The notes under the pieces were generated by a model, which saw only the letters and a list, made by a program, of their open reading frames with translations, did no database searches and was not told where the DNA came from. From Bacteroidota bacterium (GTDB lineage: Bacteria > Bacteroidota > Ignavibacteria > Ignavibacteriales > Ignavibacteriaceae): a stretch of 64,000 nt of DNA. This document shows, piece after piece, positions 1 through 64,000 of the stretch. The stretch's first letter is position 1, and every line of letters begins with the position of its first letter. The stretch is from NCBI GenBank assembly GCA_021824145.1, contig JAKALM010000012.1, positions 1 to 64,000 on the forward strand, read 5' to 3'. A program made the position numbers and the translations under genes.

Positions 1-158
1 CTATATAATAATAACAAAAAATAAATGTTTTTAGAAAATAAAATTTTGTTATGAACAAACTGACTGCTTCTCTTATTAACGAAACCAGATTTAAATCAGC
101 TGTTATTTGGCTTCACTGCAAATATAAAAATCCCACAAAACAAATATCAGCTGGGAGC

Positions 159-278
159 TGTCCAAAAAGTAGAGTAGAAGTCATTGCGAGGAGTGAAACG
201 ACGAAGCAATCTTTTGTTTTTAATTCAAAATTCAGATCACTTCGCTCTGCTCGTGATGACAAAATTACTTTTTGGACA
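159..278. repeat. Short inverted-repeat element (REP/MITE-like)
   Basis: A perfect 13-bp inverted repeat bounds the element: TGTCCAAAAAGTA at 159-171 and its reverse complement at 266-278. Inside it lies a second, imperfect inverted pair, starting GTCATTGCGAG near 180 and ending CTCGTGATGAC at 250-260. The 'attgcgaggag...gaagcaatc' wording is typical, from memory, of interspersed non-coding repeats in Bacteroidota and neighbours. No transposase is nearby, so it would be a non-autonomous or degenerate copy. The small ORF running through it (51-305) is judged spurious. Confidence 0.6.
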
Positions 279-710
279 ACCCCGAATGAACAAACAATAG
301 AATAACCCAATAAAATTTTTTATGAACGCTTAAATACAAGGATTTGTACCGCTTTAAATTTTTTATTACGGCTGAAACTAAGTTTTAGCAGCTTAGTTTA
401 TAAAAAGTGACTAAAAACTAAAAGATTTAATAATTCATTTTTTGAATTAATAATGTAAAAAAAGTTTATAATAAGATTTTTCTAAAAAGATGTAATAAAT
501 ACTAAGGTTAAATTTTTCGTAAATAAAAATGAAGAGCAAAAAACAAGATTTTAGTCGTCAATATATTTTATGAGGCATGCAATAATGATTCTATCAATGA
601 TTTTTAACTATATGCACCCAATAAAACAATTGGTAAGTAAAACGAAAAATTAGATATCTATCAGATGAATTAAAATGATATTAAATCATCTACATAATAA
701 AAAAATAGAA
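279..710. other. Gene-free AT-rich stretch
   Basis: No credible coding sequence is visible on either strand. The only structure noticed is a perfect 8-bp inverted repeat, AAACTAAG at 375-382 and CTTAGTTT at 392-399, which lacks a T-run and is not called a terminator. The last part must hold the promoter of the gene at 724, but no element is clear enough to name. Confidence 0.5.
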
Positions 711-723
711 AGGGAGAAACAGC

Positions 724-1440
724 ATGTTCGAAAGCTTAACTTCAAACCAGTTTTTAACCATGCAAATAAGTGAGGATAACTTTGACAAATTAGTTAAAAG
801 TCATATTGAAAGGACATCGGTAATTGCGGCAAATAGTAGTCCATTAACAGCAATGTTTTGGGATAACCGCACAGCAGTTAGCGCATTATACACGCAATAT
901 TCAGAAAGCCGCGGAAAGAAGGCATTGAACCTTTCGCAAAAAGAAGGTAAGACGATAAACGTTAACCAGATTGTTAAAAACATTAAAGTATTTGTCTCAC
1001 TAAAAGAAGGGATAATAAAGAACAAATTTTTTAAAGGTACGGCTGAATATGAGGAGTTTTATCCCTTGGGTGTAAAAGAATATGCAAAAGCCTCAAAAAA
1101 GAATATTGGTAATTTATTTAAAAGATTTATTGACAGCCTTAACGTCCACAAAATGGATTTAGACTCTGGAATACTTAGCGAAGCGCTGCCATTATACGAT
1201 AGCTTAATGCAGGCAATGTCCGCGCAGATGAATCAAGTAGGCAATGTAAAAGACATAACCAGCAGTACCAAAGAATTGCGCAGACAGCTTGCAGTCCAAT
1301 TATATAAAAACATGCTTTTGCTTCTTCTTATGAATGCAGATAATCCGCAAAAAGTTAAAGATTATTTTGATGAGAGCTTTATAAAGCATGCTTCAAAGAA
1401 AGCGCAGGTTGTGGAACAGGCGGCAAGTAAAGTGCAGTAG
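724..1440 (+). CDS. Hypothetical protein, 238 aa
   Basis: The product is not recognised. It is a soluble, mostly helical protein with no signal peptide or membrane segment. The middle is lysine-rich, a hydrophobic leucine run (LLLLLLM) lies near residue 200, and the C-terminus is rich in Ala, Lys and Gln. The start is well supported: AGGGAG at 711-716 lies 7 nt before the ATG. It stands alone, followed by a hairpin and the small-ORF module. The composition suggests a structural or cytoplasmic helical bundle, but no function can be assigned. Confidence 0.75.
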   Translation: MFESLTSNQFLTMQISEDNFDKLVKSHIERTSVIAANSSPLTAMFWDNRTAVSALYTQYSESRGKKALNLSQKEGKTINVNQIVKNIKVFVSLKEGIIKNKFFKGTAEYEEFYPLGVKEYAKASKKNIGNLFKRFIDSLNVHKMDLDSGILSEALPLYDSLMQAMSAQMNQVGNVKDITSSTKELRRQLAVQLYKNMLLLLLMNADNPQKVKDYFDESFIKHASKKAQVVEQAASKVQ

Positions 1441-1468
1441 TTCAATTAAAAATGAAAAATTAAAAAAA

Positions 1469-1493
1469 CAGCCGGATATGGGGAGTCCGGTTG
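1469..1493 (-). terminator. Terminator-like hairpin facing left, no gene to serve
   Basis: CCGGA at 1472-1476 pairs with TCCGG at 1486-1490, extended by wobble and A-T pairs to 1469-1493. Read on the minus strand it is followed by seven T residues (complement of 1462-1468), the form of an intrinsic terminator. No minus-strand gene lies upstream of it within 5 kb, so it may be a relic. Nearly the same hairpin recurs at 5819-5839. Confidence 0.5.
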
Positions 1494-1536
1494 CAAATGA
1501 ATTATAATAAATGATTTTATACCATTGGAATATATA

Positions 1537-1770
1537 ATGTATTTTAAGCTTTTAGATGATGTAAGAAACATTGAGCAGCTAAATTTTGAAAATAATAAAG
1601 TAGAGTATGATAGAATCAAAAAATTATATAAATATGACAGTTTTAGAAAGCTCAAAGGCAAAGTGGAATTAGCATTAGAAAATGGAAACATAGTAATAGC
1701 AGAAATCCATTGGTATGAATTGAGCATAGCCAAAACAAATGAAATAAAAATTAAAAAAATATTGAAGTAA
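1537..1770 (+). CDS. Small hypothetical protein with HWYE motif
   Basis: This encodes about 77 aa from the ATG at 1537; an in-frame TTG at 1525 would give 81 aa. The C-terminal half has a small beta-rich look, with LENGNIVIAEIHWYEL followed by a lysine-rich KIKKIL end. From memory this resembles a family of short bacterial proteins that end in a similar HWYE...KxK pattern, of unknown role. The next small gene follows after 3 nt, so the two are probably cotranscribed. A toxin-antitoxin-like or other two-protein relationship is possible but unproven. The second copy of the downstream gene (5951) has no such partner. Confidence 0.55.
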   Translation: MYFKLLDDVRNIEQLNFENNKVEYDRIKKLYKYDSFRKLKGKVELALENGNIVIAEIHWYELSIAKTNEIKIKKILK

Positions 1771-1773
1771 TCT

Positions 1774-1989
1774 ATGGAAAATATTTTTGTACTGTGCATA
1801 AATAATGAGTATTATGAAACATCACTTGAAAGAAGAAAAATATATAAAGCGATTCAAAATGATTTTATTAAAAAAAATGGATTGATAAGAGTAGTAGATG
1901 AAACAGGAGAAGATTATTTATATCCCTTAGAATATTTCTTGCGTATAGAAATTCCAGAAGAAACTGAAAAGATTTTTAAAGAAATATGA
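1774..1989 (+). CDS. Small hypothetical protein (copy 1), 71 aa
   Basis: This short soluble protein belongs to a family recalled from many bacteria with a GLIRVVDETGEDYLYP core, with no established function known to me. There is no signal peptide. It starts 3 nt after the 77-aa ORF. A second copy at 5951-6160 differs by roughly a dozen bases in about 205, mostly near codons 13-17 and at the 3' end. The strong DNA-level match shows a recent duplication or gene conversion. Copy 1 ends KEI, two or three residues longer than copy 2. Confidence 0.65.
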   Translation: MENIFVLCINNEYYETSLERRKIYKAIQNDFIKKNGLIRVVDETGEDYLYPLEYFLRIEIPEETEKIFKEI

Positions 1990-2060
1990 AGTTGAAGTAA
2001 CGATTAATTATGATAATCGTTTCTTTTTATAATGTTAGGGGTAAAAATACAGGAGGATTT

Positions 2061-5000
2061 ATGAAAAAATTAGTTATACTATTCCTTTTATTTTTTTTTA
2101 ATAAAGGATTCTGTCAAAATTGGATTCAAAGCAAGGGGCTTTATGGAACGGATGTAAGAGCAATTAGTGTTACTAAAAATGACGTAATATTTATTTCTTC
2201 GATGCAGGGGATATTTAGAAGCTCTGATTATTGTAATACATGGAATAGAGTTTTGGATATTCAGGCAATGTATCCAATATTTCAAACAAATACTGGAGCG
2301 ATTATATTTGACGATTGGAGATCTGTCGATCAAGGTATAAATTGGAGCCAGACACAATATTTAGGTATCAGGTCATTTGCTGAAAATTCTAACAACGAAA
2401 TATTTGGAGTAGCATACCAAGGGAAAATTTATAAATCTACGGATGATGGTTTAACATGGAATTTAATTTTTCAAATTGCGAATGAAGATTTTCTTAATTC
2501 TATTACAATCGATAATAACGGAAATATTTATATAGGAACCCAAAAGATAAATGGACAAGGAGTAGGTGATATATATAAATCAACTGATGATGGTATCAGC
2601 TGGAATATTATTCTTGATTCATCAATACAGAATTATGGTATAGTATATAAAGTATTTAATGATTCAAACGGAACAATTTATGCTTCTACAAGCTCACCAA
2701 CCGGTGGACTTATTTCAAGTAGTAATGGTGGTGCAACTTGGAATAAAATAATGCCTACAATAAGTTTAGATGCTTTTGTCAAAGATGGAAATATATTCAG
2801 CGCTTGTTCGAGTGCAGGCGTTTTCGTATCCACCGATAACGGTAAAACATGGAATCAGAAAAACTATGGAATGACACTTCCCAATATTTACTCAATTAAT
2901 CATACATCAAACAATTATATAATAGCCGGTGACGGTTCAACAGGAATATATCTTTCTACTGATAGTGGTAATTCGTGGACTAAAAAAAATACAGGCATAG
3001 ATGGTCTAAATATAAATTCTTTAATTGAAACAAATAATGGTTTTGTCTTTGCTACGGGAATAGGAGTACGTATATCCAATGACTACGGATTATCTTGGTC
3101 TGACATTAACAATTTAGCAACATGGACTTATGGAATTACCGCAGATTCAAAAGGAAATATTTATGCAACAGATGGAATTGGAATAGATAAAAGCACAGAT
3201 AATGGCTTGAGCTGGTCTAGTGAAACAAATGGATTTAATTGGTCAGTTGTTTTTTCGGTGAAAGCTGATATGAATGATAACTTATATGCAGCAACACAAA
3301 GCTCAGGAATATATAAATCTACGGACTATGGTGAGAATTGGCAGCAAGTATTATCAGATAATGAAAATTTTCATTCACTCCTAATTGATAAAAAAGGTGA
3401 TATTTTCGCGGGCTCATGGTCAAATGGTGTTTATTGCTCTACCAATGGAGGAAGCTCTTGGAATAATATAAGTAACGGATTGCCAACAGACAGAATCCAA
3501 GAACTTGCCTCTGACTCCGATGATAATATTTATGCAACTACGTTTTCAAATGGATTATATAAAAAGGAATATAATACGTCCACCTGGACAAAAATCAATT
3601 GTCCTTTAGCATATTCACAATTAGTCTGCACTAATAATTCTAATGTAATATTTGTTACTACCATGTGGAATAGCGCTAGTGGCATATTTTATTCAACTGA
3701 TGAAGGAAGTATATGGGGGCAAATTCCAGGATTAAATCAAAATATTTCGATAAATGATATTTATTGCGATAAAAACGGTTATGTTTTACTAAGTACAAGC
3801 AGAGGAGTTTTTAGGACTCAAAGTTCTTACTTAAATATTTTTTCTTTGATTTCACCTTCTCAAAATCAGAATAACTTAAATCCATCAATGAACTTTACTT
3901 GGGGGAAAGCTGCAAATGCTAGCAATTACAATTTACAAGTAAGTACTACAAGTGATTTTGCAAATCCAATAATTGATATTACCACACCAAATACTAGCTA
4001 CTCATTGCAGCAGCCTTTGCTTTATAATAATGGATACTATTGGAGAGTAAGACCAGAAATTGATAATTCATGGGGTGAATGGACATCTACTTGGTATTTT
4101 ACTACTGAAGAAAAACCAATTACTGTTCGTTATCAATGCAACATGCAAATAGAAGAATTAGGTGGAAGATTTAATCCGAATACTGATTATGTTGAATTAA
4201 GGGGTGTTGCTTTTGGCGATTGGGGACCTGGAGTAAGAATGCAGCAAGACCCTAATAATCCATACTTATATTATTATGAAGCTACTCAATATTTGAGTGC
4301 GGGTGATTCTTTGCCTGAGTATAAATTCTGGTATTCCACAAATGATACTTGGGAATATGGATCAAATAGAACTTACATTGTAACTCAGCAAGATGTTGAC
4401 AATGGAAAGATATTGTTATCAAGATTTTTTGATGATTTGACTTTTAGTACTGTTACAAATACTTCAACTAAAATTCTTTATACAATTGATACAAAAAACG
4501 CACATGATGTTTTTGGAAATCCAATTACAGTTCCAATAAATACTTTGGATTTAAATGGTTCATCGATTCCTTTGACGTGGAATGGCTGGATTTATAATGA
4601 TATTAACGATATGTCTCCGATGTATGACGACGGTACTCATGGAGACAGCATTGCTGGCGATGGAATTTATTCCCGCGAAGTTGTTTTTAATCCTTACACT
4701 CCATTTCATGTGGAATATGAATATGTAATTAATTTTGTTCAGTCTGGTTTTATACCTTACGAAAACGCATCAGGTGACAATCATATAATCAATTTAGAAC
4801 AGAATCTTTATAGTGCCACTGCTTATAATGTTTATGGTTTTATGTCCAGTGTTACAGGCATTACTCCGTTAGTTGATAAAGTCTATCTTCCTCGATTCGA
4901 ATTAAATAATGCAGATACTTTATTAACAAGACTTCTTACAAATACTAACAAAGATTTAAATGAAGCTTTATCTAAAGCAAGCACGGAATTAAATAATAGC

Positions 5001-5717
5001 CTGGACACTAGTTATTGGGCAGATAATTTAAACTTAAATGAAAAAGGCCAGAAAGTTTTTGAAGATACTAAGAAAGCAGCCGAAGAATTAATTACATCAT
5101 TGAAGAAAGGTATGGGCAATCAAATAATACAACCAATAATAGATGATATTTATTATGGCGACCTTTACATTGTTGATATATTGCTTGATGAATTGAAAAA
5201 TAATTCAATGAATTCGAAAGTTGCCAATAATAATGACGATATAAAAGATAAGAATAATAGATTTAATAGTATTCAAAAAGAATTATCTGATGCTGGGTTA
5301 AAATATTCTAAAGGCAATTATGCTGAAGCCATTGAGGAAATAAAAAGTGCATGGCAGGATCTAATGGATATAAGTCGAGAACAAAATCAAATAATGGATA
5401 AAAGATCATTGGTTGAAAATAAAGGAATAGAGATGAATAATTTACCAAAAGAATTTAAACTGAATCAAAACTATCCGAATCCCTTTAATCCGACAACAAC
5501 CATAAATTACTCAGTGCCTACAGAAAGCTTTGTTACATTAAAAGTTTATGATGTCCTAGGAAATGAGGTCTCATCATTAGTGAACGAAGATAAGAATCCT
5601 GGTTATTATAGCGTTCAGCTTTCAGCAGTTAGCAATAAACTAGCAAGCGGAATTTATTTTTATAGAATGCAGGCAGGCAACTTTAGTGAAACAAAGAAAT
5701 TAATTTTAATGAAGTAA
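2061..5717 (+). CDS. T9SS-exported BNR/beta-propeller multidomain protein
   Basis: This is a surface or secreted protein of about 1218 aa. The start is set at 2061 because AGGAGGA (2051-2057) lies just upstream and the product then begins with a clean signal peptide, MKKLVILFLLFFF...GFCQ; the longer frame from 2010 is unlikely. Residues about 20-590 are repeats of the S-D-x-G-x-x-W (BNR/sortilin-like) beta-propeller type. A fibronectin III-like domain follows at 592-683, then two beta domains (689-893), a charged helical region (about 940-1126), and a T9SS type A sorting domain from 1130 with NYPNPFNPTT. Such propellers usually bind ligands or proteins. No catalytic residues are evident. It sits between the two copies of the small duplicated gene. 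Confidence 0.85.
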   Translation: MKKLVILFLLFFFNKGFCQNWIQSKGLYGTDVRAISVTKNDVIFISSMQGIFRSSDYCNTWNRVLDIQAMYPIFQTNTGAIIFDDWRSVDQGINWSQTQYLGIRSFAENSNNEIFGVAYQGKIYKSTDDGLTWNLIFQIANEDFLNSITIDNNGNIYIGTQKINGQGVGDIYKSTDDGISWNIILDSSIQNYGIVYKVFNDSNGTIYASTSSPTGGLISSSNGGATWNKIMPTISLDAFVKDGNIFSACSSAGVFVSTDNGKTWNQKNYGMTLPNIYSINHTSNNYIIAGDGSTGIYLSTDSGNSWTKKNTGIDGLNINSLIETNNGFVFATGIGVRISNDYGLSWSDINNLATWTYGITADSKGNIYATDGIGIDKSTDNGLSWSSETNGFNWSVVFSVKADMNDNLYAATQSSGIYKSTDYGENWQQVLSDNENFHSLLIDKKGDIFAGSWSNGVYCSTNGGSSWNNISNGLPTDRIQELASDSDDNIYATTFSNGLYKKEYNTSTWTKINCPLAYSQLVCTNNSNVIFVTTMWNSASGIFYSTDEGSIWGQIPGLNQNISINDIYCDKNGYVLLSTSRGVFRTQSSYLNIFSLISPSQNQNNLNPSMNFTWGKAANASNYNLQVSTTSDFANPIIDITTPNTSYSLQQPLLYNNGYYWRVRPEIDNSWGEWTSTWYFTTEEKPITVRYQCNMQIEELGGRFNPNTDYVELRGVAFGDWGPGVRMQQDPNNPYLYYYEATQYLSAGDSLPEYKFWYSTNDTWEYGSNRTYIVTQQDVDNGKILLSRFFDDLTFSTVTNTSTKILYTIDTKNAHDVFGNPITVPINTLDLNGSSIPLTWNGWIYNDINDMSPMYDDGTHGDSIAGDGIYSREVVFNPYTPFHVEYEYVINFVQSGFIPYENASGDNHIINLEQNLYSATAYNVYGFMSSVTGITPLVDKVYLPRFELNNADTLLTRLLTNTNKDLNEALSKASTELNNSLDTSYWADNLNLNEKGQKVFEDTKKAAEELITSLKKGMGNQIIQPIIDDIYYGDLYIVDILLDELKNNSMNSKVANNNDDIKDKNNRFNSIQKELSDAGLKYSKGNYAEAIEEIKSAWQDLMDISREQNQIMDKRSLVENKGIEMNNLPKEFKLNQNYPNPFNPTTTINYSVPTESFVTLKVYDVLGNEVSSLVNEDKNPGYYSVQLSAVSNKLASGIYFYRMQAGNFSETKKLILMK

Positions 5718-5818
5718 TTTAATTTTTAAGAGTCGCAGTTATTTGCTGCTCTATAACTTATATACAAGTTCTTAATATAAGAGGAACTGATTCAGTAAGT
5801 AATAAAATTAAAATTTTC

Positions 5819-5839
5819 AGCCGGATATGGGGCGTCCGG
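5819..5839 (-). repeat. Second copy of the CCGGA hairpin
   Basis: A 21-nt stretch matches 1470-1490 except for one base in the loop. CCGGA at 5821-5825 pairs with TCCGG at 5835-5839. The minus-strand T-run seen at copy 1 is weaker here (GAAAATTTTAATTTT). It lies about 110 bp before the second copy of the small gene, so hairpin and gene appear to have been duplicated together. Confidence 0.5.
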
Positions 5840-5950
5840 ATGGTTGCGAAATTTATTATTTAGTTTAAGCTATGATTACAATTCAACTTAAACGTAAATA
5901 AATTGAAATTTAATTTAAGAGAAGCTCGAATTAAAAATTAATTGATAAAA

Positions 5951-6160
5951 ATGGAAAATATTTTTGTACTGTGCATAAATAATGAACATTATGAGTCTTC
6001 ACTTGAAAGAAGAAAAATATATAAAGCGATTCAAAATGATTTTATTAAAAAAAATGGATTGATACGAGTAGTAGATGAAACAGGAGAAGATTATTTATAT
6101 CCCTCAGAATATTTCTTGCGTATTGAAATTCCAGAGGAAGCAGAAAAGATATTTAAATAA
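5951..6160 (+). CDS. Small hypothetical protein (copy 2), 69 aa
   Basis: This is the near-identical duplicate of the gene at 1774-1989. The proteins differ at a few sites: NNEYYET becomes NNEHYES, LEYF becomes SEYF, EETEK becomes EEAEK, and the C-terminal extension is absent. The ATG at 5951 is chosen because it aligns with copy 1; an in-frame TTG at 5942 would add three residues. The HWYE-motif partner found beside copy 1 is missing here. The function is unknown. Confidence 0.6.
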   Translation: MENIFVLCINNEHYESSLERRKIYKAIQNDFIKKNGLIRVVDETGEDYLYPSEYFLRIEIPEEAEKIFK

Positions 6161-6208
6161 TGTTAAATATAATTTTTTATCTATTTTATAAATTTTAGGA
6201 AATTAATT

Positions 6209-6538
6209 ATGGAACCACTATTATTTGAATTGCTTGCTTTAATGGATCAAAAAGAATTTAAGGGTTATGATAATTTATATTATGATTTAGTAGCTGCGGG
6301 TAGGGAAAATCTTATTAACGTTGAGCTTAAGTTAAATGAATTTAATAGCATATTAAGTGGATTAAATCGTAAATTTGAAAATTGCATTGATTGCTATATC
6401 AAGTATTCTAATGAACTAAAATTAATTAAATTTCTTAATCCGAATGAGAGTTCAAAGGATGATTCTTGCCTGATGGGATTTCAAACTCAAGGAAAATGTT
6501 TGCACGATATTTTAAATTCAGTCCAAGAGAAAAATTAA
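6209..6538 (+). CDS. Hypothetical protein, 109 aa
   Basis: This soluble, acidic, mainly helical protein has no signal peptide and is not recognised. AGGAAA at 6197-6202 gives a reasonable ribosome site for the ATG at 6209. It contains four cysteines: a C-x2-C pair (NCIDCYIKY), then Cys in DDSCLMG and GKCLHD. Metal binding is conceivable but not shown. It lies 48 nt after the duplicated small gene, and its stop overlaps the end of the convergent antiporter gene by 4 bp, with no room for a terminator between them. Confidence 0.6.
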   Translation: MEPLLFELLALMDQKEFKGYDNLYYDLVAAGRENLINVELKLNEFNSILSGLNRKFENCIDCYIKYSNELKLIKFLNPNESSKDDSCLMGFQTQGKCLHDILNSVQEKN

Positions 6539-8505
6539 TTTATCTTTTTTATTCCATCCAAATAATTTATTGCATCATCAACAGTTTTATGCGTGCCAGT
6601 AATAACTAAAGTGTCACGTTCAAATATTTTTTCTTCGCTTGCCGGATTTGTAATCGTTTTTTCTCCTCTCACAATTGCAATTATTGTAACTCCGGTGATG
6701 GCTCTTAAATTCAATTCTTTCATTGACTTTCCAACATGCAAATTATTTTCATCAACATAATATGCTTCAGTTAGTCCTGCCGCTAGAAGTTCATTTAAGT
6801 TTACAAAAGAGCTAACTCCTTGTTCCTCTTTCCTCATCATACTGTAAGATTCACCACGTAAAATAGAAACTTGCCTCATTATTACGTTCAACGGTATATG
6901 AAATTTTTCAAGCACTTTGCTGAAAATCTGTAATGAAGTCTCAAACTCTTCGGGAATAACATCGTTGGCTCCGTATGTAATTAGATCATCAATCTCATTT
7001 GTATATCTTGTCCTTACGATTGAATAAATATTTGGATTTATTTCTTTAGCATGTTTTAAGCTCAGTTTTGTAGCTGCCGGATCGGAAATTGCAAACACAA
7101 TTACAGATGCTTTTTCGATTCCGGCAGAGCGCAAAACTTCGGCGCGAGTTACATCTCCAAAAATTATATTTTCTCCTTTAGATTTTTCTTCTTTTACTGT
7201 CTGCGGATTAATTTCAATAACAATATATTTTATTCCGGTTTCCTTTAAGACTCTTGCAAGATTCTTTCCGTTTAGTCCAAAGCCGACAATAATAACATGA
7301 TCAGATAATTCTTTCCCTTTGAATGCTTCATCATTAGATTTATCAACCGCTCCAATTTTATAACCTAAGACCGGCGCAAACTTCATTAAAAAAGGTGTGA
7401 GAAGCATAGTAAAAATTGATGAAGCAAGAAAAGCATTATAAAAATTATTGCCGATTAGATTAAGAGATAATCCTGATTGTGATAGCACGAATGAGAATTC
7501 ACCAACTTGAGATAAGCTTAACCCTGCAATTAAAGCTATGCGAAACGGATATTTTAAAAACTTAATCAATAATGCAACGATGGAAGTTTTTAGGACAATA
7601 ATCCCGGCAGTAATTAAGATAAGTAAGAAGAAATTATCTAAAACGAATTGGATATTTAATAGCAAACCAATCGCAACAAAGAATATGCTGTTGAAAGCGT
7701 CTTTGAGCGGTAAAATGTCTGCAGTAACTTGATGACTAAAATCAGATTCTGATAAAATTAAACCAGCGATGAAAGCACCAATAGCAAAAGATAATCCTAC
7801 TAAATGTGTTAAATAAGCAGTACCAAGCAATAAAAAAATAGTTCCAACGGTAAACGCTTCACGGACTCGTAATCTTGCAAGTTGAAATAAAATTTTCGGA
7901 ATCAAATATCTTGCGGCAAAAATGATAACTATAATTGCTGCAAAAGCATAAAACAGTTGAATTACAATTTTCCCAAAAGTTAAACCTTCGCCGCTGAGAA
8001 CCGGCAAAAGTATAAGCATTGGAACAACAGCTAAATCTTGAAATATTAAAATTGCGACCGAAATTCTTCCGAACGGAGTTTCGAGTTCATTTTTATCTTG
8101 AAGCAGTTTTAACACTATAGCTGTGCTGGAAAGACAAATAAGCATTCCATAAAAAATTGCTGAGGGAATTGCAACATTGAATAATCTAAATATTAATGCA
8201 GAAACTGAAATCGTAATAATAATTTGAAGCCCACCTGCATAGAAAAGCATCCGGCGCATTTGCAACAATTTGTTTAGCGAAATTTCGAGCCCGATTGTAA
8301 ACAGTAATAAAATAACTCCAATCTCTGCCATTACCTGGATGTTCTGTGTATTCGAAATCAGTTTAAAACCGTATGGACCTATGATCATTCCAGCGACAAG
8401 AAATCCGAGGATGCTTGGGATATTAATCTTTTTAAATAAAAAAATTATTAGAAGTGAAACCGAAAGTATAATTACGATTTCCCTAATGATCGTAAATTCA
8501 TGCAT
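6535..8505 (-). CDS. Kef-type (CPA2) monovalent cation/proton antiporter
   Basis: This inner-membrane antiporter or cation channel, 656 aa, is built as in KefB/YbaL. The first 390 residues hold about 12 hydrophobic segments with the family motifs LLLFTIGLE, SSTAIVLKLLQD and FQDLAVVP. A TrkA-N (RCK) nucleotide-binding domain starts near residue 402 with the Rossmann loop GFGLNGKNLA, and a TrkA-C domain covers about 570-650. The regulatory domains point to gating by nucleotide or a small ligand. No accessory kefF/kefG gene is adjacent. The ion is not decidable from sequence; K+ or Na+ against H+ are the usual options. Confidence 0.88.
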   Translation of the reverse strand: MHEFTIIREIVIILSVSLLIIFLFKKINIPSILGFLVAGMIIGPYGFKLISNTQNIQVMAEIGVILLLFTIGLEISLNKLLQMRRMLFYAGGLQIIITISVSALIFRLFNVAIPSAIFYGMLICLSSTAIVLKLLQDKNELETPFGRISVAILIFQDLAVVPMLILLPVLSGEGLTFGKIVIQLFYAFAAIIVIIFAARYLIPKILFQLARLRVREAFTVGTIFLLLGTAYLTHLVGLSFAIGAFIAGLILSESDFSHQVTADILPLKDAFNSIFFVAIGLLLNIQFVLDNFFLLILITAGIIVLKTSIVALLIKFLKYPFRIALIAGLSLSQVGEFSFVLSQSGLSLNLIGNNFYNAFLASSIFTMLLTPFLMKFAPVLGYKIGAVDKSNDEAFKGKELSDHVIIVGFGLNGKNLARVLKETGIKYIVIEINPQTVKEEKSKGENIIFGDVTRAEVLRSAGIEKASVIVFAISDPAATKLSLKHAKEINPNIYSIVRTRYTNEIDDLITYGANDVIPEEFETSLQIFSKVLEKFHIPLNVIMRQVSILRGESYSMMRKEEQGVSSFVNLNELLAAGLTEAYYVDENNLHVGKSMKELNLRAITGVTIIAIVRGEKTITNPASEEKIFERDTLVITGTHKTVDDAINYLDGIKKIN

Positions 8506-8780
8506 GGTAATTAAGTTATTATTTCAATTCCAAATATGTAAGAAAAGTATTAAGATTCAACAATGATTTCATTTGTTGAGTAAAAATATTAATCTGAATT
8601 TCATTAAACAGTTGTAACTAATTTATTGAAACATAAGTTTTCAAGTTGTCTATTTTTTAATCCGATGAATTTATTTTTTAGTACATATTTATTATAGAAT
8701 GGAGAGAAATTTTAATAAAAATTTAAAAATCAAATGGCATTTAATTTGTTTTTTGTTGGCATCAAAAAAATGGAATTAAA

Positions 8781-9419
8781 ATGAAAAGAATAATCTTAAT
8801 TTTAATAGTTTTTTTACCAGCAATTATTTCAGCACAGCCTCATTTTGGAAGTGTAAAGCTTGGCATATTTAACCCTTCTGCTACCGCTTCTGGATTCATA
8901 ATCGGATATGAAGGCGGATGGGCAGTCGATAATAATTTGATAATTGGTTTCAGCGCAGATTGGTTTAATAAAAATTATGTTGATCAAAATCTTGTAAGTC
9001 AATTTAATAACTATTACGGCGTTAATAGTTCATTGAATGAACTACGTGCTAAAACAAATCTTCACGCTATTCCGTTGATGGGAACAGCAACTGTTAACTT
9101 TCCCATTTCTCCAAGAACAAATTTATATTTAACTGGCGGTGCCGGCATTGAAGCCCTTTTAATTTTTTATAGTAATTATGATAATCCTAACAACGATGAT
9201 TTCCACGGCGCATTTGATTTCGCTTGGCAGATTGGCAGCGGTATTGCTTATGAGCTTGGACCTCGGTCTGATGTTTTAGTTGAGCTTTCATATCATAATT
9301 CTCAGCCAAGCTGGGATTATAATGTAACAGATCCGAACACAGGGCGAACGAGAGTTTTCCAGCGTTCTTTTGATATGAGCGGAATAATGATGCGAGCTGG
9401 ATTTAGATTTTATTTTTAA
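8781..9419 (+). CDS. Outer-membrane beta-barrel protein, 212 aa
   Basis: A signal peptide (MKRIILILIVFLPAIISAQ) is followed by alternating hydrophobic and polar beta strands, glycine-rich turns, and a C-terminal strand ending in aromatic residues (AGFRFYF). This is the hallmark of small OmpA/OmpX-type eight-strand barrels. There is no OmpA peptidoglycan-binding domain. It is likely an outer-membrane structural or adhesion protein of unknown ligand. It is a single gene between the antiporter and the saccharide locus. Confidence 0.75.
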   Translation: MKRIILILIVFLPAIISAQPHFGSVKLGIFNPSATASGFIIGYEGGWAVDNNLIIGFSADWFNKNYVDQNLVSQFNNYYGVNSSLNELRAKTNLHAIPLMGTATVNFPISPRTNLYLTGGAGIEALLIFYSNYDNPNNDDFHGAFDFAWQIGSGIAYELGPRSDVLVELSYHNSQPSWDYNVTDPNTGRTRVFQRSFDMSGIMMRAGFRFYF

Positions 9420-9475
9420 TAAATTTTTACCGGCTGTTTAAAAGTAAAATTTTTAATGAATAAACAAATTTCAAT

Positions 9476-12400
9476 TTATTGTTTATAGTTGATTATAATT
9501 TCTTTATCAGTTCTTTTTAGGAAAATGTCATTACCTTTAAAGTTTTCTGATTTTTTCCCATCAACTATCAAGCTTTTAATTTTTTTGTTTATAGGTGATT
9601 TTAAAACAATTTCTTTGCAAGATAAATCCAGATTTCCACTGAATTCAACAGTCACTTGGTTATTATATCTCTTCATTGAATAAGAACAAGAGCCATAATA
9701 AGTAGGCAAATTAGCAATAGAAATTCCAGTTTTATTTGAAAGCCATTTTTCTTTGATACCAGCACCGACAACAAGTGAAGAGTTGTCTTCATCTTCATAA
9801 ACAAACAATGCTCTAACTGAGTTGATGAATGCTGATCCAACCCAAGTATGCGGCATATCGCCTATCATTTTAGGAGCGTCTTTATCTTTCCAAACAACTT
9901 CTGCCCAATGGTTCCAGCCTTGAGGCCTTTGATCTTTTAGAAAATAATTTAATAACTCGTATGCCCTTTTTATTTGATTAAGATATACAAAAGTTCCGGC
10001 AACTCGAATTTCGTATGGTGTATAATTAATCCAGTTATCTTTTGGGTTCAATCTCTTTTCAAAATTATTATAATATTTGTTAAAAGTATTTTTCAAAGCT
10101 GGTTCAGGCAGGTATTTCAATTCGCCGCATGGAGAAACAGCAATTGTGGTTGAGGTTGCATCAAAATCACCAAGCTCAGCGCAGCCTGGAATGTAGTTTA
10201 TCTTTTTATTTTTCATTGCAAGATTAATTGAATGATAAAGATTTTTTCTAAATTCATCTCGCAGCTTTGAATATTCATCAAATTCAATTTTCTTTTTCAG
10301 AATTTCAGCAATAGATGCGGCATCCTTTAATCCTTTAAGGACAAAAAAATCATCCCAGTAAGAATGCATTGGCTTTGCAGAATAACCTTCATGACTGATA
10401 GAAGCTGGTACTAATCCATAAAATGATTTTTGTTCATTCGTTCCATTTTTATTTTGCTCGGTTGATTCTTCGCGAATTTGATATTTAATATAATTTACAG
10501 TTGATTTAATATTATCCCAATGCTTTTCCAGCATCGAAGTGTCTTTTGTGAAATTAAAATATTCTTTCAACAAATAGATATACTCTCCCTGGCTGTCATT
10601 TTCGGGAACCGGATCAGCGCCGCGTTTATCAACTACGCAAGGAATTTTTCCGGAAGGGAATTGATATTTTGAATACCAATTAATATAATTTTTCACATCT
10701 TCTGTAATACCCATTTCCAAAAGTGATTGAGACATCATCGCGCCGTCTCTAATCCAAGATCTATCGTAACATCTTGAACCAGGCTGAAGAGCATTTTCAT
10801 CTTTGTTAATTAAAATGTAAGCAAGATTGCTTCTCAAAGTATTAATCATTTTACTTTCAGAAGGAGGAAGATTAAATGAAACTTTGTTCAGCTTCTCGCT
10901 CCACTGTTTTGCTGAATATTCCGATTTGAAATGAAACATCAGCTTAGTCATATAAGGATCTCCAGACGGTGATGTTATTTCATTACTTTTATAAAATGGA
11001 ATTTCTAAAACTACAGTAAGTGTTTGTTCGGAATTTATTTTAAATGGATACTCAAAAGCTCCCGAAGCAAATCCTTCATCGTCTTTTACGTCTAAACTGT
11101 CCGGTAAAGAGTCTTTGCTTATATAGTCTATTATCGATCCGTTACGAAAATCAACTGCGCCAAATTTTGCAACTGGAGTTACAGAAATTATTTCTTTATT
11201 GTCATTAATTATTGCTTTAGAATTTTTATAATCAATTGAATATATTTTTGAAACACCGCCTGAAGTATTTAAATTTTGCCATGGTGGATTTACTTGAAAC
11301 GGCCTTACCGCTAAAAATAATTTGCCGGTTTTGGTTTCGCTAGTTCTATTTGAGATTGTATAACGAATATACATCGTAGAATAACCGGGAGTTCCTTCCT
11401 CGATTGCCTTTATTTCTAAATTTAAGTCATCATTTATCCACGTAACACTTGGGATCGGGAGATAATTATTTTCAAGTTTCTGAAATTTATTTACATCATT
11501 CCAAGTGACAAATTTATTATCATAATAAATAAATGGTTCAATCGAACAGCCTTCTTTGCCCGTCTCAATCATGCCTTCTTCATTGATTAATCCTTTTTGC
11601 TTACCTCCGTTTACACCAATTAAATTCCAATATGTTTGTTTGTTTAAAAAATATTTTGGAAAATAACCTTGAGGATATGATGCTGCAATTTGTTCAAATC
11701 GGTAATTTTCATCTTCAGAAAATCTGTAGTCTTCAACTTTTATTTCTTTAATTGCATAACCTTTGCCTCTGCTGCTTTTGAGTAAATTTATTCTCAAGAA
11801 ATTTGATTCGTTATCACCAAAAGGGATGAAACTAATTTTTCTTTTTTCATCTTTAGCTGAATATAGGACGTTCCAATTTTTTAAATCATTTGAGGATTCA
11901 ATATTATAATCTGCTGCAAAATCTAGGCTATCCCAATTAATAATTAAACCTCCATATTCTTTAGTATATTGGAAATTTATAGTCAAAGATTGATTATCAT
12001 CTGGCTTACTTCGCCATGAAGTATTTAAGTTATTATCAAAAATTAAAGAGGGTTTTCCTTGAATTGTTGACGAAGCTTCAACTAATGGCTGGACATTTTT
12101 AACAATGGGAACTGGAAGTTGTTCAAATGAAAGTTCATCAAGATAAACTGTTCCACTGCCGCCATCAGCAGTGGAAATTATTAATTCAATTTTATTAAAA
12201 TCATGAATCTCACCGCCGCCTTTTGGCCCCCAAGCAAATGAAATATTTCTTTTACGAATAGTTTTTTCAGTCCAATTATTAGGAAAATCAAAACGCCTGA
12301 AAACGTACCACCAAACATTATCGCCGGTAGAATCATCTAATTTAAATTCTAAATTATTTTTTGGTGAATTACCTTTTACATAAAATGAAAATTTGTAGTT

Positions 12401-12649
12401 GGCAGGCAATGCCATCGGAAATTTTTTAACAATTCCACAATAACCAGACCCGGTGAATTTATAATCGATTTTTATTGCTTTGCCGTGGACTCCTTCCACA
12501 AGCGATAAAGACATTGAAGCTCCGTCAGAAACAGATTTCTGCCATGTACTTAAGTCATCGAAGTTGTCAATTGTTTTTGTTTGAGCAAAAATAAAAGGAG
12601 AGCAAGAGACAAGAATAGCAATTACAAATAATCTTTTTATTAAACTCAT
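9476..12649 (-). CDS. Secreted discoidin-domain glycosidase-like protein
   Basis: This protein of about 1057 aa starts at 12649 rather than 12706, because the ATG follows an AAGGA ribosome site and begins a clear signal peptide ending in FIFAQ. Residues about 24-180 look like a carbohydrate-binding beta-sandwich. About 190-310 resemble an F5/8 type C (discoidin) domain. Residues about 590-920 form an (alpha/alpha)6-barrel glycosidase-like region with CYDRSWIRDGAMM near 628 and a Trp/Asp-rich helix set. No sorting domain is present, so it is probably periplasmic. It is transcribed divergently from the glucan operon across a region with two LacI-type operators. The exact glycoside hydrolase family is not recognised. 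Confidence 0.75.
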   Translation of the reverse strand: MSLIKRLFVIAILVSCSPFIFAQTKTIDNFDDLSTWQKSVSDGASMSLSLVEGVHGKAIKIDYKFTGSGYCGIVKKFPMALPANYKFSFYVKGNSPKNNLEFKLDDSTGDNVWWYVFRRFDFPNNWTEKTIRKRNISFAWGPKGGGEIHDFNKIELIISTADGGSGTVYLDELSFEQLPVPIVKNVQPLVEASSTIQGKPSLIFDNNLNTSWRSKPDDNQSLTINFQYTKEYGGLIINWDSLDFAADYNIESSNDLKNWNVLYSAKDEKRKISFIPFGDNESNFLRINLLKSSRGKGYAIKEIKVEDYRFSEDENYRFEQIAASYPQGYFPKYFLNKQTYWNLIGVNGGKQKGLINEEGMIETGKEGCSIEPFIYYDNKFVTWNDVNKFQKLENNYLPIPSVTWINDDLNLEIKAIEEGTPGYSTMYIRYTISNRTSETKTGKLFLAVRPFQVNPPWQNLNTSGGVSKIYSIDYKNSKAIINDNKEIISVTPVAKFGAVDFRNGSIIDYISKDSLPDSLDVKDDEGFASGAFEYPFKINSEQTLTVVLEIPFYKSNEITSPSGDPYMTKLMFHFKSEYSAKQWSEKLNKVSFNLPPSESKMINTLRSNLAYILINKDENALQPGSRCYDRSWIRDGAMMSQSLLEMGITEDVKNYINWYSKYQFPSGKIPCVVDKRGADPVPENDSQGEYIYLLKEYFNFTKDTSMLEKHWDNIKSTVNYIKYQIREESTEQNKNGTNEQKSFYGLVPASISHEGYSAKPMHSYWDDFFVLKGLKDAASIAEILKKKIEFDEYSKLRDEFRKNLYHSINLAMKNKKINYIPGCAELGDFDATSTTIAVSPCGELKYLPEPALKNTFNKYYNNFEKRLNPKDNWINYTPYEIRVAGTFVYLNQIKRAYELLNYFLKDQRPQGWNHWAEVVWKDKDAPKMIGDMPHTWVGSAFINSVRALFVYEDEDNSSLVVGAGIKEKWLSNKTGISIANLPTYYGSCSYSMKRYNNQVTVEFSGNLDLSCKEIVLKSPINKKIKSLIVDGKKSENFKGNDIFLKRTDKEIIINYKQ

Positions 12650-12758
12650 TATAAATTCCTTTTTAATTAAATTTTTATAAAGAAATAATGCGCTCATATC
12701 AATCAAAAATATTATCTAGTTGTGAATTTACTAATTGAGTATTAAAAGCATAAAACAC

Positions 12759-12787
12759 TTGACAAATAAATATATAAATTTTAGATT
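12759..12787 (+). promoter_or_regulatory. Promoter of the glucan operon
   Basis: TTGACA at 12759-12764, a 17-nt spacer and TAGATT at 12782-12787 form a sigma-70-like promoter. The -10 hexamer ends 4 nt before the operator at 12792. The same arrangement is found before the lacI-type gene (23758-23786), which supports both. Confidence 0.65.
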
Positions 12788-12791
12788 AGAA

Positions 12792-12805
12792 TGTAAACGT
12801 TTTCA
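12792..12805. promoter_or_regulatory. LacI-family operator, imperfect copy
   Basis: TGTAAACGTTTTCA is one base from the perfect palindrome TGTAAACGTTTACA seen at three other sites here. The central ACGT with CpG is the usual LacI/GalR/CcpA half-site junction. It starts 4 nt after the -10 box, so bound repressor would cover the transcription start. Confidence 0.75.
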
Positions 12806-12846
12806 TTTTATTCAAATTCGCTGTTAAAAGTTAAACTATGAATCAA

Positions 12847-12860
12847 TGTAAACGTTTACA
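12847..12860. promoter_or_regulatory. LacI-family operator, perfect palindrome
   Basis: TGTAAACGTTTACA is a perfect 14-bp palindrome, 55 bp from its neighbour at 12792, between divergent genes starting at 12649 and 12907. It is probably bound by the LacI-type protein encoded at 23940. The pair could serve both directions. Confidence 0.8.
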
Positions 12861-12906
12861 ATAATTTATTCCTTTAAATAATCTAACTAAATCTTCGGAG
12901 GTTAAC

Positions 12907-13998
12907 ATGAAATATTTTCTACTACTTATTCTGTTTTCCTTTTCGACCTTCGGGTTTGCGCAATCCACAATTGATTTTGAAGCTACATCTGATACATCAA
13001 ATTGGGTGCAGTTTTCAAATGTTACTAATGATCCAGCCAATTTTATTATTGCGCCAAACCCAGCTATAACTCCTGGCCTAAATGAAACAGCCAACGCCGC
13101 GAAATTAAATATTTTAGCTGGTGCTGATCCATGGGCTGGTGTATATTCTAAATCTATTACACCATTTGTTATAACTGCAGCAAACGCTCATCCAACAGTT
13201 ATGGTTTATAAAAGCGTAATTTCTAATTTTGACTTTAAGCTTGAGGGTGTTGGTTCTAATTTAAATGTAGACCATAATGTTCCTAATACTAAAATAAATC
13301 AATGGGAAATGCTTTCATTTGATTACACGGCTGCTATTGGTGATACAGTAAAAAGAATCACTATAATACCTGATTTCCCAAGTACTCGAACTGCTGGAAG
13401 TGTAGATTATTTTGATCTGGTAACTTTTATTCAACCTGTTGTCCCAGTTGAATTGACTTCCTTTACTGCTGTTGTATTAAATAATAAAGTTGAGTTGAGG
13501 TGGAATACTGAAACGGAAAATAATAATTCCGGTTTTGAAATTCAGAGAAGTAAAGATAATTCAAGCTTTGCTAAAATTGGTTTTATACCCGGACACGGAA
13601 CAACAACAAGCACTCATGAATATTCTTTCATAGATGCTAATGCAATCGGTCATGTATATTATAGAATTAAACAGTTAGATTTAAATGGTACGTTTAAATA
13701 TTCAAAAGTTGTTGAAGCTGCAGTTAGCAAACCAGTTAGTTTTTCTCTAAATCAAAATTATCCCAATCCTTTTAATCCGACTACGACGATTAGTTACTCG
13801 ATTCCGGAAAATTCATTTGTTACAATCAAATTATATGATGTCCTTGGAAATGAAGTTGCATCGCTTGTAAAAAGTCAGATGGAGGCGGGCGAACATTCGA
13901 TTAATTTTAATGCTTCAAACTTAAGCAGTGGAATTTATTATTATCAGCTTACTGCTGGTAAAAATATCTCAACAAAAAAGTTAATATTAATGAAATAG
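12907..13998 (+). CDS. T9SS-exported carbohydrate-binding-like protein, 363 aa
   Basis: This is the first gene of the plus-strand glucan operon, with a strong ribosome site (GGAGG just before the ATG). It has a signal peptide ending in TFGFAQ. Residues about 20-175 form a beta-sandwich that looks like a carbohydrate-binding module. A fibronectin III-like segment beginning VELTSFTAV follows (about 181-270), then a T9SS type A sorting domain (NYPNPFNPTT near 285, ending KKLILMK). No catalytic motif is seen. A surface glycan-binding role is inferred from position and build. A terminator at 14031-14066 lies between it and the GH94 gene, so it may be made in excess over downstream enzymes. Confidence 0.75.
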   Translation: MKYFLLLILFSFSTFGFAQSTIDFEATSDTSNWVQFSNVTNDPANFIIAPNPAITPGLNETANAAKLNILAGADPWAGVYSKSITPFVITAANAHPTVMVYKSVISNFDFKLEGVGSNLNVDHNVPNTKINQWEMLSFDYTAAIGDTVKRITIIPDFPSTRTAGSVDYFDLVTFIQPVVPVELTSFTAVVLNNKVELRWNTETENNNSGFEIQRSKDNSSFAKIGFIPGHGTTTSTHEYSFIDANAIGHVYYRIKQLDLNGTFKYSKVVEAAVSKPVSFSLNQNYPNPFNPTTTISYSIPENSFVTIKLYDVLGNEVASLVKSQMEAGEHSINFNASNLSSGIYYYQLTAGKNISTKKLILMK

Positions 13999-14030
13999 AA
14001 TTGCTCCTTAATTAAAGAAATTTTATATAA

Positions 14031-14066
14031 CAGCCGGTATTTAATTATACCGGTTGTTTCTTTTTA
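14031..14066 (+). terminator. Intrinsic terminator after the 363-aa surface protein
   Basis: CAGCCGGTAT at 14031-14040 pairs with ATACCGGTTG at 14047-14056 (one G-T pair), followed by TTTCTTTTTAT. As no new promoter or operator is evident before the GH94 gene, this may be a partial terminator that sets the ratio between the first gene and the rest. Confidence 0.8.
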
Positions 14067-14126
14067 TATAGATAGAAGTTGTTATATTTTCAAGAATTGC
14101 TACATTAAATTAAAAAGGATTTGAAT

Positions 14127-16511
14127 TTGAATAAAAAATTTGAAACTAATTACGGATATTTTTCTGAAGACGGAGATGAATTCATAATTAAAAAATATCT
14201 AACTCCAAAGCCTTGGATAAATGTAATTTCAAATGGTATTTATGGTCTTACAATTTCCCAAACTGGTGGAGGATTTAGCTGGTATGAGCATTCTGAATTT
14301 AACAGACTTACAAGATGGCATCAAGATTTGGTTCAAGATAATTGGGGCAAATACATTTATGTAAAAAATAATAAAACATGCGAAGTCTGGAGCCCAACTT
14401 TTCAACCGGTAAAAAAAGAATTAAATAAATTTGAATGTATTCATGGATTTGGTTACACTAGATTTAATTCAGTTTATAAAGGAGTAGAAATTTCTTTAAC
14501 TATTTTTGTCCCCTTTGAGGAATCAATCGAAATATGGGACCTGAAAATTAATAACAAAACAAGCAAGGAAATTGATCTATCGTTTTATACTTACTTTGAA
14601 TGGTGTTTAGGCTCTTCTGCAGATCATCATCGTGAATTTCATAAATCCTTTTTAGAAACTAATTTTGATTCAAAATTAAATGCAGTAACTGCGACAAAAC
14701 GTCTATGGGAAATTCCTCTTGGAGATCGAGGACATTGGAATATCGATTATCCATATTTAGCATTTTTATCTTCTAACAAAAATATAAACGATTATGACAG
14801 TAACAAAGATTCATTCATTGGACAACTAGGAGATTTAATTCATCCTGCCGGAATTGCTGAAAAAAAATTATCAAAACAGACAGGTAATTGGGGAGATCCA
14901 ATTGGCAGTGTAAAAATAGATTGTAAAATAAAACCTAAAGGTTCAGACAGAATTGCTTTTTTCCTTGGCTTGAAAGAAAATAAAAAAGAAATTAAAAGTA
15001 CTATTAAAAAATATTCTTCAAATGAAACTATCGATAAAGCACTGGCAGATGTTAAAAATCGATGGAAAGATTTACTTGGAACTTTAGTAGTTGATACTCC
15101 GGATGAAGCAATGAACCTGCTTGCAAATAAATGGCTTAAGTATCAGGCAATTTCTGGTAGGCTTTGGGCGAGGACTGCCTATTATCAACAGAGCGGTGCT
15201 TTTGGATTTAGAGATCAACTGCAAGACAGCCTCATCTTTCTTCCAATCAATCATAAATTAACAGAAAAACAAATTAAGCTTCATGCAAAACATCAAATGG
15301 TGGATGGTGCGGTTCTTCATTGGTGGCATCCAATCACTGAAACCGGACTTGAAACTAAAATGACTGATGATCTTTTGTGGCTTCCATTTTTGATGATTCA
15401 TTATCTAAAAGAAACTAATAATATTGATTTGTTTAATTATGAGGTTGAATATTATAATGATAAAAATCTAAAAGAATCAATATATAAACACTGTATTAAA
15501 GCGATTGAAAAAGTTTTGACAAGAGTCAGTGAAAGAGGAATTACTTTAATCGGTGCAGGCGATTGGAACGATGGACTAAGCGCTGTGGGACTTGAAATGA
15601 AAGGTGAATCTTTTTGGCTTACTGAATTTTTATATTACATCTTGCAGCGTTTCATCCCAATATGCGAAAAGCTTGGTGATAATAATTCGGCTGAACGCTA
15701 TAGAACTGTATCGTCTCAGTTAAAAGAAGCTTTTGATAAATATTCGTGGGATGGTGAGTGGTACATTAGAGCAACTAAAGATAATGGTGAAACAATTGGA
15801 AGCCGCAAGAATAAAGAAGGAAAAATATATTTGAATGCTCAATCTTGGGCTGTGTTAAGCTCAATTGGTGAAAAAGAAAAAAATGAAATAGCTCTGCAAT
15901 CTCTTAAAAAATTTTTGCTAAAGAAAAATGGCCCTTTACTTTTGTATCCTGCTTACTCTAAACCAGATAAATATATTGGATATCTTTCGCGTTACGCTGC
16001 AGGCAGAAGAGAAAACGGCGGAGTTTATACACATGCAGCAACCTGGTCAATCTGGGCTTTTGCAAAAATGAAGTATGGAGAACTTCCTTATGAAATTTTT
16101 AAAAGACTTTCACCAATTTATAATGGAATGAATGCTGATGAATATGTTGCCGAGCCTTACGTAACACCAGGGAATATTGAAGGTCCAGATTCTCCACTTT
16201 ATGGGCGCGGCGGTTGGACGTGGTATACTGGTTCTGCAGCTTGGCTTCAAAAAATGATTGTTGAAAGAATTCTTGGCGTTAGAGCTGAAGAAAATGGGCT
16301 AATTATAGATCCTTGCATACCTAAAAAATGGAAGAACTATTCTATTAAGAGAATATTCAGAGGGAAAGAATTTGTAATAAATGTTTTCAATCCAAATCGA
16401 GTTAACAGTGGAGTAAAATCAATTACCGTAAACGGAGAAGTGATTTCTGGAAATATTATAAGCGCAGATTATAGTGAAAAGAAATTGTTAGTTGATGTTT
16501 ATTTAGGATGA
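14127..16511 (+). CDS. GH94 glycoside phosphorylase
   Basis: This cytoplasmic phosphorylase of about 794 aa would cleave beta-linked oligosaccharides with phosphate to give a sugar 1-phosphate. Family 94 features are clear: the N-terminal super-sandwich entry YGYFSEDGDEFII, the region around WNDYTDGY-like residues in a variant form (FGFRDQLQDS), the catalytic-acid loop GAGDWNDGL near residue 480, and a C-terminal GGWTWYTGSAAW. There is no signal peptide. TTG at 14127 fits the AAGGA at 14115-14119; the TTG at 14121 is too close and no ATG fits. Known family activities include cellobiose, cellobionate and 1,2-beta-oligoglucan phosphorolysis. Neighbouring GH144 genes favour the last, but the specificity is not proven. 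Confidence 0.88.
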   Translation: MNKKFETNYGYFSEDGDEFIIKKYLTPKPWINVISNGIYGLTISQTGGGFSWYEHSEFNRLTRWHQDLVQDNWGKYIYVKNNKTCEVWSPTFQPVKKELNKFECIHGFGYTRFNSVYKGVEISLTIFVPFEESIEIWDLKINNKTSKEIDLSFYTYFEWCLGSSADHHREFHKSFLETNFDSKLNAVTATKRLWEIPLGDRGHWNIDYPYLAFLSSNKNINDYDSNKDSFIGQLGDLIHPAGIAEKKLSKQTGNWGDPIGSVKIDCKIKPKGSDRIAFFLGLKENKKEIKSTIKKYSSNETIDKALADVKNRWKDLLGTLVVDTPDEAMNLLANKWLKYQAISGRLWARTAYYQQSGAFGFRDQLQDSLIFLPINHKLTEKQIKLHAKHQMVDGAVLHWWHPITETGLETKMTDDLLWLPFLMIHYLKETNNIDLFNYEVEYYNDKNLKESIYKHCIKAIEKVLTRVSERGITLIGAGDWNDGLSAVGLEMKGESFWLTEFLYYILQRFIPICEKLGDNNSAERYRTVSSQLKEAFDKYSWDGEWYIRATKDNGETIGSRKNKEGKIYLNAQSWAVLSSIGEKEKNEIALQSLKKFLLKKNGPLLLYPAYSKPDKYIGYLSRYAAGRRENGGVYTHAATWSIWAFAKMKYGELPYEIFKRLSPIYNGMNADEYVAEPYVTPGNIEGPDSPLYGRGGWTWYTGSAAWLQKMIVERILGVRAEENGLIIDPCIPKKWKNYSIKRIFRGKEFVINVFNPNRVNSGVKSITVNGEVISGNIISADYSEKKLLVDVYLG

Positions 16512-16515
16512 TGAT

Positions 16516-18621
16516 TTGAATAACAAAATATATCTTAACGGCAGTTGGAAATTTCTACGCGATCATGAAGGAGTATTTTCTTTTGAAGATATCCAAATTT
16601 CTATTAAAAATGAAAAATCTTTAGAAACTATGGATATTCCTATCAATTGGGAATTAGCCGGACTTCATAACTATAACGGCACTATTTGGTTCATTAATGA
16701 TTTCGAAATTGATTTGCCTATCAAAGGAATAAGTTTACTACACTTTTTAGGAGTTGACTATTTTGCAGAAGTTTGGCTGAACGATACATTCCTAGGAAAA
16801 CACGAAGGATATTTTTCGCCATTTTATTTTGATGTTTCTAAGGTTCTTTGCAAAAAAAATCTTCTTGTTGTTAAAGTAATTTCGCCATTTGAAAAACCAG
16901 ACGAAGTTTGGCCAGATAAAAAAAGAACGATCAAAGGAATTTTTAGCCATCATGATTGCAGGCCCGGAGGCAATAATAAAGAACATGGTCAAGATCAAAA
17001 CACTGGCGGCATTTGGAATGATGTTTTTATCGAACTTGGCTATAATATCATTTTCGAAAAAGTAAAAATATCATCTTCTTTAAATGCTGATCAAAGCAAA
17101 TCAAATGTATTGATTGAAATAAATTATTATTCAGCTGAAGATTCTGCAAAAGAAATGCTTATCAATTTTTTAGTTACAACTCCGGATAAAAAATCTTTAA
17201 GCAAAAGTGAAAAATTTATATTACAAAGAGGCAGCAATAAAATATCTTATTTTTTTGAAATAGATTCGCCGTTGCTGTGGTGGAGTTGGGATTTGGGAGA
17301 AGCCAATCTTTATCAACTTAAAATTTTATCTGATTATTTTTCGCCAAAAATATTCACATTCAGCATTCGAGAAATTCTTCTTGATGATAAACAGCAATTT
17401 TTTATCAACGGTAAAAAATTATTTTTAAGAGGTACAAATATAATTCCAACTCAATTCTTGAGCGACTTTACCAATGATAAAATCCAAAATTTGGTTTCGC
17501 TCATGAGAGAAGCTAATATCAATATTGTTCGCATTCATGCTCATGTAAATAGAAAAGAATTTTATGATGAATGTGATAAGAATGGAATTTTGGTTTGGCA
17601 GGATTTCAGTCTTCAATGGACTTATGACGAATCGAATAATTTTAAATCGGAAGCAGTAAAACAAATCAAGGAAATGGTCAATCATTTATATAATCATGCT
17701 TCAATTGCGGTTTGGTGCTGCCACAATGAACCGGGGAATCAAATTAAATCTTTAGATCCATTCTTGGAAAAAGCAGTTTTAGCTGAAGATTCAACTCGTA
17801 TTGTTCGAAGAGCCTCAAATTATGAAGAGCATGCTTATGATGGCTGGTACTGGGGCGATAAAGAACATTACGCAGCTGCGCCAATGGGCCCGCTTGTTTC
17901 AGAATTTGGTGCTCAAGCGTTACCCAATAAAGAGTCGTTGATAAAAATTGTTGGAGAAGAAAATTTATTTCCTCCAAATTGGAATGTATGGGAATATCAT
18001 AACTTCCAAATTGATCAAACTTTCAACATTGCTAAAGTAGAAATTGGGAATTCAATTGAAACTTTTATTCAAAATTCTCAAAACTATCAATCTGATGTTT
18101 TAAAAACCGCAATAAATTTTTACCGCCGAAAAAGATTTAACGGCATAAACGGAATTCTTCAATTCATGCTCATCGATTGTTGGCCTTCAATTACTTGGTC
18201 GGTTGTTGATTATTACGGTGAAAAGAAAAAAGCATTTTATACTTTAAAAGAATGTTACCAACCTGTTTATATTTCAGTTAACCTTTGGCAAGATAAATAT
18301 TTTGCCGGTAAAAAAATTATTCTTGATCTTTATCTAATTAATGATCTTTATAAAAATGTAAATAATTGTTTTCTAAAATTTTCAATTGAAGAAAAAGTAA
18401 TTGGTCATTTAGAAAATATATCTATTAAAGAAAATGATATGGTATTTATTAAACACGATGAGATAAATTTCCAAATCCCCGTCGAATTAAAAATTGGTCA
18501 ACATAAAATGAACATTGAATTGATAGAACAAAAATCTGGGAAAACGTTATCAACAAACAGTTTCATTTTTTTTGTTGAACCTAATATCGATGAAAAGTTC
18601 AAGACTATTAAGAAAGATTAA
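16516..18621 (+). CDS. GH2 family glycoside hydrolase, cytoplasmic
   Basis: This 701-aa retaining beta-glycosidase has the GH2 layout: an N-terminal jelly-roll sugar-binding domain (about 1-170), an immunoglobulin-like domain (about 180-290), a TIM barrel (about 290-600) and a short beta C-terminus. The acid/base is probably Glu405 in WCCHNEPGN and the nucleophile Glu463 in VSEFGAQ. There is no signal peptide, so it acts on imported oligosaccharides. The start is TTG at 16516, 4 nt after the GH94 stop, with AGGA 7 nt upstream and no in-frame ATG nearby. It could be a beta-mannosidase-, galactosidase- or glucuronidase-like enzyme; the substrate is not decidable. It may remove side groups from glucan fragments. 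Confidence 0.85.
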   Translation: MNNKIYLNGSWKFLRDHEGVFSFEDIQISIKNEKSLETMDIPINWELAGLHNYNGTIWFINDFEIDLPIKGISLLHFLGVDYFAEVWLNDTFLGKHEGYFSPFYFDVSKVLCKKNLLVVKVISPFEKPDEVWPDKKRTIKGIFSHHDCRPGGNNKEHGQDQNTGGIWNDVFIELGYNIIFEKVKISSSLNADQSKSNVLIEINYYSAEDSAKEMLINFLVTTPDKKSLSKSEKFILQRGSNKISYFFEIDSPLLWWSWDLGEANLYQLKILSDYFSPKIFTFSIREILLDDKQQFFINGKKLFLRGTNIIPTQFLSDFTNDKIQNLVSLMREANINIVRIHAHVNRKEFYDECDKNGILVWQDFSLQWTYDESNNFKSEAVKQIKEMVNHLYNHASIAVWCCHNEPGNQIKSLDPFLEKAVLAEDSTRIVRRASNYEEHAYDGWYWGDKEHYAAAPMGPLVSEFGAQALPNKESLIKIVGEENLFPPNWNVWEYHNFQIDQTFNIAKVEIGNSIETFIQNSQNYQSDVLKTAINFYRRKRFNGINGILQFMLIDCWPSITWSVVDYYGEKKKAFYTLKECYQPVYISVNLWQDKYFAGKKIILDLYLINDLYKNVNNCFLKFSIEEKVIGHLENISIKENDMVFIKHDEINFQIPVELKIGQHKMNIELIEQKSGKTLSTNSFIFFVEPNIDEKFKTIKKD

Positions 18622-18626
18622 TTAAA

Positions 18627-20489
18627 TTGAAAAAATTTTTTACAATAATTTTAATTCTTATTTCATTTCCTAAAATTAATTTTGCACAAGTTTCCGTGCC
18701 AACTGGAGTTGCTGCAAATGGATTCGAGCTTCACATTGATATTACTTGGAATGCAAATCCCGAATCCAATATTGTTGGATATTACATCTATAAACTTCAA
18801 GATACAACTTACAAAAGAATTGGAATTGCTTCTCCTGATGTTAGAATTTTCGATGATTTTTTAGGAGTTCAAGGCGATACTGCAACTTATGCGGTTACAG
18901 CATTCGATTCTAATTTAAATGAATCTGGTAAGAGCTCCACAGTTACCGCGTATACTCATGCAATGACTGATGATGATTATTTAAATATGGTTGAAGAAGC
19001 AACTTTCAGATATTTTTGGGATTATGCTCATCCTGTCTCGGGATTAGCGAGGGAAAGACTTGGTTCTGGTGAAACAGTAACAATCGGCGGTTCTGGTTTT
19101 GGTGTAATGGCAATTTTAGTTGGAATAGAGCGCGGCTTTATTACCCGCGACCAGGGCGTGCAGAGAATGCTAAAGATCCTAACTTTTCTTTCAACAAAGG
19201 CAAATCGATTTCATGGTGCATTCCCACATTGGATGAATGGAACAACCGGCATTGTAATCCCTTTCAGTTCGCAGGATGACGGTGGTGATTTAGTTGAGAC
19301 CGGATTTATGATGGAAGGATTATTAACAGCGCGTCAGTTCTTTAATCAGAATACAACTGATGAAGACAGTATTCGAAGTATGATAACAAATCTTTGGCAA
19401 TCGGTCGATTGGAACTGGTACAGAGGCGATGCAAGTAATTATGCTTTGTACTGGCATTGGTCGCCGACATACGGCTTTAACGGAAATACAAACTTTCTAA
19501 TACGCGGATATAACGAAGCGTTAATCATTTATCTTCTTGCTATCGCTTCGCCCACACATCCGGTTTCAAAATATTTTTACAGCATCGGCTGGTCCGGTTA
19601 TTTTTATGGAAACGGAAAATCTTTTTACGGAATTCCACTTTATGTTGGACAAGATTACGGTGGACCACTATTCTTCGCTCATTATTCATTTCTTGGTTTT
19701 GACCCAAGAGGAAAGAAGGATAAGTTTACCGATTATTTCTTAAATAACAGAAATCAAACTTTAATCAATAGAGCCTACTGCATTGCAAATCCAAGTCACT
19801 TTGCTGGATATGATTCTGTTACTTGGGGCTTAACTGCAAGTGATGATCCTTCTGTTTATGATGCACACAGCCCAACAAATGATAATGGGACTATTTCACC
19901 AACTGCTGCAATTTCCTCTATGCCTTACACACCAACTGAATCTATTGCAGCAATGAAAAATTTTTATAGAAAGTACGGAAATAAAATTTGGGGTCCATTC
20001 GGATTTAAAGATGCATTTAATGTAAGTAAAAATTGGTATGCAAGCAGTTATCTTTCAATTGATGAAGGCCCAATTATAGATATGATAGAAAACTACCGCA
20101 CTCAACTTTTGTGGAAAAATTTTATGGCTAATCCTGAAATTGGGCCAATGCTGGATAGTATAGGATTTGTTCAGGATAATACTAAAATAGAATCAACTAA
20201 ATCTTTACCTAAAGGCTTTACTCTTGAAGGCAATTATCCAAATCCATTTAATCCAAGTACAATAATTAAATTTGATTTACCAAATAGCCAAAATATTGAA
20301 ATAAATATTTATAATTTGCTCGGGCAAGAAGTTAGGCATTTATTAAACAGTTATTTACCATCCGGTGAAAATCAGATTGTTTGGAATGGGAAAGATGACG
20401 ATAATAAAATTGTACCATCCGGAATTTATATTTATTCTGTAAAAACTAAAGATAAAATTTATACTCGCAAAATGGTTTTATTGAAATAA
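18627..20489 (+). CDS. T9SS-exported GH144-type endo-glucanase
   Basis: This 620-aa secreted enzyme has a signal peptide ending in KINFAQ, a fibronectin III domain (22-110), a PF10091 'glucoamylase-like' catalytic domain (about 115-511) and a T9SS type A sorting domain with YPNPFNPST near 537. The catalytic region has the GH144 signatures RFHGAFPHWMNG, DGGDLVETGFMMEGL and NWYRGD. GH144 members with known activity are endo-beta-1,2-glucanases, so extracellular cleavage of beta-1,2-glucan is the best guess. The start must be TTG at 18627, since the signal peptide begins there, 5 nt after the GH2 stop; the upstream ribosome site is weak. Confidence 0.85.
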   Translation: MKKFFTIILILISFPKINFAQVSVPTGVAANGFELHIDITWNANPESNIVGYYIYKLQDTTYKRIGIASPDVRIFDDFLGVQGDTATYAVTAFDSNLNESGKSSTVTAYTHAMTDDDYLNMVEEATFRYFWDYAHPVSGLARERLGSGETVTIGGSGFGVMAILVGIERGFITRDQGVQRMLKILTFLSTKANRFHGAFPHWMNGTTGIVIPFSSQDDGGDLVETGFMMEGLLTARQFFNQNTTDEDSIRSMITNLWQSVDWNWYRGDASNYALYWHWSPTYGFNGNTNFLIRGYNEALIIYLLAIASPTHPVSKYFYSIGWSGYFYGNGKSFYGIPLYVGQDYGGPLFFAHYSFLGFDPRGKKDKFTDYFLNNRNQTLINRAYCIANPSHFAGYDSVTWGLTASDDPSVYDAHSPTNDNGTISPTAAISSMPYTPTESIAAMKNFYRKYGNKIWGPFGFKDAFNVSKNWYASSYLSIDEGPIIDMIENYRTQLLWKNFMANPEIGPMLDSIGFVQDNTKIESTKSLPKGFTLEGNYPNPFNPSTIIKFDLPNSQNIEINIYNLLGQEVRHLLNSYLPSGENQIVWNGKDDDNKIVPSGIYIYSVKTKDKIYTRKMVLLK

Positions 20490-20532
20490 GTTTCATTGTA
20501 AGATTTTAAAATTAAAATTAAAAGATAAATTG

Positions 20533-20605
20533 GTGATACTAAAACAAATAGATCTGCGTATTTCACTCCTTTCTACGTAGAAAGTTTTTCAAGTTTTAGT
20601 ATCAC
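20533..20605. repeat. Nested palindrome between GH144 and the binding-protein gene
   Basis: A perfect 13-bp inverted repeat (GTGATACTAAAAC at 20533-20545, GTTTTAGTATCAC at 20593-20605) encloses a perfect 16-bp palindrome, CTTTCTACGTAGAAAG, at 20569-20584. No T-run follows. It could be an mRNA-stabilising or processing hairpin that lets the binding-protein gene be expressed separately, a protein site, or a small inserted element. Confidence 0.6.
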
Positions 20606-20647
20606 TAAATTTTACATTATAAGAAATTTTGTCATCTATAAATTTTA

Positions 20648-21958
20648 ATGAGCAAAGTAAAAAATATTTTTCTTCAATTAGTATTATACTTTATCATTCT
20701 GTCTTCAGCCTTTATTGAGCTTAGCTGTAGCGGTCATTCATCTAATAAAATATTAATTAACTTTTGGTCGATGGGTGCAGAAGCAGAACATGTTCAAAAA
20801 CTTACAAAAGAATTTGAAAAACTAAATCCTAATATTGAAGTTAAAGTTCAGGCAATGCCATGGACGGCAGCACATGAAAAATTAATTACAGCTTATGCCA
20901 GCGAAACAACCCCGGATATTGTACAAATGGGAAATACATGGATACCGGAATTTGTTGCATTAAATTCTCTTGATAGCTTAAACAGTTTTATCGATAATTC
21001 AAAGGTTGTTCAAAGCCAAAATTATTTTCCGGGAATATGGAAGACAAATTTTATCGGGAAAAAATTATATGGTATTCCTTGGTATGTTGATACTCGCGTT
21101 CTTTTTTATCGCTCAGATATTTTAAAGAAAGTTGGTTACCCCGAACCGCCTAAAAATTGGAATGAATTATATGATGCTTCCAAAAAAATAAGGAAACTTT
21201 ATGGCTCAGAACAAAAATATGCTTTTTTTATTCCTACAAATGAGTGGGCTCCTTTTATAATTTTTGGGATGCAGGCAGGGGCAGATTTATTAAAAGATGA
21301 TAATTCATACGGAAATTTTAGTGACAGCAAATTTGAAACTGCTTTCGAATATTTAATGAAATTTTATAAAGAAAAATTAGCTCCCATTGATTGGATGCAA
21401 GTTTCAAATGTATTCCAAGCCTTTGCCAGCGGTTTTTTTGCAATGTACATAACTGGTCCGTGGAATGTAGCAGAATTTAAAAATAGATTACCAAAAAACT
21501 TACAAAATGATTGGATGACTGCGCCTTTACCCGCTTACGATGATCAAAAATATCCAGGATTATCTTTGGCTGGTGGTTCAAGTTTATCGATGTTTAAAAG
21601 CTGTAAACATAAAAATGCCGCATGGAAACTAATCGAATTTTTATCTGAAAAAGAAAATCAAATTGAATTTTACCATCTATCGACTGATCTGCCGGCTGTA
21701 ATTGATGCATGGCAAGATTCGACTTTAAAAAATGATAAATATCTTAAAGCATTTTATGAACAGCTTCAGAATGTTATTCCAATGCCGAAAGTACCTGAAT
21801 GGGAACAAATTGTATCTGCAAAAGTTCAACAGTATGCAGAATATGGTGCGCGTGGGAAAGTTTCACCAGAGAAAGCTTTAAAAATGCTTGATCAAGACGT
21901 TGATAAAATTCTTGAAAAAAGAAGATGGATTTTAAATAAAGAAAAAAAACAAATTTAA
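20648..21958 (+). CDS. Sugar ABC transporter substrate-binding lipoprotein
   Basis: This 436-aa extracytoplasmic solute-binding protein is of family 1 (MalE/UgpB type). A hydrophobic leader ends in a lipobox with Cys27 (FIELSC), which suggests a lipid anchor. Typical features follow: INFWSMGAEAEHVQKL, TTPDIVQMGNTW and the C-terminal helix bundle. It captures an oligosaccharide for the permeases that start 7 nt downstream. In the Listeria sophoro-oligosaccharide cluster, as I recall it, a family-1 binding protein also sits beside a GH94 phosphorylase, a GH3 enzyme and two permeases. The ligand here is therefore inferred to be a beta-glucan oligosaccharide. Confidence 0.88.
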   Translation: MSKVKNIFLQLVLYFIILSSAFIELSCSGHSSNKILINFWSMGAEAEHVQKLTKEFEKLNPNIEVKVQAMPWTAAHEKLITAYASETTPDIVQMGNTWIPEFVALNSLDSLNSFIDNSKVVQSQNYFPGIWKTNFIGKKLYGIPWYVDTRVLFYRSDILKKVGYPEPPKNWNELYDASKKIRKLYGSEQKYAFFIPTNEWAPFIIFGMQAGADLLKDDNSYGNFSDSKFETAFEYLMKFYKEKLAPIDWMQVSNVFQAFASGFFAMYITGPWNVAEFKNRLPKNLQNDWMTAPLPAYDDQKYPGLSLAGGSSLSMFKSCKHKNAAWKLIEFLSEKENQIEFYHLSTDLPAVIDAWQDSTLKNDKYLKAFYEQLQNVIPMPKVPEWEQIVSAKVQQYAEYGARGKVSPEKALKMLDQDVDKILEKRRWILNKEKKQI

Positions 21959-21965
21959 GTTTGCA

Positions 21966-22856
21966 ATGAGAGAAAAAAATAAATTTAAATTATCAGCTGC
22001 TTACTTTTTCCTTGCGCCAGCATTGATTACAATATTTATTTTTTTCCTACTGCCGGTAATTGCAGCATTGCTAATGAGCTTTACTGATTTTGATATTTAT
22101 TCACTCGGAAATATTGGTTATGCTCAGTTTGTCGGATTAAAAAACTATATCGATATATTTAATGATCCATTATTCTGGACCTCATTAAAAAACACTTTCT
22201 ATTTTGTTATTGTAGGAGGGCCGTTATCAATTTTAGTATCATTAGCTGCTGCTTTACTTATAAATTCTAAGCTTATCCAATTCAAAAGCTTTTTTAGAAT
22301 TGTATATTTTATCCCTGTAGTTACTACTTTAGTAGCTGTTTCGGTTTTATGGCGTTTCATTTATCATCCCAAATTTGGTATTCTAAATTATTTATTAGGA
22401 TTTATAGGAATTCACGGAATTGATTGGCTTGGTAATCCACAGTTTGCTATGCCAGCAATTATCTTAATGGCAGTTTGGAAAAACTTTGGTTACAATATGA
22501 TAATTTTCATTGCTGGCCTTCAAAATATTCCGGAAGATTTATACGAAGCAGCTAGTCTCGAAGGTGCTTCAGCATGGAATCAATTTAAAAATATTACTCT
22601 TCCGATGTTAGCACCTACGACTCTTTTTGTTGGCATAATAACAATGATTGGATACTTCCAATTATTTGCTGAGCCATATATAATGACTCAAGGCGGGCCT
22701 TTGAATAGCACTTTAAGCATTGTACTTTATATGTATCAAGAAGGATTCCGCTGGTGGAACATGGGATATTCAGCAGCACTAGCTTTCATTTTATTTTTCA
22801 TCATTCTTATTGTTAGCTTAATCCAATTGAAAATTCAAAAAGAATCTTATATATGA
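21966..22856 (+). CDS. Sugar ABC transporter permease, MalF type
   Basis: This 296-aa inner-membrane permease has six hydrophobic segments and the binding-protein-dependent EAA loop (EAASLEGASAWNQFKNITLP). It is the first of the two permeases that form the translocation pore. It starts 7 nt after the binding-protein gene, and its stop overlaps the next start by 4 nt, so translation is coupled. No ATPase gene follows. Confidence 0.9.
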   Translation: MREKNKFKLSAAYFFLAPALITIFIFFLLPVIAALLMSFTDFDIYSLGNIGYAQFVGLKNYIDIFNDPLFWTSLKNTFYFVIVGGPLSILVSLAAALLINSKLIQFKSFFRIVYFIPVVTTLVAVSVLWRFIYHPKFGILNYLLGFIGIHGIDWLGNPQFAMPAIILMAVWKNFGYNMIIFIAGLQNIPEDLYEAASLEGASAWNQFKNITLPMLAPTTLFVGIITMIGYFQLFAEPYIMTQGGPLNSTLSIVLYMYQEGFRWWNMGYSAALAFILFFIILIVSLIQLKIQKESYI

Positions 22857-23662
22857 AACGTTCCTTACTTTATATAATTTTAATTATTACTGCGATATTA
22901 TGTTTGCTGCCTTTTGTTTGGATGATATCAGCTTCATTAATGACTACTGGAGAGGCAAACGTTTTCCCACCAAAATTTTTTCCAAGTAAAATTACTTTCT
23001 CTCAATATCAAAATTTATTTTCTCGATTAAACATTGCAAGATATTTCATAAACAGTATTGTTGTCTCAGTTGGAATAACAGTTATTTCATTATTTGTTAA
23101 TTCAATGGCAGGATTTGCATTTGCAAAATATAGATTTTCCGGTCAGAAAAATTTATTTAAACTATTATTAAGTTTTATGATTATTCCTGCACAAGTAACA
23201 ATGCTTCCTCTTTTCTTGATGCTAAAATATATGGGTTTAATTAATTCATATATGGCTGTAATTATTCCAGGTATTGCCAGTGTGTTTGGGATATTTTTAA
23301 TACGACAATATTTAATTGCAATTCCAGATAGCCTTATTGAGGCCGCTAGAATGGATGGTGCTAGCGATTTTCAAATATATTTTTCAGTAATTCTTCCTTT
23401 AGCAAAACCAATTTTAATTACATTAGCAATCTTTTCATTTATGGGAGCGTGGAATGATTTTCTTTGGCCTTTAATTGCAATGACAAATGATTCAATGTAT
23501 ACTTTGCCAGTAGCTTTAGCAAGCCTTATGGGTGAGCACAATCAAGATACCGAATTAATGATGGCTGGATCTGTAGTTACTATAATGCCGATTTTGTTAG
23601 TTTTTTTAGCATTGCAGAAATATTATATAAAAGGTATTATGATGGGAGGAATAAAAGAATGA
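22853..23662 (+). CDS. Sugar ABC transporter permease, MalG type
   Basis: This 269-aa inner-membrane permease has six segments and the EAA motif EAARMDGASDFQIYFSVILP. It is the partner of the upstream permease, with which it overlaps by 4 nt. It ends with the short tail usual for the MalG family (KGIMMGGIKE). It is the last gene of the operon: a 277-nt regulatory region with two LacI-type operators follows. The energising ATPase must be encoded elsewhere, as with multitask MsiK-type ATPases. Confidence 0.9.
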   Translation: MKRSLLYIILIITAILCLLPFVWMISASLMTTGEANVFPPKFFPSKITFSQYQNLFSRLNIARYFINSIVVSVGITVISLFVNSMAGFAFAKYRFSGQKNLFKLLLSFMIIPAQVTMLPLFLMLKYMGLINSYMAVIIPGIASVFGIFLIRQYLIAIPDSLIEAARMDGASDFQIYFSVILPLAKPILITLAIFSFMGAWNDFLWPLIAMTNDSMYTLPVALASLMGEHNQDTELMMAGSVVTIMPILLVFLALQKYYIKGIMMGGIKE

Positions 23663-23757
23663 AGTTTTATTTTAAACAAAAATTTAAAAGTAATGGATGA
23701 AATTTATTTAAGATTTTTATGAAAGAAATATGACACATATGATTGCAAAGAATTTAC

Positions 23758-23786
23758 TTGACAAATTGGATGTGATTTTGTAGTTT
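23758..23786 (+). promoter_or_regulatory. Promoter of the lacI-type gene
   Basis: TTGACA at 23758-23763, a 17-nt spacer and TAGTTT at 23781-23786. The -10 box ends 4 nt before the operator at 23791, the same geometry as the promoter at 12759-12787. Confidence 0.65.
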
Positions 23787-23790
23787 AAAA

Positions 23791-23804
23791 TGTAAACGTT
23801 TACA
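23791..23804. promoter_or_regulatory. LacI-family operator, perfect palindrome
   Basis: TGTAAACGTTTACA directly downstream of the -10 box of the lacI-type gene. With the second copy at 23890 it indicates autoregulation. Confidence 0.8.
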
Positions 23805-23889
23805 TTGTTTCTAATCTGTCTGAAATTTCCGAATAATTAATTACTGAAGTGTTAAATAATAAAAGTCAAAATTATACTTACAGAAAAAA

Positions 23890-23903
23890 TGTAAACGTTT
23901 ACA
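23890..23903. promoter_or_regulatory. LacI-family operator, perfect palindrome
   Basis: TGTAAACGTTTACA again, 99 bp from the copy at 23791 and 37 nt before the ATG of the regulator gene. The spacing would allow DNA looping between the two sites. Confidence 0.8.
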
Positions 23904-23939
23904 ATAATTTTAAATATCAATTATATAAAATGGATTGCT

Positions 23940-24950
23940 ATGAAAGTTGATATAAAGAAAGTTGCAGAGAAAGCCGGAGTTTCAATAGCAACAGTGTCAA
24001 GAGTATTCAGTAATAGTGAATTAGTAAAGCAAACAACAAAAGATAAAGTATTAAAAATATCTAAAGATTTAAATTATATCCCTAACCCGATAGCAAGAAG
24101 TTTATCCAGACAACTAACCGATACCATTGGCGTTGTTCTTCCAGACCTTGTAGGCGAGTTTTTTATGGATATAATTCATGGTATAGACGAAGAAGCTTAT
24201 AAGCAGAATTGGTTTGTGCTTGTTTCCAGTTCACACAGCAAAAGAAATATACTAGAGACGTTGATTGAGTTTATGGGAAGTGGAAGAGTAGATGGGGTGA
24301 TATTAATGGCGCCACAGATGGATGAAAGAATAAACGAAATAATAAAAAGAAGCAAACGCCCCGTTGTTTTGATAAATGCCGGAGGAGACACAAATAATAA
24401 TGCAAACTTTAAGATAGACAATTACAAAGGCGCTTACAGTATAGTAGAGCATTTGATAGTGAAGCATAAATATAAAAAGATAGCCATGGTTGAAGGTCCT
24501 AAAGATAACTACGATGCAATAGATAGGTCAAATGGATATCATAAAGCATTACAAAAATATGGATTAAGTAAGAATGAAGCGATGGTAGTGGAGGGAGATT
24601 TCTCGGTAGAAGGTGGTTATCATGGTTTCAAGAAACTGATGAGCCAAAAAGAAAAACCGAATGCAATATTTATGGCAAATGATATGATGGCAGTAGGTGC
24701 TTATCAAGCAGCTAAAGAAATGAAGATTAAAATCCCGGAAAATATAGCTTTGGTCGGGTTCGATGATATTTACTTAAGTCAATTTCTGTATCCAAGGTTG
24801 ACTACAGTTCACGTGCCCATTGCTGAGTTGGGAAGCAAAGCAGTAATCCATTTACTCGGAATGATTAATAATAATAAGAAGAAAAATAAATCTTTTATTG
24901 AAGTACTCCCAACTAGCTTAGTCGTTGGCGAATCTTGTGGATGTAAATAA
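23940..24950 (+). CDS. LacI-family transcriptional regulator
   Basis: This 336-aa protein has an N-terminal helix-turn-helix (DIKKVAEKAGVSIATVSRVF), a hinge helix with NPIARSL, and a periplasmic-binding-protein-like sensor domain (about 60-330) starting TIGVVLPDL. The hinge leucine type is the one that kinks a central CpG, in keeping with the TGTAAACGTTTACA sites. Such sites occur upstream of its own gene and in the divergent region at 12649-12907, and nowhere else noticed in the window. It is therefore likely the local regulator of the glucan locus, released or engaged by an oligosaccharide. The effector is unknown. Confidence 0.9.
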   Translation: MKVDIKKVAEKAGVSIATVSRVFSNSELVKQTTKDKVLKISKDLNYIPNPIARSLSRQLTDTIGVVLPDLVGEFFMDIIHGIDEEAYKQNWFVLVSSSHSKRNILETLIEFMGSGRVDGVILMAPQMDERINEIIKRSKRPVVLINAGGDTNNNANFKIDNYKGAYSIVEHLIVKHKYKKIAMVEGPKDNYDAIDRSNGYHKALQKYGLSKNEAMVVEGDFSVEGGYHGFKKLMSQKEKPNAIFMANDMMAVGAYQAAKEMKIKIPENIALVGFDDIYLSQFLYPRLTTVHVPIAELGSKAVIHLLGMINNNKKKNKSFIEVLPTSLVVGESCGCK

Positions 24951-25036
24951 ATATTAGGATTGAATTAAGATTCTAATAATAAATTTTGGCCGCAATAAAT
25001 AACTACATAACATAAAAATATATTTCAGGAGGATAT

Positions 25037-26959
25037 ATGAATAATTTCATACGGTACTTTTTATTTCTAGTACTGTTGGTCCCATTTCTCGATACGGTTT
25101 CTCATGCTCAAATGATTAAAAGGCAAGACGCAGTTTGGGCAAGAGAAACATCTGAACCAATTGTATTAGATGGTAAGCTTACTGAAGCATCTTGGGCTAA
25201 AGCAGATTCTATTCAAATTGTATATGGAGCTAGCTCTGGATTGCCAACAAGCGGATGGAATACAGATGGTTATCCGAATCCAAGTGGATATACTGATACC
25301 CTTCATGCAACATTAAAATTTCTTTCACATAATAACCAGCTTTATATTGCTTTCATAGTTCCTGATGCTTCTATTGGTGGCCACGATTGGCCTGGCCCTG
25401 CTTGGTGGGATGGTGTTCTAATGAATGTAAAAGATGTTCGTACAAGACCAGTAGGAAGAAAAGAAATTTTCCCTTGCTTCTTGTTTACCGATACTTCTTC
25501 TAGCTATACTGGTGGAAGAGGAAAAGGTGCTGGTCCAAGATATGGTTATATGGGCCCATATCAAGATCAGTTAACCGATTCAGCCATTAAAGCTATGGGT
25601 TGGAATATGGGATATACTATCCAAGGTACTTCTAATGACGATAGTACACCAGATACAAGTTACATATTCGAAATGCAGATTAATCTTGATTCATTAGGTT
25701 ACAATACTACACAAACTAACGGCGATGTAGTTGGCACCAATATTCAAATTGTTGATGTGGATTGGTATTGGCAGCCTGACCCTTCAAAAAGAGCTGTTGG
25801 AAAAGCTTGGTGGCAGCATCCTTGGAGTGATCAAGGTGAAAATGCTGGAAGAATTTATATCCGACCAGATGTTACTGTAAACTCTGGGCCTGCACCAACA
25901 ATTCCACCAGATGTTGTTATACCAAATGGTGCTAGTGCAACTGATCCAACAATTGATGGAAATTTAAATGATCCGGTTTGGAACGGAGCTTATTCATTTA
26001 AGATTAAGTATAACGATTTAGCTACTGTTAATACATATTCTGGTCTTGGCAAAAGCATGAGTGCATGGTACGAAGTTAGCACTTCAAATCCACCTTCATC
26101 TACACTTCCACAAGTATTAGATCCTGCAGATGCAACTATTAAAATGTTTTTCAAAGGAAATAATTTGTACTTAGCTGCTAATGTATCAGATCAGTTAATA
26201 GAAGGTGGTGCAACAAATCAAGATCAAAAAGATGGAGTTCGATTTATATTAGGTTTAAGAGATTCTGTAAATTCAGATCACGTTATGCAATTCATGAATC
26301 TTTTAGCAGATTTTGATTCTTTAGGAAATCCAAAAGCAGATGAAGACCTTGATACTCTTGTTAAACAAGGAATCGCTACTTTAGGAATGAAAGTACATGG
26401 AACTGTAAATGATAATACTGATATCGATACTGGTTATACTGTTGAATTAAAAATTGATCTCACCAAACTTGGTTATCCAAATGGTTTGGGCGACCATTTA
26501 TTATTCGGTGGTGTTGATGTACTTGATGCTGATGTTTTCGATAATCCTGCAAATAATTATGGAACTAGAACTTGGTTCTTTAAAGAAAATAAAGATGCTG
26601 GGCCAACTGCATGGATGTATATGGATCCAAATGTTCCTACTGATGTAAAAACAAATACTGTTAATATTGTTCCAACAAGTTTAGTGCTTTATGGAAATTA
26701 TCCTAATCCATTTAATCCTTCAACAAATATTAGTTATTCTATTCCAAAAGAAGGTGAAGTAACAATGTCCATCTATAATATGCTTGGACAATTGGTTTCC
26801 AACGTGAACTTATTACATCAAACAGCTGGAATCCATGTCTATAATTTTAATGCAGCTTCACTTGCATCTGGCGTTTATTTTTATAGGCTATCATTAAAAT
26901 CAAATGAAAACAGTCAGAATTTCTTAAGCAAAACTTCAAAGATGATCTTGTTGAAGTAA
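25037..26959 (+). CDS. T9SS-exported protein with two CBM9-like domains
   Basis: This 640-aa surface or secreted protein has a strong AGGAGG site before the ATG. The signal peptide ends near TVSHAQ. Two tandem beta-sandwich domains of the family 9 carbohydrate-binding/cytochrome-like type follow, at about 30-280 (EPIVLDGKLTEASWAKAD) and 295-535 (DPTIDGNLNDPVWNGAY). A T9SS type A sorting domain follows, with NYPNPFNPST near 554. No catalytic domain is present, so a glycan-binding role at the cell surface is inferred. It lies 86 nt after the lacI-type gene and is closed by a strong terminator at 26971. Confidence 0.82.
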   Translation: MNNFIRYFLFLVLLVPFLDTVSHAQMIKRQDAVWARETSEPIVLDGKLTEASWAKADSIQIVYGASSGLPTSGWNTDGYPNPSGYTDTLHATLKFLSHNNQLYIAFIVPDASIGGHDWPGPAWWDGVLMNVKDVRTRPVGRKEIFPCFLFTDTSSSYTGGRGKGAGPRYGYMGPYQDQLTDSAIKAMGWNMGYTIQGTSNDDSTPDTSYIFEMQINLDSLGYNTTQTNGDVVGTNIQIVDVDWYWQPDPSKRAVGKAWWQHPWSDQGENAGRIYIRPDVTVNSGPAPTIPPDVVIPNGASATDPTIDGNLNDPVWNGAYSFKIKYNDLATVNTYSGLGKSMSAWYEVSTSNPPSSTLPQVLDPADATIKMFFKGNNLYLAANVSDQLIEGGATNQDQKDGVRFILGLRDSVNSDHVMQFMNLLADFDSLGNPKADEDLDTLVKQGIATLGMKVHGTVNDNTDIDTGYTVELKIDLTKLGYPNGLGDHLLFGGVDVLDADVFDNPANNYGTRTWFFKENKDAGPTAWMYMDPNVPTDVKTNTVNIVPTSLVLYGNYPNPFNPSTNISYSIPKEGEVTMSIYNMLGQLVSNVNLLHQTAGIHVYNFNAASLASGVYFYRLSLKSNENSQNFLSKTSKMILLK

Positions 26960-26970
26960 ATATTTATTTA

Positions 26971-27020
26971 ATGAACAGATGGATTGAAAAATATCCGTCT
27001 GTTCATCTTTTTAATTTTTC
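26971..27020 (+). terminator. Strong intrinsic terminator
   Basis: ATGAACAGATGGAT at 26971-26984 pairs with ATCCGTCTGTTCAT at 26993-27006, a 14-bp stem with one G-T pair and an 8-nt loop, followed by CTTTTTAATTTTTC. It ends the lacI-CBM9 unit and separates it from the TonB receptor. Confidence 0.9.
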
Positions 27021-27175
27021 AAATTTCTTGCATGCATTTCTTTGCAGGAAAGATTCAATCAAAACTTCATCTTTAAAAAAGAAATAAAGGAAGTGAAGTT
27101 TTTATTTGATGAGAAACTTATTTATTAATATTTGGCGAGTTATTATTTTTTTGTAAAAATTTGTTAGGCTAAACT

Positions 27176-29839
27176 ATGTTAAACAAGGAGCATAAAAGAA
27201 AATTCACCTTTTATACTTTTTTTCTAGTCGCTGTTGCAATCATTTTATCTGGATACACTGCCTATGCTCAAACAAGTGGTAAACTTAAAGGAAGAATTGT
27301 CGATCCAAAAGGTGAGCCATTAATTGGCGCTAATATTTTAGTTCAAGGCACTATTACTGGAACAACTAGTGACTTAGATGGTTATTACAACATTTTAAAT
27401 CTAAGAACAGGCACCTATTCGGTTGAATATAGATATGTCGGATTTCAAACAAAAATTGTAAAAAATATAAAAATTATTCCGGATCAAACTACTGAAATAA
27501 ATGTTACTCTTAGTGAAGAGGCAATTCAAAGTCAAACCGTTACTGTGGTTGCACAAAAACCAATAGTAGAGTTTAACCAGACAAGTTCTGTTGTAAATGT
27601 CAGCAAAGAAGATATGCAAAACCTTCCAGTACAAAGCTTAAATGAAATTGTAAATCTTCAAGCTGGTGTAATTGATGGTCACTTTAGAGGCGGAAGAATT
27701 GGAGAAGTTCAATATCAAGTAGATGGAGTTACGGTAAATAATCCGTACGATAATTCATCTACATTACAGCTTGATAAATCTATACTTCAAGAAGTTCAAG
27801 TTATCAGCGGTACATTTGATGCAAAATACGGCGAAGCAATGAGCGGTGTTGTTAATGCTGTGTTAAGAACTGGTACAGAAAATTTCCAATATTCTGGTGA
27901 AATTTATACTGGCGATTATTATACTACCGATGTAACTAGGTATCCTTTTAATAACACTTTCCGCCCTGCGCAAATTCAAAATTATCAATTAACCATAAGT
28001 GGTCCGGCAATTTTAAATAATACAACATTCTTTCTAAGCGGCAGAAGATATTTAAATGATGGTTATCTTTTTGGAATTAGGCGATTTATTCCAACTGATA
28101 CAAGTGATTTTGAAAAAAAGGTTTTTAGGCCAACAGGCGATAATCAACTAGTGCCAATGCAAACTCATCATGAATGGAGTGGACAATTTAAAATAACAAA
28201 TAGAACTTTTCCTAAAATTCAATTGAGCTATGTAGCTATCTTAAATAGTTTTAATGAAACTGCATATAATAATGCGTTCAGGTTTCTTCCGGATGGAATT
28301 CCTACGCAAAAAACTTTTTCTCTAACTCAAGGCTTAGATATTACGCATACTATTAGCGAACAAATGTTTTATAAACTTAATTTCAGGTATAATTATTTTG
28401 ATTATAGCAATTACAAATATCCAGATGTTTATGACCCTAGATATTTACAAGCTGGAGTTCCCAAAAATGATGCGGGATACGAATATGGTGCTAATGTTCA
28501 AGGCGTTGATCTTACCAGATTTATTCAAAAAACTAATGACGGGATTGTTAAACTTGATTATAGCTGGCAAGTTAATAGAGCAAATTTAGTAGAAGCAGGT
28601 TTAGAAGGAGAACTTTCAAAACTTTCTTTCGGCAGCCCAGGCTTCTTAAGCCAAACAAACATAAATGGCGTTGAAGTTCTGCAGCCGCATTACAGCACAG
28701 ATCCAAAAGAACCTCAGGTACAAACTTATTACCCAAGACAAGGTGTAGCTTATTTACAAGATCGTGTTGAACTTGGCGACTTGGTAGTTAGGGGAGGACT
28801 AAGGCTCCAAGTTTTTGATGCCAATGCCTATGTTCCAAGTGATCTGCAAAATCCAGCTAATTCAATAAAAGGATCACCTCTATCGTATCTCAAACGAACA
28901 ACAATTAAATCATCAATAGCTCCTCGTATTGGATTGAGTTTTCCTCTTACTTCAACGGCTTCCATTTATTTTTCATACGGTCATTTTTATCAAATGCCTG
29001 GGTTGGGAGATTTGTATAATAATTCTAATTATCTCGTTCTCGATCAATTACAAGCTGGCGGAATTGATTACGGAGTTCTTGGCAACCCGGATTTGAAACC
29101 TCAATTTACAGTTCAATATGAAGTTGGATTAAAGCAAGCATTAACGGAAAATTTAGGTGCACAGTTAACTTTTTTCAGTAAAGATATTCGAGATCTTTTG
29201 GGAACTGAATTCGTCAGCACTTATTCAGCAGCTCAGTATGCAAGATTGACTAATGTTGATTTTGGAAATGTATATGGAATTACTCTTTCTTTAGATCAAC
29301 GCAGTATTGGGCCTATTAGTGCAAGTTTGGATTACACTTTACAATTTGCAAATGGAAACTCAAGTGATCCCAGAGAAACAGCAAACAGAGCTGCTGCCGG
29401 GCAAGATCCACGCCCTCGCGATCTTCCATTTAATTGGGATCAAAGGCATACATTAAATTTGCAGGTTATTTACTTCTTACCTGAACAGCTTTCAATAAGT
29501 GCAATTGTAAAATATGGAAGCGGCGAGCCTTACACTCCGCAAATAGGTCCAGCAAGTTTTACTGCAAATCTTGAAACAAACTCTGGAAGAAAACCAAGTT
29601 ATATTTTAGTAGATCTTCGTGCTGAAAAATTTTTCAAATTAGGTTTTCTTGAATTTAGTGTATTTGCAAGAGTATTCAATTTATTTAATCAGGATTTGGT
29701 AAATGGTTTTGTATTTGCAGGCACTGGCAGTCCTGATTATTCACTAACACCTGTTCAAGATATGGCTACATTGTTAGATCCTTCTAGGTTCTATCAACCA
29801 AGAAGAATTGAAATAGGAATTTCATTTAATTCTAAATAG
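27176..29839 (+). CDS. TonB-dependent outer-membrane receptor with CarboxypepD-like domain
   Basis: This 887-aa outer-membrane receptor has a signal peptide ending in YTAYAQ and a SusC-like N-terminal carboxypeptidase-regulatory domain (about 35-118, GRIVDPKGEPLIGANIL). A plug domain follows (about 125-235, with YQVDGVTVNNPYDN and DAKYGEAMSGVVNAVLRTG), then a 22-strand-type barrel to the C-terminal strand RIEIGISFNSK. It probably imports glycan fragments across the outer membrane with energy from TonB. No SusD-family gene is adjacent; instead a large T9SS-type surface protein and a PorV/PorQ protein follow, closely spaced, which may form its functional partners. Confidence 0.88.
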   Translation: MLNKEHKRKFTFYTFFLVAVAIILSGYTAYAQTSGKLKGRIVDPKGEPLIGANILVQGTITGTTSDLDGYYNILNLRTGTYSVEYRYVGFQTKIVKNIKIIPDQTTEINVTLSEEAIQSQTVTVVAQKPIVEFNQTSSVVNVSKEDMQNLPVQSLNEIVNLQAGVIDGHFRGGRIGEVQYQVDGVTVNNPYDNSSTLQLDKSILQEVQVISGTFDAKYGEAMSGVVNAVLRTGTENFQYSGEIYTGDYYTTDVTRYPFNNTFRPAQIQNYQLTISGPAILNNTTFFLSGRRYLNDGYLFGIRRFIPTDTSDFEKKVFRPTGDNQLVPMQTHHEWSGQFKITNRTFPKIQLSYVAILNSFNETAYNNAFRFLPDGIPTQKTFSLTQGLDITHTISEQMFYKLNFRYNYFDYSNYKYPDVYDPRYLQAGVPKNDAGYEYGANVQGVDLTRFIQKTNDGIVKLDYSWQVNRANLVEAGLEGELSKLSFGSPGFLSQTNINGVEVLQPHYSTDPKEPQVQTYYPRQGVAYLQDRVELGDLVVRGGLRLQVFDANAYVPSDLQNPANSIKGSPLSYLKRTTIKSSIAPRIGLSFPLTSTASIYFSYGHFYQMPGLGDLYNNSNYLVLDQLQAGGIDYGVLGNPDLKPQFTVQYEVGLKQALTENLGAQLTFFSKDIRDLLGTEFVSTYSAAQYARLTNVDFGNVYGITLSLDQRSIGPISASLDYTLQFANGNSSDPRETANRAAAGQDPRPRDLPFNWDQRHTLNLQVIYFLPEQLSISAIVKYGSGEPYTPQIGPASFTANLETNSGRKPSYILVDLRAEKFFKLGFLEFSVFARVFNLFNQDLVNGFVFAGTGSPDYSLTPVQDMATLLDPSRFYQPRRIEIGISFNSK

Positions 29840-29874
29840 AAATATGTTTATCAAAATTTAAACTAGTGATTCAA

Positions 29875-32800
29875 ATGAAAAAGTTGATACAATTAGAATT
29901 AATTTCACTCGCATTTTTATTATTTTTTTCAAGAATTTCATTCGCACAACTGATGCCTGTGGTTCCCGATTCTCTTAGAGGAACATCCGATGCTGAACGT
30001 GCAGGAACTCTTGATGCAAACAATATTAGAACAATATTTTATAATTATGGTATGGTAGGAGATTATCCCCCTGATCCTATAAATGTTGATGTAAGCGTTT
30101 TTCATTCTGTCGAGGTTCCAAAAGGTTCTGGTCAGAATAACAGTGACGGTTATACTCCATATGTACTTGCAAAGATTAATCAGTTGAATGGAACTCCTGG
30201 TTATATTATGGAAACCGGTTACAGAGAGAGGCAAGGGCAAAGTCCATTTCATATAAATAGAGTTATGAGGTATGAACCAAGGCCGCCTTACAATTGGGGT
30301 GGAAAATGGGTCGGTTATTTTCAGCCTAACCCTGATATAAATAAAGGTAGATCGCCTGCTATTAGTAATGATCCTCGTACTTGGCCAGATTATTGGATTG
30401 ATAAAATGGATGATCCGGTTGACCCTGGATGGCCTGGTTCGTGGGATGGATATTTTGGAAAAGCTCAAGTTGCAGATGAAGAAACTTATTATGTATATGA
30501 TGATCAATATTATGATGCTTGGGATTTTTATCCTGACAGCAGAGATCATACAAGAAAAGGGCTTGGACTTAGAGTTGAGCAAAGAAATTTTCAATGGTCA
30601 AATATTCAAGCCGAAAATGTAATCTTTTCTCACTACGATATTTCTAATGAAAGTACAACTGATTATTATGAAAATATAATTTTCGGAATTTATAATGATA
30701 CAGGCGTTGGCGGTGAAGGTTTTGCTCCAAATGGAATTATTCCAAACGATGATAACAATGCTTTTTATACAAAGGATGTTGGAATAAACATTGTGTATAA
30801 TTGGGAAAATCATGGTATCGGTATGCGAGGGCCAACAGGATATTTAGGTTATTCATATTTAGAAACACCTGGTAATCAGTTTGATGGGATTGATAATGAT
30901 AATGATGGAATAACTGATGAAAGCAGGCACAGCGGTCCGGGTGAAAAAATTGTTGGGCAAATAAATATAATGAACTACCTTAAAAGTCACCCTGAAAAAT
31001 ATAATATAGCAAAGTTTGAAAATTTCTATGGGCCTATTGAAAATAGACCAGCATATAAAGAAGGAGTTTGGTGGACAGGTGATGAAGACATGGATTGGGT
31101 AGCTAGATATTGTGATACAGGCGCTGATGGTGTTTTCGGTACAAATGATGTTGGTGAAGGTGATGGTATCCCAACTGAAGGCGAACCAAATTTTGATATT
31201 ACTGATATTGATGAATCTGATATGATTGGTTTAACTGGTTTTAAATTTAATCGAATTAGAGCTGGAGATGGTATTGGCCCTGTTGATAATTTAGTATTTT
31301 TTGATGACGGTCATCATTGGCCAGAAAGGCTTTACTCGTTTTTTACGGCTCCCGATTCTGGCTTCGATAACCCTCTTGTTCAGAATTATAACATAGCATT
31401 TTTATTTGCTTCTGGTCCATTTATATTACCAGCGGGAGATAGAGAAAGATTTAGTTTAGCATTAGGATGGGGAGCTAATTTACGAGAGCTTGAAACAACA
31501 ATACGAGTTGTAGCACAAATCTATAAAGGAAACTATAAGTTTGCTGTTCCTCCTCCATTGCCAACTGTGCATGCTTTTGCAGGAGATAAATATGTAACAT
31601 TAACATGGGACAATGTTGCGGAACAAGCAATAAACCCGATTACAGGAACTGACGATTTTGAAGGATATAAAGTTTACCGCAGTACCGATCCAACCTTTCT
31701 CGATCCGAAAGTTATAACAACGGCAACTGGCTCTGGCCCTATAGGCAATGGCAAACCAATTGCGCAATTTGATTTAAAGGATGGCGTGGCTGGATTTTCT
31801 AATTTCACTGTTGAAGGTGTTGCTTATTATTTAGGTGATGATACCGGTTTATCTCACACATTTACAGACACAACTGTTACCAATGGCCAAACTTATTATT
31901 ATGCTGTAACGGCTTATAATACCGGCTTAGATTCACTTGGCGTTTATCCTTCTGAAAATCCAATTTCAGTTAGTCAAACTCTTCGAGGCGGAACTATTCT
32001 TGCTAAGAATGTGGTTTCAGTTGTTCCTAATGCACTTTCACTTGGATTTAAACCAGCTCAAGCCTTACAATTGCAGCATAACCAAGGAACCGGAGTTGGA
32101 AATGTAAACATTCAGATTTTGAATTCGAGTCTAGTTCCGGATAATCACACATTTAAAATCCTTTTTTCAAATCTTTTAGATTCAGTAAGAGCTAATTATT
32201 ATTCCTTAGTTGATGTTACAACCAGCGATACTTTATTTAAATATGGATATGATTTGTCTGGCCAAGGAATTGGCCCAGTTGCAGATGGATTGCTGCCTGT
32301 TATTTCTACACCTAGCACTATTTCGATTGATTCAGCTAATACTGGATTTACATCATCAAGTAAAACAAATTTAAAATTAAATGCAGTATACGCACCATCA
32401 TTTCCTATTACTTTGCATAGGCCAGGTTTCCCTGATAATATTCAAATAATTTTTGGCAACCAGGTAATGGATACTTCAGTAGTTGCAATTGGAATGCCTT
32501 CTCAACGTGTGAAGTTTAAGGTGATAGCAAAAGATCCTGCTGGTGATTTTAAATTGAAATTCCGCTTTAGAAATGTTGACCAGTCTGGTACAATCACTGG
32601 TAAATCTGATTTTATCGAAATTCTTACATCTAGTTATGAAGCACCAACTAAATTTCTTCCAACTTGGGATATTCAAGTTGATACTGTTGCTACTGTTGGT
32701 ACAATACAACCGCCGACAGATGGTGATGTTTACAATTTGAATGTTCAAGTACCATATTCAAATAGCGATGCATTTACATTTACCACATCTCAGCAAACAA

Positions 32801-33135
32801 TTGATCAGCAGTTAGCAAAGCAGCAGTTCAAGGAACCATATGTTGTTCCTAATCCTTACATTGGGCAGGCAAGCTTTGAACCGCAAAGGTTTGCTGTATC
32901 CGGCAGAGGTGAAAGAAGAATTGAGTTTAGAGGATTGCCTGAAAGTTGTGTAATTCGAATTTATACTGTTACCGGTGATTTAGTTCAGACTATTAACCAC
33001 AATGGCTTGCAAGGATTTGAACCATGGGATTTACGCTCAAGAGATAATTTATCTGTAGCTCCAGGTCTTTATATATATCATGTAGATTCGCCTGGAATAG
33101 GTACCTACATTGGAAAATTTGCAATAGTAAAATAA
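29875..33135 (+). CDS. Large T9SS-type surface protein with fibronectin III domain
   Basis: The predicted protein is 1086 aa from the ATG at 29875, which begins the signal peptide (MKKLIQLELISLAFLLFFS...SFAQ); GTG at 29866 is less likely. The first 500 residues are Trp/Tyr/Asp-rich and unassigned, with calcium-loop-like segments (DGIDNDNDGITDES, then GADGVFGTNDVGEGDG). A fibronectin III domain covers about 562-695. The C-terminus from about 989 (VVPNPYIG... to YIGKFAIVK) is a variant T9SS sorting domain. It lies between the TonB receptor (35 nt) and the PorV/PorQ gene (18 nt). A SusD-like capture role is a guess from position only. Confidence 0.75.
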   Translation: MKKLIQLELISLAFLLFFSRISFAQLMPVVPDSLRGTSDAERAGTLDANNIRTIFYNYGMVGDYPPDPINVDVSVFHSVEVPKGSGQNNSDGYTPYVLAKINQLNGTPGYIMETGYRERQGQSPFHINRVMRYEPRPPYNWGGKWVGYFQPNPDINKGRSPAISNDPRTWPDYWIDKMDDPVDPGWPGSWDGYFGKAQVADEETYYVYDDQYYDAWDFYPDSRDHTRKGLGLRVEQRNFQWSNIQAENVIFSHYDISNESTTDYYENIIFGIYNDTGVGGEGFAPNGIIPNDDNNAFYTKDVGINIVYNWENHGIGMRGPTGYLGYSYLETPGNQFDGIDNDNDGITDESRHSGPGEKIVGQINIMNYLKSHPEKYNIAKFENFYGPIENRPAYKEGVWWTGDEDMDWVARYCDTGADGVFGTNDVGEGDGIPTEGEPNFDITDIDESDMIGLTGFKFNRIRAGDGIGPVDNLVFFDDGHHWPERLYSFFTAPDSGFDNPLVQNYNIAFLFASGPFILPAGDRERFSLALGWGANLRELETTIRVVAQIYKGNYKFAVPPPLPTVHAFAGDKYVTLTWDNVAEQAINPITGTDDFEGYKVYRSTDPTFLDPKVITTATGSGPIGNGKPIAQFDLKDGVAGFSNFTVEGVAYYLGDDTGLSHTFTDTTVTNGQTYYYAVTAYNTGLDSLGVYPSENPISVSQTLRGGTILAKNVVSVVPNALSLGFKPAQALQLQHNQGTGVGNVNIQILNSSLVPDNHTFKILFSNLLDSVRANYYSLVDVTTSDTLFKYGYDLSGQGIGPVADGLLPVISTPSTISIDSANTGFTSSSKTNLKLNAVYAPSFPITLHRPGFPDNIQIIFGNQVMDTSVVAIGMPSQRVKFKVIAKDPAGDFKLKFRFRNVDQSGTITGKSDFIEILTSSYEAPTKFLPTWDIQVDTVATVGTIQPPTDGDVYNLNVQVPYSNSDAFTFTTSQQTIDQQLAKQQFKEPYVVPNPYIGQASFEPQRFAVSGRGERRIEFRGLPESCVIRIYTVTGDLVQTINHNGLQGFEPWDLRSRDNLSVAPGLYIYHVDSPGIGTYIGKFAIVK

Positions 33136-33153
33136 ACTTATCGGTATTTAAAT

Positions 33154-34182
33154 ATGAAAAAAATTTTTACTTATAATAATGCCTTTTTAATTATATCAGC
33201 TATTCTCGTTATTCAGATTTCAGTTAATGCACAAAGTAAAGTTGGAACTACCATTGCACAATTTCTGAAAATTGATCAAAGTTCAAGAACTTCTGCAATG
33301 GGTAACGCCGGTACTGCTCTATACGGTGAAGTCTCTGCAATGTATTATAATCCGGCAAGTATGGGAAGATTAACTGAAACTGATGCTCAGTTTACTTATA
33401 CAGAATGGCTTGCTGGTATTACATTTAATTATGCTGCTGTTGGAATAAAGGTTGAAAATATAGGAACTTTTGCATTACAAGCAACTTCAATGAATTCTGG
33501 TGACATTGCTGTAAGGACTGTTGATCAGCCTTTAGGTACTGGAGAATATTATACTGTTCAAGATTTTGCTTTGGGCCTTGGTTACGGTTTAATGCTCACA
33601 GATCGAGTCTCAGTAGGTTTTGTGGTAAATTATATTTCAGAATCAATCTGGCATGATAATTTGACTGACTTTGGAATTAATCTTGGCGTTCAGTATCAAG
33701 TTGAACCTGGCGGTCTTACCATAGGTGCAAGCTTATTGAATTTTGGGCCGCGGGCTAATTACACAGGCAGAGATTTATACATCGATTATAACCAAGACCC
33801 AACTAAGCATGGCGGTAACGACCAGTTGCCGGGCGAATTAAGAACCGATATGTTTCCGCTGCCCACTTTATTTAGAATTGGTGTGTCTTATCCATATAAA
33901 TTTGATGAGAATAATAAACTTACTCTCTCAGTCGATGCTCTTCATCCTAACGACAATAATGAAAGCATGAATATTGGTGGAGAGCTTACTTTGATGAAAA
34001 ATTTTTCATTAAGAGGAGGATATCGCGATTTATTTTTGCCTAATTCGGAAGGTGGACTAGAGCTCGGTGCTGGAGTAAATTATTCATTCGCTGAAGGCTA
34101 TACACTGCGCTTTGATTATGCGTGGGCTGATTATGGGCGCTTACTTAAAATTAATAGGTTCACTGTTAGCGTTGGTTTTTAA
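33154..34182 (+). CDS. PorV/PorQ-family outer-membrane protein
   Basis: This 342-aa outer-membrane barrel of the FadL superfamily has a signal peptide ending in VNAQ, then the PorV/PorQ opening with SSRTSAMGNAGTALYGEVSA and MYYNPASMG. The body alternates beta strands, and the protein ends in FTVSVGF. In T9SS organisms PorV shuttles or anchors cargo with sorting domains at the outer membrane, though many paralogues exist. Here it follows a sorting-domain protein by 18 nt, so a dedicated role in exporting or holding that protein is plausible. It might also be a plain porin. Confidence 0.8.
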   Translation: MKKIFTYNNAFLIISAILVIQISVNAQSKVGTTIAQFLKIDQSSRTSAMGNAGTALYGEVSAMYYNPASMGRLTETDAQFTYTEWLAGITFNYAAVGIKVENIGTFALQATSMNSGDIAVRTVDQPLGTGEYYTVQDFALGLGYGLMLTDRVSVGFVVNYISESIWHDNLTDFGINLGVQYQVEPGGLTIGASLLNFGPRANYTGRDLYIDYNQDPTKHGGNDQLPGELRTDMFPLPTLFRIGVSYPYKFDENNKLTLSVDALHPNDNNESMNIGGELTLMKNFSLRGGYRDLFLPNSEGGLELGAGVNYSFAEGYTLRFDYAWADYGRLLKINRFTVSVGF

Positions 34183-34264
34183 TTTAATATTATTTAATAC
34201 TCAATTATTTTCTCTTTAATTTAACAGAACTTGAAGGAAGAATTTTAAATTTTTTAGGATTATT

Positions 34265-35653
34265 ATGTTTAAAAAAAACTTAATTGTTCTTTTGAGCATT
34301 CTTACTTTTGCAGCAGGTGCTTTTTGTCAGAGCAAAATTGGTGATAAAAATTTATATAAAAATTATAAGCTTACAGAAAAAGAATCTACATTTCTAGATA
34401 CACTTGAATACAGAACTTTTCTTTATTTTATCAGCGAGTCGAACCGTGAAAACGGATTAGTTAAGGACCGCTCAACAAAAGATTCACCGGCAAGTATTGC
34501 CGCAGTCGGATTCGCGTTGCCTGCTTATGCTGTTGGTGCAGAGCATGGTTGGATTTCTAGAGAGGAAGCTGCTGAAAGAACATTAAATACTTTAAATTTT
34601 TTCTTGAATAGCAAACAAAGTTCCGATGCCGTTTCAACTGGTTACAAAGGTTTTTATTATCACTTCCTCGACATGAAAAATGGTTTGCGTTTCTGGAACT
34701 GCGAACTTTCTTCTATAGATACAGGTTTGCTCTTAGCGGGAATAATATTTTCTCGGCAGTATTTCTACAAAAATTCTAAAATAGAAAAAGAGATTCGGGA
34801 GAAAGCCACAGAGATTCTGAAAAGAGTTGATTGGAAATTTTTCACTTTGCCTAGAGATAGCAAATTCCCTTACGATATTGCTATGGGTTGGGAACCTGAG
34901 CACGGCATGTCTCCAGACGGTTGGAAAGGTTACAATGAAGCACAAATTATGTTTGTAATAGCCGCTGGTTCCGGAATGAAGAATGCAAGTAAAGGTTACG
35001 AAACCTGGACAAGAACTTTTGAATGGCAAGAGCCTTACAAAGGTTTGGCGCACGTTGTTTTTCCGCCGCTGTTCGGCCATCAGTTTACAAATTTGTTTGT
35101 TGATCTAAGAGGAATAGTAGACAGCTACATGCGGACAAAAGGAATTGACTATTTTGAAAATTCGAAACGAGCAACGTTAACACAAAGATTGTACGCTATT
35201 GAAAATCCTCACGGGTGGAAAGGTTACGATTCTTTGAATTGGGGAATAAGCGCTTGCGATGGACCTGGAGAGAGCTTTAATTTTGACGATAAGAAATTTA
35301 TTGGTTATGCAGGCAGAGGAACTTCCGGTCCACAGTACAATTATTTTGACGACGGAACAATTGCACCGTACGCTGCTGGAAGTTCAATTGTATTCGCTCC
35401 GGATGCTGTAATTCCTACTCTAATGAATTTTTATGATAAGCACAAAGACAAAGGGATATGGGGTGAGTATGGTTTTGTGGATGCCTTTAACTTAACTGCT
35501 AATTGGTTTGATAAAGACGATCTTGGGATTGACGAAGGTCCGTTGGTTTTAATGCTGGAAAATTTCAGGTCTGGATTGATCTGGAAATATATGATGCGCG
35601 ATCCGGTCATCAAAAAAGGATTAAATGTTTTAGGATTCAGAAAGGTGAAATGA
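34265..35653 (+). CDS. GH144/PF10091-family glucanase, periplasmic
   Basis: This 462-aa protein has a signal peptide (ending GAFCQ) and a single PF10091 catalytic domain with YRTFLYFISES, TGYKGFYYHFLDM, SSIDTGLLLAG and WGISACDGPG. It belongs to a different branch from the enzyme at 18627, with no fibronectin or sorting domain, so it most likely acts in the periplasm. Characterised GH144 relatives cut beta-1,2-glucan; an exo- or oligosaccharide-acting enzyme is possible here. AGGA precedes the ATG. Its stop overlaps the GH3 start (ATGA), showing coupled translation. Confidence 0.83.
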   Translation: MFKKNLIVLLSILTFAAGAFCQSKIGDKNLYKNYKLTEKESTFLDTLEYRTFLYFISESNRENGLVKDRSTKDSPASIAAVGFALPAYAVGAEHGWISREEAAERTLNTLNFFLNSKQSSDAVSTGYKGFYYHFLDMKNGLRFWNCELSSIDTGLLLAGIIFSRQYFYKNSKIEKEIREKATEILKRVDWKFFTLPRDSKFPYDIAMGWEPEHGMSPDGWKGYNEAQIMFVIAAGSGMKNASKGYETWTRTFEWQEPYKGLAHVVFPPLFGHQFTNLFVDLRGIVDSYMRTKGIDYFENSKRATLTQRLYAIENPHGWKGYDSLNWGISACDGPGESFNFDDKKFIGYAGRGTSGPQYNYFDDGTIAPYAAGSSIVFAPDAVIPTLMNFYDKHKDKGIWGEYGFVDAFNLTANWFDKDDLGIDEGPLVLMLENFRSGLIWKYMMRDPVIKKGLNVLGFRKVK

Positions 35654-37878
35654 TGCGGTTTAAAATTTTTTTCTTCACTCTTTTAATAATTAGTTTTTTT
35701 TCATTTCAGAATTATTCTCAGCAGAATTCATACTTAAAAAAAGATCCGGTCATCGAGAAGAAAGTTGACCTTCTTCTTTCTAAAATGACTTTGGAAGAAA
35801 AGATTGGACAGCTTGTTAGAAAAACCGAAATCAATTCCGAAACTGGAAAAATGATCAGAGAAGGCAAATTCGGAATAATGGGAAATCCGGGACGTCAGAT
35901 AAGAGACAGTTTGCAAAAAATTGCCGTCGAGCAATCGCGTCTTCATATTCCATTAGCATTTGCCGCGGATGTAATTCACGGATATCATACTATCTTTCCA
36001 GTTCCGCTTGCACAGTCATGTAGTTGGGACCCCGAGCTTGCTGAGAAAGCTGCAAGGATAGCTGCGCTTGAAGCTTCTTCAGATGGTTTAAACTGGACGT
36101 TTGCTCCAATGGTTGATATTGCTCGCGATCCGCGGTGGGGAAGAATTGTAGAAGGCGCTGGCGAGGATCCTTACCTTGGAAGTATAATGGCAGCGGCGTA
36201 TGTAAAAGGCTATCAAGGAAAATCTTTAAGCGATGAAGGATCAATTTCTGCAACGGCAAAACACTATGTGGCTTACGGCGCGGCTCAAGCGGGAAGAGAT
36301 TATAACACAGTTGATATTTCTGCAAGAACGCTGCGCGAAATTTATCTTCCGCCTTTCCACGCAGCGGTTAATGCTGGTACAGGATCGATCATGAGTGCAT
36401 TCAACGATTTGAATGGTGTACCTGCATCTGGAAATTATTTTACTTTAACAAAAATTTTAAGAGATGAGTGGAAATTTAAAGGTGTAGTAATCAGCGATTA
36501 TAATTCCATCGGCGAACTTGTTAATCACGGAGTTGCGAAAAATAAATCCGATGCCGCGCGTGTTGGAATAACTGCCGGTGTGGATGTTGATCTTGCTGGC
36601 GATACAATTACGGGAGATATTTACGCGCCATATCTTGAAAACTTAGTTGAGAACCGCATCGTACCAGAAAAACTAATTGACCGCTCAGTGCGGAGAGTTC
36701 TGAGATTAAAATATGAACTTGGATTGTTCGATCATCCTTATGTTGATACCGCTTTCTTCAGAAAAGATTTGCCATCGCAGGAAGATAGAAATAAAATTGC
36801 ACAGCAGCTTGCGGACGAATCAATTGTACTTTTGAAGAACGAAAAAAATGTTCTTCCGTTGAAAAAAGACATTCATTCAATTGCTTTAATAGGTCCACTC
36901 GCGAATGATCAGGATGATCTGATTGGTCCGTGGGCGCCGGATGGAATTTCTAAAAATGTTGTAACGGTTCTTGAAGGAATAAAAAATAAAATTTCTCCAA
37001 AGACAAAAATAAATTACGTGAAAGGCTGCGACTTCCTCGATTCAAGCAGTGCAGAATTTGATGAAGCTGTAAACGCTGCAAAAGAATCAGACGTTGCTGT
37101 TTTGGTCGTCGGCGAATCACGCGACATGAGCGGAGAGGCTTCCAGCCGTGCTTTTATTGATGTCCCCGGCATTCAAGAAGAACTTATAAAAGAAATTTAT
37201 AAAACTGGAAAACCGGTGGTTGTAGTTTTAATGAATGGCAGACCATTAACAATTAATTGGGAGTCTGAAAATGTGCCGGCGATTTTAGAAACGTGGTTTT
37301 TAGGTAATCAAACTGGGAATGCTATTGCTGATGTTTTATTCGGAGATTACAATCCATCGGGTAAATTAACCGCAACTTTTCCACGAGCAGTTGGACAGAT
37401 TCCAATTTTTTATAATCACATGAACACCGGCAGGCCTCCTTCGCCAACAGATCATTACACTTCCAAATATCTCGATTGTCCGGTTACTCCGCTATATCCT
37501 TTCGGATATGGATTGAGTTACGCAAATTTTTCTTATTCAGATTTAACAATCGATAAAAAAAATATTTCTGAAAATGATTCTTCGATTGCTTCTATAAAAG
37601 TTACAAACAATAGCAGTATTGGTGGAACTGAAATCGTTCAGTTGTACACCCATGATCATTTCGCAGATGTAACTCCACCAGTAAAAGAGCTTAAGGGATT
37701 TAAGAGAATTTATTTGCAGCCCGGCGAATCAAAAATCGTTAAGTTTGTGATCAAACCAGAGATGCTTGCACAGTACAATATTGATATGAAGAAAGTTATT
37801 GAGCCTGGAATTTATGATGTAATGATCGGAAGAAATTCGGATGATTATTTGAAAACATCTTTTGAACTTAAAAAATAA
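35650..37878 (+). CDS. bglX: GH3 beta-glucosidase, periplasmic
   Basis: This 742-aa retaining beta-glucosidase has the BglX layout: signal peptide, (beta/alpha)8 domain, alpha/beta sandwich and a C-terminal fibronectin III-like domain (about 640-740). The nucleophile is probably Asp283 in VVISDYNSIG, with Glu496 in MSGEASSRAF as likely acid/base. KHYVAYGAAQAGRDYN is the usual substrate loop. It would release glucose from the ends of beta-glucan oligosaccharides in the periplasm. Its start overlaps the GH144-type gene, and the parvulin gene follows after 2 nt. Linkage preference is not readable; beta-1,2 is inferred from context. Confidence 0.9.
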   Translation: MMRFKIFFFTLLIISFFSFQNYSQQNSYLKKDPVIEKKVDLLLSKMTLEEKIGQLVRKTEINSETGKMIREGKFGIMGNPGRQIRDSLQKIAVEQSRLHIPLAFAADVIHGYHTIFPVPLAQSCSWDPELAEKAARIAALEASSDGLNWTFAPMVDIARDPRWGRIVEGAGEDPYLGSIMAAAYVKGYQGKSLSDEGSISATAKHYVAYGAAQAGRDYNTVDISARTLREIYLPPFHAAVNAGTGSIMSAFNDLNGVPASGNYFTLTKILRDEWKFKGVVISDYNSIGELVNHGVAKNKSDAARVGITAGVDVDLAGDTITGDIYAPYLENLVENRIVPEKLIDRSVRRVLRLKYELGLFDHPYVDTAFFRKDLPSQEDRNKIAQQLADESIVLLKNEKNVLPLKKDIHSIALIGPLANDQDDLIGPWAPDGISKNVVTVLEGIKNKISPKTKINYVKGCDFLDSSSAEFDEAVNAAKESDVAVLVVGESRDMSGEASSRAFIDVPGIQEELIKEIYKTGKPVVVVLMNGRPLTINWESENVPAILETWFLGNQTGNAIADVLFGDYNPSGKLTATFPRAVGQIPIFYNHMNTGRPPSPTDHYTSKYLDCPVTPLYPFGYGLSYANFSYSDLTIDKKNISENDSSIASIKVTNNSSIGGTEIVQLYTHDHFADVTPPVKELKGFKRIYLQPGESKIVKFVIKPEMLAQYNIDMKKVIEPGIYDVMIGRNSDDYLKTSFELKK

Positions 37879-37880
37879 TT

Positions 37881-39740
37881 ATGAAGTTTTTGCTTGCTAT
37901 TATATTATTTCTAATTATATCATTTACGCTTCTTTGTCAAACGAAAAATATTTCTGGCAGCGACGATGTTGTAGCAAAAGCAGGCGACATTAAAATATCG
38001 GCGAGAGAATTCCGTGAACGGTTTGATTTCAGTCCCCACCCGCGCACCACGGAATCGCTTGATACTGCGCTGGTTAAAAAGGAATACCTTTATACTTTAC
38101 TCGCCGAAAAACTTCTTGCGCAAAAAGCAAAAGAGTTAAAACTGGATACAACTCAATTTATTCAAAACATGCTGACTTATATGGGTAGACTTTTTGTTAG
38201 AGATGCTTTGTACAAAAAAGAAATCTCGAGCAAAGTTAAAGTAACAAAAAAAGAAATTTCCGAAGCAAAAGAAAGAATGAAGAAACTTCTAGTGACGAAG
38301 TATTTATATTCGACGGATATTAATGAAATTCAGAGATTATATGCAGATCTTAATAATGGAATACCGATCGATTCATTAATTGCCGTAAGGCCCGAAGCCG
38401 AAGAACAAAAAACTCCCGGTACAATAACCTTCGGTACTCTTGATGAAAATGTTGAAGATGCCGTTTATAGTTTGAAAGTTGGACAGTTTACCAAACCTAT
38501 TTATACTGGCAACCGTTGGTACATTTTTCAGTTGGAAAAAATTATTGATCAGCCTTACTTCAATACTCCTGATAATTTGATTAAGATTAAGCAGACAATT
38601 GAAAAAAGACAAGCTGCAGCTTTGGAAGATGATTATCTAAATAATTTCCTGCAGCAATTTCAAATTAGCGTTGACCGGGCGCTGTTTACAAAGATATTAA
38701 TACAGATGCATAAGTACCTTCATGAAAGACAAGAAAGTTATAAGAAAAATGACAAACCGAAGTATTATTATTTAGTCAAAGAAGATTTTAGCCGAATTGA
38801 AGATTCGCTTGGTGCCGAAGTATTAAGAGCAAATTTTATTAAGTACAAAAAGAATCCAGAATCCGTTAAACAATTTTTAGATCAGTTAAAGATAAACGGT
38901 TTTAGAGTTGATACAACTGATTACCAAACTGTTGCACGGGCTTTCAATAATTATGTAAAGAATTATCTTGAAAGCGAATTGCTGGCGCGTGAAGGTTTGC
39001 GGCAAAATCTGGATAAAGAATCTTCAGTGAGAAATGATCTGAGCCTTTGGGAAGATTATTATCTTTCACAGCGATTGATAAAACAAATTCAAGACTCAAT
39101 TAAAATAAGCGATGCAGAGGCTTATGAATTCTATTCAAAAAATCATAAAATAATGTTTCCGCAGGAAAGATTTAACGTGCAGGAAATTCTTGTTGACAGC
39201 TTGGAGACAATTCAAAAAGCCCTTGATGATTTAAATAAACATGTGGCTTTTGAAACTGTTTCAGAAAAATATTCCATACTTGATTCCCTGCGTGAGCGAG
39301 GCGGCAATCTTGGATATTTACCGCCGACTCAATCGGGAACTATCGGAGAGATTAAGAAGATCGTCAAGAATATGAAAGTTGGAGAAGTTTACGGTCCGAT
39401 TAAGCTTAGCGATGGTTTTGCTTTGTTGAAACTAGTCGATATTCAAAATGCTGAAGACAGCAAAGACACTTCTTTCGCTCAAATTAAAGATGAGTTGAAA
39501 GATGTTATAAGAAATATTGAATTTGAGAAAAAACTAAAATCTTACGTTGCTAATCTCGCACTTAAATACGGTGTTGAAATTAATAAAAACGTTTATGTTT
39601 CTATTCCGGTTTTTCAATTCAATACCGTGACTATAAGACTAATTGGCTTCGGCGGAAGAATTTATGCCTTTCCTTACGAGCCCTTGTTTGCAGGTTGGTA
39701 TAGCTTATATTTGCAAAAGAAATCTCAACTTCCTCAGTAA
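37881..39740 (+). CDS. SurA/PpiC-like periplasmic peptidyl-prolyl isomerase
   Basis: This 619-aa exported chaperone or isomerase has a signal peptide ending in LLCQ and a SurA-type N-terminal helical region (GDIKISAREFRERFDF). A first parvulin-like segment lies near 150-230 and a second clearer parvulin domain at about 424-520 (FNVQEILVDS, RGGNLGYLPP, VGEVYGPIKL). It starts 2 nt after the GH3 gene and so shares its transcript. It may help fold the outer-membrane barrels and large exported proteins of this locus. A general envelope role is equally possible. Confidence 0.83.
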   Translation: MKFLLAIILFLIISFTLLCQTKNISGSDDVVAKAGDIKISAREFRERFDFSPHPRTTESLDTALVKKEYLYTLLAEKLLAQKAKELKLDTTQFIQNMLTYMGRLFVRDALYKKEISSKVKVTKKEISEAKERMKKLLVTKYLYSTDINEIQRLYADLNNGIPIDSLIAVRPEAEEQKTPGTITFGTLDENVEDAVYSLKVGQFTKPIYTGNRWYIFQLEKIIDQPYFNTPDNLIKIKQTIEKRQAAALEDDYLNNFLQQFQISVDRALFTKILIQMHKYLHERQESYKKNDKPKYYYLVKEDFSRIEDSLGAEVLRANFIKYKKNPESVKQFLDQLKINGFRVDTTDYQTVARAFNNYVKNYLESELLAREGLRQNLDKESSVRNDLSLWEDYYLSQRLIKQIQDSIKISDAEAYEFYSKNHKIMFPQERFNVQEILVDSLETIQKALDDLNKHVAFETVSEKYSILDSLRERGGNLGYLPPTQSGTIGEIKKIVKNMKVGEVYGPIKLSDGFALLKLVDIQNAEDSKDTSFAQIKDELKDVIRNIEFEKKLKSYVANLALKYGVEINKNVYVSIPVFQFNTVTIRLIGFGGRIYAFPYEPLFAGWYSLYLQKKSQLPQ

Positions 39741-39787
39741 TAATTTTCTAAATAAACACTTTATATTTGTGGATGAAAGGGTGTTGT

Positions 39788-42013
39788 ATGAAAGTTTTGA
39801 TGAGTTTATTTTTTTTAGTGTTCATCATTTTTAACTATGTCAGTTTTTCTCAAACAATTCTTCTTCCCGAACGTTGGCATTTTTCAACTGGAGACAATCC
39901 TGAGTATTTAAATCCAAAATTCGATGATAAAAAATGGACGCTTATTGACGTACCGGATTATTGGGAAAGTCAAGGCTTCGACGGATATGACGGTGTAGCA
40001 TGGTACCGCGTTCATTTTACTCTTGATAAAAAATTAAGCGGTGATAGTGTTTATGTTATACTAGGTAAAATTGATGATGCTGATGAAACTTATTTAAATG
40101 GAGTTCGCATTGGAGGTATGGGCAAATTTCCACCAAATGCCGCAACTGCCTACAATGAAGTCCGCTACTACAAAATTTCCAAAAAGTTGCTTAAAAAAGA
40201 TAATGTTATTGCCGTAAGAGTTTTTGATATGGGCGGACCTGGGGGCATTGTCTATGGCCCTATTGGCATTTATGATGAGAAAGATTATAAAAAAGAATTC
40301 TTTCCTTCACCTGGGCCCAAAAAATCATTTTATCAATTAGTTACTTCAAATGGTCTTATCGCTGCTGTTTACGATGCCCGGCGCGAGCAAATCGAATATA
40401 TCGATCCGTTCATTTTTAAAGCTTTTGATTCTGCTAACTATGTGAATCCTTTTTTAAGAATGGTTGAGGTTAAAACAAATGCGAAGCCGTTAAAAACATT
40501 TTATAAAGATAACACGCACGTAATAACAGTTAAATATCCAAAAATTGAAGTGAATTACTTTGCCTCATTCAATAACGAAGATAAAGTTTTTTATATCGAT
40601 GTTAGTGGTCAGCGTTCTAAGGTTGATGCGTGCTCGTTAAATTATCTTTTGCAGAAAACAAAAGTACTGGTTGACTCGGTAGAATTCGAAAGGCCGAATG
40701 ATCAGGCAGAGAAATATTATCTGCTAAGCTATACCGATTCGCTTCAGACCGATGATCAAATAGTTGCGAAAGCCAAAACGAGATTAGTTGCAAACAAAGG
40801 CAATTTATTGAATGAAGAAATCAATTTCATGAAGAAAATATTTGCAAAAGCAAAAATTCCAAATGGAATTTCTGCAATGCAGCGCGATTTATTGGAGCAG
40901 TCAATTTCTGTTTTGAAGATGGCTCAGATTCCTCCGCAGGGAATTTTTGAAAAATCAAGAGGACAAATTTTAGCTTCGCTTCCACCCGGCGGTTGGAATA
41001 TAGGTTGGGTACGCGATGGATGTTATTCTATTCTGGGATTAAACAGGCTTGGCTTATTTGATGAAGCACGCAAGGTTCTTTTTTTTATGCTTCATACCGA
41101 ATCAAACCATTATGTGCATTTCCTTTTTAAGGCCGGCAAGGATTATGGTGTTGGAGTGCCGTATCAAATTTCTGTCTGCCGTTATTTTGGTGATGGCAAA
41201 GAAGAATCGGATTATAACGATGATGGGCCGAATATTGAACTGGATGGATTCGGACTTTCTTTAATTGCGCTAAGCGATTACGTTCAGCGCAGCGGAGACA
41301 CTGCATTCTTTAAAGAAAATTATGAACTTGTTGCTTCAAAAGTTGCTGATGCGATTATTCATTGTATCGACACAAATAATGTAATTAGAATTGATTCTGG
41401 TCCTTGGGAGCGGCATCTTCCTGGAAAACAATTTGCATACACTTCCATTGCGTGTGCTGCTGGATTAAGAGATTTTGCCGAACTTTCATCTAAATTTAAA
41501 ATTGGTGAATCTGAAAAATATAATAAAGCTTATTTGCGGTTACTCGGCGGAATTCGCAAAGAGTTGGTCGTCGATAATAGATTCATCAAAGGAAATGTTG
41601 AAGCTTCAGATTCTAATGCGTATGATTTTTTTGACGGAGGAACTTTCGAAGCTTTCGGATTTGGATTATTTAAAGATAAAAGTTTTTTTCAATCACAGCT
41701 TAATAAATATCAAAAAATTTTAGGAGTTGAAGGAGGAATTCACGGCTTCTCTCGTATCAATAAAGGTGATTGGTATGAAACCGCCGAATGGATTCTTTTG
41801 GATTTGCGAGTTGCTGCTACTATGCATAGATTCGGCGACCAAAAAGGTGCAAGACGACTAGTTGATTGGGTTACTAAACAGGCAGCACTGAACTATAACT
41901 TAATTCCAGAATTATATAATCAAAAAACATCATTCTACGATGGTGCAGTGCCGATGGTTGGCTTTGGTGCCGGTGCATATGCAGCAACTTTGTTGGATTT
42001 ATATTCAAAATAA
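39788..42013 (+). CDS. Secreted (alpha/alpha)6-barrel glycosidase-like protein
   Basis: This protein is about 741 aa from the ATG at 39788, chosen because AAAGGG (39775-39780) lies 7 nt upstream and a signal peptide begins there; the frame opens at 39767. Residues about 20-180 are a GH2-like galactose-binding jelly roll (WYRVHFTLDKKL, DADETYLNGVRIG). About 350-740 form a six-hairpin glycosidase domain with GGWNIGWVRDGCYS near 406, NIELDGFGLS and a Trp-rich end. It shares the W-x-R-D-G signature with the enzyme at 9476-12649. Periplasmic action on oligosaccharides is likely. The hydrolase family and bond are not recognised. Confidence 0.72.
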   Translation: MKVLMSLFFLVFIIFNYVSFSQTILLPERWHFSTGDNPEYLNPKFDDKKWTLIDVPDYWESQGFDGYDGVAWYRVHFTLDKKLSGDSVYVILGKIDDADETYLNGVRIGGMGKFPPNAATAYNEVRYYKISKKLLKKDNVIAVRVFDMGGPGGIVYGPIGIYDEKDYKKEFFPSPGPKKSFYQLVTSNGLIAAVYDARREQIEYIDPFIFKAFDSANYVNPFLRMVEVKTNAKPLKTFYKDNTHVITVKYPKIEVNYFASFNNEDKVFYIDVSGQRSKVDACSLNYLLQKTKVLVDSVEFERPNDQAEKYYLLSYTDSLQTDDQIVAKAKTRLVANKGNLLNEEINFMKKIFAKAKIPNGISAMQRDLLEQSISVLKMAQIPPQGIFEKSRGQILASLPPGGWNIGWVRDGCYSILGLNRLGLFDEARKVLFFMLHTESNHYVHFLFKAGKDYGVGVPYQISVCRYFGDGKEESDYNDDGPNIELDGFGLSLIALSDYVQRSGDTAFFKENYELVASKVADAIIHCIDTNNVIRIDSGPWERHLPGKQFAYTSIACAAGLRDFAELSSKFKIGESEKYNKAYLRLLGGIRKELVVDNRFIKGNVEASDSNAYDFFDGGTFEAFGFGLFKDKSFFQSQLNKYQKILGVEGGIHGFSRINKGDWYETAEWILLDLRVAATMHRFGDQKGARRLVDWVTKQAALNYNLIPELYNQKTSFYDGAVPMVGFGAGAYAATLLDLYSK

Positions 42014-42149
42014 ATTAAGGATGGTAACATAATTTGGGATTCTTATTCGATAAAGAATTTTTTATATAAATGATTTATCCAATTCAATAGGAAAATCTAA
42101 AGTAAAATATTTAATTTTGTTTGAGTAATAACAAAATGAAGTATTTACA

Positions 42150-42890
42150 ATGCAATCTCATTGGGAAGAAACTCTTAAAGTCCGCGCTTATGATGTTGAT
42201 TCGAATAATAGGTTAAAGTTAAGTTCTGTTTTTAATTACATGCAGGATGTTGCATCCGCACACGCGGATAATTTGAACGTTGGCTGGAAAGCATTACAAA
42301 ATGAAAATCTGTTTTGGGTTTTATCATGGGTAAAAATTGAATTTAATAATTTCCCAAAATTTGAAGATAATATTTATATCAAGACCTGGCCGAAAGGTAA
42401 GCACAAACTTTATGCTTTAAGGGATTTTATTTTATCAGAAGGGAATAATAAGGTTTTTGGAAAAGCAGCTTCGGCTTGGCTCTTATTAAATTCTCAAACC
42501 AAAAGGATTAATGATCTTAATAAGTTTTTAACCAATATTCCTTACTCACCAAATGAACATGCTTTAAATGATTTACCGGAGAAAATTAATTTTGAAAATT
42601 TAAAAGAGACAACTTTTCCTAAACAAGCTGATTATACAGATATCGACATTAATGAGCATGTTAATAATGCTAAATATATTGAGTATATTCAAAATTGTTA
42701 TGATTTAGATTTTCATACTAAACACAGAGTCAAATCTTTAACAATGACTTTTAATTCTGAAACAAAATTTGGAGATAGATTAGAAATAAATAAAAATCTA
42801 GTTGATGAACATCAGCATTATATTGTGGCATTAAATCAGCAAAATGGAAGAACCATCTTCCAAGCAATTGTTAACTGGGTTAAAACGTAA
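42150..42890 (+). CDS. Acyl-ACP thioesterase
   Basis: This 246-aa cytoplasmic enzyme releases fatty acids from acyl carrier protein. It has the double hot-dog build, with the first domain opening WEETLKVRAYDVDSNNRLKL and the second holding the catalytic D-x-N-x-H-V-N-N pattern (DINEHVNNAKYIEYI). The length fits the bacterial FatA-like family. It stands alone between the glucan locus and a small periplasmic protein, and has no obvious link to either. Confidence 0.88.
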   Translation: MQSHWEETLKVRAYDVDSNNRLKLSSVFNYMQDVASAHADNLNVGWKALQNENLFWVLSWVKIEFNNFPKFEDNIYIKTWPKGKHKLYALRDFILSEGNNKVFGKAASAWLLLNSQTKRINDLNKFLTNIPYSPNEHALNDLPEKINFENLKETTFPKQADYTDIDINEHVNNAKYIEYIQNCYDLDFHTKHRVKSLTMTFNSETKFGDRLEINKNLVDEHQHYIVALNQQNGRTIFQAIVNWVKT

Positions 42891-43010
42891 TTAATAATTT
42901 ATATTTTAAATCTTGAAATAGTTAATTATTTAAACTTTATAAATTAATATTTTGTCAAATTTCAGTACAAAAAGAAATAAAATATATTTTAGATTTATGA
43001 AAGGGAAGTA

Positions 43011-43361
43011 ATGAAAAATTTAATATTATTTGCGTCTTTTATTCTGTTATTTGTTGTTGGAGCAAATGCACAGGGTCGCTTTTCTGTTAAAGACAGAGTT
43101 GATCAAATGAAGCAAAGATTATCTTTAACAGATGAGCAAGCTGCTAAAGTTGATTCTATTCTTAGTGCATCAATGGATAAAATGAAAAATCTAGATGTAA
43201 CCGGACCGGAAAGACGGGATGCAATGAGAAAAATTATGACTGAATCAAATACAGCAATTGAGAGCATTTTAACTGACACTCAAAAAGCTGAGTTCCAAAA
43301 AATGCTGGATGAAAGAAGAAGCCGTATGCAGAATCGTCCGCCAAGAGACAATAATAATTAA
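43011..43361 (+). CDS. Small periplasmic Spy/CpxP-like protein
   Basis: This 116-aa protein has a signal peptide ending in GANAQ and an all-helical, charged mature part with the LTDEQAAKVDSIL pattern typical of Spy/CpxP-like LTXXQ proteins. The end is Arg/Asn-rich. It may act as a periplasmic stress chaperone or sensor partner, but the family is loosely defined. AAGGGAAG lies just before the ATG, and a strong terminator follows at 43394. It is probably monocistronic. Confidence 0.72.
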   Translation: MKNLILFASFILLFVVGANAQGRFSVKDRVDQMKQRLSLTDEQAAKVDSILSASMDKMKNLDVTGPERRDAMRKIMTESNTAIESILTDTQKAEFQKMLDERRSRMQNRPPRDNNN

Positions 43362-43393
43362 AAAAGTTTTGTTGTTATAAATTAGTTGTTTCG

Positions 43394-43434
43394 AATCCTT
43401 AATCTTTAATTTTTGAGATTAAGGATTTTTTTAT
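43394..43434 (+). terminator. Strong intrinsic terminator
   Basis: AATCCTTAATCT at 43394-43405 pairs perfectly with AGATTAAGGATT at 43416-43427, with a 10-nt loop, and runs into a T stretch at 43426-43432. It ends the gene at 43011. Read leftward it lacks a T-run, so it does not serve the convergent operon. Confidence 0.92.
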
Positions 43435-43479
43435 TTAAGCGTATAAGTGAGTCTTAGTTTTGTTCATTAGGTTTTGTTT

Positions 43480-44670
43480 TCAGAAAAACATTTCAGCTTC
43501 AAGATAATATGAAGTAGGGTAATACCAATATTCTGTATATCTGTTCCCGTAAGAAATTAATCCGCCGGCAGTTATGGAAGAATTATCTGATAGAGAATAC
43601 ACTCCGCTGATATTCAAATATCCGCTTCCGTCATTTAAGTTGGAATTATTTGATACTGTTGCTGTAAGAAGCGCTGTCATTTGATAGCTTGCACTTACAA
43701 CAATATAATTTCGGCTTAAATTAATTATTCTTCCCTCATATAATCCGATTAAATCATAATTTAATTTATCTAATTCACCTTGTCCATTATATTGATATTC
43801 TATCAGCCCATAAAGTTTTGAAGTAAATTGATTATCCATTCCCAAAACTAATTTTATATAATAATTATTAATATTTTCTTTTTCCATCGAAATAATGCCT
43901 TCACCGCGAATACCAGCATCAAAAAAATTTCCGGCAAAATCTCCGCCTGCTATATATCTTTTATCAAAATATCCTCCCACTAATGCAAAATCATATTGTA
44001 AGAAGTTTGTTCTTAATCTAAATCCAGCATTGCTGTTAACAATTTTGTTTTGTGGATTATAAACAATATTCAAATCGGTAAAATTGCCAAAGCTGTAGGT
44101 TAATGATGCTGCGTCGACGCCATCTTTTTCTATCTTTCCAAAATTTGCGGGATTAATAGGATTAAATAAATCAGTAGGACTCCAAACTCTTCCCACGCCC
44201 CAAGCAATTCTTTGCCGTCCAATAATTATATTTCCTCTATCAAAACCTTGTCGTAAATATAATCGGTCAATGTAATGTGTTATGTTAAAATTGTTTTGAT
44301 TAAGCAGCTGCCATTTCAAATTAATTGTTTGCCTATTTACACTTGTTTGATTGAGCAATGAGAAGGGATTCTGTTTCGAGTAAAGAATATCAGCTTCATA
44401 TTCTAAATTTATTCTAGCATTATCCCAAAGATGAAGTTCTGGCCGAAGTCTTAATCTTGTAAGATTTAGAAAATGATTTTGGTCAATTCCAGCAAACTTT
44501 GAAAGCTCACTGTTATTTATTGAATAAACTGGAAGATCAACAACATATCCTGAAAATGAATAGTTTAATTGAGCAAAATCAGATTCAGAAAAAGCAACGT
44601 ATAATATTACATTAAATATTATGAATAAAAATCTATGACAGCATTGAACTGGTTTTTCACTGATTTTCAA
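43480..44670 (-). CDS. Outer-membrane beta-barrel protein, DUF1302-like
   Basis: This 396-aa outer-membrane protein has a hydrophobic leader ending near ESDFAQ. The body is a long beta-rich barrel with GRQRIAWGVGRVWSPTDLFN, which recalls DUF1302-type porins found with lipid-export systems. The ATG overlaps the end of the ATPase gene by 14 nt, so it is the last cistron of the minus-strand LolA-FtsX-FtsX-ATPase operon. It may be the outer-membrane receiver for whatever the ABC exporter hands over. A C-terminal aromatic strand (YLEAEMFF) supports insertion by the BAM system. Confidence 0.72.
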   Translation of the reverse strand: MKISEKPVQCCHRFLFIIFNVILYVAFSESDFAQLNYSFSGYVVDLPVYSINNSELSKFAGIDQNHFLNLTRLRLRPELHLWDNARINLEYEADILYSKQNPFSLLNQTSVNRQTINLKWQLLNQNNFNITHYIDRLYLRQGFDRGNIIIGRQRIAWGVGRVWSPTDLFNPINPANFGKIEKDGVDAASLTYSFGNFTDLNIVYNPQNKIVNSNAGFRLRTNFLQYDFALVGGYFDKRYIAGGDFAGNFFDAGIRGEGIISMEKENINNYYIKLVLGMDNQFTSKLYGLIEYQYNGQGELDKLNYDLIGLYEGRIINLSRNYIVVSASYQMTALLTATVSNNSNLNDGSGYLNISGVYSLSDNSSITAGGLISYGNRYTEYWYYPTSYYLEAEMFF

Positions 44671-45331
44671 TTCTTCCGTCCTTCAGAATTATCAATCTTT
44701 TTGCTCGGTCAATAACTTGTTTGTCATGCGAAGAAAATATAAAAGTAATATTCTTGTCTAAGTTCATTTGCTCCATCAAATCAAGTAAATGCCCGGCAGT
44801 TACCGAATCAAGATTTGCTGTTGGTTCATCTGCAAGTACAAGTGATGGCTTATTTACAATAGCACGAGCAACTGCAACACGCTGCTGCTGTCCGCCGCTC
44901 ATTTCATTTGGACGCTTATTTGCTAATTCTTTTATACCCAATTCATCCATTAAACTTAGAGCTTTTTCTTTTCTTTCTTTGTCTGGAATCCCTAGTAGCA
45001 TCATGCTGAATTCAATATTTTCAATTGCGGTAAGTACAGGAATTAAGTTATATGCTTGGAATATAAATCCAAGTTTATGCAGCCTAATCTTTGAAAGTTC
45101 GCTCTTCTCTTTTACAGTAATATCTTCACCTTCAAAATAAACTTTGCCTTCTGTAGGTTTATCAAGTGCGCCTAAAAGATTTAGTAAAGTAGTTTTTCCT
45201 GAACCTGATGGGCCTGCAATTACAACATATTCGCCTTTGTCAATTGTAACGTTAATATTTTGCAGCGCTTTAACCGGAACTCCATTGTCTTGGTATATCT
45301 TAACTAAGTTTTGTGCTTTTATAATTTCCAT
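44657..45331 (-). CDS. ABC exporter ATPase, LolD/MacB type
   Basis: This 224-aa cytoplasmic ATPase of the LolD/FtsE/MacB group has Walker A GPSGSGKTTLLN, the Q-loop region IFQAYNLIPVLTAIENI, signature MSGGQQQRVAVARA, Walker B LVLADEPTANLD and the switch His (FSSHDKQV). It follows the second FtsX-type permease by 40 nt and powers mechanotransmission rather than pore transport in known relatives. The partners are the two permeases upstream; the cargo is probably a lipid or lipoprotein. Confidence 0.92.
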   Translation of the reverse strand: MEIIKAQNLVKIYQDNGVPVKALQNINVTIDKGEYVVIAGPSGSGKTTLLNLLGALDKPTEGKVYFEGEDITVKEKSELSKIRLHKLGFIFQAYNLIPVLTAIENIEFSMMLLGIPDKERKEKALSLMDELGIKELANKRPNEMSGGQQQRVAVARAIVNKPSLVLADEPTANLDSVTAGHLLDLMEQMNLDKNITFIFSSHDKQVIDRAKRLIILKDGRIENQ

Positions 45332-45371
45332 TGAACTCTTTCAATTTTTTTAATGCTATGTCTCAAATCTT

Positions 45372-46586
45372 TTAAACATAATTAATTGCATAAATTGGTT
45401 CTAGCTTAATGGCTTTGTAAGCCGGATATAAAGCTCCTAACACTGCAACAAAGGGCATGAACAAAACTGCATTTATTAAATTTCCAATAGACAATACCGG
45501 ATATATAATTGCACCAACACCAAATGCTTCCAAGCCGGTTGCAAAAATGCTTAAATCAATTCCTGAATGTGCAAGTGGTATGTCAAGCAGTAATCCGCAA
45601 ACTAAGCCGATTAAGGTTCCGAATAATCCTAGAATAAATGCTTCGAATAAAATCATTAAATATAATTTGCTGTTCTTCATACCGATTGCCATCAGCACTC
45701 CGAATTCACGTATTCTTTCAAATACAGACATTAGCATCGTGTTAATTATTCCAAATATTAATGCCAAGCCAATTATTATATTTAATATCATCATCGACTC
45801 TTTATAAAGCTCCATTTGATATATCAGCATTGGCAGAATATCCCGGTAAGTATAAACTTCGTATTTTTCTCCAAGTTTTGATTCAAAAATATTTTTTAGT
45901 GATGTAACTTTATTATAATCCTTTGTAATTATTGCAAACTCATGATAATTATCTCCAATACCCAGCATTTCTTGTTCAGCAGATGCATTTACATATATCG
46001 CCATCTTATCAAATTCAGAGCTTGATGTCTGAAAGATTCCAATTATTCTAAATGCATCGGAACCTATATCGCCATTTAAGGTATTGGACATTGCTACAAC
46101 TTTATCTCCAACATCTACACCTAACTTGTCAGCTAGTTTTTTACCAATTATAATCTCTCTCTTGCTTGTGCTAAGATATCTTCCTTCTATTATAGAATTT
46201 CTAATAATCGATACTTTAGCTTCTTCAGCTGGATCAATTCCATACATTATTACTCCAGAAGAATTGCTTGCACTGCTTAGAATGCATGTTGCAAAAACCC
46301 TTTTGCTGTAAGCTTCAACTTCCGGATTTGATCTAAGAACAGTTTCAACTTGTTTATAATTAGGGATGAAATTTTTTACAATCTTATTACTGTTGAAACC
46401 TGCTTTATGAATTTGTAAATGCGAAACGTCAAGATTTATTTGATTAAAAAGCATCTGTCTCATCATTCCATTTGATAAACCATCGGTCAATACAATTGCG
46501 GTTAATCCAACAATAACCGATATGAGAACAATTATAGATCGCCTTTTGTTTCTCCAAATATTTCGCCAAGCTAATTTTAATAACAT
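45372..46586 (-). CDS. FtsX/LolE-type ABC permease (second of pair)
   Basis: This 404-aa inner-membrane protein has the MacB/LolCE layout: one N-terminal membrane helix (after WRNIWRNKRRS), a large periplasmic MacB-type domain (about 40-260), then three C-terminal helices with the conserved FERIREFGVLMAIGM stretch. It is a paralogue of the gene just upstream (46623), with the same first residues, so the two probably form a heterodimer as LolC and LolE do. It ends AINYV. It is spaced 36 nt from the upstream gene and 40 nt from the ATPase. Confidence 0.88.
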   Translation of the reverse strand: MLLKLAWRNIWRNKRRSIIVLISVIVGLTAIVLTDGLSNGMMRQMLFNQINLDVSHLQIHKAGFNSNKIVKNFIPNYKQVETVLRSNPEVEAYSKRVFATCILSSASNSSGVIMYGIDPAEEAKVSIIRNSIIEGRYLSTSKREIIIGKKLADKLGVDVGDKVVAMSNTLNGDIGSDAFRIIGIFQTSSSEFDKMAIYVNASAEQEMLGIGDNYHEFAIITKDYNKVTSLKNIFESKLGEKYEVYTYRDILPMLIYQMELYKESMMILNIIIGLALIFGIINTMLMSVFERIREFGVLMAIGMKNSKLYLMILFEAFILGLFGTLIGLVCGLLLDIPLAHSGIDLSIFATGLEAFGVGAIIYPVLSIGNLINAVLFMPFVAVLGALYPAYKAIKLEPIYAINYV

Positions 46587-46622
46587 TATATTTCTAATTT
46601 TAAATTTCTAATTTTTAATTGA

Positions 46623-47846
46623 TTAAGTATGCCTGATTCCTTTCAACGGTTCAAGTTTGTACACTTTATATGCTGGATATATGCATGATAGCAACGAGAT
46701 AATTAGTATGGAAAGCGAAACATTATAAAATATCGATGGCTGCAAAGTTGATTTCAACTGAGGAAGAAAATGATAAATCTCATAAAGTTTTTTGAGCTCT
46801 CCGCCGAATACAATCGGATGTATTATTAAATAATAATTTACAACTATCCCCAAAATATTTCCGATAAATAATCCGATAATTGTGATTAGCATAGTTTCGA
46901 TATAAACTAAATAAGTTAGATTTATCTGCGGCATTCCTATAGCAAGCACAACACCAAATTCTCGAAACCTTTCGATAACAGACATTAATACAGTATTTAA
47001 AATTCCAAATGCAACTATTACAATTAAAATTCCAAGGAAGAATATTCCACTTACATTATCAAGCTGTATTGCTTGTTCTAATTCTGGATTTACTTTATTC
47101 CATACTAAAACTTTTATATCCGAATCTTTAATTTTTTTTGCTAAAGAATTATCAATTTCTTCAAGATGACTTAAATTATCTGCTCTGATAGCAATTACAT
47201 TTACTCTATTTCCCATTGCTAATAATGATTGAGCAGATTTCAAACCCATAAAAATTATTGCCGATTCAAGTTCCTGCAGGCCTAATTTTACTGTCCCCAC
47301 TATTTTATATTTTTGATTTCCAAGCGCGCCATCATATCCTTGTGCTAAAAGTACAATTTCATCTCCAACATTTGCTTCAAGATTTTTCAGCAGTTGGTCG
47401 CCAACTACAATATCGTTCGAAGAATCTGAGTCGAAGAGTCTTCCAGAATTAATATTCTGAACAAATGTAGTTACCTTATTTTCCTTATCTGGCTCAATTC
47501 CAAATATTGCAGCGCCGCGTGAGTTATCTTTAAAGCTGATAAGTCCATCGGCATAAATTCGCGGTGCATAGCTAACAATACCTTTGGTTGATGCTAATGC
47601 ATCCAAAATATTTTTATCAATTATAAAGCTTTTAGTTAAAGAAGGATTATCAAGATAATTTTTGTTCTGAATCTGCAAGTAACCAGAAAATAATTCAACT
47701 ATCGATCTTATATTTAATTCGTATGTACCAAGCTGGATGCCGCGCATTGCAATAGCCATTACAGCCGCAAATACTACCGCAGCTAATGTTATTAAAGACC
47801 GTCTTTTATTTCTCCATAAATTTCGCCAAGCTAATTTTAATAGCAT
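46623..47846 (-). CDS. FtsX/LolC-type ABC permease (first of pair)
   Basis: This 407-aa inner-membrane permease has the MacB/LolCE layout: one N-terminal helix, a periplasmic domain and three C-terminal helices including IERFREFGVVLAIGMP. It begins MLLKLAWRNLWRNKRRS, nearly the same as its paralogue at 45372-46586. It starts 41 nt after the LolA-like gene. The two-permease arrangement resembles lolCDE, yet the LolA-like and DUF1302-like flanking genes suggest a separate lipid or lipoprotein route. Confidence 0.88.
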   Translation of the reverse strand: MLLKLAWRNLWRNKRRSLITLAAVVFAAVMAIAMRGIQLGTYELNIRSIVELFSGYLQIQNKNYLDNPSLTKSFIIDKNILDALASTKGIVSYAPRIYADGLISFKDNSRGAAIFGIEPDKENKVTTFVQNINSGRLFDSDSSNDIVVGDQLLKNLEANVGDEIVLLAQGYDGALGNQKYKIVGTVKLGLQELESAIIFMGLKSAQSLLAMGNRVNVIAIRADNLSHLEEIDNSLAKKIKDSDIKVLVWNKVNPELEQAIQLDNVSGIFFLGILIVIVAFGILNTVLMSVIERFREFGVVLAIGMPQINLTYLVYIETMLITIIGLFIGNILGIVVNYYLIIHPIVFGGELKKLYEIYHFLPQLKSTLQPSIFYNVSLSILIISLLSCIYPAYKVYKLEPLKGIRHT

Positions 47847-47887
47847 AAATTCTAAAATTTTAATTATTTAATTTTCTGCTGGTTTTA

Positions 47888-48634
47888 TTAATTTCCTCTT
47901 TCAAGTTCCTGGTAAGAAAATATTTTATCCGGTATTTTTGTATCAAAATGCATATCATCAACTATAATAGTTGTTGTATGTCCTTTCTTGGCAACATTGT
48001 GCATTACCCATTTTGATGGCATTACTCTTCCATGAAAATTTTTTATATCAGTATAAACCATATATTTAACCATATTTCCTTTTTCATCAAAATATTGAAC
48101 AACTGCGGGTAGATAATCAGCTTTGCGTACCCAATAATAAATTTTACCCCATACTACAGGTGCATCTGGTTTTGGTATAAGTTGAATCTTCCAGCATTCA
48201 TCATTATTAATTTTTTCAGTTGCTAAGATTTTTAAATCATAATCTTTAACCAAGTTAGATTCTCGTACTAAATCATCATTTGTAAAATCAGATCCGTTCC
48301 ATGATTGAAGCATCATCGAAGGCGGAATTTTTATTGTAGTTTCAGTATTCCTTAAATAGCTCCAAATTTGATCTCCAATTTTTAGGGTTTTATTCCCAGC
48401 TTCTTTAATTGGTGCAATAGTTACGATTAATGCTTTTTCATTACCAATCCACCACGATTCCATCTTTAAAGTGCGCGTAAAATCTGGAGTTGTAATTATC
48501 ATTTCTATTGTTCCGTAGGACGACTTCCCTTTAATGTCATTTTCAGCTTTGCTTACAATTTCTTCTGCAGTTTGTGCATGTTTAACGGTTGTGATTACGC
48601 AAATAAAAATCGCCAATAAAAGAAATCTTTTCAT
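47888..48634 (-). CDS. LolA-like outer-membrane lipoprotein-sorting protein
   Basis: This 248-aa exported protein has a signal peptide ending in VKHAQ and a LolA-like half-barrel fold pattern, as in the PF17131-type 'outer membrane lipoprotein-sorting' proteins. Recognisable stretches are TRTLKMESWWIGNEKALI, IKIPPSMMLQSW and VRKADYLPAVVQYFDE. It would bind a lipid or acyl chain in the periplasm. It is first in the minus-strand operon, followed by two FtsX-type permeases, an ATPase and an outer-membrane barrel, so it probably ferries the exported lipid to the barrel. Confidence 0.83.
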   Translation of the reverse strand: MKRFLLLAIFICVITTVKHAQTAEEIVSKAENDIKGKSSYGTIEMIITTPDFTRTLKMESWWIGNEKALIVTIAPIKEAGNKTLKIGDQIWSYLRNTETTIKIPPSMMLQSWNGSDFTNDDLVRESNLVKDYDLKILATEKINNDECWKIQLIPKPDAPVVWGKIYYWVRKADYLPAVVQYFDEKGNMVKYMVYTDIKNFHGRVMPSKWVMHNVAKKGHTTTIIVDDMHFDTKIPDKIFSYQELERGN

Positions 48635-48899
48635 TTTATTAGTTAATTTATTTATGACTGACTAAACCTTTAATCATAAATAATATTTTTGTATGCGGTT
48701 GTCAAGGGAAATTTATTTTAAGATGCCGAATTAAAACATTTTGAATTTCTTGAATTACTTTTTATAGTTTTGAAGAATTGTTTGCAAATTAAATTATAAA
48801 TTCAAATAAAATGGAAGTGAAGTGAATTAAAAATCAAATTAAAAATATTCTATAAATGAATCTTCATAAATATTTTCGAATTAGTTCTTAGAAATTTAT

Positions 48900-49523
48900 T
48901 TATCTATTATTATACATTATTCGAATGGCAAAAGTTGTAAGGTAACCTAGGTAAGCGCCTGCAATAACATCACTCAGAAAATGATAATCTGTTCCAATTA
49001 AAGCTGCGCCAAGTAAAATTAAGAGAATCAAAACATACTTTCGGTATTGTGGAAAGTAAAATATAACAGCAGCGCCAAAAGCAGCAAAAACTGTCATGTG
49101 TCCGGAGGGGAAACTGCCGCTTTCAATTTGAGTAAACCAATTAAATACAAGCGGCTTATTAGCTAATAGCCAATAACGCGGGTCAGTCCGGCCAAAAATA
49201 AATTTTAATAAAGTTTTAATTAAATATGCCGCTGGTAATGCAGTTGCCGCAAGTTGTAAAAATTTTGTTTTTGTATCAATTAAATTTTTATGCTTGCGAA
49301 AAAAATATAATGCCCACATCATTACAGTTCCAATTGCAACTAAATGTGGTAAAAAATCAGGTATATTTTCTGTAACTTTGTGTAATGGATGTATGTATTT
49401 AAGAAATAGCATCACATTTATAGCTATCTCTTTATCAAGATAAATAATGCAAACAACCGTAGCTATTAAAACTAACGCTGCTATCTTAATATCAAAATTA
49501 TTAGTTGAATTTCTTCTTGTCAT
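48900..49523 (-). CDS. PAP2-family membrane phosphatase, variant motif 3
   Basis: This 207-aa integral membrane phosphatase has five or six hydrophobic segments. Motif 1 is present in a variant form near 107-116 (KFIFGRTDPR), motif 2 is FPSGH at 138-142, and motif 3 keeps His181 and Asp185 (YHFLSD). The usual Ser-Arg six to seven residues before that His reads Ala-Leu. Family members dephosphorylate undecaprenyl-PP, lipid A or phosphatidate at the outer face of the inner membrane. The missing motif-3 Arg makes activity or substrate uncertain. It is a single gene, divergent from the Crp/Fnr gene by 82 nt. Confidence 0.8.
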   Translation of the reverse strand: MTRRNSTNNFDIKIAALVLIATVVCIIYLDKEIAINVMLFLKYIHPLHKVTENIPDFLPHLVAIGTVMMWALYFFRKHKNLIDTKTKFLQLAATALPAAYLIKTLLKFIFGRTDPRYWLLANKPLVFNWFTQIESGSFPSGHMTVFAAFGAAVIFYFPQYRKYVLILLILLGAALIGTDYHFLSDVIAGAYLGYLTTFAIRIMYNNR

Positions 49524-49605
49524 TGATATATTAAAAATATGTTGATAACAAAATTAACTAATAATTCTGACAATAAAGATTTTTTAATTTATGGATAATT
49601 AATAA

Positions 49606-50319
49606 ATGAATAGTTCAAATAAGGAGAGCCTGGAAATTGAAGCCAAAAAAGAAACCCTTAGGAAATTTCCATTATTCTCTGAACTAAGTATAGAACAATT
49701 TAGAAAAATTACCTCAATAGCTAAAGTTGTAAAATTCAAAAAAAATCATTTTATCTTTTTTGATGGTGATTTATATAAAGGTTTTTATATACTATTAAAA
49801 GGGACAGTAAAAATTTCTAAAATTACTAATGACGGCAAAGAATCTGTGCTGCATATTATTAAACCACTAAATGCTTTTGCTGATGTTCCTTTGTTTGAAG
49901 GTGGAAATTATCCTGCAAATTCTCAAACGCTGGAAGAGAGTATTGTAATTTTTATTTCGAAGGAAGGTTTCCTTTCTTTAATTAAAGAAGATCCCGAAAT
50001 GAGCTTGAGAATGATCTGCGGTTTTGCAAAAAGGCTGCGTGAATTAACTTATAAAATCGAAAAATTTTCCTCGAAGGAAGTTATTAACAGACTTGCAGAA
50101 TATTTGCTTAAAGAAATTAAAACCAATAATACTGATAAACTTGATGAACCCTTTCTTAGGCTTAGCGTGCCTAAAAATACTATTGCAGCGTATTTAGGAA
50201 CTGTTAGCGAAACTCTTTCAAGAAATTTTAATAAGTTGCAGAAAGATGAGATAATTAAAGTTAAAGGTAAAACAATAATCATTTTAGATTATCCTCGTCT
50301 CAAAAAACTTGCCGTATAA
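49606..50319 (+). CDS. Crp/Fnr-family regulator of the NO island
   Basis: This 237-aa regulator has an N-terminal cyclic-nucleotide-like beta-roll (about 20-140), a dimerisation helix and a C-terminal winged helix (about 160-230). The recognition helix TVSETLSRNFNKL carries Glu202, Ser205 and Arg206 in the E-x-x-S-R pattern that FNR/DNR proteins use to read TTGA. Only one Cys (138) is present, so it is not an Fe-S FNR; a DNR/NnrR-like NO sensor is more likely. TGACTTAAGTCA sites stand before the DUF2249 operon, 79 nt downstream, and before norB. Confidence 0.87.
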   Translation: MNSSNKESLEIEAKKETLRKFPLFSELSIEQFRKITSIAKVVKFKKNHFIFFDGDLYKGFYILLKGTVKISKITNDGKESVLHIIKPLNAFADVPLFEGGNYPANSQTLEESIVIFISKEGFLSLIKEDPEMSLRMICGFAKRLRELTYKIEKFSSKEVINRLAEYLLKEIKTNNTDKLDEPFLRLSVPKNTIAAYLGTVSETLSRNFNKLQKDEIIKVKGKTIIILDYPRLKKLAV

Positions 50320-50331
50320 ATCTGCCAAAAA

Positions 50332-50345
50332 CTGACTTAAGTCAA
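50332..50345. promoter_or_regulatory. Crp/Fnr-type site before the DUF2249 operon
   Basis: CTGACTTAAGTCAA contains the perfect palindrome TGACTTAAGTCA (50333-50344). Its centre, 50338.5, is 41.5 bp before a predicted start at about 50380, whose -10 box TAGTTT lies at 50368-50373. That is the spacing of class II activation. The same site is found before norB. Confidence 0.8.
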
Positions 50346-50367
50346 AGGAATCATTTAGCCCTTTCAA

Positions 50368-50373
50368 TAGTTT
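50368..50373 (+). promoter_or_regulatory. -10 element of the DUF2249 operon
   Basis: TAGTTT, the same hexamer as at the lacI-type promoter. It lies at -12 to -7 relative to a start 41.5 bp from the Crp/Fnr site centre. No TTGACA -35 box is seen, as expected for an activator-dependent promoter. The leader would be about 19 nt with AAAGGAAA as ribosome site. Confidence 0.6.
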
Positions 50374-50398
50374 TGGAACTAAAAAGAAAGGAAATGAA

Positions 50399-50635
50399 AT
50401 GAATACCATATCAAAAGAATTAGACATTCGCCCAGTGCATCCAAGAGAAAAACATCCGACAATTTTTGCAGCATTTGATTCGTTAAACAGCAACGAAACT
50501 TTTCAATTAATTAATGATCACGATCCAATGCCGCTATATTATCAATTTCAAGCTGAGAGGAAAGGAAAATTTAACTGGGAATATATTGAAAAAGGGCCTG
50601 AAGTATGGAAGGTTAATATCACCAAAATTGCATAA
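50399..50635 (+). CDS. DUF2249 domain protein
   Basis: This 78-aa soluble protein is a single DUF2249 domain with LDIRPVHPREKHPTIFAAFD, NDHDPMPLYYQFQAE and the end EYIEKGPEVWKVNI. DUF2249 is a small alpha/beta fold common beside NO and nitrogen-oxide genes; the biochemical role is unsettled. It is the first gene of the island's plus-strand operon, preceded by the Crp/Fnr site, and is followed after 19 nt by a protein with two more copies of the domain. Confidence 0.88.
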   Translation: MNTISKELDIRPVHPREKHPTIFAAFDSLNSNETFQLINDHDPMPLYYQFQAERKGKFNWEYIEKGPEVWKVNITKIA

Positions 50636-50654
50636 AATATTTCGCGGAAAAATA

Positions 50655-51485
50655 ATGATTACCAGAGAAATGAAAATATCCAAGATGCTGGAAAGCTATC
50701 CTGAAACTTTAGATATTCTTTTGAAGACAAGTTCTCATTTCAACAAGCTCAAAAATAAATTGTTAAGAAAAGCTTTAGCTCCGCGAGTAAATGTGGAACA
50801 GGCTGCATCAATTGCCGGCGTGGATTTGAACTTGCTTCTGTTCAATTTGAATAAAGTTATAAATTCAATTTCAGTTTCACAGTTTGAACCACAAAATATA
50901 AAGAATAATATGACTAAAATAGATGATTCTGCAACTGACTTTTTAAAAAGTATAAAAGATAAAGATATAGTCACTCTTGATGTAAGACCGATTATAGATT
51001 CCGGAAAAGATCCTTTTACGGATATTATGGCAAAAGTAAAGTTGTTAAAAGATGATGACATTTTTCTGCTGATAAATTCTTTTGAACCGATCCCTTTGTA
51101 TTCAGTCCTTGGGAAAAAACATTTCGATCATAAGACAATAAAGAAGGGAGATGAATTTAATGTTTACTTTTTCCGAGATGATAAATTACCTAACAGCGGA
51201 AGCAATACTGTGGGAGCAAGGGACAATGAATTAAATACTGAACATGAATTAGAAAATGTAATTGAAATTGATGTTAGAGAACTTGAACCTCCAGAACCAA
51301 TGTTGAAAGTTCTGGAAACACTTTCTAAAGTTGATGAAAGAACAGTCTTAGTAGTTCATCATCATCGAGAGCCGCTTATGCTTTATCCGAAGCTGGAAGA
51401 AAGAGGTTACAAGGCAATCTGTAATAAAATAAATGAAAACTATTTCAAAGTTGTCATATTAAAAGAAAAGGCAGTTGAAAAATGA
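50655..51485 (+). CDS. DUF1858-DUF2249-DUF2249 protein
   Basis: This protein is 276 aa from the ATG at 50655; the longer frame from 50514 overlaps the previous gene and is unlikely. Residues about 1-70 are a DUF1858-like helical domain (MKISKMLESYPETLDILL). Two DUF2249 domains follow, at about 95-175 (VTLDVRPIIDSGKDPFTDI, EPIPLYSVL) and 200-275 (IEIDVRELEPPEPMLKVLE, HHREPLMLYPKLEERG). Such fusions are typical of NO or nitrogen-oxide islands. Its stop overlaps the next start by 4 nt (ATGA), so translation is coupled with the membrane protein downstream. Confidence 0.85.
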   Translation: MITREMKISKMLESYPETLDILLKTSSHFNKLKNKLLRKALAPRVNVEQAASIAGVDLNLLLFNLNKVINSISVSQFEPQNIKNNMTKIDDSATDFLKSIKDKDIVTLDVRPIIDSGKDPFTDIMAKVKLLKDDDIFLLINSFEPIPLYSVLGKKHFDHKTIKKGDEFNVYFFRDDKLPNSGSNTVGARDNELNTEHELENVIEIDVRELEPPEPMLKVLETLSKVDERTVLVVHHHREPLMLYPKLEERGYKAICNKINENYFKVVILKEKAVEK

Positions 51486-52747
51486 ATCAAGATTCTTTAG
51501 TCTCTTCATATGCGCCGCCTTTCAAAGTTATAGTGAAATATTTTGTCGCTTCTGTTCTGTCATTCATTCTCCTTAACTTTTTGTTGATGATAAATTATTC
51601 CGATGTTAACGGTTTCCACTTTCAGCCCAAGATTTTAGCAATGACGCATATTGCAACGCTTGGTTGGATTACAATGGTTATTTTCGGAGCTATGTTTCAG
51701 TTCGTTCCCATTGTCCTCGAAGTTAAATTGTTCAGCACTCTTATGGCTGAAATTCAATTCTGGATTTTTATATTAGGTATCGTTGGACTCGTTACAGGTT
51801 TCTGGAATTTCGACACAGGTATTCATTTAACTGCTTCTGCAATTCTTTTAAACGTTGCGATATTAATTTTTTCAATTAATATTATTGTAACCATGACAAA
51901 AGTAAAAAAATGGAACATCACCGGTCTCTACTTAGCCGCTTCAATTTTTTATTTAATTGTAACCGGCGCTGCCGGATTGCTTTTAAGTATCAATCTTGGA
52001 TTTCCATTTATTAAGATAAATCATCTTCAGTATCTAAACTTGCATGCGCATGTTGCTTTTATTGGCTGGGTTTCGATGGTGATAATGGGTGTGTCTTTTA
52101 AAATTATTCCAATGTTTACGCTTGCTCATGGCTACTCAGAAAAATCCGGTAAGATTGCATTTTGGCTAATCAATATTGGGTTACTCGGAATTTCAACTGT
52201 AATGCATTATGAAAATCTAACTGCTTCATTTTATATCAGCGCTTTGTTTATTGTAGTTGGAATCTTCTTCTTCCTTTATCAAATGATGGTAATTTTCAAA
52301 AGCAGATTGCGGAAGAAATCGGATATAGGTATTAAGTTTTCAAAGTTTGCTTATACTATGTTAGGCATAACTACTTTGTTCGGAATTCTAATAACGTTTA
52401 CAAATCTTTCTAATGAAATGAACGTTACCCTTATTTATGGCTATTTAATTATCTTCGGTTATATCTCTATGCTTACTATTGGACAGCTTTATAAAATTAT
52501 GCCTTTCCTTGTCTGGTACCATAAATACAGCAGCAAAGCTGGTATCGAAAAAGTTCCGATGCTGAAAGATATGTTCAAAGAAAAGCTGGCTGCATCTGGA
52601 TATTATATAATGGTTGTTGCTCTTGCCGGAGTTATATTCTCTTTCGCTTTTCAGATTCCCGATTGTTTATTAATTTCTTTTACGGTTATGTTTGTCGGTT
52701 CGGTTATTTTCTTAATAAATTTTTTATATATTTTATTTAAAGCTTAA
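51482..52747 (+). CDS. Heme-copper-oxidase-like/NnrS-like membrane protein
   Basis: This 421-aa inner-membrane protein has about 12 hydrophobic segments. Two helices carry a shared signature, H-x5-G-x-x-x-M-x-I-x-G-x6-P: His56 in MTHIATLGWITMVIFG and His188/His190 in NLHAHVAFIGWVSMVIMG. These are like the heme-ligand helices of cbb3-type subunit I and NnrS. It is shorter than a true oxidase subunit. It lies in an NO-regulated operon, so a role in NO or heme-related stress is likely rather than O2 respiration. Other histidines, for example TLAHGY, may also be ligands. Confidence 0.75.
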   Translation: MNQDSLVSSYAPPFKVIVKYFVASVLSFILLNFLLMINYSDVNGFHFQPKILAMTHIATLGWITMVIFGAMFQFVPIVLEVKLFSTLMAEIQFWIFILGIVGLVTGFWNFDTGIHLTASAILLNVAILIFSINIIVTMTKVKKWNITGLYLAASIFYLIVTGAAGLLLSINLGFPFIKINHLQYLNLHAHVAFIGWVSMVIMGVSFKIIPMFTLAHGYSEKSGKIAFWLINIGLLGISTVMHYENLTASFYISALFIVVGIFFFLYQMMVIFKSRLRKKSDIGIKFSKFAYTMLGITTLFGILITFTNLSNEMNVTLIYGYLIIFGYISMLTIGQLYKIMPFLVWYHKYSSKAGIEKVPMLKDMFKEKLAASGYYIMVVALAGVIFSFAFQIPDCLLISFTVMFVGSVIFLINFLYILFKA

Positions 52748-52752
52748 ATAAT

Positions 52753-53052
52753 ATGTCAGTAAATAAAGAAGAAATTTTAGAAGTTCTGAAAGGAGTAATT
52801 GATCCTGAGATCGGGATTAATATTGTAGACCTTGGTTTAGTTTACGACGTTAGGATTGTTGATAAAGAAATTGTAATTATAATGACTTTAACTACTCCTG
52901 GTTGTCCCATGCACAGCAGCATTTCTGAATGGGTGGAGAAAGTAATTTCTCATCTTGAACCGGAAGCCACTGTACATGTAAATCTTGTTTGGGAACCTAG
53001 ATGGACTCCAGAATTAATGTCTTCGGAAGCGAAAAGAGAATTAGGATATTAG
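52753..53052 (+). CDS. MIP18/DUF59-family Fe-S assembly protein
   Basis: This 99-aa cytoplasmic protein of the SufT/PaaD/MIP18 (DUF59) family has VIDPEIGINIVDLGLVYDV and the conserved Cys in TTPGCPMHSS. Family members help load or repair iron-sulfur or other metal centres. Its place in an NO-responsive operon fits repair of Fe-S clusters damaged by NO. It follows the membrane protein by 5 nt and precedes the next by 8 nt. Confidence 0.9.
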   Translation: MSVNKEEILEVLKGVIDPEIGINIVDLGLVYDVRIVDKEIVIIMTLTTPGCPMHSSISEWVEKVISHLEPEATVHVNLVWEPRWTPELMSSEAKRELGY

Positions 53053-53060
53053 ATCTAAAT

Positions 53061-53516
53061 ATGTTTTCCACAGTCAGATATTTTATAAAAACAAGCATAA
53101 TCTTTTTAATCACCGGTATTCTTACCGGTCTTTACATGTCGCTCAACAAACACTTACTTAGGAGCGGCGTAATGCCTGAATTAATTTCCGCACATACACA
53201 CATAATTCTTGTCGGTTCTGTAATGATGATGATAATGGGAGTTGCATTGTGGTTCTTTCCCCGCGCAGAAAAGAACGACAAGAAATATAAACCTTCGCTC
53301 ATTTTGTTTACTTATTGGTTAATGACAATATCAACTGCATTAAGATTTATTCTTCAAATTATCAGCGCGTTTACATTTCTCAATTTTATTGGAATAAGTA
53401 TTTCAATATTTTCATCACTTCAAGTTATAGCAATTATTCTTTTCTTCTTTGCAATGTGGGGAAGGATAAGAGCAGTTGGAAGTCAATTCCGTGAAGCTAA
53501 AGGAGAAAAATTTTAA
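53061..53516 (+). CDS. Short heme-copper-oxidase-like membrane protein
   Basis: This protein is 151 aa from the ATG at 53061; the frame open from 53001 overlaps the DUF59 gene. It has four membrane segments. The second carries His45 and His47 in SAHTHIILVGSVMMMIMGV, followed by a Pro, matching the repeated motif of the 421-aa protein upstream. It looks like a single quarter of a subunit-I-type fold and may pair with that protein to bind heme. The stop and the ferredoxin start share one base (TAATG). Confidence 0.72.
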   Translation: MFSTVRYFIKTSIIFLITGILTGLYMSLNKHLLRSGVMPELISAHTHIILVGSVMMMIMGVALWFFPRAEKNDKKYKPSLILFTYWLMTISTALRFILQIISAFTFLNFIGISISIFSSLQVIAIILFFFAMWGRIRAVGSQFREAKGEKF

Positions 53517-53746
53517 TGGCTTACGTAATTACAAATGATTGCATCAATTGTAAAGCCTGCTTGGTCGAATGTTTTGAAGTAGCAATATTCATTCCTGCCA
53601 AAAAGATATTAAAAAGTAAATTAAATAAGTTTTACATATCTACCGATCATTATAATATTGATCAGAGCAAATGCAGCGGCTGTATTTTATTTGGTTTTCC
53701 GAAATGCGCAGAAATCTGTCCGATGGATGCAATTAAAGAAGTCTGA
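53516..53746 (+). CDS. Ferredoxin-like 2[4Fe-4S] protein
   Basis: This 76-aa protein has two cysteine clusters: C-x2-C-x2-C-x3-C (CINCKACLVEC) and a longer-spaced set, C-x2-C-x7-C-x3-C-P (CSGCILFGFPKCAEICP). It is probably an electron carrier or a small Fe-S subunit. The second cluster has seven residues where two are usual, which may change the cluster type or its exposure. It is the last gene of the NO operon, overlapping the previous one by one base, and is convergent with norB across a shared terminator. Confidence 0.85.
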   Translation: MAYVITNDCINCKACLVECFEVAIFIPAKKILKSKLNKFYISTDHYNIDQSKCSGCILFGFPKCAEICPMDAIKEV

Positions 53747-53778
53747 ATTTTATTATAGCATTAAAAAAATCATTCCAT

Positions 53779-53824
53779 CTCTTCATCATTCCAATACTCC
53801 AACTTCCCATCATTCCAACACTCT
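53779..53824 (+). repeat. Short direct repeat in the ferredoxin-norB gap
   Basis: The phrase CATCATTCCAAYACTC occurs twice, about 25 bp apart, within a C/T/A-rich, G-poor stretch between the ferredoxin gene and the terminator. It looks like a low-complexity or degenerate interspersed repeat. No function is evident. Confidence 0.45.
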
Positions 53825-53854
53825 AAGCAAAGTAATTCTAAGCAGAGTTTATAA

Positions 53855-53890
53855 TAAAAAAGCTGCCGGTTATGGCAGCCTTATTTTTTA
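53855..53890. terminator. Bidirectional terminator between ferredoxin and norB
   Basis: GCTGCC at 53862-53867 pairs with GGCAGC at 53874-53879. On the plus strand it is followed by CTTATTTTTTAATT. On the minus strand it is followed by TTTTTTATT. It therefore serves both convergent genes. Confidence 0.85.
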
Positions 53891-53910
53891 ATTAAAATGT
53901 ATTTAATCTG

Positions 53911-56124
53911 TTATGCTTTGCTCTTCAAGAATTTTATTGAAAGACTAAACACAAATACAACCAGAACAATCGCACCAATTGCAAAAATTGTATCGCCAAA
54001 AGCTCGCGTCCATCGGATTGTTTGCATAGTTGATGTTTGAAGAAATTCAGCGCTTCTTGCGTACCAGTAACCATATTTAACAGAAGCCCAGGTCTGCATC
54101 AATCCAACAGGAAGCAAACTAAACACAACCATCGCAAATAAACCAAAATTGATTGCCCAGAAGGAAAACTTCAATGGTTTTTCATTCCATACAATTTGCG
54201 GTTTGATTGCTCTCAAAGTAAAAAGCATTAAACCTATTCCAAGCATTCCATAAACTCCGAACAATGCCGCATGTCCATGCACAGGCGTTGTGTTTAATCC
54301 TTGCATATAATAAAGTGCTATTGGCGGATTAATCATAAAACCAAACAATCCGGCACCCACCATATTCCAAAAAGCAACTGCAACGAAAAAGTAAATCGGC
54401 CATTTGTATTTTTGAACCCATTCTTTTGATCTGGACATTCTGATATTTCCCCAAGCTTCGTAACCGACAAACAACAGCGGCACAACTTCAAGCGCACTGA
54501 ATACAGAGCCTAATGCAAGTACAAAAATTGGCGTTCCGGAAAAATATAAATGATGAAGTGTTCCAATTATTCCGCCGGATAGAAAAATTGTTGCTGCTAA
54601 TATTGTTGCTTGTCCTGCAGTTTTTAAGCTTAACAGTTTTAATCTTGCAAAGAGAAATGAGATTACAACTGTTGCAAAAACTTCGAAGAAGCCTTCTACC
54701 CAAAGATGAACAACCCACCATCTCCAATATTCAGCAATAGCAAGATTGGTATGCTTTCCGTACATCAATGCTGATGCATAAAAACCTGCAATTGCAATTG
54801 AAGATATTAAGAATAAAGTTAGAATTGGTTTTTGCTCATCCTTTTTTTGAAGCGCTGGTTTAATGGTTCTGTACATTAAGAACAACCAGAGAAGTAGCCC
54901 AACTAATAAAGCGATCTGGAAAATTCTGCCGAGGTCAATGTATTCGTAGCCGCTGTGTCCGAATAAGAACCAAAGTTTAGACGGAAGAATATTCATAACG
55001 CTTAACCATTCTCCCAGCATTGAGCCAAGCACAACAACAATCAAAGCGCCGAATAATATATTCACTCCTAAGCGTTGTCCTTTTGGTTCAACTCCGCTTA
55101 CTGCGGGACCAATATACAACCCTGCCGCAAGCCATGCAGTTGCAATCCAGAAAATTCCCAGCTGCAAATGCCACGTTCTAGTAATTGTGTAAGGAAAAAC
55201 TTCAGCTAAAGGAATCCCATATAATTTATTCCCTTCAACTCCATAGTGAGCTGTAATAACTCCTAAAATAATTTGAAGGACAAGAAGTCCTGAAACAACC
55301 CAGAAATATTTTATAACTGCTACTTGAGATGGTGTTGGAGTTGAATTTAATAATGGATCGTTTGATGGAATATCACTTAATTCTTCTTCCTGCTTTCTGC
55401 CGGCATAAAACCAAGCCATTCCGCCTATGCCTGCAAGAAGTAAAATTATACTTACCCCTGTCCAGATAATTGAATCGCCGGTTGGATTATTTCCAACTAA
55501 CGCTTCATGCGGCCAGTTGCTTGTGTAAGTGATATCATCATTCGGTCTGTTTGTTGAAGCTGCCCATGAAGTCCAATAGAAAAACGCAGATAATTTTCTA
55601 ACGTCAGACGAATCAGTTAAAGTGTTCTTACGTATTGCATAGGCATCTCTTCCATTCATGAAAACATTGCAATAATGTAAAATATTATTTTGTATTGCTT
55701 CTGCACGAACACTGTCGATAGTTACGTTTCCATTATTAAGCGTATTCGTTCTATACATCTTCTGCAAACGTGCTTGTAGAAAAGCCTGGTCATCACTTTT
55801 TAACTGAAAGTATTTTTTATTGAAGTTAATCTCAGCCCATTTATCTAAAACAAAAACAGCTTCGCGGTGAAGCCAGTCAGCAGTCCAGTCTGGCGCAATG
55901 TAACTTCCATGTCCCCAGACCGACCCCATTTCCATTCCGCCCATTTTTTGCCAGATATTTTGCCCTTGTTCAATATCTTTTTTTGTAAAAATTGTTTTTC
56001 CATTAGATGAAATAACAGATTTACTAATTGGCGGAGCTTGCTGGTAAATTCTTGTCCCTACCCAGCCCAAAATTAAAAATGAAATTATTATAACTAATAC
56101 AAACGGTATCCAATATTTTTTCAT
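53911..56124 (-). CDS. norB: Quinol-dependent nitric oxide reductase (qNOR)
   Basis: This 737-aa single-subunit NO reductase converts 2 NO to N2O with quinol electrons. It has an N-terminal membrane helix, a soluble cytochrome-c-like domain without a heme c motif (about 30-215) and a 12-13-helix NorB core. Metal ligands are in place: His319 (TRTWHLQLG), His473 with Glu477 (HLWVEGFFE), His524/His525 (LHHLYFSG), His616 and His618 (HGHAAL); Glu546 is also conserved. Lack of a CxxCH motif sets it apart from cNOR. A TTGACTTAAGTCAA site lies upstream at 56234-56247, implying control by the Crp/Fnr protein at 49606. Confidence 0.95.
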   Translation of the reverse strand: MKKYWIPFVLVIIISFLILGWVGTRIYQQAPPISKSVISSNGKTIFTKKDIEQGQNIWQKMGGMEMGSVWGHGSYIAPDWTADWLHREAVFVLDKWAEINFNKKYFQLKSDDQAFLQARLQKMYRTNTLNNGNVTIDSVRAEAIQNNILHYCNVFMNGRDAYAIRKNTLTDSSDVRKLSAFFYWTSWAASTNRPNDDITYTSNWPHEALVGNNPTGDSIIWTGVSIILLLAGIGGMAWFYAGRKQEEELSDIPSNDPLLNSTPTPSQVAVIKYFWVVSGLLVLQIILGVITAHYGVEGNKLYGIPLAEVFPYTITRTWHLQLGIFWIATAWLAAGLYIGPAVSGVEPKGQRLGVNILFGALIVVVLGSMLGEWLSVMNILPSKLWFLFGHSGYEYIDLGRIFQIALLVGLLLWLFLMYRTIKPALQKKDEQKPILTLFLISSIAIAGFYASALMYGKHTNLAIAEYWRWWVVHLWVEGFFEVFATVVISFLFARLKLLSLKTAGQATILAATIFLSGGIIGTLHHLYFSGTPIFVLALGSVFSALEVVPLLFVGYEAWGNIRMSRSKEWVQKYKWPIYFFVAVAFWNMVGAGLFGFMINPPIALYYMQGLNTTPVHGHAALFGVYGMLGIGLMLFTLRAIKPQIVWNEKPLKFSFWAINFGLFAMVVFSLLPVGLMQTWASVKYGYWYARSAEFLQTSTMQTIRWTRAFGDTIFAIGAIVLVVFVFSLSIKFLKSKA

Positions 56125-56233
56125 ATAATGATCCTTCTGAATATTTTAATTGGAATTTTTTTAATCTTAATAGGTTGTTTCCCTTAATGTTTTTTTACAA
56201 ACTAAAAATAAGATTGATTTGAAGGGAAGTACC

Positions 56234-56247
56234 TTGACTTAAGTCAA
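56234..56247. promoter_or_regulatory. Crp/Fnr-type site upstream of norB
   Basis: TTGACTTAAGTCAA is a perfect 14-bp palindrome that fits TTGA-N6-TCAA. Taking its centre as -41.5 for leftward transcription puts the start near 56199 and the -10 near 56210-56205, where the minus strand reads TATTTT. The rest of the 56125-56498 gap is AT-rich and shows no gene; it must also hold the promoter of the kinase at 56499. Confidence 0.82.
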
Positions 56248-56498
56248 GAAAAGCAAAAGTTTTTGATATAGTTATTAAATAAATAATATTTAGTGTGACT
56301 ATATGATTAAATTGTGAAATAATTATATTTGAAGAGATTATATAATAAATTGAAATTATTTTTTTGCTTTGATAGTTATATCAGTAAATATTTTAAATCT
56401 GAAAAGTAATTGTAGCAGTATATAAACTTCAATTTATGTTAAACTGTTTTAATAATAATCTGCACTAGATTAACGAATAAAATAACATTTTCATTATT

Positions 56499-59400
56499 AT
56501 GGATTTAAGAATGAAAAAAATTCTAAATCTTCTTAATAATTTCATATCAATCAAATCCGTTCTAACAGCAATCTTTTTCGGATTAGTGTCCATGTTTACT
56601 GTACTTGCAGGCATACATGTTTATTTGCCTGGGAGTGTCTCCACTACTGATCCTCGGGAAATATTTAATTCTATTGGTTCAGCATTAACCGGTCCTATTG
56701 GGGGGATAATTATCTCAGCAATATCGACTTTATTTGCGGCACCGCCGGAATATAAAACATATATATTTTTTACTCACTTCATATCAGCAATTTGGATTGG
56801 CTGGGCATATAAGAAATTAATTTATGATAAATATGAAATGCCCATGCTTGCTTTTGGCTGGATCGTGCTAATGATTATATATTATTTATTATCTACTGAA
56901 ATATTAATTATCGCTAGTTACTTTTTTATTCCTAGTTTATATACAGAACTTGTTGGCAGGCAAGCTCCTTTTATTCAATCATCATTAAAATATTTATACG
57001 ACTATATTCCTGAATTCTTTTTTTCAACCGCAATTTCCTCTCTCATTATTATTGCGCTGCCTTTTAAATTTAGAAAACCACTTTGGGGACAATTATCAGA
57101 TAAAAATAAAATTCCAAATAAGAAACAGAATAAAAAAGATTCTAATAATAAATTATTCAAAAAGAATTTTCTTGCAGTGCGGCTTGCAATTTGGTTTTTA
57201 ATCTTGTTCAGCATTCCAACCATTTATTTAAGTGTTTATGTAAGAAATTATTTCCAAGATTTTATTCTTAACGAAGAAGGAAAAAAGCAATATGAGTTTG
57301 CTGTTCAAGAAGCACATTTATTAAAAGCATTACCGGAAGACTCAATAAGATATTTTAAACATGAAATTCTTAAAAACAACATACGAAATATTTTCGTTCT
57401 TGATAAAGACCTAAATTTTAATCCGAAAGTAAATATTAATGATGAGAGAAATTTACCTCCTATTATCCTGTCGGAAGCAAACAAAATTGTTATTTCTCAG
57501 CAAAAAAGTGGATTCTTTACAGATATCAAATTATCAATTGCTGTCGGTTTTGCTCAGATAAATAATAACGGCTCTTATATCATTTCAATTTCAGATTCAA
57601 AAAATTCTAACGCTCAAATAAATCAATTTGTTTATAACATCATAAAATATATTGGTATAACACTTTTATTAATCGCACTCATTTCAGGAATAATAATTTG
57701 GTATTTAGTTGGTATCCCATTAAAAAAAATTACTCACGCGGCCTTAGAAATAGGGAATCATAACTATAATGTTAAAATAGATTCTTCAGATATGACTGAT
57801 GAAGTGATTGTTCTGGCAGATAGTATTAATACTATGAAAGAAAATATTAAAGGTGCAGAAGAAATGCTTTCAAATATTCTAAACTCTGTGCCTCAATCGA
57901 TTTTTTGGAAAGATAAAAATTGTGTGTATTTAGGCTGTAATAAAATTTTTGCAAAATCAGCCGGTTTTGATAATCCTTCTCAAATTATTGGGAAAACAGA
58001 TTATCAGATGCCTTGGAAAAAAGAAGAATCTGATTCATATATTTCTGATGATAAAGAAGTAATCAGCACTGGACTTCCTAAATATCATATCATCGAAAAA
58101 TTCACTGATGTAAACGGCAATCTTTTATGGGTTGATACAACAAAAATTCCTCTCCGAAATTCTGAAAATAATATTTATGGTGTACTTGGAGTTTTTGAGG
58201 ATATAACTGAGCGTAAAAATGCTGAAGAAGCTTTATTGGCAAATGAAATTAAATATAGAACTCTATTTGAGAATGCAAATGATGCTATTTTTCTAATGGA
58301 TTATGATGTTATAATTGATTGCAACACAAAATCGTTAGAAGTATTTGGATGTAATGTAAAAGAACAGATAATTGGTCATACTCCATTTGATTTTTCTCCC
58401 AAGATCCAACCGGATAAAAAAAAATCTCGAGAGTCAGCCTTAGAAAAAGTAAATGCGGTATTAAATGGTCAGCCGCAATTTTTCGAATGGCAGCATGTTA
58501 AGCAGAATGGCGAATTATTCTTTGCTGAAATCAGCTTAAATAAAATGGAGATTGAAAGTAAGGTTTTACTGCAGGCAATTGTTCGCGATATAACAGAAAG
58601 AAAAAAGTTAGAGAACGAATTAACGCAATCACGTGCAAATCTTAGCGCCCTTTTTGAAAGTGCAACTGATCTTATTTGGTCTGTCGATAAGAATTTTAAT
58701 TTACTGACTTACAATAAAAGATTAGAAGAACATTTTCAGAAAAACTATGGAACTAAAGCTTTTATCGGTGCACCATCAGGCTCGTTACTGTCCTCTGACA
58801 GATCTAAAATTTGGCCTCCTTTATACCAGCGCGCAATTGATGAAGGACCTTTCCAAACTGAGTACAGTTTACCTGATGGTCGAATATTCGAAATGGCAAT
58901 TCACCCGGTTATTATTAATAATGAAATTACTGGAGTATCTGTTTTTGGAAAAGAAATAACAGAACGTAAACAAGCCGAAGACGCATTAAGAAAAAGTGAA
59001 TCATATTACCGTGCCTTTGCAGAAAATTCTCCAGATATTATTGCTGTTTTCGATCGCGACGGAAGATATGAATTTGTAAATTCATCAATTTCAAAAGTAA
59101 GTAATCTAAAACCAGAAAATTTTGTTGGAAAAAGAATTTTTGAAATTGATGGTTTTAATAAAGAACAAGCGGAGTTTAGGGAAAAGAAAATAAAAGAAGT
59201 ATTTATTACACGTCAGCCTTTTGAATTGGAGTTCGAATTTAATAGTCCCGCAGGCCCAAGAATTTTCGAGTGGCGAGTTTATCCTGTAATTGATGAAACT
59301 GGTTTTGTACAATCTGTTTATAGTATAAACCGAGATATAACAGAAAGAAAGGCAATAGAAAAAGAAATATTAGACAAAAAAGCATTTACAGAACGAATAA

Positions 59401-61271
59401 TAGAACAGTCGCCTGACATTATTTACATATATGATGTTGAACTTGATAAGAACATATTTACTAACAGAAATATTGCGAAATATTTGGGCTATTCAGAAGA
59501 AGAATTATCTTCTGAAGATCAAAATTTTTTCAAGAAAGTTCTTCACCCAGATGATATTGCACAATTCCGTTCGTATTATGAAAAGATTGTGCAATGGGAA
59601 AACGAATATGTTTTTGAATTTGAATATAGGATGAAAACAAAAGCTGGTGAATGGAGATGGTTCAGAGGAAAAGAAAAAGAATTTCAAAGAAATGAACAAG
59701 GTAGAATAATATCGTTAGTCGGGACTGTTAGAGACATTACAGAGAATAAAAAATCTGAAGAGGAGCTGCGGAATAGTGAACAAAGATTTAAAGTTCTTAC
59801 TGAAGCTACGTTTGAAGGAATAGTTATTGCAACAGATAGAAAGTTTGTTGATGTGAATGATCAGATGTTAAATATTTTTGGTTATTCAAGAGAAAATATA
59901 ATTGGGAAGAATACAATAGATTTTATAGCTCCTGAATCAAGAGATAAATTTATTGCAAACAGAGATAACTTAGACATTGGGCCTCTCGAATTTATTGGTA
60001 TAAAATCTGACGGATCTAGAATTCCCTTTGAAATACGTGCAAAGCATATGGTTATTAATAACAAGGAATATAGAATATCATCAATTAGAGATATTACCGA
60101 TAGATTAAAAACCGAAATGGCTTTAAAAGAAGCAATGAACGAAATTGAATTATTAATAAATACTCTGCCGATTGCTATTATTTCAGTTAATAGAGATTTG
60201 ACTGTTAAGCAATATAATGACAAAGCACTAATATTTGATGGGGCAATAAATAGAGATTATCAGTCAAAGCAAATATTTGATTTGTTCCCCAAATTAATCT
60301 TTATTAAAGATACGCTTGAAAAATCGATCGCAGAAGATAAATATATAAATGAAGATAAAATTGCGTTAGAACAATATGGCGAACCAAGAACATTTAACTT
60401 AACCATTATTCCGCTAAATAATCCTTTGAATTCCGGTTCAGTAATTATGCTTGAAGAAATTACTGAAAGAAGAAAAATTGAAAGCCTGATGATTCAAAGC
60501 GAAAAGATGTTAAGCGTAGCTGGATTGGCTGCTGGAATGGCTCATGAAATAAATAATCCGCTCGGAACTATTGTACAAGGCTGCCAAAATATAATTAGAA
60601 GAACATCTACTGAACTTCCTAAGAATATTGATGTTGCCAAAAGTCTAAATATTGATATGAGCGCACTTGAGAGTTATTTTAAGCAGCGCCAAATTTATGA
60701 TATTTTAGATTCAATGCGCCATGCAGTTGAAAAAGCTTCTGATATAATCAAGAATATGCTTCAATTCAGCAGAAAGAGCGAATCGAAAAAAGTATTATAT
60801 CCTATGTCTAAACTAGTTGAAGAGACGCTTGATCTTGCATATAATGATTATGATCTAAAGAAAAAATACGATTTTAGAAGTATAAGAATAATTAAGGATT
60901 TTCAAGATGAATTGCCATTAGTAAGAATTACTATTACCGAAATACAACAGGTTATTCTTAATATCCTTAGAAATGCATCTCATGCATTTAAATCCAAATT
61001 CTATAAAAATAATGAACCAACAATTAAAATTATTTTAAGAAAAGAAGGACGTTTTATAATATTGGAAATTGAAGATAATGGGCCTGGAATCGACGAAAAA
61101 ATAAAGCAAAGAATTTTTGAACCGTTTTTCACCACAAAAGAAGTTGGAGAAGGCACCGGATTAGGACTTTCAGTTTCTTATATGATTATTACAAATAACC
61201 ATCAAGGTACTATAACAGTTGAATCTGTTAAAGGAATGGGAGCTAAATTTATAATAAAACTTCCTTTATAG
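56499..61271 (+). CDS. Multi-PAS membrane sensor histidine kinase
   Basis: This 1590-aa kinase begins with five hydrophobic segments resembling a LytS-type 5TM region (about 15-190). A further helix (about 222-245), an outside loop and a helix near 385-403 lead to a HAMP domain (about 404-455). Seven PAS/PAC units follow, at about 455, 585, 714, 835, 968, 1098 and 1217, each ending in a D-I-T-E-R-like motif. The HisKA domain has His1349 in MAHEINNPLG, and the ATPase domain has ILNILRNASHAF, DNGPGID and GTGLGLSVS. The signal is unknown. It heads a phosphorelay cluster and is spaced 9 nt from a single-receiver gene. The start could also be Met5. Confidence 0.9.
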   Translation: MDLRMKKILNLLNNFISIKSVLTAIFFGLVSMFTVLAGIHVYLPGSVSTTDPREIFNSIGSALTGPIGGIIISAISTLFAAPPEYKTYIFFTHFISAIWIGWAYKKLIYDKYEMPMLAFGWIVLMIIYYLLSTEILIIASYFFIPSLYTELVGRQAPFIQSSLKYLYDYIPEFFFSTAISSLIIIALPFKFRKPLWGQLSDKNKIPNKKQNKKDSNNKLFKKNFLAVRLAIWFLILFSIPTIYLSVYVRNYFQDFILNEEGKKQYEFAVQEAHLLKALPEDSIRYFKHEILKNNIRNIFVLDKDLNFNPKVNINDERNLPPIILSEANKIVISQQKSGFFTDIKLSIAVGFAQINNNGSYIISISDSKNSNAQINQFVYNIIKYIGITLLLIALISGIIIWYLVGIPLKKITHAALEIGNHNYNVKIDSSDMTDEVIVLADSINTMKENIKGAEEMLSNILNSVPQSIFWKDKNCVYLGCNKIFAKSAGFDNPSQIIGKTDYQMPWKKEESDSYISDDKEVISTGLPKYHIIEKFTDVNGNLLWVDTTKIPLRNSENNIYGVLGVFEDITERKNAEEALLANEIKYRTLFENANDAIFLMDYDVIIDCNTKSLEVFGCNVKEQIIGHTPFDFSPKIQPDKKKSRESALEKVNAVLNGQPQFFEWQHVKQNGELFFAEISLNKMEIESKVLLQAIVRDITERKKLENELTQSRANLSALFESATDLIWSVDKNFNLLTYNKRLEEHFQKNYGTKAFIGAPSGSLLSSDRSKIWPPLYQRAIDEGPFQTEYSLPDGRIFEMAIHPVIINNEITGVSVFGKEITERKQAEDALRKSESYYRAFAENSPDIIAVFDRDGRYEFVNSSISKVSNLKPENFVGKRIFEIDGFNKEQAEFREKKIKEVFITRQPFELEFEFNSPAGPRIFEWRVYPVIDETGFVQSVYSINRDITERKAIEKEILDKKAFTERIIEQSPDIIYIYDVELDKNIFTNRNIAKYLGYSEEELSSEDQNFFKKVLHPDDIAQFRSYYEKIVQWENEYVFEFEYRMKTKAGEWRWFRGKEKEFQRNEQGRIISLVGTVRDITENKKSEEELRNSEQRFKVLTEATFEGIVIATDRKFVDVNDQMLNIFGYSRENIIGKNTIDFIAPESRDKFIANRDNLDIGPLEFIGIKSDGSRIPFEIRAKHMVINNKEYRISSIRDITDRLKTEMALKEAMNEIELLINTLPIAIISVNRDLTVKQYNDKALIFDGAINRDYQSKQIFDLFPKLIFIKDTLEKSIAEDKYINEDKIALEQYGEPRTFNLTIIPLNNPLNSGSVIMLEEITERRKIESLMIQSEKMLSVAGLAAGMAHEINNPLGTIVQGCQNIIRRTSTELPKNIDVAKSLNIDMSALESYFKQRQIYDILDSMRHAVEKASDIIKNMLQFSRKSESKKVLYPMSKLVEETLDLAYNDYDLKKKYDFRSIRIIKDFQDELPLVRITITEIQQVILNILRNASHAFKSKFYKNNEPTIKIILRKEGRFIILEIEDNGPGIDEKIKQRIFEPFFTTKEVGEGTGLGLSVSYMIITNNHQGTITVESVKGMGAKFIIKLPL

Positions 61272-61280
61272 GTAATACAG

Positions 61281-61658
61281 ATGAAATCAATAAAAGTATT
61301 GTTATTGGATGATGATGTTTCTCTGCGGTTTAATATGGAAATGTATTTATCCGATGAAGGTTTTGAAACTAAATCGGCTGATAATGCGGACTTAGCATTA
61401 AACTTGTTGGAAAAAAATAAATTTGACGTTGCTATTGTTGATATTCGACTTCCTGGGCTAAATGGTGAAGAATTTATAAAGCTTGCGATTAAAAAATATC
61501 CCAGACTAAAATTTATTATATACACAGGCTCCATTAAATATTATATTCCCAACGATCTAAAAGAAATAGGTATTACAAAATCGCAAATTTTTATTAAACC
61601 AATAAGCGATATGAAAAAGTTTGTAAAAAAAATTCGATCTTTGGCTGAAGATGTTTGA
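61281..61658 (+). CDS. Single-domain response regulator
   Basis: This 125-aa stand-alone receiver has the acidic pocket LLLDDD near 8-12, phospho-acceptor Asp54 (VDIRLPG), Thr82 and Lys106 (FIKPIS). There is no output domain, so it most likely passes phosphate on or competes for it, as Spo0F- or CheY-like proteins do. It starts 9 nt after the large kinase and overlaps the next gene by 8 nt. Confidence 0.92.
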   Translation: MKSIKVLLLDDDVSLRFNMEMYLSDEGFETKSADNADLALNLLEKNKFDVAIVDIRLPGLNGEEFIKLAIKKYPRLKFIIYTGSIKYYIPNDLKEIGITKSQIFIKPISDMKKFVKKIRSLAEDV

Positions 61659-62829
61659 TGAAAATAAAATATTAGAGAAAAAAATCTGCATCATTGATGA
61701 TGATATAGATTTTGCAAAAGGATTATCCGATTATTTCGAAGATTCAGGATATGAAGTAATCGTAGCTAATGATGAAATAAAGGGATTTGATTTGATTAAA
61801 GAAATGAAACCTAATATCGTTTTTCTGGATCTTGGATTAAAAAATGTAAGCGGTATTGAAGTTCTTAAGCAAATTAAAATGTATAACCAATTCCTTCCTG
61901 TAATAATAATTTCCGGCACTGAAATTTTGCATGAAGCTGTTGAAGCCGTTAAACAGGGCGCTGATGATTTCATTTCAAAACCAATTCTTGAGCTGAAAGA
62001 AGTTGAAATTTGTGTGGCAAAAGCTCTAGAGAAAAATAATCTAAAGCTTGAGCTGAATGCTTACAAGGAAAACTTAGAAAAAATAATTGGAACCAGAACT
62101 AAAGAATTAAATGAAAAAACTTTTGCTCTTGAAAGGGCAAACAAATCTTTAATTGAAGAAATCGAAAGAAGAATTGCTGCAGAAGAATACATAAAGCGCG
62201 GAAGTTTAAATATTATTAATGCCTTGGAAGAGGAAAGAAAAAGGCTTTCTTTAGATTTACATGACTCCTTTGGGCCTAAACTTATGTTTGCAAAAATAAG
62301 TTTAGAGTTATATGAAAAAGAATTGTCCGGTGATAAAATCCACTTAAAAAATGCCATCGATACAATTAATAAAATGAGTGAAGAAATAAGATTCATTATT
62401 AAAACACTTTATCCTCAATCAATAGATAAATATGCATTAACTCAAAATATTAAAACTCTTATTAAAAACTTTGAGGAAATGTCAGACATAAAATTTTCTT
62501 TTGATCTTAAAGGCACAGAAGTAGATTTTGATCCAAAAATTAAATTAAACGTTTATAGAGTATTTCAAGAAGCTTTCAATAATATTATCAAGCATTCTAA
62601 AGCAAAAAATGTTACAATTAAATTGAACTTTTCTGAATTTAAATTAAATGCTGAAATTAAAGATGATGGGGTTGGATTTATCTTAAACCAAAATCAAAAT
62701 GATGACCATGGCACTGGTCTATTTAGTATGAATGAACGGATAAAACATTTAAATGGCGAAATTAATATTTTTTCTGAATTTGGAAAGGGTTCTCAAATAA
62801 ATTTTGAAATTCCTTTAACTCTAAAATGA
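61651..62829 (+). CDS. Receiver-HisKA_3 histidine kinase
   Basis: This 392-aa cytoplasmic kinase has the receiver first: Asp60 in IVFLDLGLKNVSG and Lys110 (SKPI). A coiled coil (about 125-185) leads to a HisKA_3 dimerisation domain with His204 in RLSLDLHDSFGPKL, then an ATPase domain (about 290-392; DDGVGF, GTGLFSMNERI). There is no membrane segment. HisKA_3 kinases normally pair with NarL/FixJ regulators, and just such a gene follows with a 4-nt overlap. Its receiver may take phosphate from the multi-PAS kinase. Confidence 0.92.
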   Translation: MFDENKILEKKICIIDDDIDFAKGLSDYFEDSGYEVIVANDEIKGFDLIKEMKPNIVFLDLGLKNVSGIEVLKQIKMYNQFLPVIIISGTEILHEAVEAVKQGADDFISKPILELKEVEICVAKALEKNNLKLELNAYKENLEKIIGTRTKELNEKTFALERANKSLIEEIERRIAAEEYIKRGSLNIINALEEERKRLSLDLHDSFGPKLMFAKISLELYEKELSGDKIHLKNAIDTINKMSEEIRFIIKTLYPQSIDKYALTQNIKTLIKNFEEMSDIKFSFDLKGTEVDFDPKIKLNVYRVFQEAFNNIIKHSKAKNVTIKLNFSEFKLNAEIKDDGVGFILNQNQNDDHGTGLFSMNERIKHLNGEINIFSEFGKGSQINFEIPLTLK

Positions 62830-63449
62830 ATAAGATACTATTAGTTGACGATCATAAAATTGTAAGAGATGGAATTAAATCTGCTCTTGCTTCAGAATCT
62901 TCTTTTGAAGTTGTTGGGGAAGCATCGAATGGTATTGAGGCAGTTGAATTAACAAAAAAACTTTCTCCAAATTTAATAGTTATGGATATAAATATGCCGA
63001 TGATGGATGGAGTTGAAGCTACAAAGGAAATTAGAAAATTTAATAAAAATGTAAAAATATTAATTCTTACAATGCTGGAAGATGAACATTATGTTTTGGA
63101 TGCCTTGTCTTCTGGTATAAATGGCTATGTCTTTAAAATGACAGGCATAGATGATTTCATTCTTTCTTTAAAAATAATTTCTGAAGGAGAGGATTATTTT
63201 GACAGTAAAGTAACTAAAATCTTACTTGAAAGCAGGGAGAAAAGCTCTGTAAAGAAAAATGAATTAAGTTCTAGAGAACTTGAGATTCTTAAGTTAATTG
63301 CACAAGGATTGACTAGTAAAGAAATAGGTGAATATTTATTTATAAGTTCGCACACTGTTCAAAAACATAGAAAGAATATAATCCGTAAATTAAATTTACA
63401 CGGTACTGCTGAACTTGTAAAATATTCAATTGAAAATAATTTAGTCTAA
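62826..63449 (+). CDS. NarL/FixJ-type response regulator
   Basis: This 207-aa regulator has an N-terminal receiver (Asp54 in VMDINMPMMDG, Lys104 region VFKMTG) and a C-terminal LuxR-type helix-turn-helix (about 143-205: LSSRELEILKLIAQGLTSKEI, cut at GEYLFISSHTVQKH). It is the likely output of the relay, phosphorylated by the HisKA_3 kinase whose gene overlaps it by 4 nt. Its targets are not visible in the window. Confidence 0.94.
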   Translation: MNKILLVDDHKIVRDGIKSALASESSFEVVGEASNGIEAVELTKKLSPNLIVMDINMPMMDGVEATKEIRKFNKNVKILILTMLEDEHYVLDALSSGINGYVFKMTGIDDFILSLKIISEGEDYFDSKVTKILLESREKSSVKKNELSSRELEILKLIAQGLTSKEIGEYLFISSHTVQKHRKNIIRKLNLHGTAELVKYSIENNLV

Positions 63450-63570
63450 TATATCATTTCTAAAAAATACCCACTTTTAGTACCTCGAAATACCTTTCAA
63501 TGGTTATTTAAGCCGCCACATTAATTCCGAATATTAGGTGAGGATAATAAAATAATTTTAAAGGCCTCTT

Positions 63571-64000
63571 ATGTATGTACATGAATCGAAAAATCACTTT
63601 ATAATTCATCCATACTATTCTTTGTCGAATTTAAAGTTATTGATTATTGATGATGATGAAGCTCTTTCTAAAAGTATAAAATTCTTTTTTGAAGACCATG
63701 AATGCGAGGTTGTTGTTGCTAATAATGGACAAAAAGGTCTTGAAAAATTTCAACAAGAAAATCCTGATATAGTATTAGTTGATTTAAATATGCCAGATAT
63801 AGATGGACATTACGTAATTGCTGAAATTAAACGCAGCTCTCCGGATATACCAATTATTGTTATTTCTGGAACTAGTGTTATAAAAGAAGCTATTCGATCT
63901 ATGAATTTAGGAGCATGGGATTTTGTTACCAAACCAATTATGAATTTTGAAGAACTGGAAATGAGCGTGCTAAGAGTTCTTGAAAAAGCTTTTCTAATTG
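63571..64000 (+). CDS. Response regulator, cut by the window end
   Basis: The open frame runs from the ATG at 63571 (AAAGG just upstream) off the end, giving at least 143 aa. After a short N-terminal tail comes a receiver domain: LLIIDDDEAL, phospho-acceptor Asp in IVLVDLNMPDIDG, SGTS and VTKPIMNFEELE. The arrangement SGTS...WDFVTKP resembles the receiver of the kinase at 61651, and the gene may likewise continue into a kinase or other output domain. It is separated from the NarL-type gene by 121 nt. Confidence 0.85.
   Translation, partial: MYVHESKNHFIIHPYYSLSNLKLLIIDDDEALSKSIKFFFEDHECEVVVANNGQKGLEKFQQENPDIVLVDLNMPDIDGHYVIAEIKRSSPDIPIIVISGTSVIKEAIRSMNLGAWDFVTKPIMNFEELEMSVLRVLEKAFLI

Follow-up and report, generated by a model that had tools for sequence, protein, structure and literature searches.

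The locus lies on contig JAKALM010000012.1 of assembly GCA_021824145.1 and was analysed within a stretch of 64,000 nt, hereafter called the window, to which all positions refer. It contains three adjoining genes, hereafter called the triad, encoding a TonB-dependent receptor, a large surface protein (MID, middle protein) and a barrel of the PorV/PorQ family. These genes, the features within them and the accessory genes around them are:

23940..24950, forward strand: LacI-type regulator, accessory
25037..26959, forward strand: CBM9 protein with an ordinary type A sorting domain (CTD) and KMILLK end, accessory
26971..27006, forward strand: intergenic hairpin, downstream of the CBM9 gene and upstream of the receptor gene, with 14-nt arms, an 8-nt loop and a T-rich stretch after it
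27176..29839, forward strand: TonB-dependent receptor, 887 aa, with CarboxypepD_reg, plug and barrel
29875..33135, forward strand: MID, T9SS-type surface protein, 1086 aa from ATG
29866..33135, forward strand: MID from the GTG at 29866, 1089 aa, an alternative start that is also possible
29962..31554, forward strand: predicted beta-supersandwich, MID residues about 30-560 (AF2 model and VIA-align)
30883..30921, forward strand: calcium-loop-like motif DGIDNDNDGITDE, MID residues 337-349
31567..31983, forward strand: Fn3-like region, MID residues about 565-703 (AF2 strands, Foldseek fibronectin matches)
32842..33132, forward strand: PorZ-like long CTD, about 97 residues, ending in GKFAIVK
33154..34182, forward strand: PorV/PorQ-family protein of 342 aa, with 14 strands predicted in its barrel
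34265..35653, forward strand: PF10091 (GH144-type) protein related to endo-beta-1,2-glucanase (5gzh, E 8.6e-40), accessory
35650..37878, forward strand: GH3 glycosidase, accessory

On re-check of the window, the gene order, coordinates and strand given in an earlier, sequence-only reading proved right, as did the gaps of 35 nt between receptor and MID and 18 nt between MID and barrel, both read from the junction sequence; the 35-nt value follows from taking the ATG at 29875 as the start of MID. The hairpin upstream of the receptor gene resembles a terminator, and transcription of the triad may therefore start from a promoter of its own. The source genome contains five triads. No description of the triad was found in the open-access literature searched.

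The receptor matches the TonB barrel family PF00593 with 114.7 bits, in addition to the plug and CarboxypepD_reg families, and by domain matches its barrel and plug are complete. Against TIGR04056 (SusC/RagA) it scores 76.5 bits, below the cut-off of 368.25, with the best stretch at residues 36-159, and no place in the source genome exceeded that cut-off. The earlier label of a SusC-like receptor is thus right only in part. A set of 25 receptors was also included in the analysis of this family. PF07980 (SusD) has 0 matches in the source genome and was not found in MID, and no Pfam domain was matched in the window MID at E 0.1, in keeping with the earlier statement that no SusD stands next to the receptor.

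The N-terminal half of MID is predicted to be a beta-supersandwich of the class found in glucodextranase, in GH94, GH116 and GH149 enzymes and in the Cgs protein. VIA-align of the AF2 model gave Z scores of 19.5 to 9ju0 (261 residues superposed at 3.1 A, predicted model), 19.1 to 1ug9, 18.4 to 8rf9 and 17.4 to 6ggy. Among the sequences of solved structures the MID profile found matches only at E 0.11-0.42. In supersandwich carbohydrate enzymes the catalytic (alpha/alpha)6 barrel comes after the supersandwich. No helical catalytic barrel was found there in the AF2 model, in which the residues after about 560 are almost all beta, and because of this the reading that MID itself cleaves or phosphorolyses glycans, like a glycosidase or phosphorylase, was put aside; the domain is predicted to be a carbohydrate-enzyme supersandwich without its catalytic part. 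The SusD fold is TPR-based. The MID model is mainly beta, with supersandwich enzymes as its top matches, and SusD is absent among the VIA-align matches listed, an absence which by itself excludes nothing.

The unassigned N-terminal half, the calcium-loop-like motif and the variant sorting domain noticed earlier in the 1086-aa protein were all recovered. D340, D348 and E349 of the motif are invariant in an alignment of 78 sequences (A2), and the motif may bind calcium. The fibronectin III domain stands by fold model, its sequence matches being weak (3mpc, E 0.32). The window MID has no lipobox, and a lipobox-like motif occurs in 2 of 73 full-length MIDs.

The sorting domain differs from that of the neighbouring cargo. 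TIGR04183 (type A CTD, cut-off 23) did not match the window MID, and the fold of its CTD matched 5m11 (VIA-align Z 11.0). The PorZ profile matched the last 120 residues at E 1.4e-5, the match being confined to the CTD; with NF052228 (PorZ, cut-off 260) the scores were 17.7 bits for the whole protein and 23.8 bits for the CTD alone, both below the cut-off. CTDs from 58 of the 78 usable MIDs were compared with those from 52 of 53 CBM9 cargo proteins. The PorZ profile matched 53/58 MID CTDs and only 7/52 cargo CTDs, whereas TIGR04183 matched 26/58 (E 0.01) and 52/52, respectively, and the length from PNP to the end was 95-99 residues in all 58 MIDs compared with 78-85 in 51/52 cargo proteins. The PorU profile was useless as a mark of a retained CTD, since cargo matched it too (41/52, compared with 40/58 for MID). 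According to PMC11285876, cleaved CTDs have 67-88 residues and the uncleaved ones of PorZ and PorU 96 and 108, respectively. By sequence the MID CTD is therefore of the long PorZ-like class, a kind known from uncleaved CTDs; its length and profile agree with PorU/PorZ-type retained CTDs. As PorZ is described in PMC5562754 as anchored via PorQ, the CTD of MID may by analogy be kept uncleaved and bound to the barrel.

Assignment of the third gene to the PorV/PorQ family was borne out by NF033709 (cut-off 90), which gave 197 bits for the window barrel and matched all 73 aligned barrels at E 0.001. Scores with NF033710 (69.4 bits, cut-off 250) and NF033711 (87.4 bits, cut-off 220) were below the PorV and PorQ equivalog cut-offs, and the nearest solved fold is the T9SS PorV (8gl6_F, Z 34.5). 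The BamG profile also matched 37/73 barrels and TIGR03519 only 5/73, weakly; UPF0164 (PF03687) was found at five places in the source genome, the window barrel not among them. In a tree of PorV-family barrels, with support of 0.3-0.85 at the deep nodes, the triad barrels are not all cleanly grouped, and L043, L045b and L047 are interspersed among them. A model of the MID CTD joined to the barrel reached a pTM of 0.85; its input combined the window with 26 loci that were in frame and 17 that were unpaired. Since roughly 0.69 was estimated for an unplaced CTD beside the barrel, contact is predicted, by an indirect argument, at this interface, the one modelled, consistent with docking of the CTD to the barrel and with the MID-barrel pairing suggested before.

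T9SS genes are present in the genomes with triads: PorU in 11/11 and an SprA match in 10/11, nine of them over the cut-off, the source genome being included for both. No SprA match was found in a WOR-3 record of 1.2 Mb (G301), and that in G302 was below the cut-off. In the source genome a separate PorV-family gene (L044) comes after PorU.

The three families co-occur elsewhere; the sequence-only reading had named a lack of such co-occurrence as a refutation. At the best 80 of at least 507 confirmed MID loci in GTDB genomes the receptor was present in 73 and the barrel in 78, all 9 misses being contig ends, and in a second search the order was kept in 30/30 loci (three repeating the GTDB set and one the source genome's own) and in 18/18 loci from 17 genomes, chosen from the lower part of the match list. 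At L112 the MID frame is broken and the triad is nevertheless present. Because it recurs in every examined locus without a contig-end cut, L112 included, the triad is more than chance. Distance matrices of 64 triads, out of 85 (80 loci, the window and four of the source genome's own) after cut ones and L112 were dropped, correlated at 0.956 for receptor-MID, 0.898 for MID-barrel and 0.932 for receptor-barrel, with a shuffled maximum of 0.169. The three genes travel together and evolve jointly. Neighbouring GH94, GH144, GH3 and LacI genes correlated with triad genes at 0.47-0.72, and the CBM9 neighbour at 0.84-0.92, almost as tightly as the triad itself, so the unit may exceed three genes and the correlations are weakened as proof of a unit of exactly three. 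Among the 21 loci linked to SSF, MID and barrel correlated at 0.77, no higher than SSF with receptor (0.78) or with barrel (0.81).

The triad has a carbohydrate context. A CBM9 homologue is near it in 51 of these best 80 GTDB loci, sugar transporters and LacI genes are also close, and the flanking genes divide by clade into GH144/GH94 and GH16/GH3/SSF (families named from one representative per cluster). None of the 13 counted neighbour families was found at the three clade-2 loci or at L086. Glycan uptake, as first suggested, is thus favoured by the GH144, GH94, GH3, GH16, CBM9, LacI and sugar transporter genes nearby and by the supersandwich fold, although the context is not universal.

Across 296 genomes of the phylum, 57 had a strong MID (best E up to 1e-90, at most two candidates scored per genome) and SusD, 51 MID only, 101 SusD only and 87 neither. 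Presence of the two was independent (Fisher p 0.90), so MID is not a simple SusD replacement, and mutual exclusion was rejected, 57 genomes having both. Strong MIDs occurred in 10 of the 91 genomes with five or more SusD matches; weaker ones (E 1e-10 to 1e-28) were found in 37 genomes. In the order of the source genome MID was present in 28/28 sampled genomes and SusD in 4/28, the other 24 being without a PF07980 match.

The triad is probably, though with appreciable doubt, a complex for beta-glucan uptake, with a capture protein or lid that is exported by the T9SS and held in place by a PorV/PorQ-like barrel of its own. It would form a single outer-membrane unit, with the receptor as a TonB-driven pore and, at the window locus, probably beta-1,2-gluco-oligosaccharides as substrate. 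MID would leave the cell by Sec and then T9SS and display its supersandwich domain at the surface, catching glycan at or over the receptor, while its CTD, not of the cleaved cargo type, would remain on the dedicated barrel beside the receptor. The barrel may act first as a shuttle and afterwards as a permanent anchor, as proposed for PorQ with PorZ.

MID might instead be a glycan-binding protein on its own barrel which forms no lid. It would then merely concentrate glycan locally, as surface glycan-binding proteins do in SusCD loci, and the receptor would work alone. Neither the supersandwich fold nor the CTD-barrel pairing needs receptor contact, and the receptor is complete in barrel and plug, but the link of receptor and MID in order and distance is as tight as that of the barrel, and this explanation appears unlikely. 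Still less probable is a barrel serving only as a shuttle that takes MID from SprA to PorU, where it would be cleaved and attached to LPS, leaving no lasting complex. A shuttle function is known for PorV (PMC5562754), and PorU is encoded in the source genome; however, the MID CTD is of the long PorZ-like class and unlike the adjoining cargo CTD, and L044 presumably handles general cargo, so a dedicated shuttle for each MID would be needless. The resemblance of the CTD to PorZ, the BamG matches and the loci missing counted glycan neighbours would suit a device for assembly or surface maturation, delivering sugar like PorZ or resembling BamG/BamH, with the glycan genes incidental to its location. 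This is very improbable given the clade-wise split of the flanking glycan genes, the LacI and sugar transporter genes close by and the several triad copies per genome.

For the glucan uptake complex preferred here, a wider proposal is offered tentatively, at somewhat less than an even chance: that triads constitute a separate class of TonB-dependent glycan importers across the FCB group, the main one where SusCD is absent, with a catalysis-free supersandwich of enzyme type as a lid, which the T9SS would deliver and a side barrel of the FadL family would retain. The triad is likely an alternative to the SusC/SusD pump in a large bacterial group. If so, it would explain glycan import in bacteria without SusD, the source genome included, give the extra PorV/PorQ barrels of such genomes a job, and make T9SS an assembly route for nutrient importers besides enzymes and adhesins. 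It also offers names for many family-less proteins and substrate guesses by clade. New here are the predicted supersandwich and PorZ-like CTD of MID, the predicted CTD-barrel docking, the correlated distances and the clade-split flanking genes.

Like SusCD, the triad combines a receptor with an adjoining surface partner, lies in glycan loci that also encode a regulator and glycosidases, and occurs as several paralogous sets in one genome. It differs in its receptor, below the SusC cut-off, and in a partner without SusD match, with predicted supersandwich, T9SS CTD and own barrel, and only rarely a lipobox-like motif. Anchoring of a long uncleaved CTD by a PorV/PorQ barrel has been published for P. 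gingivalis, and the T9SS-exported proteins of PorZ-PorQ and PorU-PorV would resemble MID in this respect (PMC5562754, PMC5121618); the triad differs in that each receptor has a pair of its own and the genes lie in sugar loci, and MID has neither the propellers of PorZ nor the protease of PorU. In type B CTD systems a cognate surface protein likewise adjoins the gene of a FadL-family barrel, the PorP/SprF type serving as shuttle or anchor (PMC12618676 and PMC9143113), but the MID CTD is type A-like (PorZ-like) and its barrel of the PorV/PorQ family. The BtuB-BtuG system for vitamin B12 also joins a TonB receptor to a non-SusD-like partner, the lid BtuG, which is a lipoprotein propeller without T9SS CTD or second barrel (PMC10404256). 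In BamA-BamG-BamH of Flavobacterium (PMC12611786) a large barrel is joined by a FadL-like side barrel anchoring an extracellular partner; BamH is a lipoprotein, however, and that complex builds outer-membrane proteins. By analogy, the receptor, side barrel and lid of the proposed importer class would parallel the architecture of BamA-BamG-BamH and of SprA-PorV-substrate.

The triad in the window consists of three genes on the same strand, separated by 35 and 18 nt and placed as the sequence-only reading had them:

27176-29839, + strand, TonB-dependent receptor
29875-33135, + strand, middle protein (MID), 1086 amino acids, T9SS-type surface protein
33154-34182, + strand, PorV/PorQ-family barrel

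The receptor has CarboxypepD_reg, plug and TonB barrel domains. Its earlier description as SusC-like was loose, the score with TIGR04056 (SusC) being 76.5 bits against a cut-off of 368.25, with the best stretch at residues 36-159. The third protein belongs to the PorV/PorQ family (197 bits, cut-off 90), and a Pfam search of MID gave no match at E 0.1. A terminator-like hairpin (26971-27006) is present between the upstream CBM9 gene and the receptor. The sugar operon contains a SurA-like PPIase (37881-39740); the window not counted, 6 of the 80 GTDB loci (the best 80 of at least 507 confirmed MID loci) have a homologue near the triad.

The three-gene order was found to be kept in sets of 80, 30 and 18 loci, except at contig ends. 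In the best 80 of the at least 507 GTDB loci, a receptor was located at most 420 nt upstream of MID in 73, the contig breaking off no more than 124 nt from the MID match in the other 7, and the barrel followed MID in 78, the other two being contig ends. The triad was also present in 30/30 loci from a phylum search (one from the same genome as the window, three repeating loci of the 80) and in 18/18 loci chosen from the lower part of that search list, with no overlap with the other sets. With at most two MID candidates scored per genome, 145 of 296 genomes of the phylum had a match at 1e-10, and in 108 of these it reached 1e-90 or better. Among the matches listed, the GTDB loci were mostly from MAGs and came from Bacteroidetes, Ignavibacteriae, Melioribacteraceae, Rhodothermaceae, Balneolaceae, Calditrichota, KSB1, Gemmatimonadetes, Eisenbacteria, WOR-3 and Neomarinimicrobiota. 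The triad is real and far more general than could be known from the window. In one Melioribacteraceae MAG (L112, 5164-8277) the MID frame is broken in two, by assembly error or gene decay, with receptor and barrel still on both sides.

The window's own assembly (3.48 Mb in 37 contigs) encodes four full-length MID paralogues (L036-L039), each with a related receptor before it and a related barrel after it. At L037, two adjacent 212-amino-acid proteins (13273-13911 and 14192-14830), response-regulator-like by eye and with nearly identical starts and ends, adjoin the triad and a 1005-amino-acid sensor-like protein; the pair looks like a recent tandem duplication. Three further modules of receptor, T9SS protein and PorV-family protein have a shorter middle protein (675-718 amino acids) without a Pfam ectodomain, which has mainly the sorting domain (CTD) in common with MID. 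The order is triad-like in L040 (contig C36) and L042 (C6), and the barrel comes first in L041 (C32); L043 is a looser variant. A TIG-domain companion is found beside L040 and L041. These short modules may extend the anchoring scheme to other ectodomains. Neither SusD (PF07980) nor a SusC over the TIGR04056 cut-off was found in this genome. SprA and PorU are both encoded, and a PorV-family gene after PorU, distant from the triad barrels in the barrel tree, is presumably the general PorV.

Pairwise distances in 64 complete triads gave r of 0.956 between receptor and MID, 0.898 between MID and barrel and 0.932 between receptor and barrel, against a maximum of 0.169 in 500 shuffles per pair. As shuffles keep shared ancestry, neighbouring genes were used as a control. 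GH94, GH144, GH3 and LacI gave r of 0.47-0.72 with triad genes, compared with 0.895-0.984 among triad genes at the same loci; the corresponding values for SSF were 0.68-0.81 and 0.77-0.95. The CBM9-T9SS neighbour was almost as tightly correlated (0.84-0.92) as triad genes with each other and is perhaps a fourth partner. Its gene (25037-26959 in the window) mostly lies just upstream of the triad where present. The window MID is 58-63 % identical to MIDs of KSB1/Calditrichota, compared with 33-39 % to its own paralogues, and the nearest relatives of MID are also those of its receptor and barrel, indicating that the three genes move or duplicate together.

The variant sorting domain noted earlier in MID was borne out by profile, tail and length, with the CTDs of CBM9 proteins adjoining triads (cargo) as control. 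The PorZ profile matched 53/58 MID and 7/52 cargo CTDs, and TIGR04183 matched 26/58 and 52/52, respectively, whereas the PorU profile (40/58 and 41/52) was uninformative. Methionine is fifth from the end (KMxLxK-like) in 53/53 cargo tails and in no MID of the best 80 loci; MID tails are mostly GKFAxxK-like in these and in the 18 lower-list loci. Counted from the PNP motif to the C-terminus, MID has 95-99 residues (58/58) and cargo 78-85 (51/52, one 98). The published CTD lengths, measured differently, are 67-88 residues for cleaved CTDs and 96 and 108 for the uncleaved CTDs of PorZ and PorU (PMC11285876). In the CTD tree, MID and short-module CTDs cluster apart from cargo and PorU. The MID model (722-1086) aligned with PorZ 5m11 (chain 680-776) with Z 11.0 over 91 residues (2.4 Å, 23 % identity), the PorZ span being its CTD region by the boundaries in PMC11285876. 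PorZ is described as retaining its CTD (PMC5121618), and PorV and PorQ are proposed as anchors for PorU and PorZ, respectively (PMC5562754).

The AlphaFold2 model of MID (78 sequences) had pLDDT 86.7 and pTM 0.73. Residues ~30-560 aligned with the supersandwich (a name from the Pfam GH94 entry) of dextran dextrinase 9ju0 (Z 19.5, 261 residues, 3.1 Å), glucodextranase 1ug9 (Z 19.1), Cgs protein 8rf9 (Z 18.4), GH116 (Z 17.4), laminaribiose phosphorylase 6ggy (Z 17.4) and 1,2-beta-oligoglucan phosphorylase 5h3z (Z 15.1). The Cgs product is cyclic beta-1,2-glucan. In these carbohydrate enzymes a helical catalytic domain comes after the supersandwich, and this is absent from the MID model. The predicted fold assigns the N-terminal half, left open in the sequence-only reading, and speaks for carbohydrate binding by it, a common fold being no proof.

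Neighbour clusters in the best 80 of at least 507 loci were CBM9-T9SS (51), GH94 (30), GH3 (24), GH144-type PF10091 (24), SSF (22), GH2 (20), LacI (17) and two of GH16 (11 and 7), these counts being minima because many contigs are short. When 78 MID sequences, window included, were split into clades and 13 neighbour families counted, the window's clade (26) had GH144 16, GH94 15, SSF 0 and GH16 0; clade 5 (14) had GH94 13 and GH144 9; clade 4 (29) had SSF 21, GH3 18, GH16 10 and 7 (two clusters), GH94 0 and GH144 0. Of the 13 families, clade 3 (3 loci) had LacI, a sugar-binding protein and an ABC permease only, and the three clade-2 loci and L086 had none. The window PF10091 protein matched endo-beta-1,2-glucanase 5gzh (E 8.6e-40) and, more closely, XCC2207 (8xul, 8.4e-102). 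As substrate we therefore only infer beta-1,2-glucan at the window locus and, in clade 4, a laminarin-like glucan.

Since the MID sorting domain and the barrel share a reading frame that is interrupted by a single TAA, they were modelled as one chain (461 residues, pLDDT 86.9, pTM 0.85). The pTM expected with an unplaced CTD was near 0.69 by our own estimate, and the contact proposed earlier is therefore predicted for CTD and barrel with some confidence. The 14-stranded barrel part scored highest against T9SS PorV (8gl6_F, Z 34.5; 6h3i_F, Z 34.0), ahead of FadL (Z up to 30.8) and a Flavobacterium BAM-complex chain, presumably BamG (9n2d_B, Z 26.6).

The suggestion of a SusD-less glycan uptake complex is partly supported: the unit, the sorting class and the predicted carbohydrate fold with its glycan context stand well, and MID as a lid in contact with the receptor is a possible arrangement. 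MID would be exported by Sec and then T9SS, the barrel would pull it out of SprA and hold it by its CTD, the supersandwich domain would capture glycan, possibly as a lid, and import through the receptor would be driven by TonB. BtuBG shows that a lid other than SusD can serve a TonB receptor (PMC10404256). Published parallels to the MID-barrel scheme are PorZ-PorQ and PorP/SprF with type B proteins (PMC9143113, PMC12618676), and BamG holding BamH beside BamA (PMC12611786) is a parallel in architecture.
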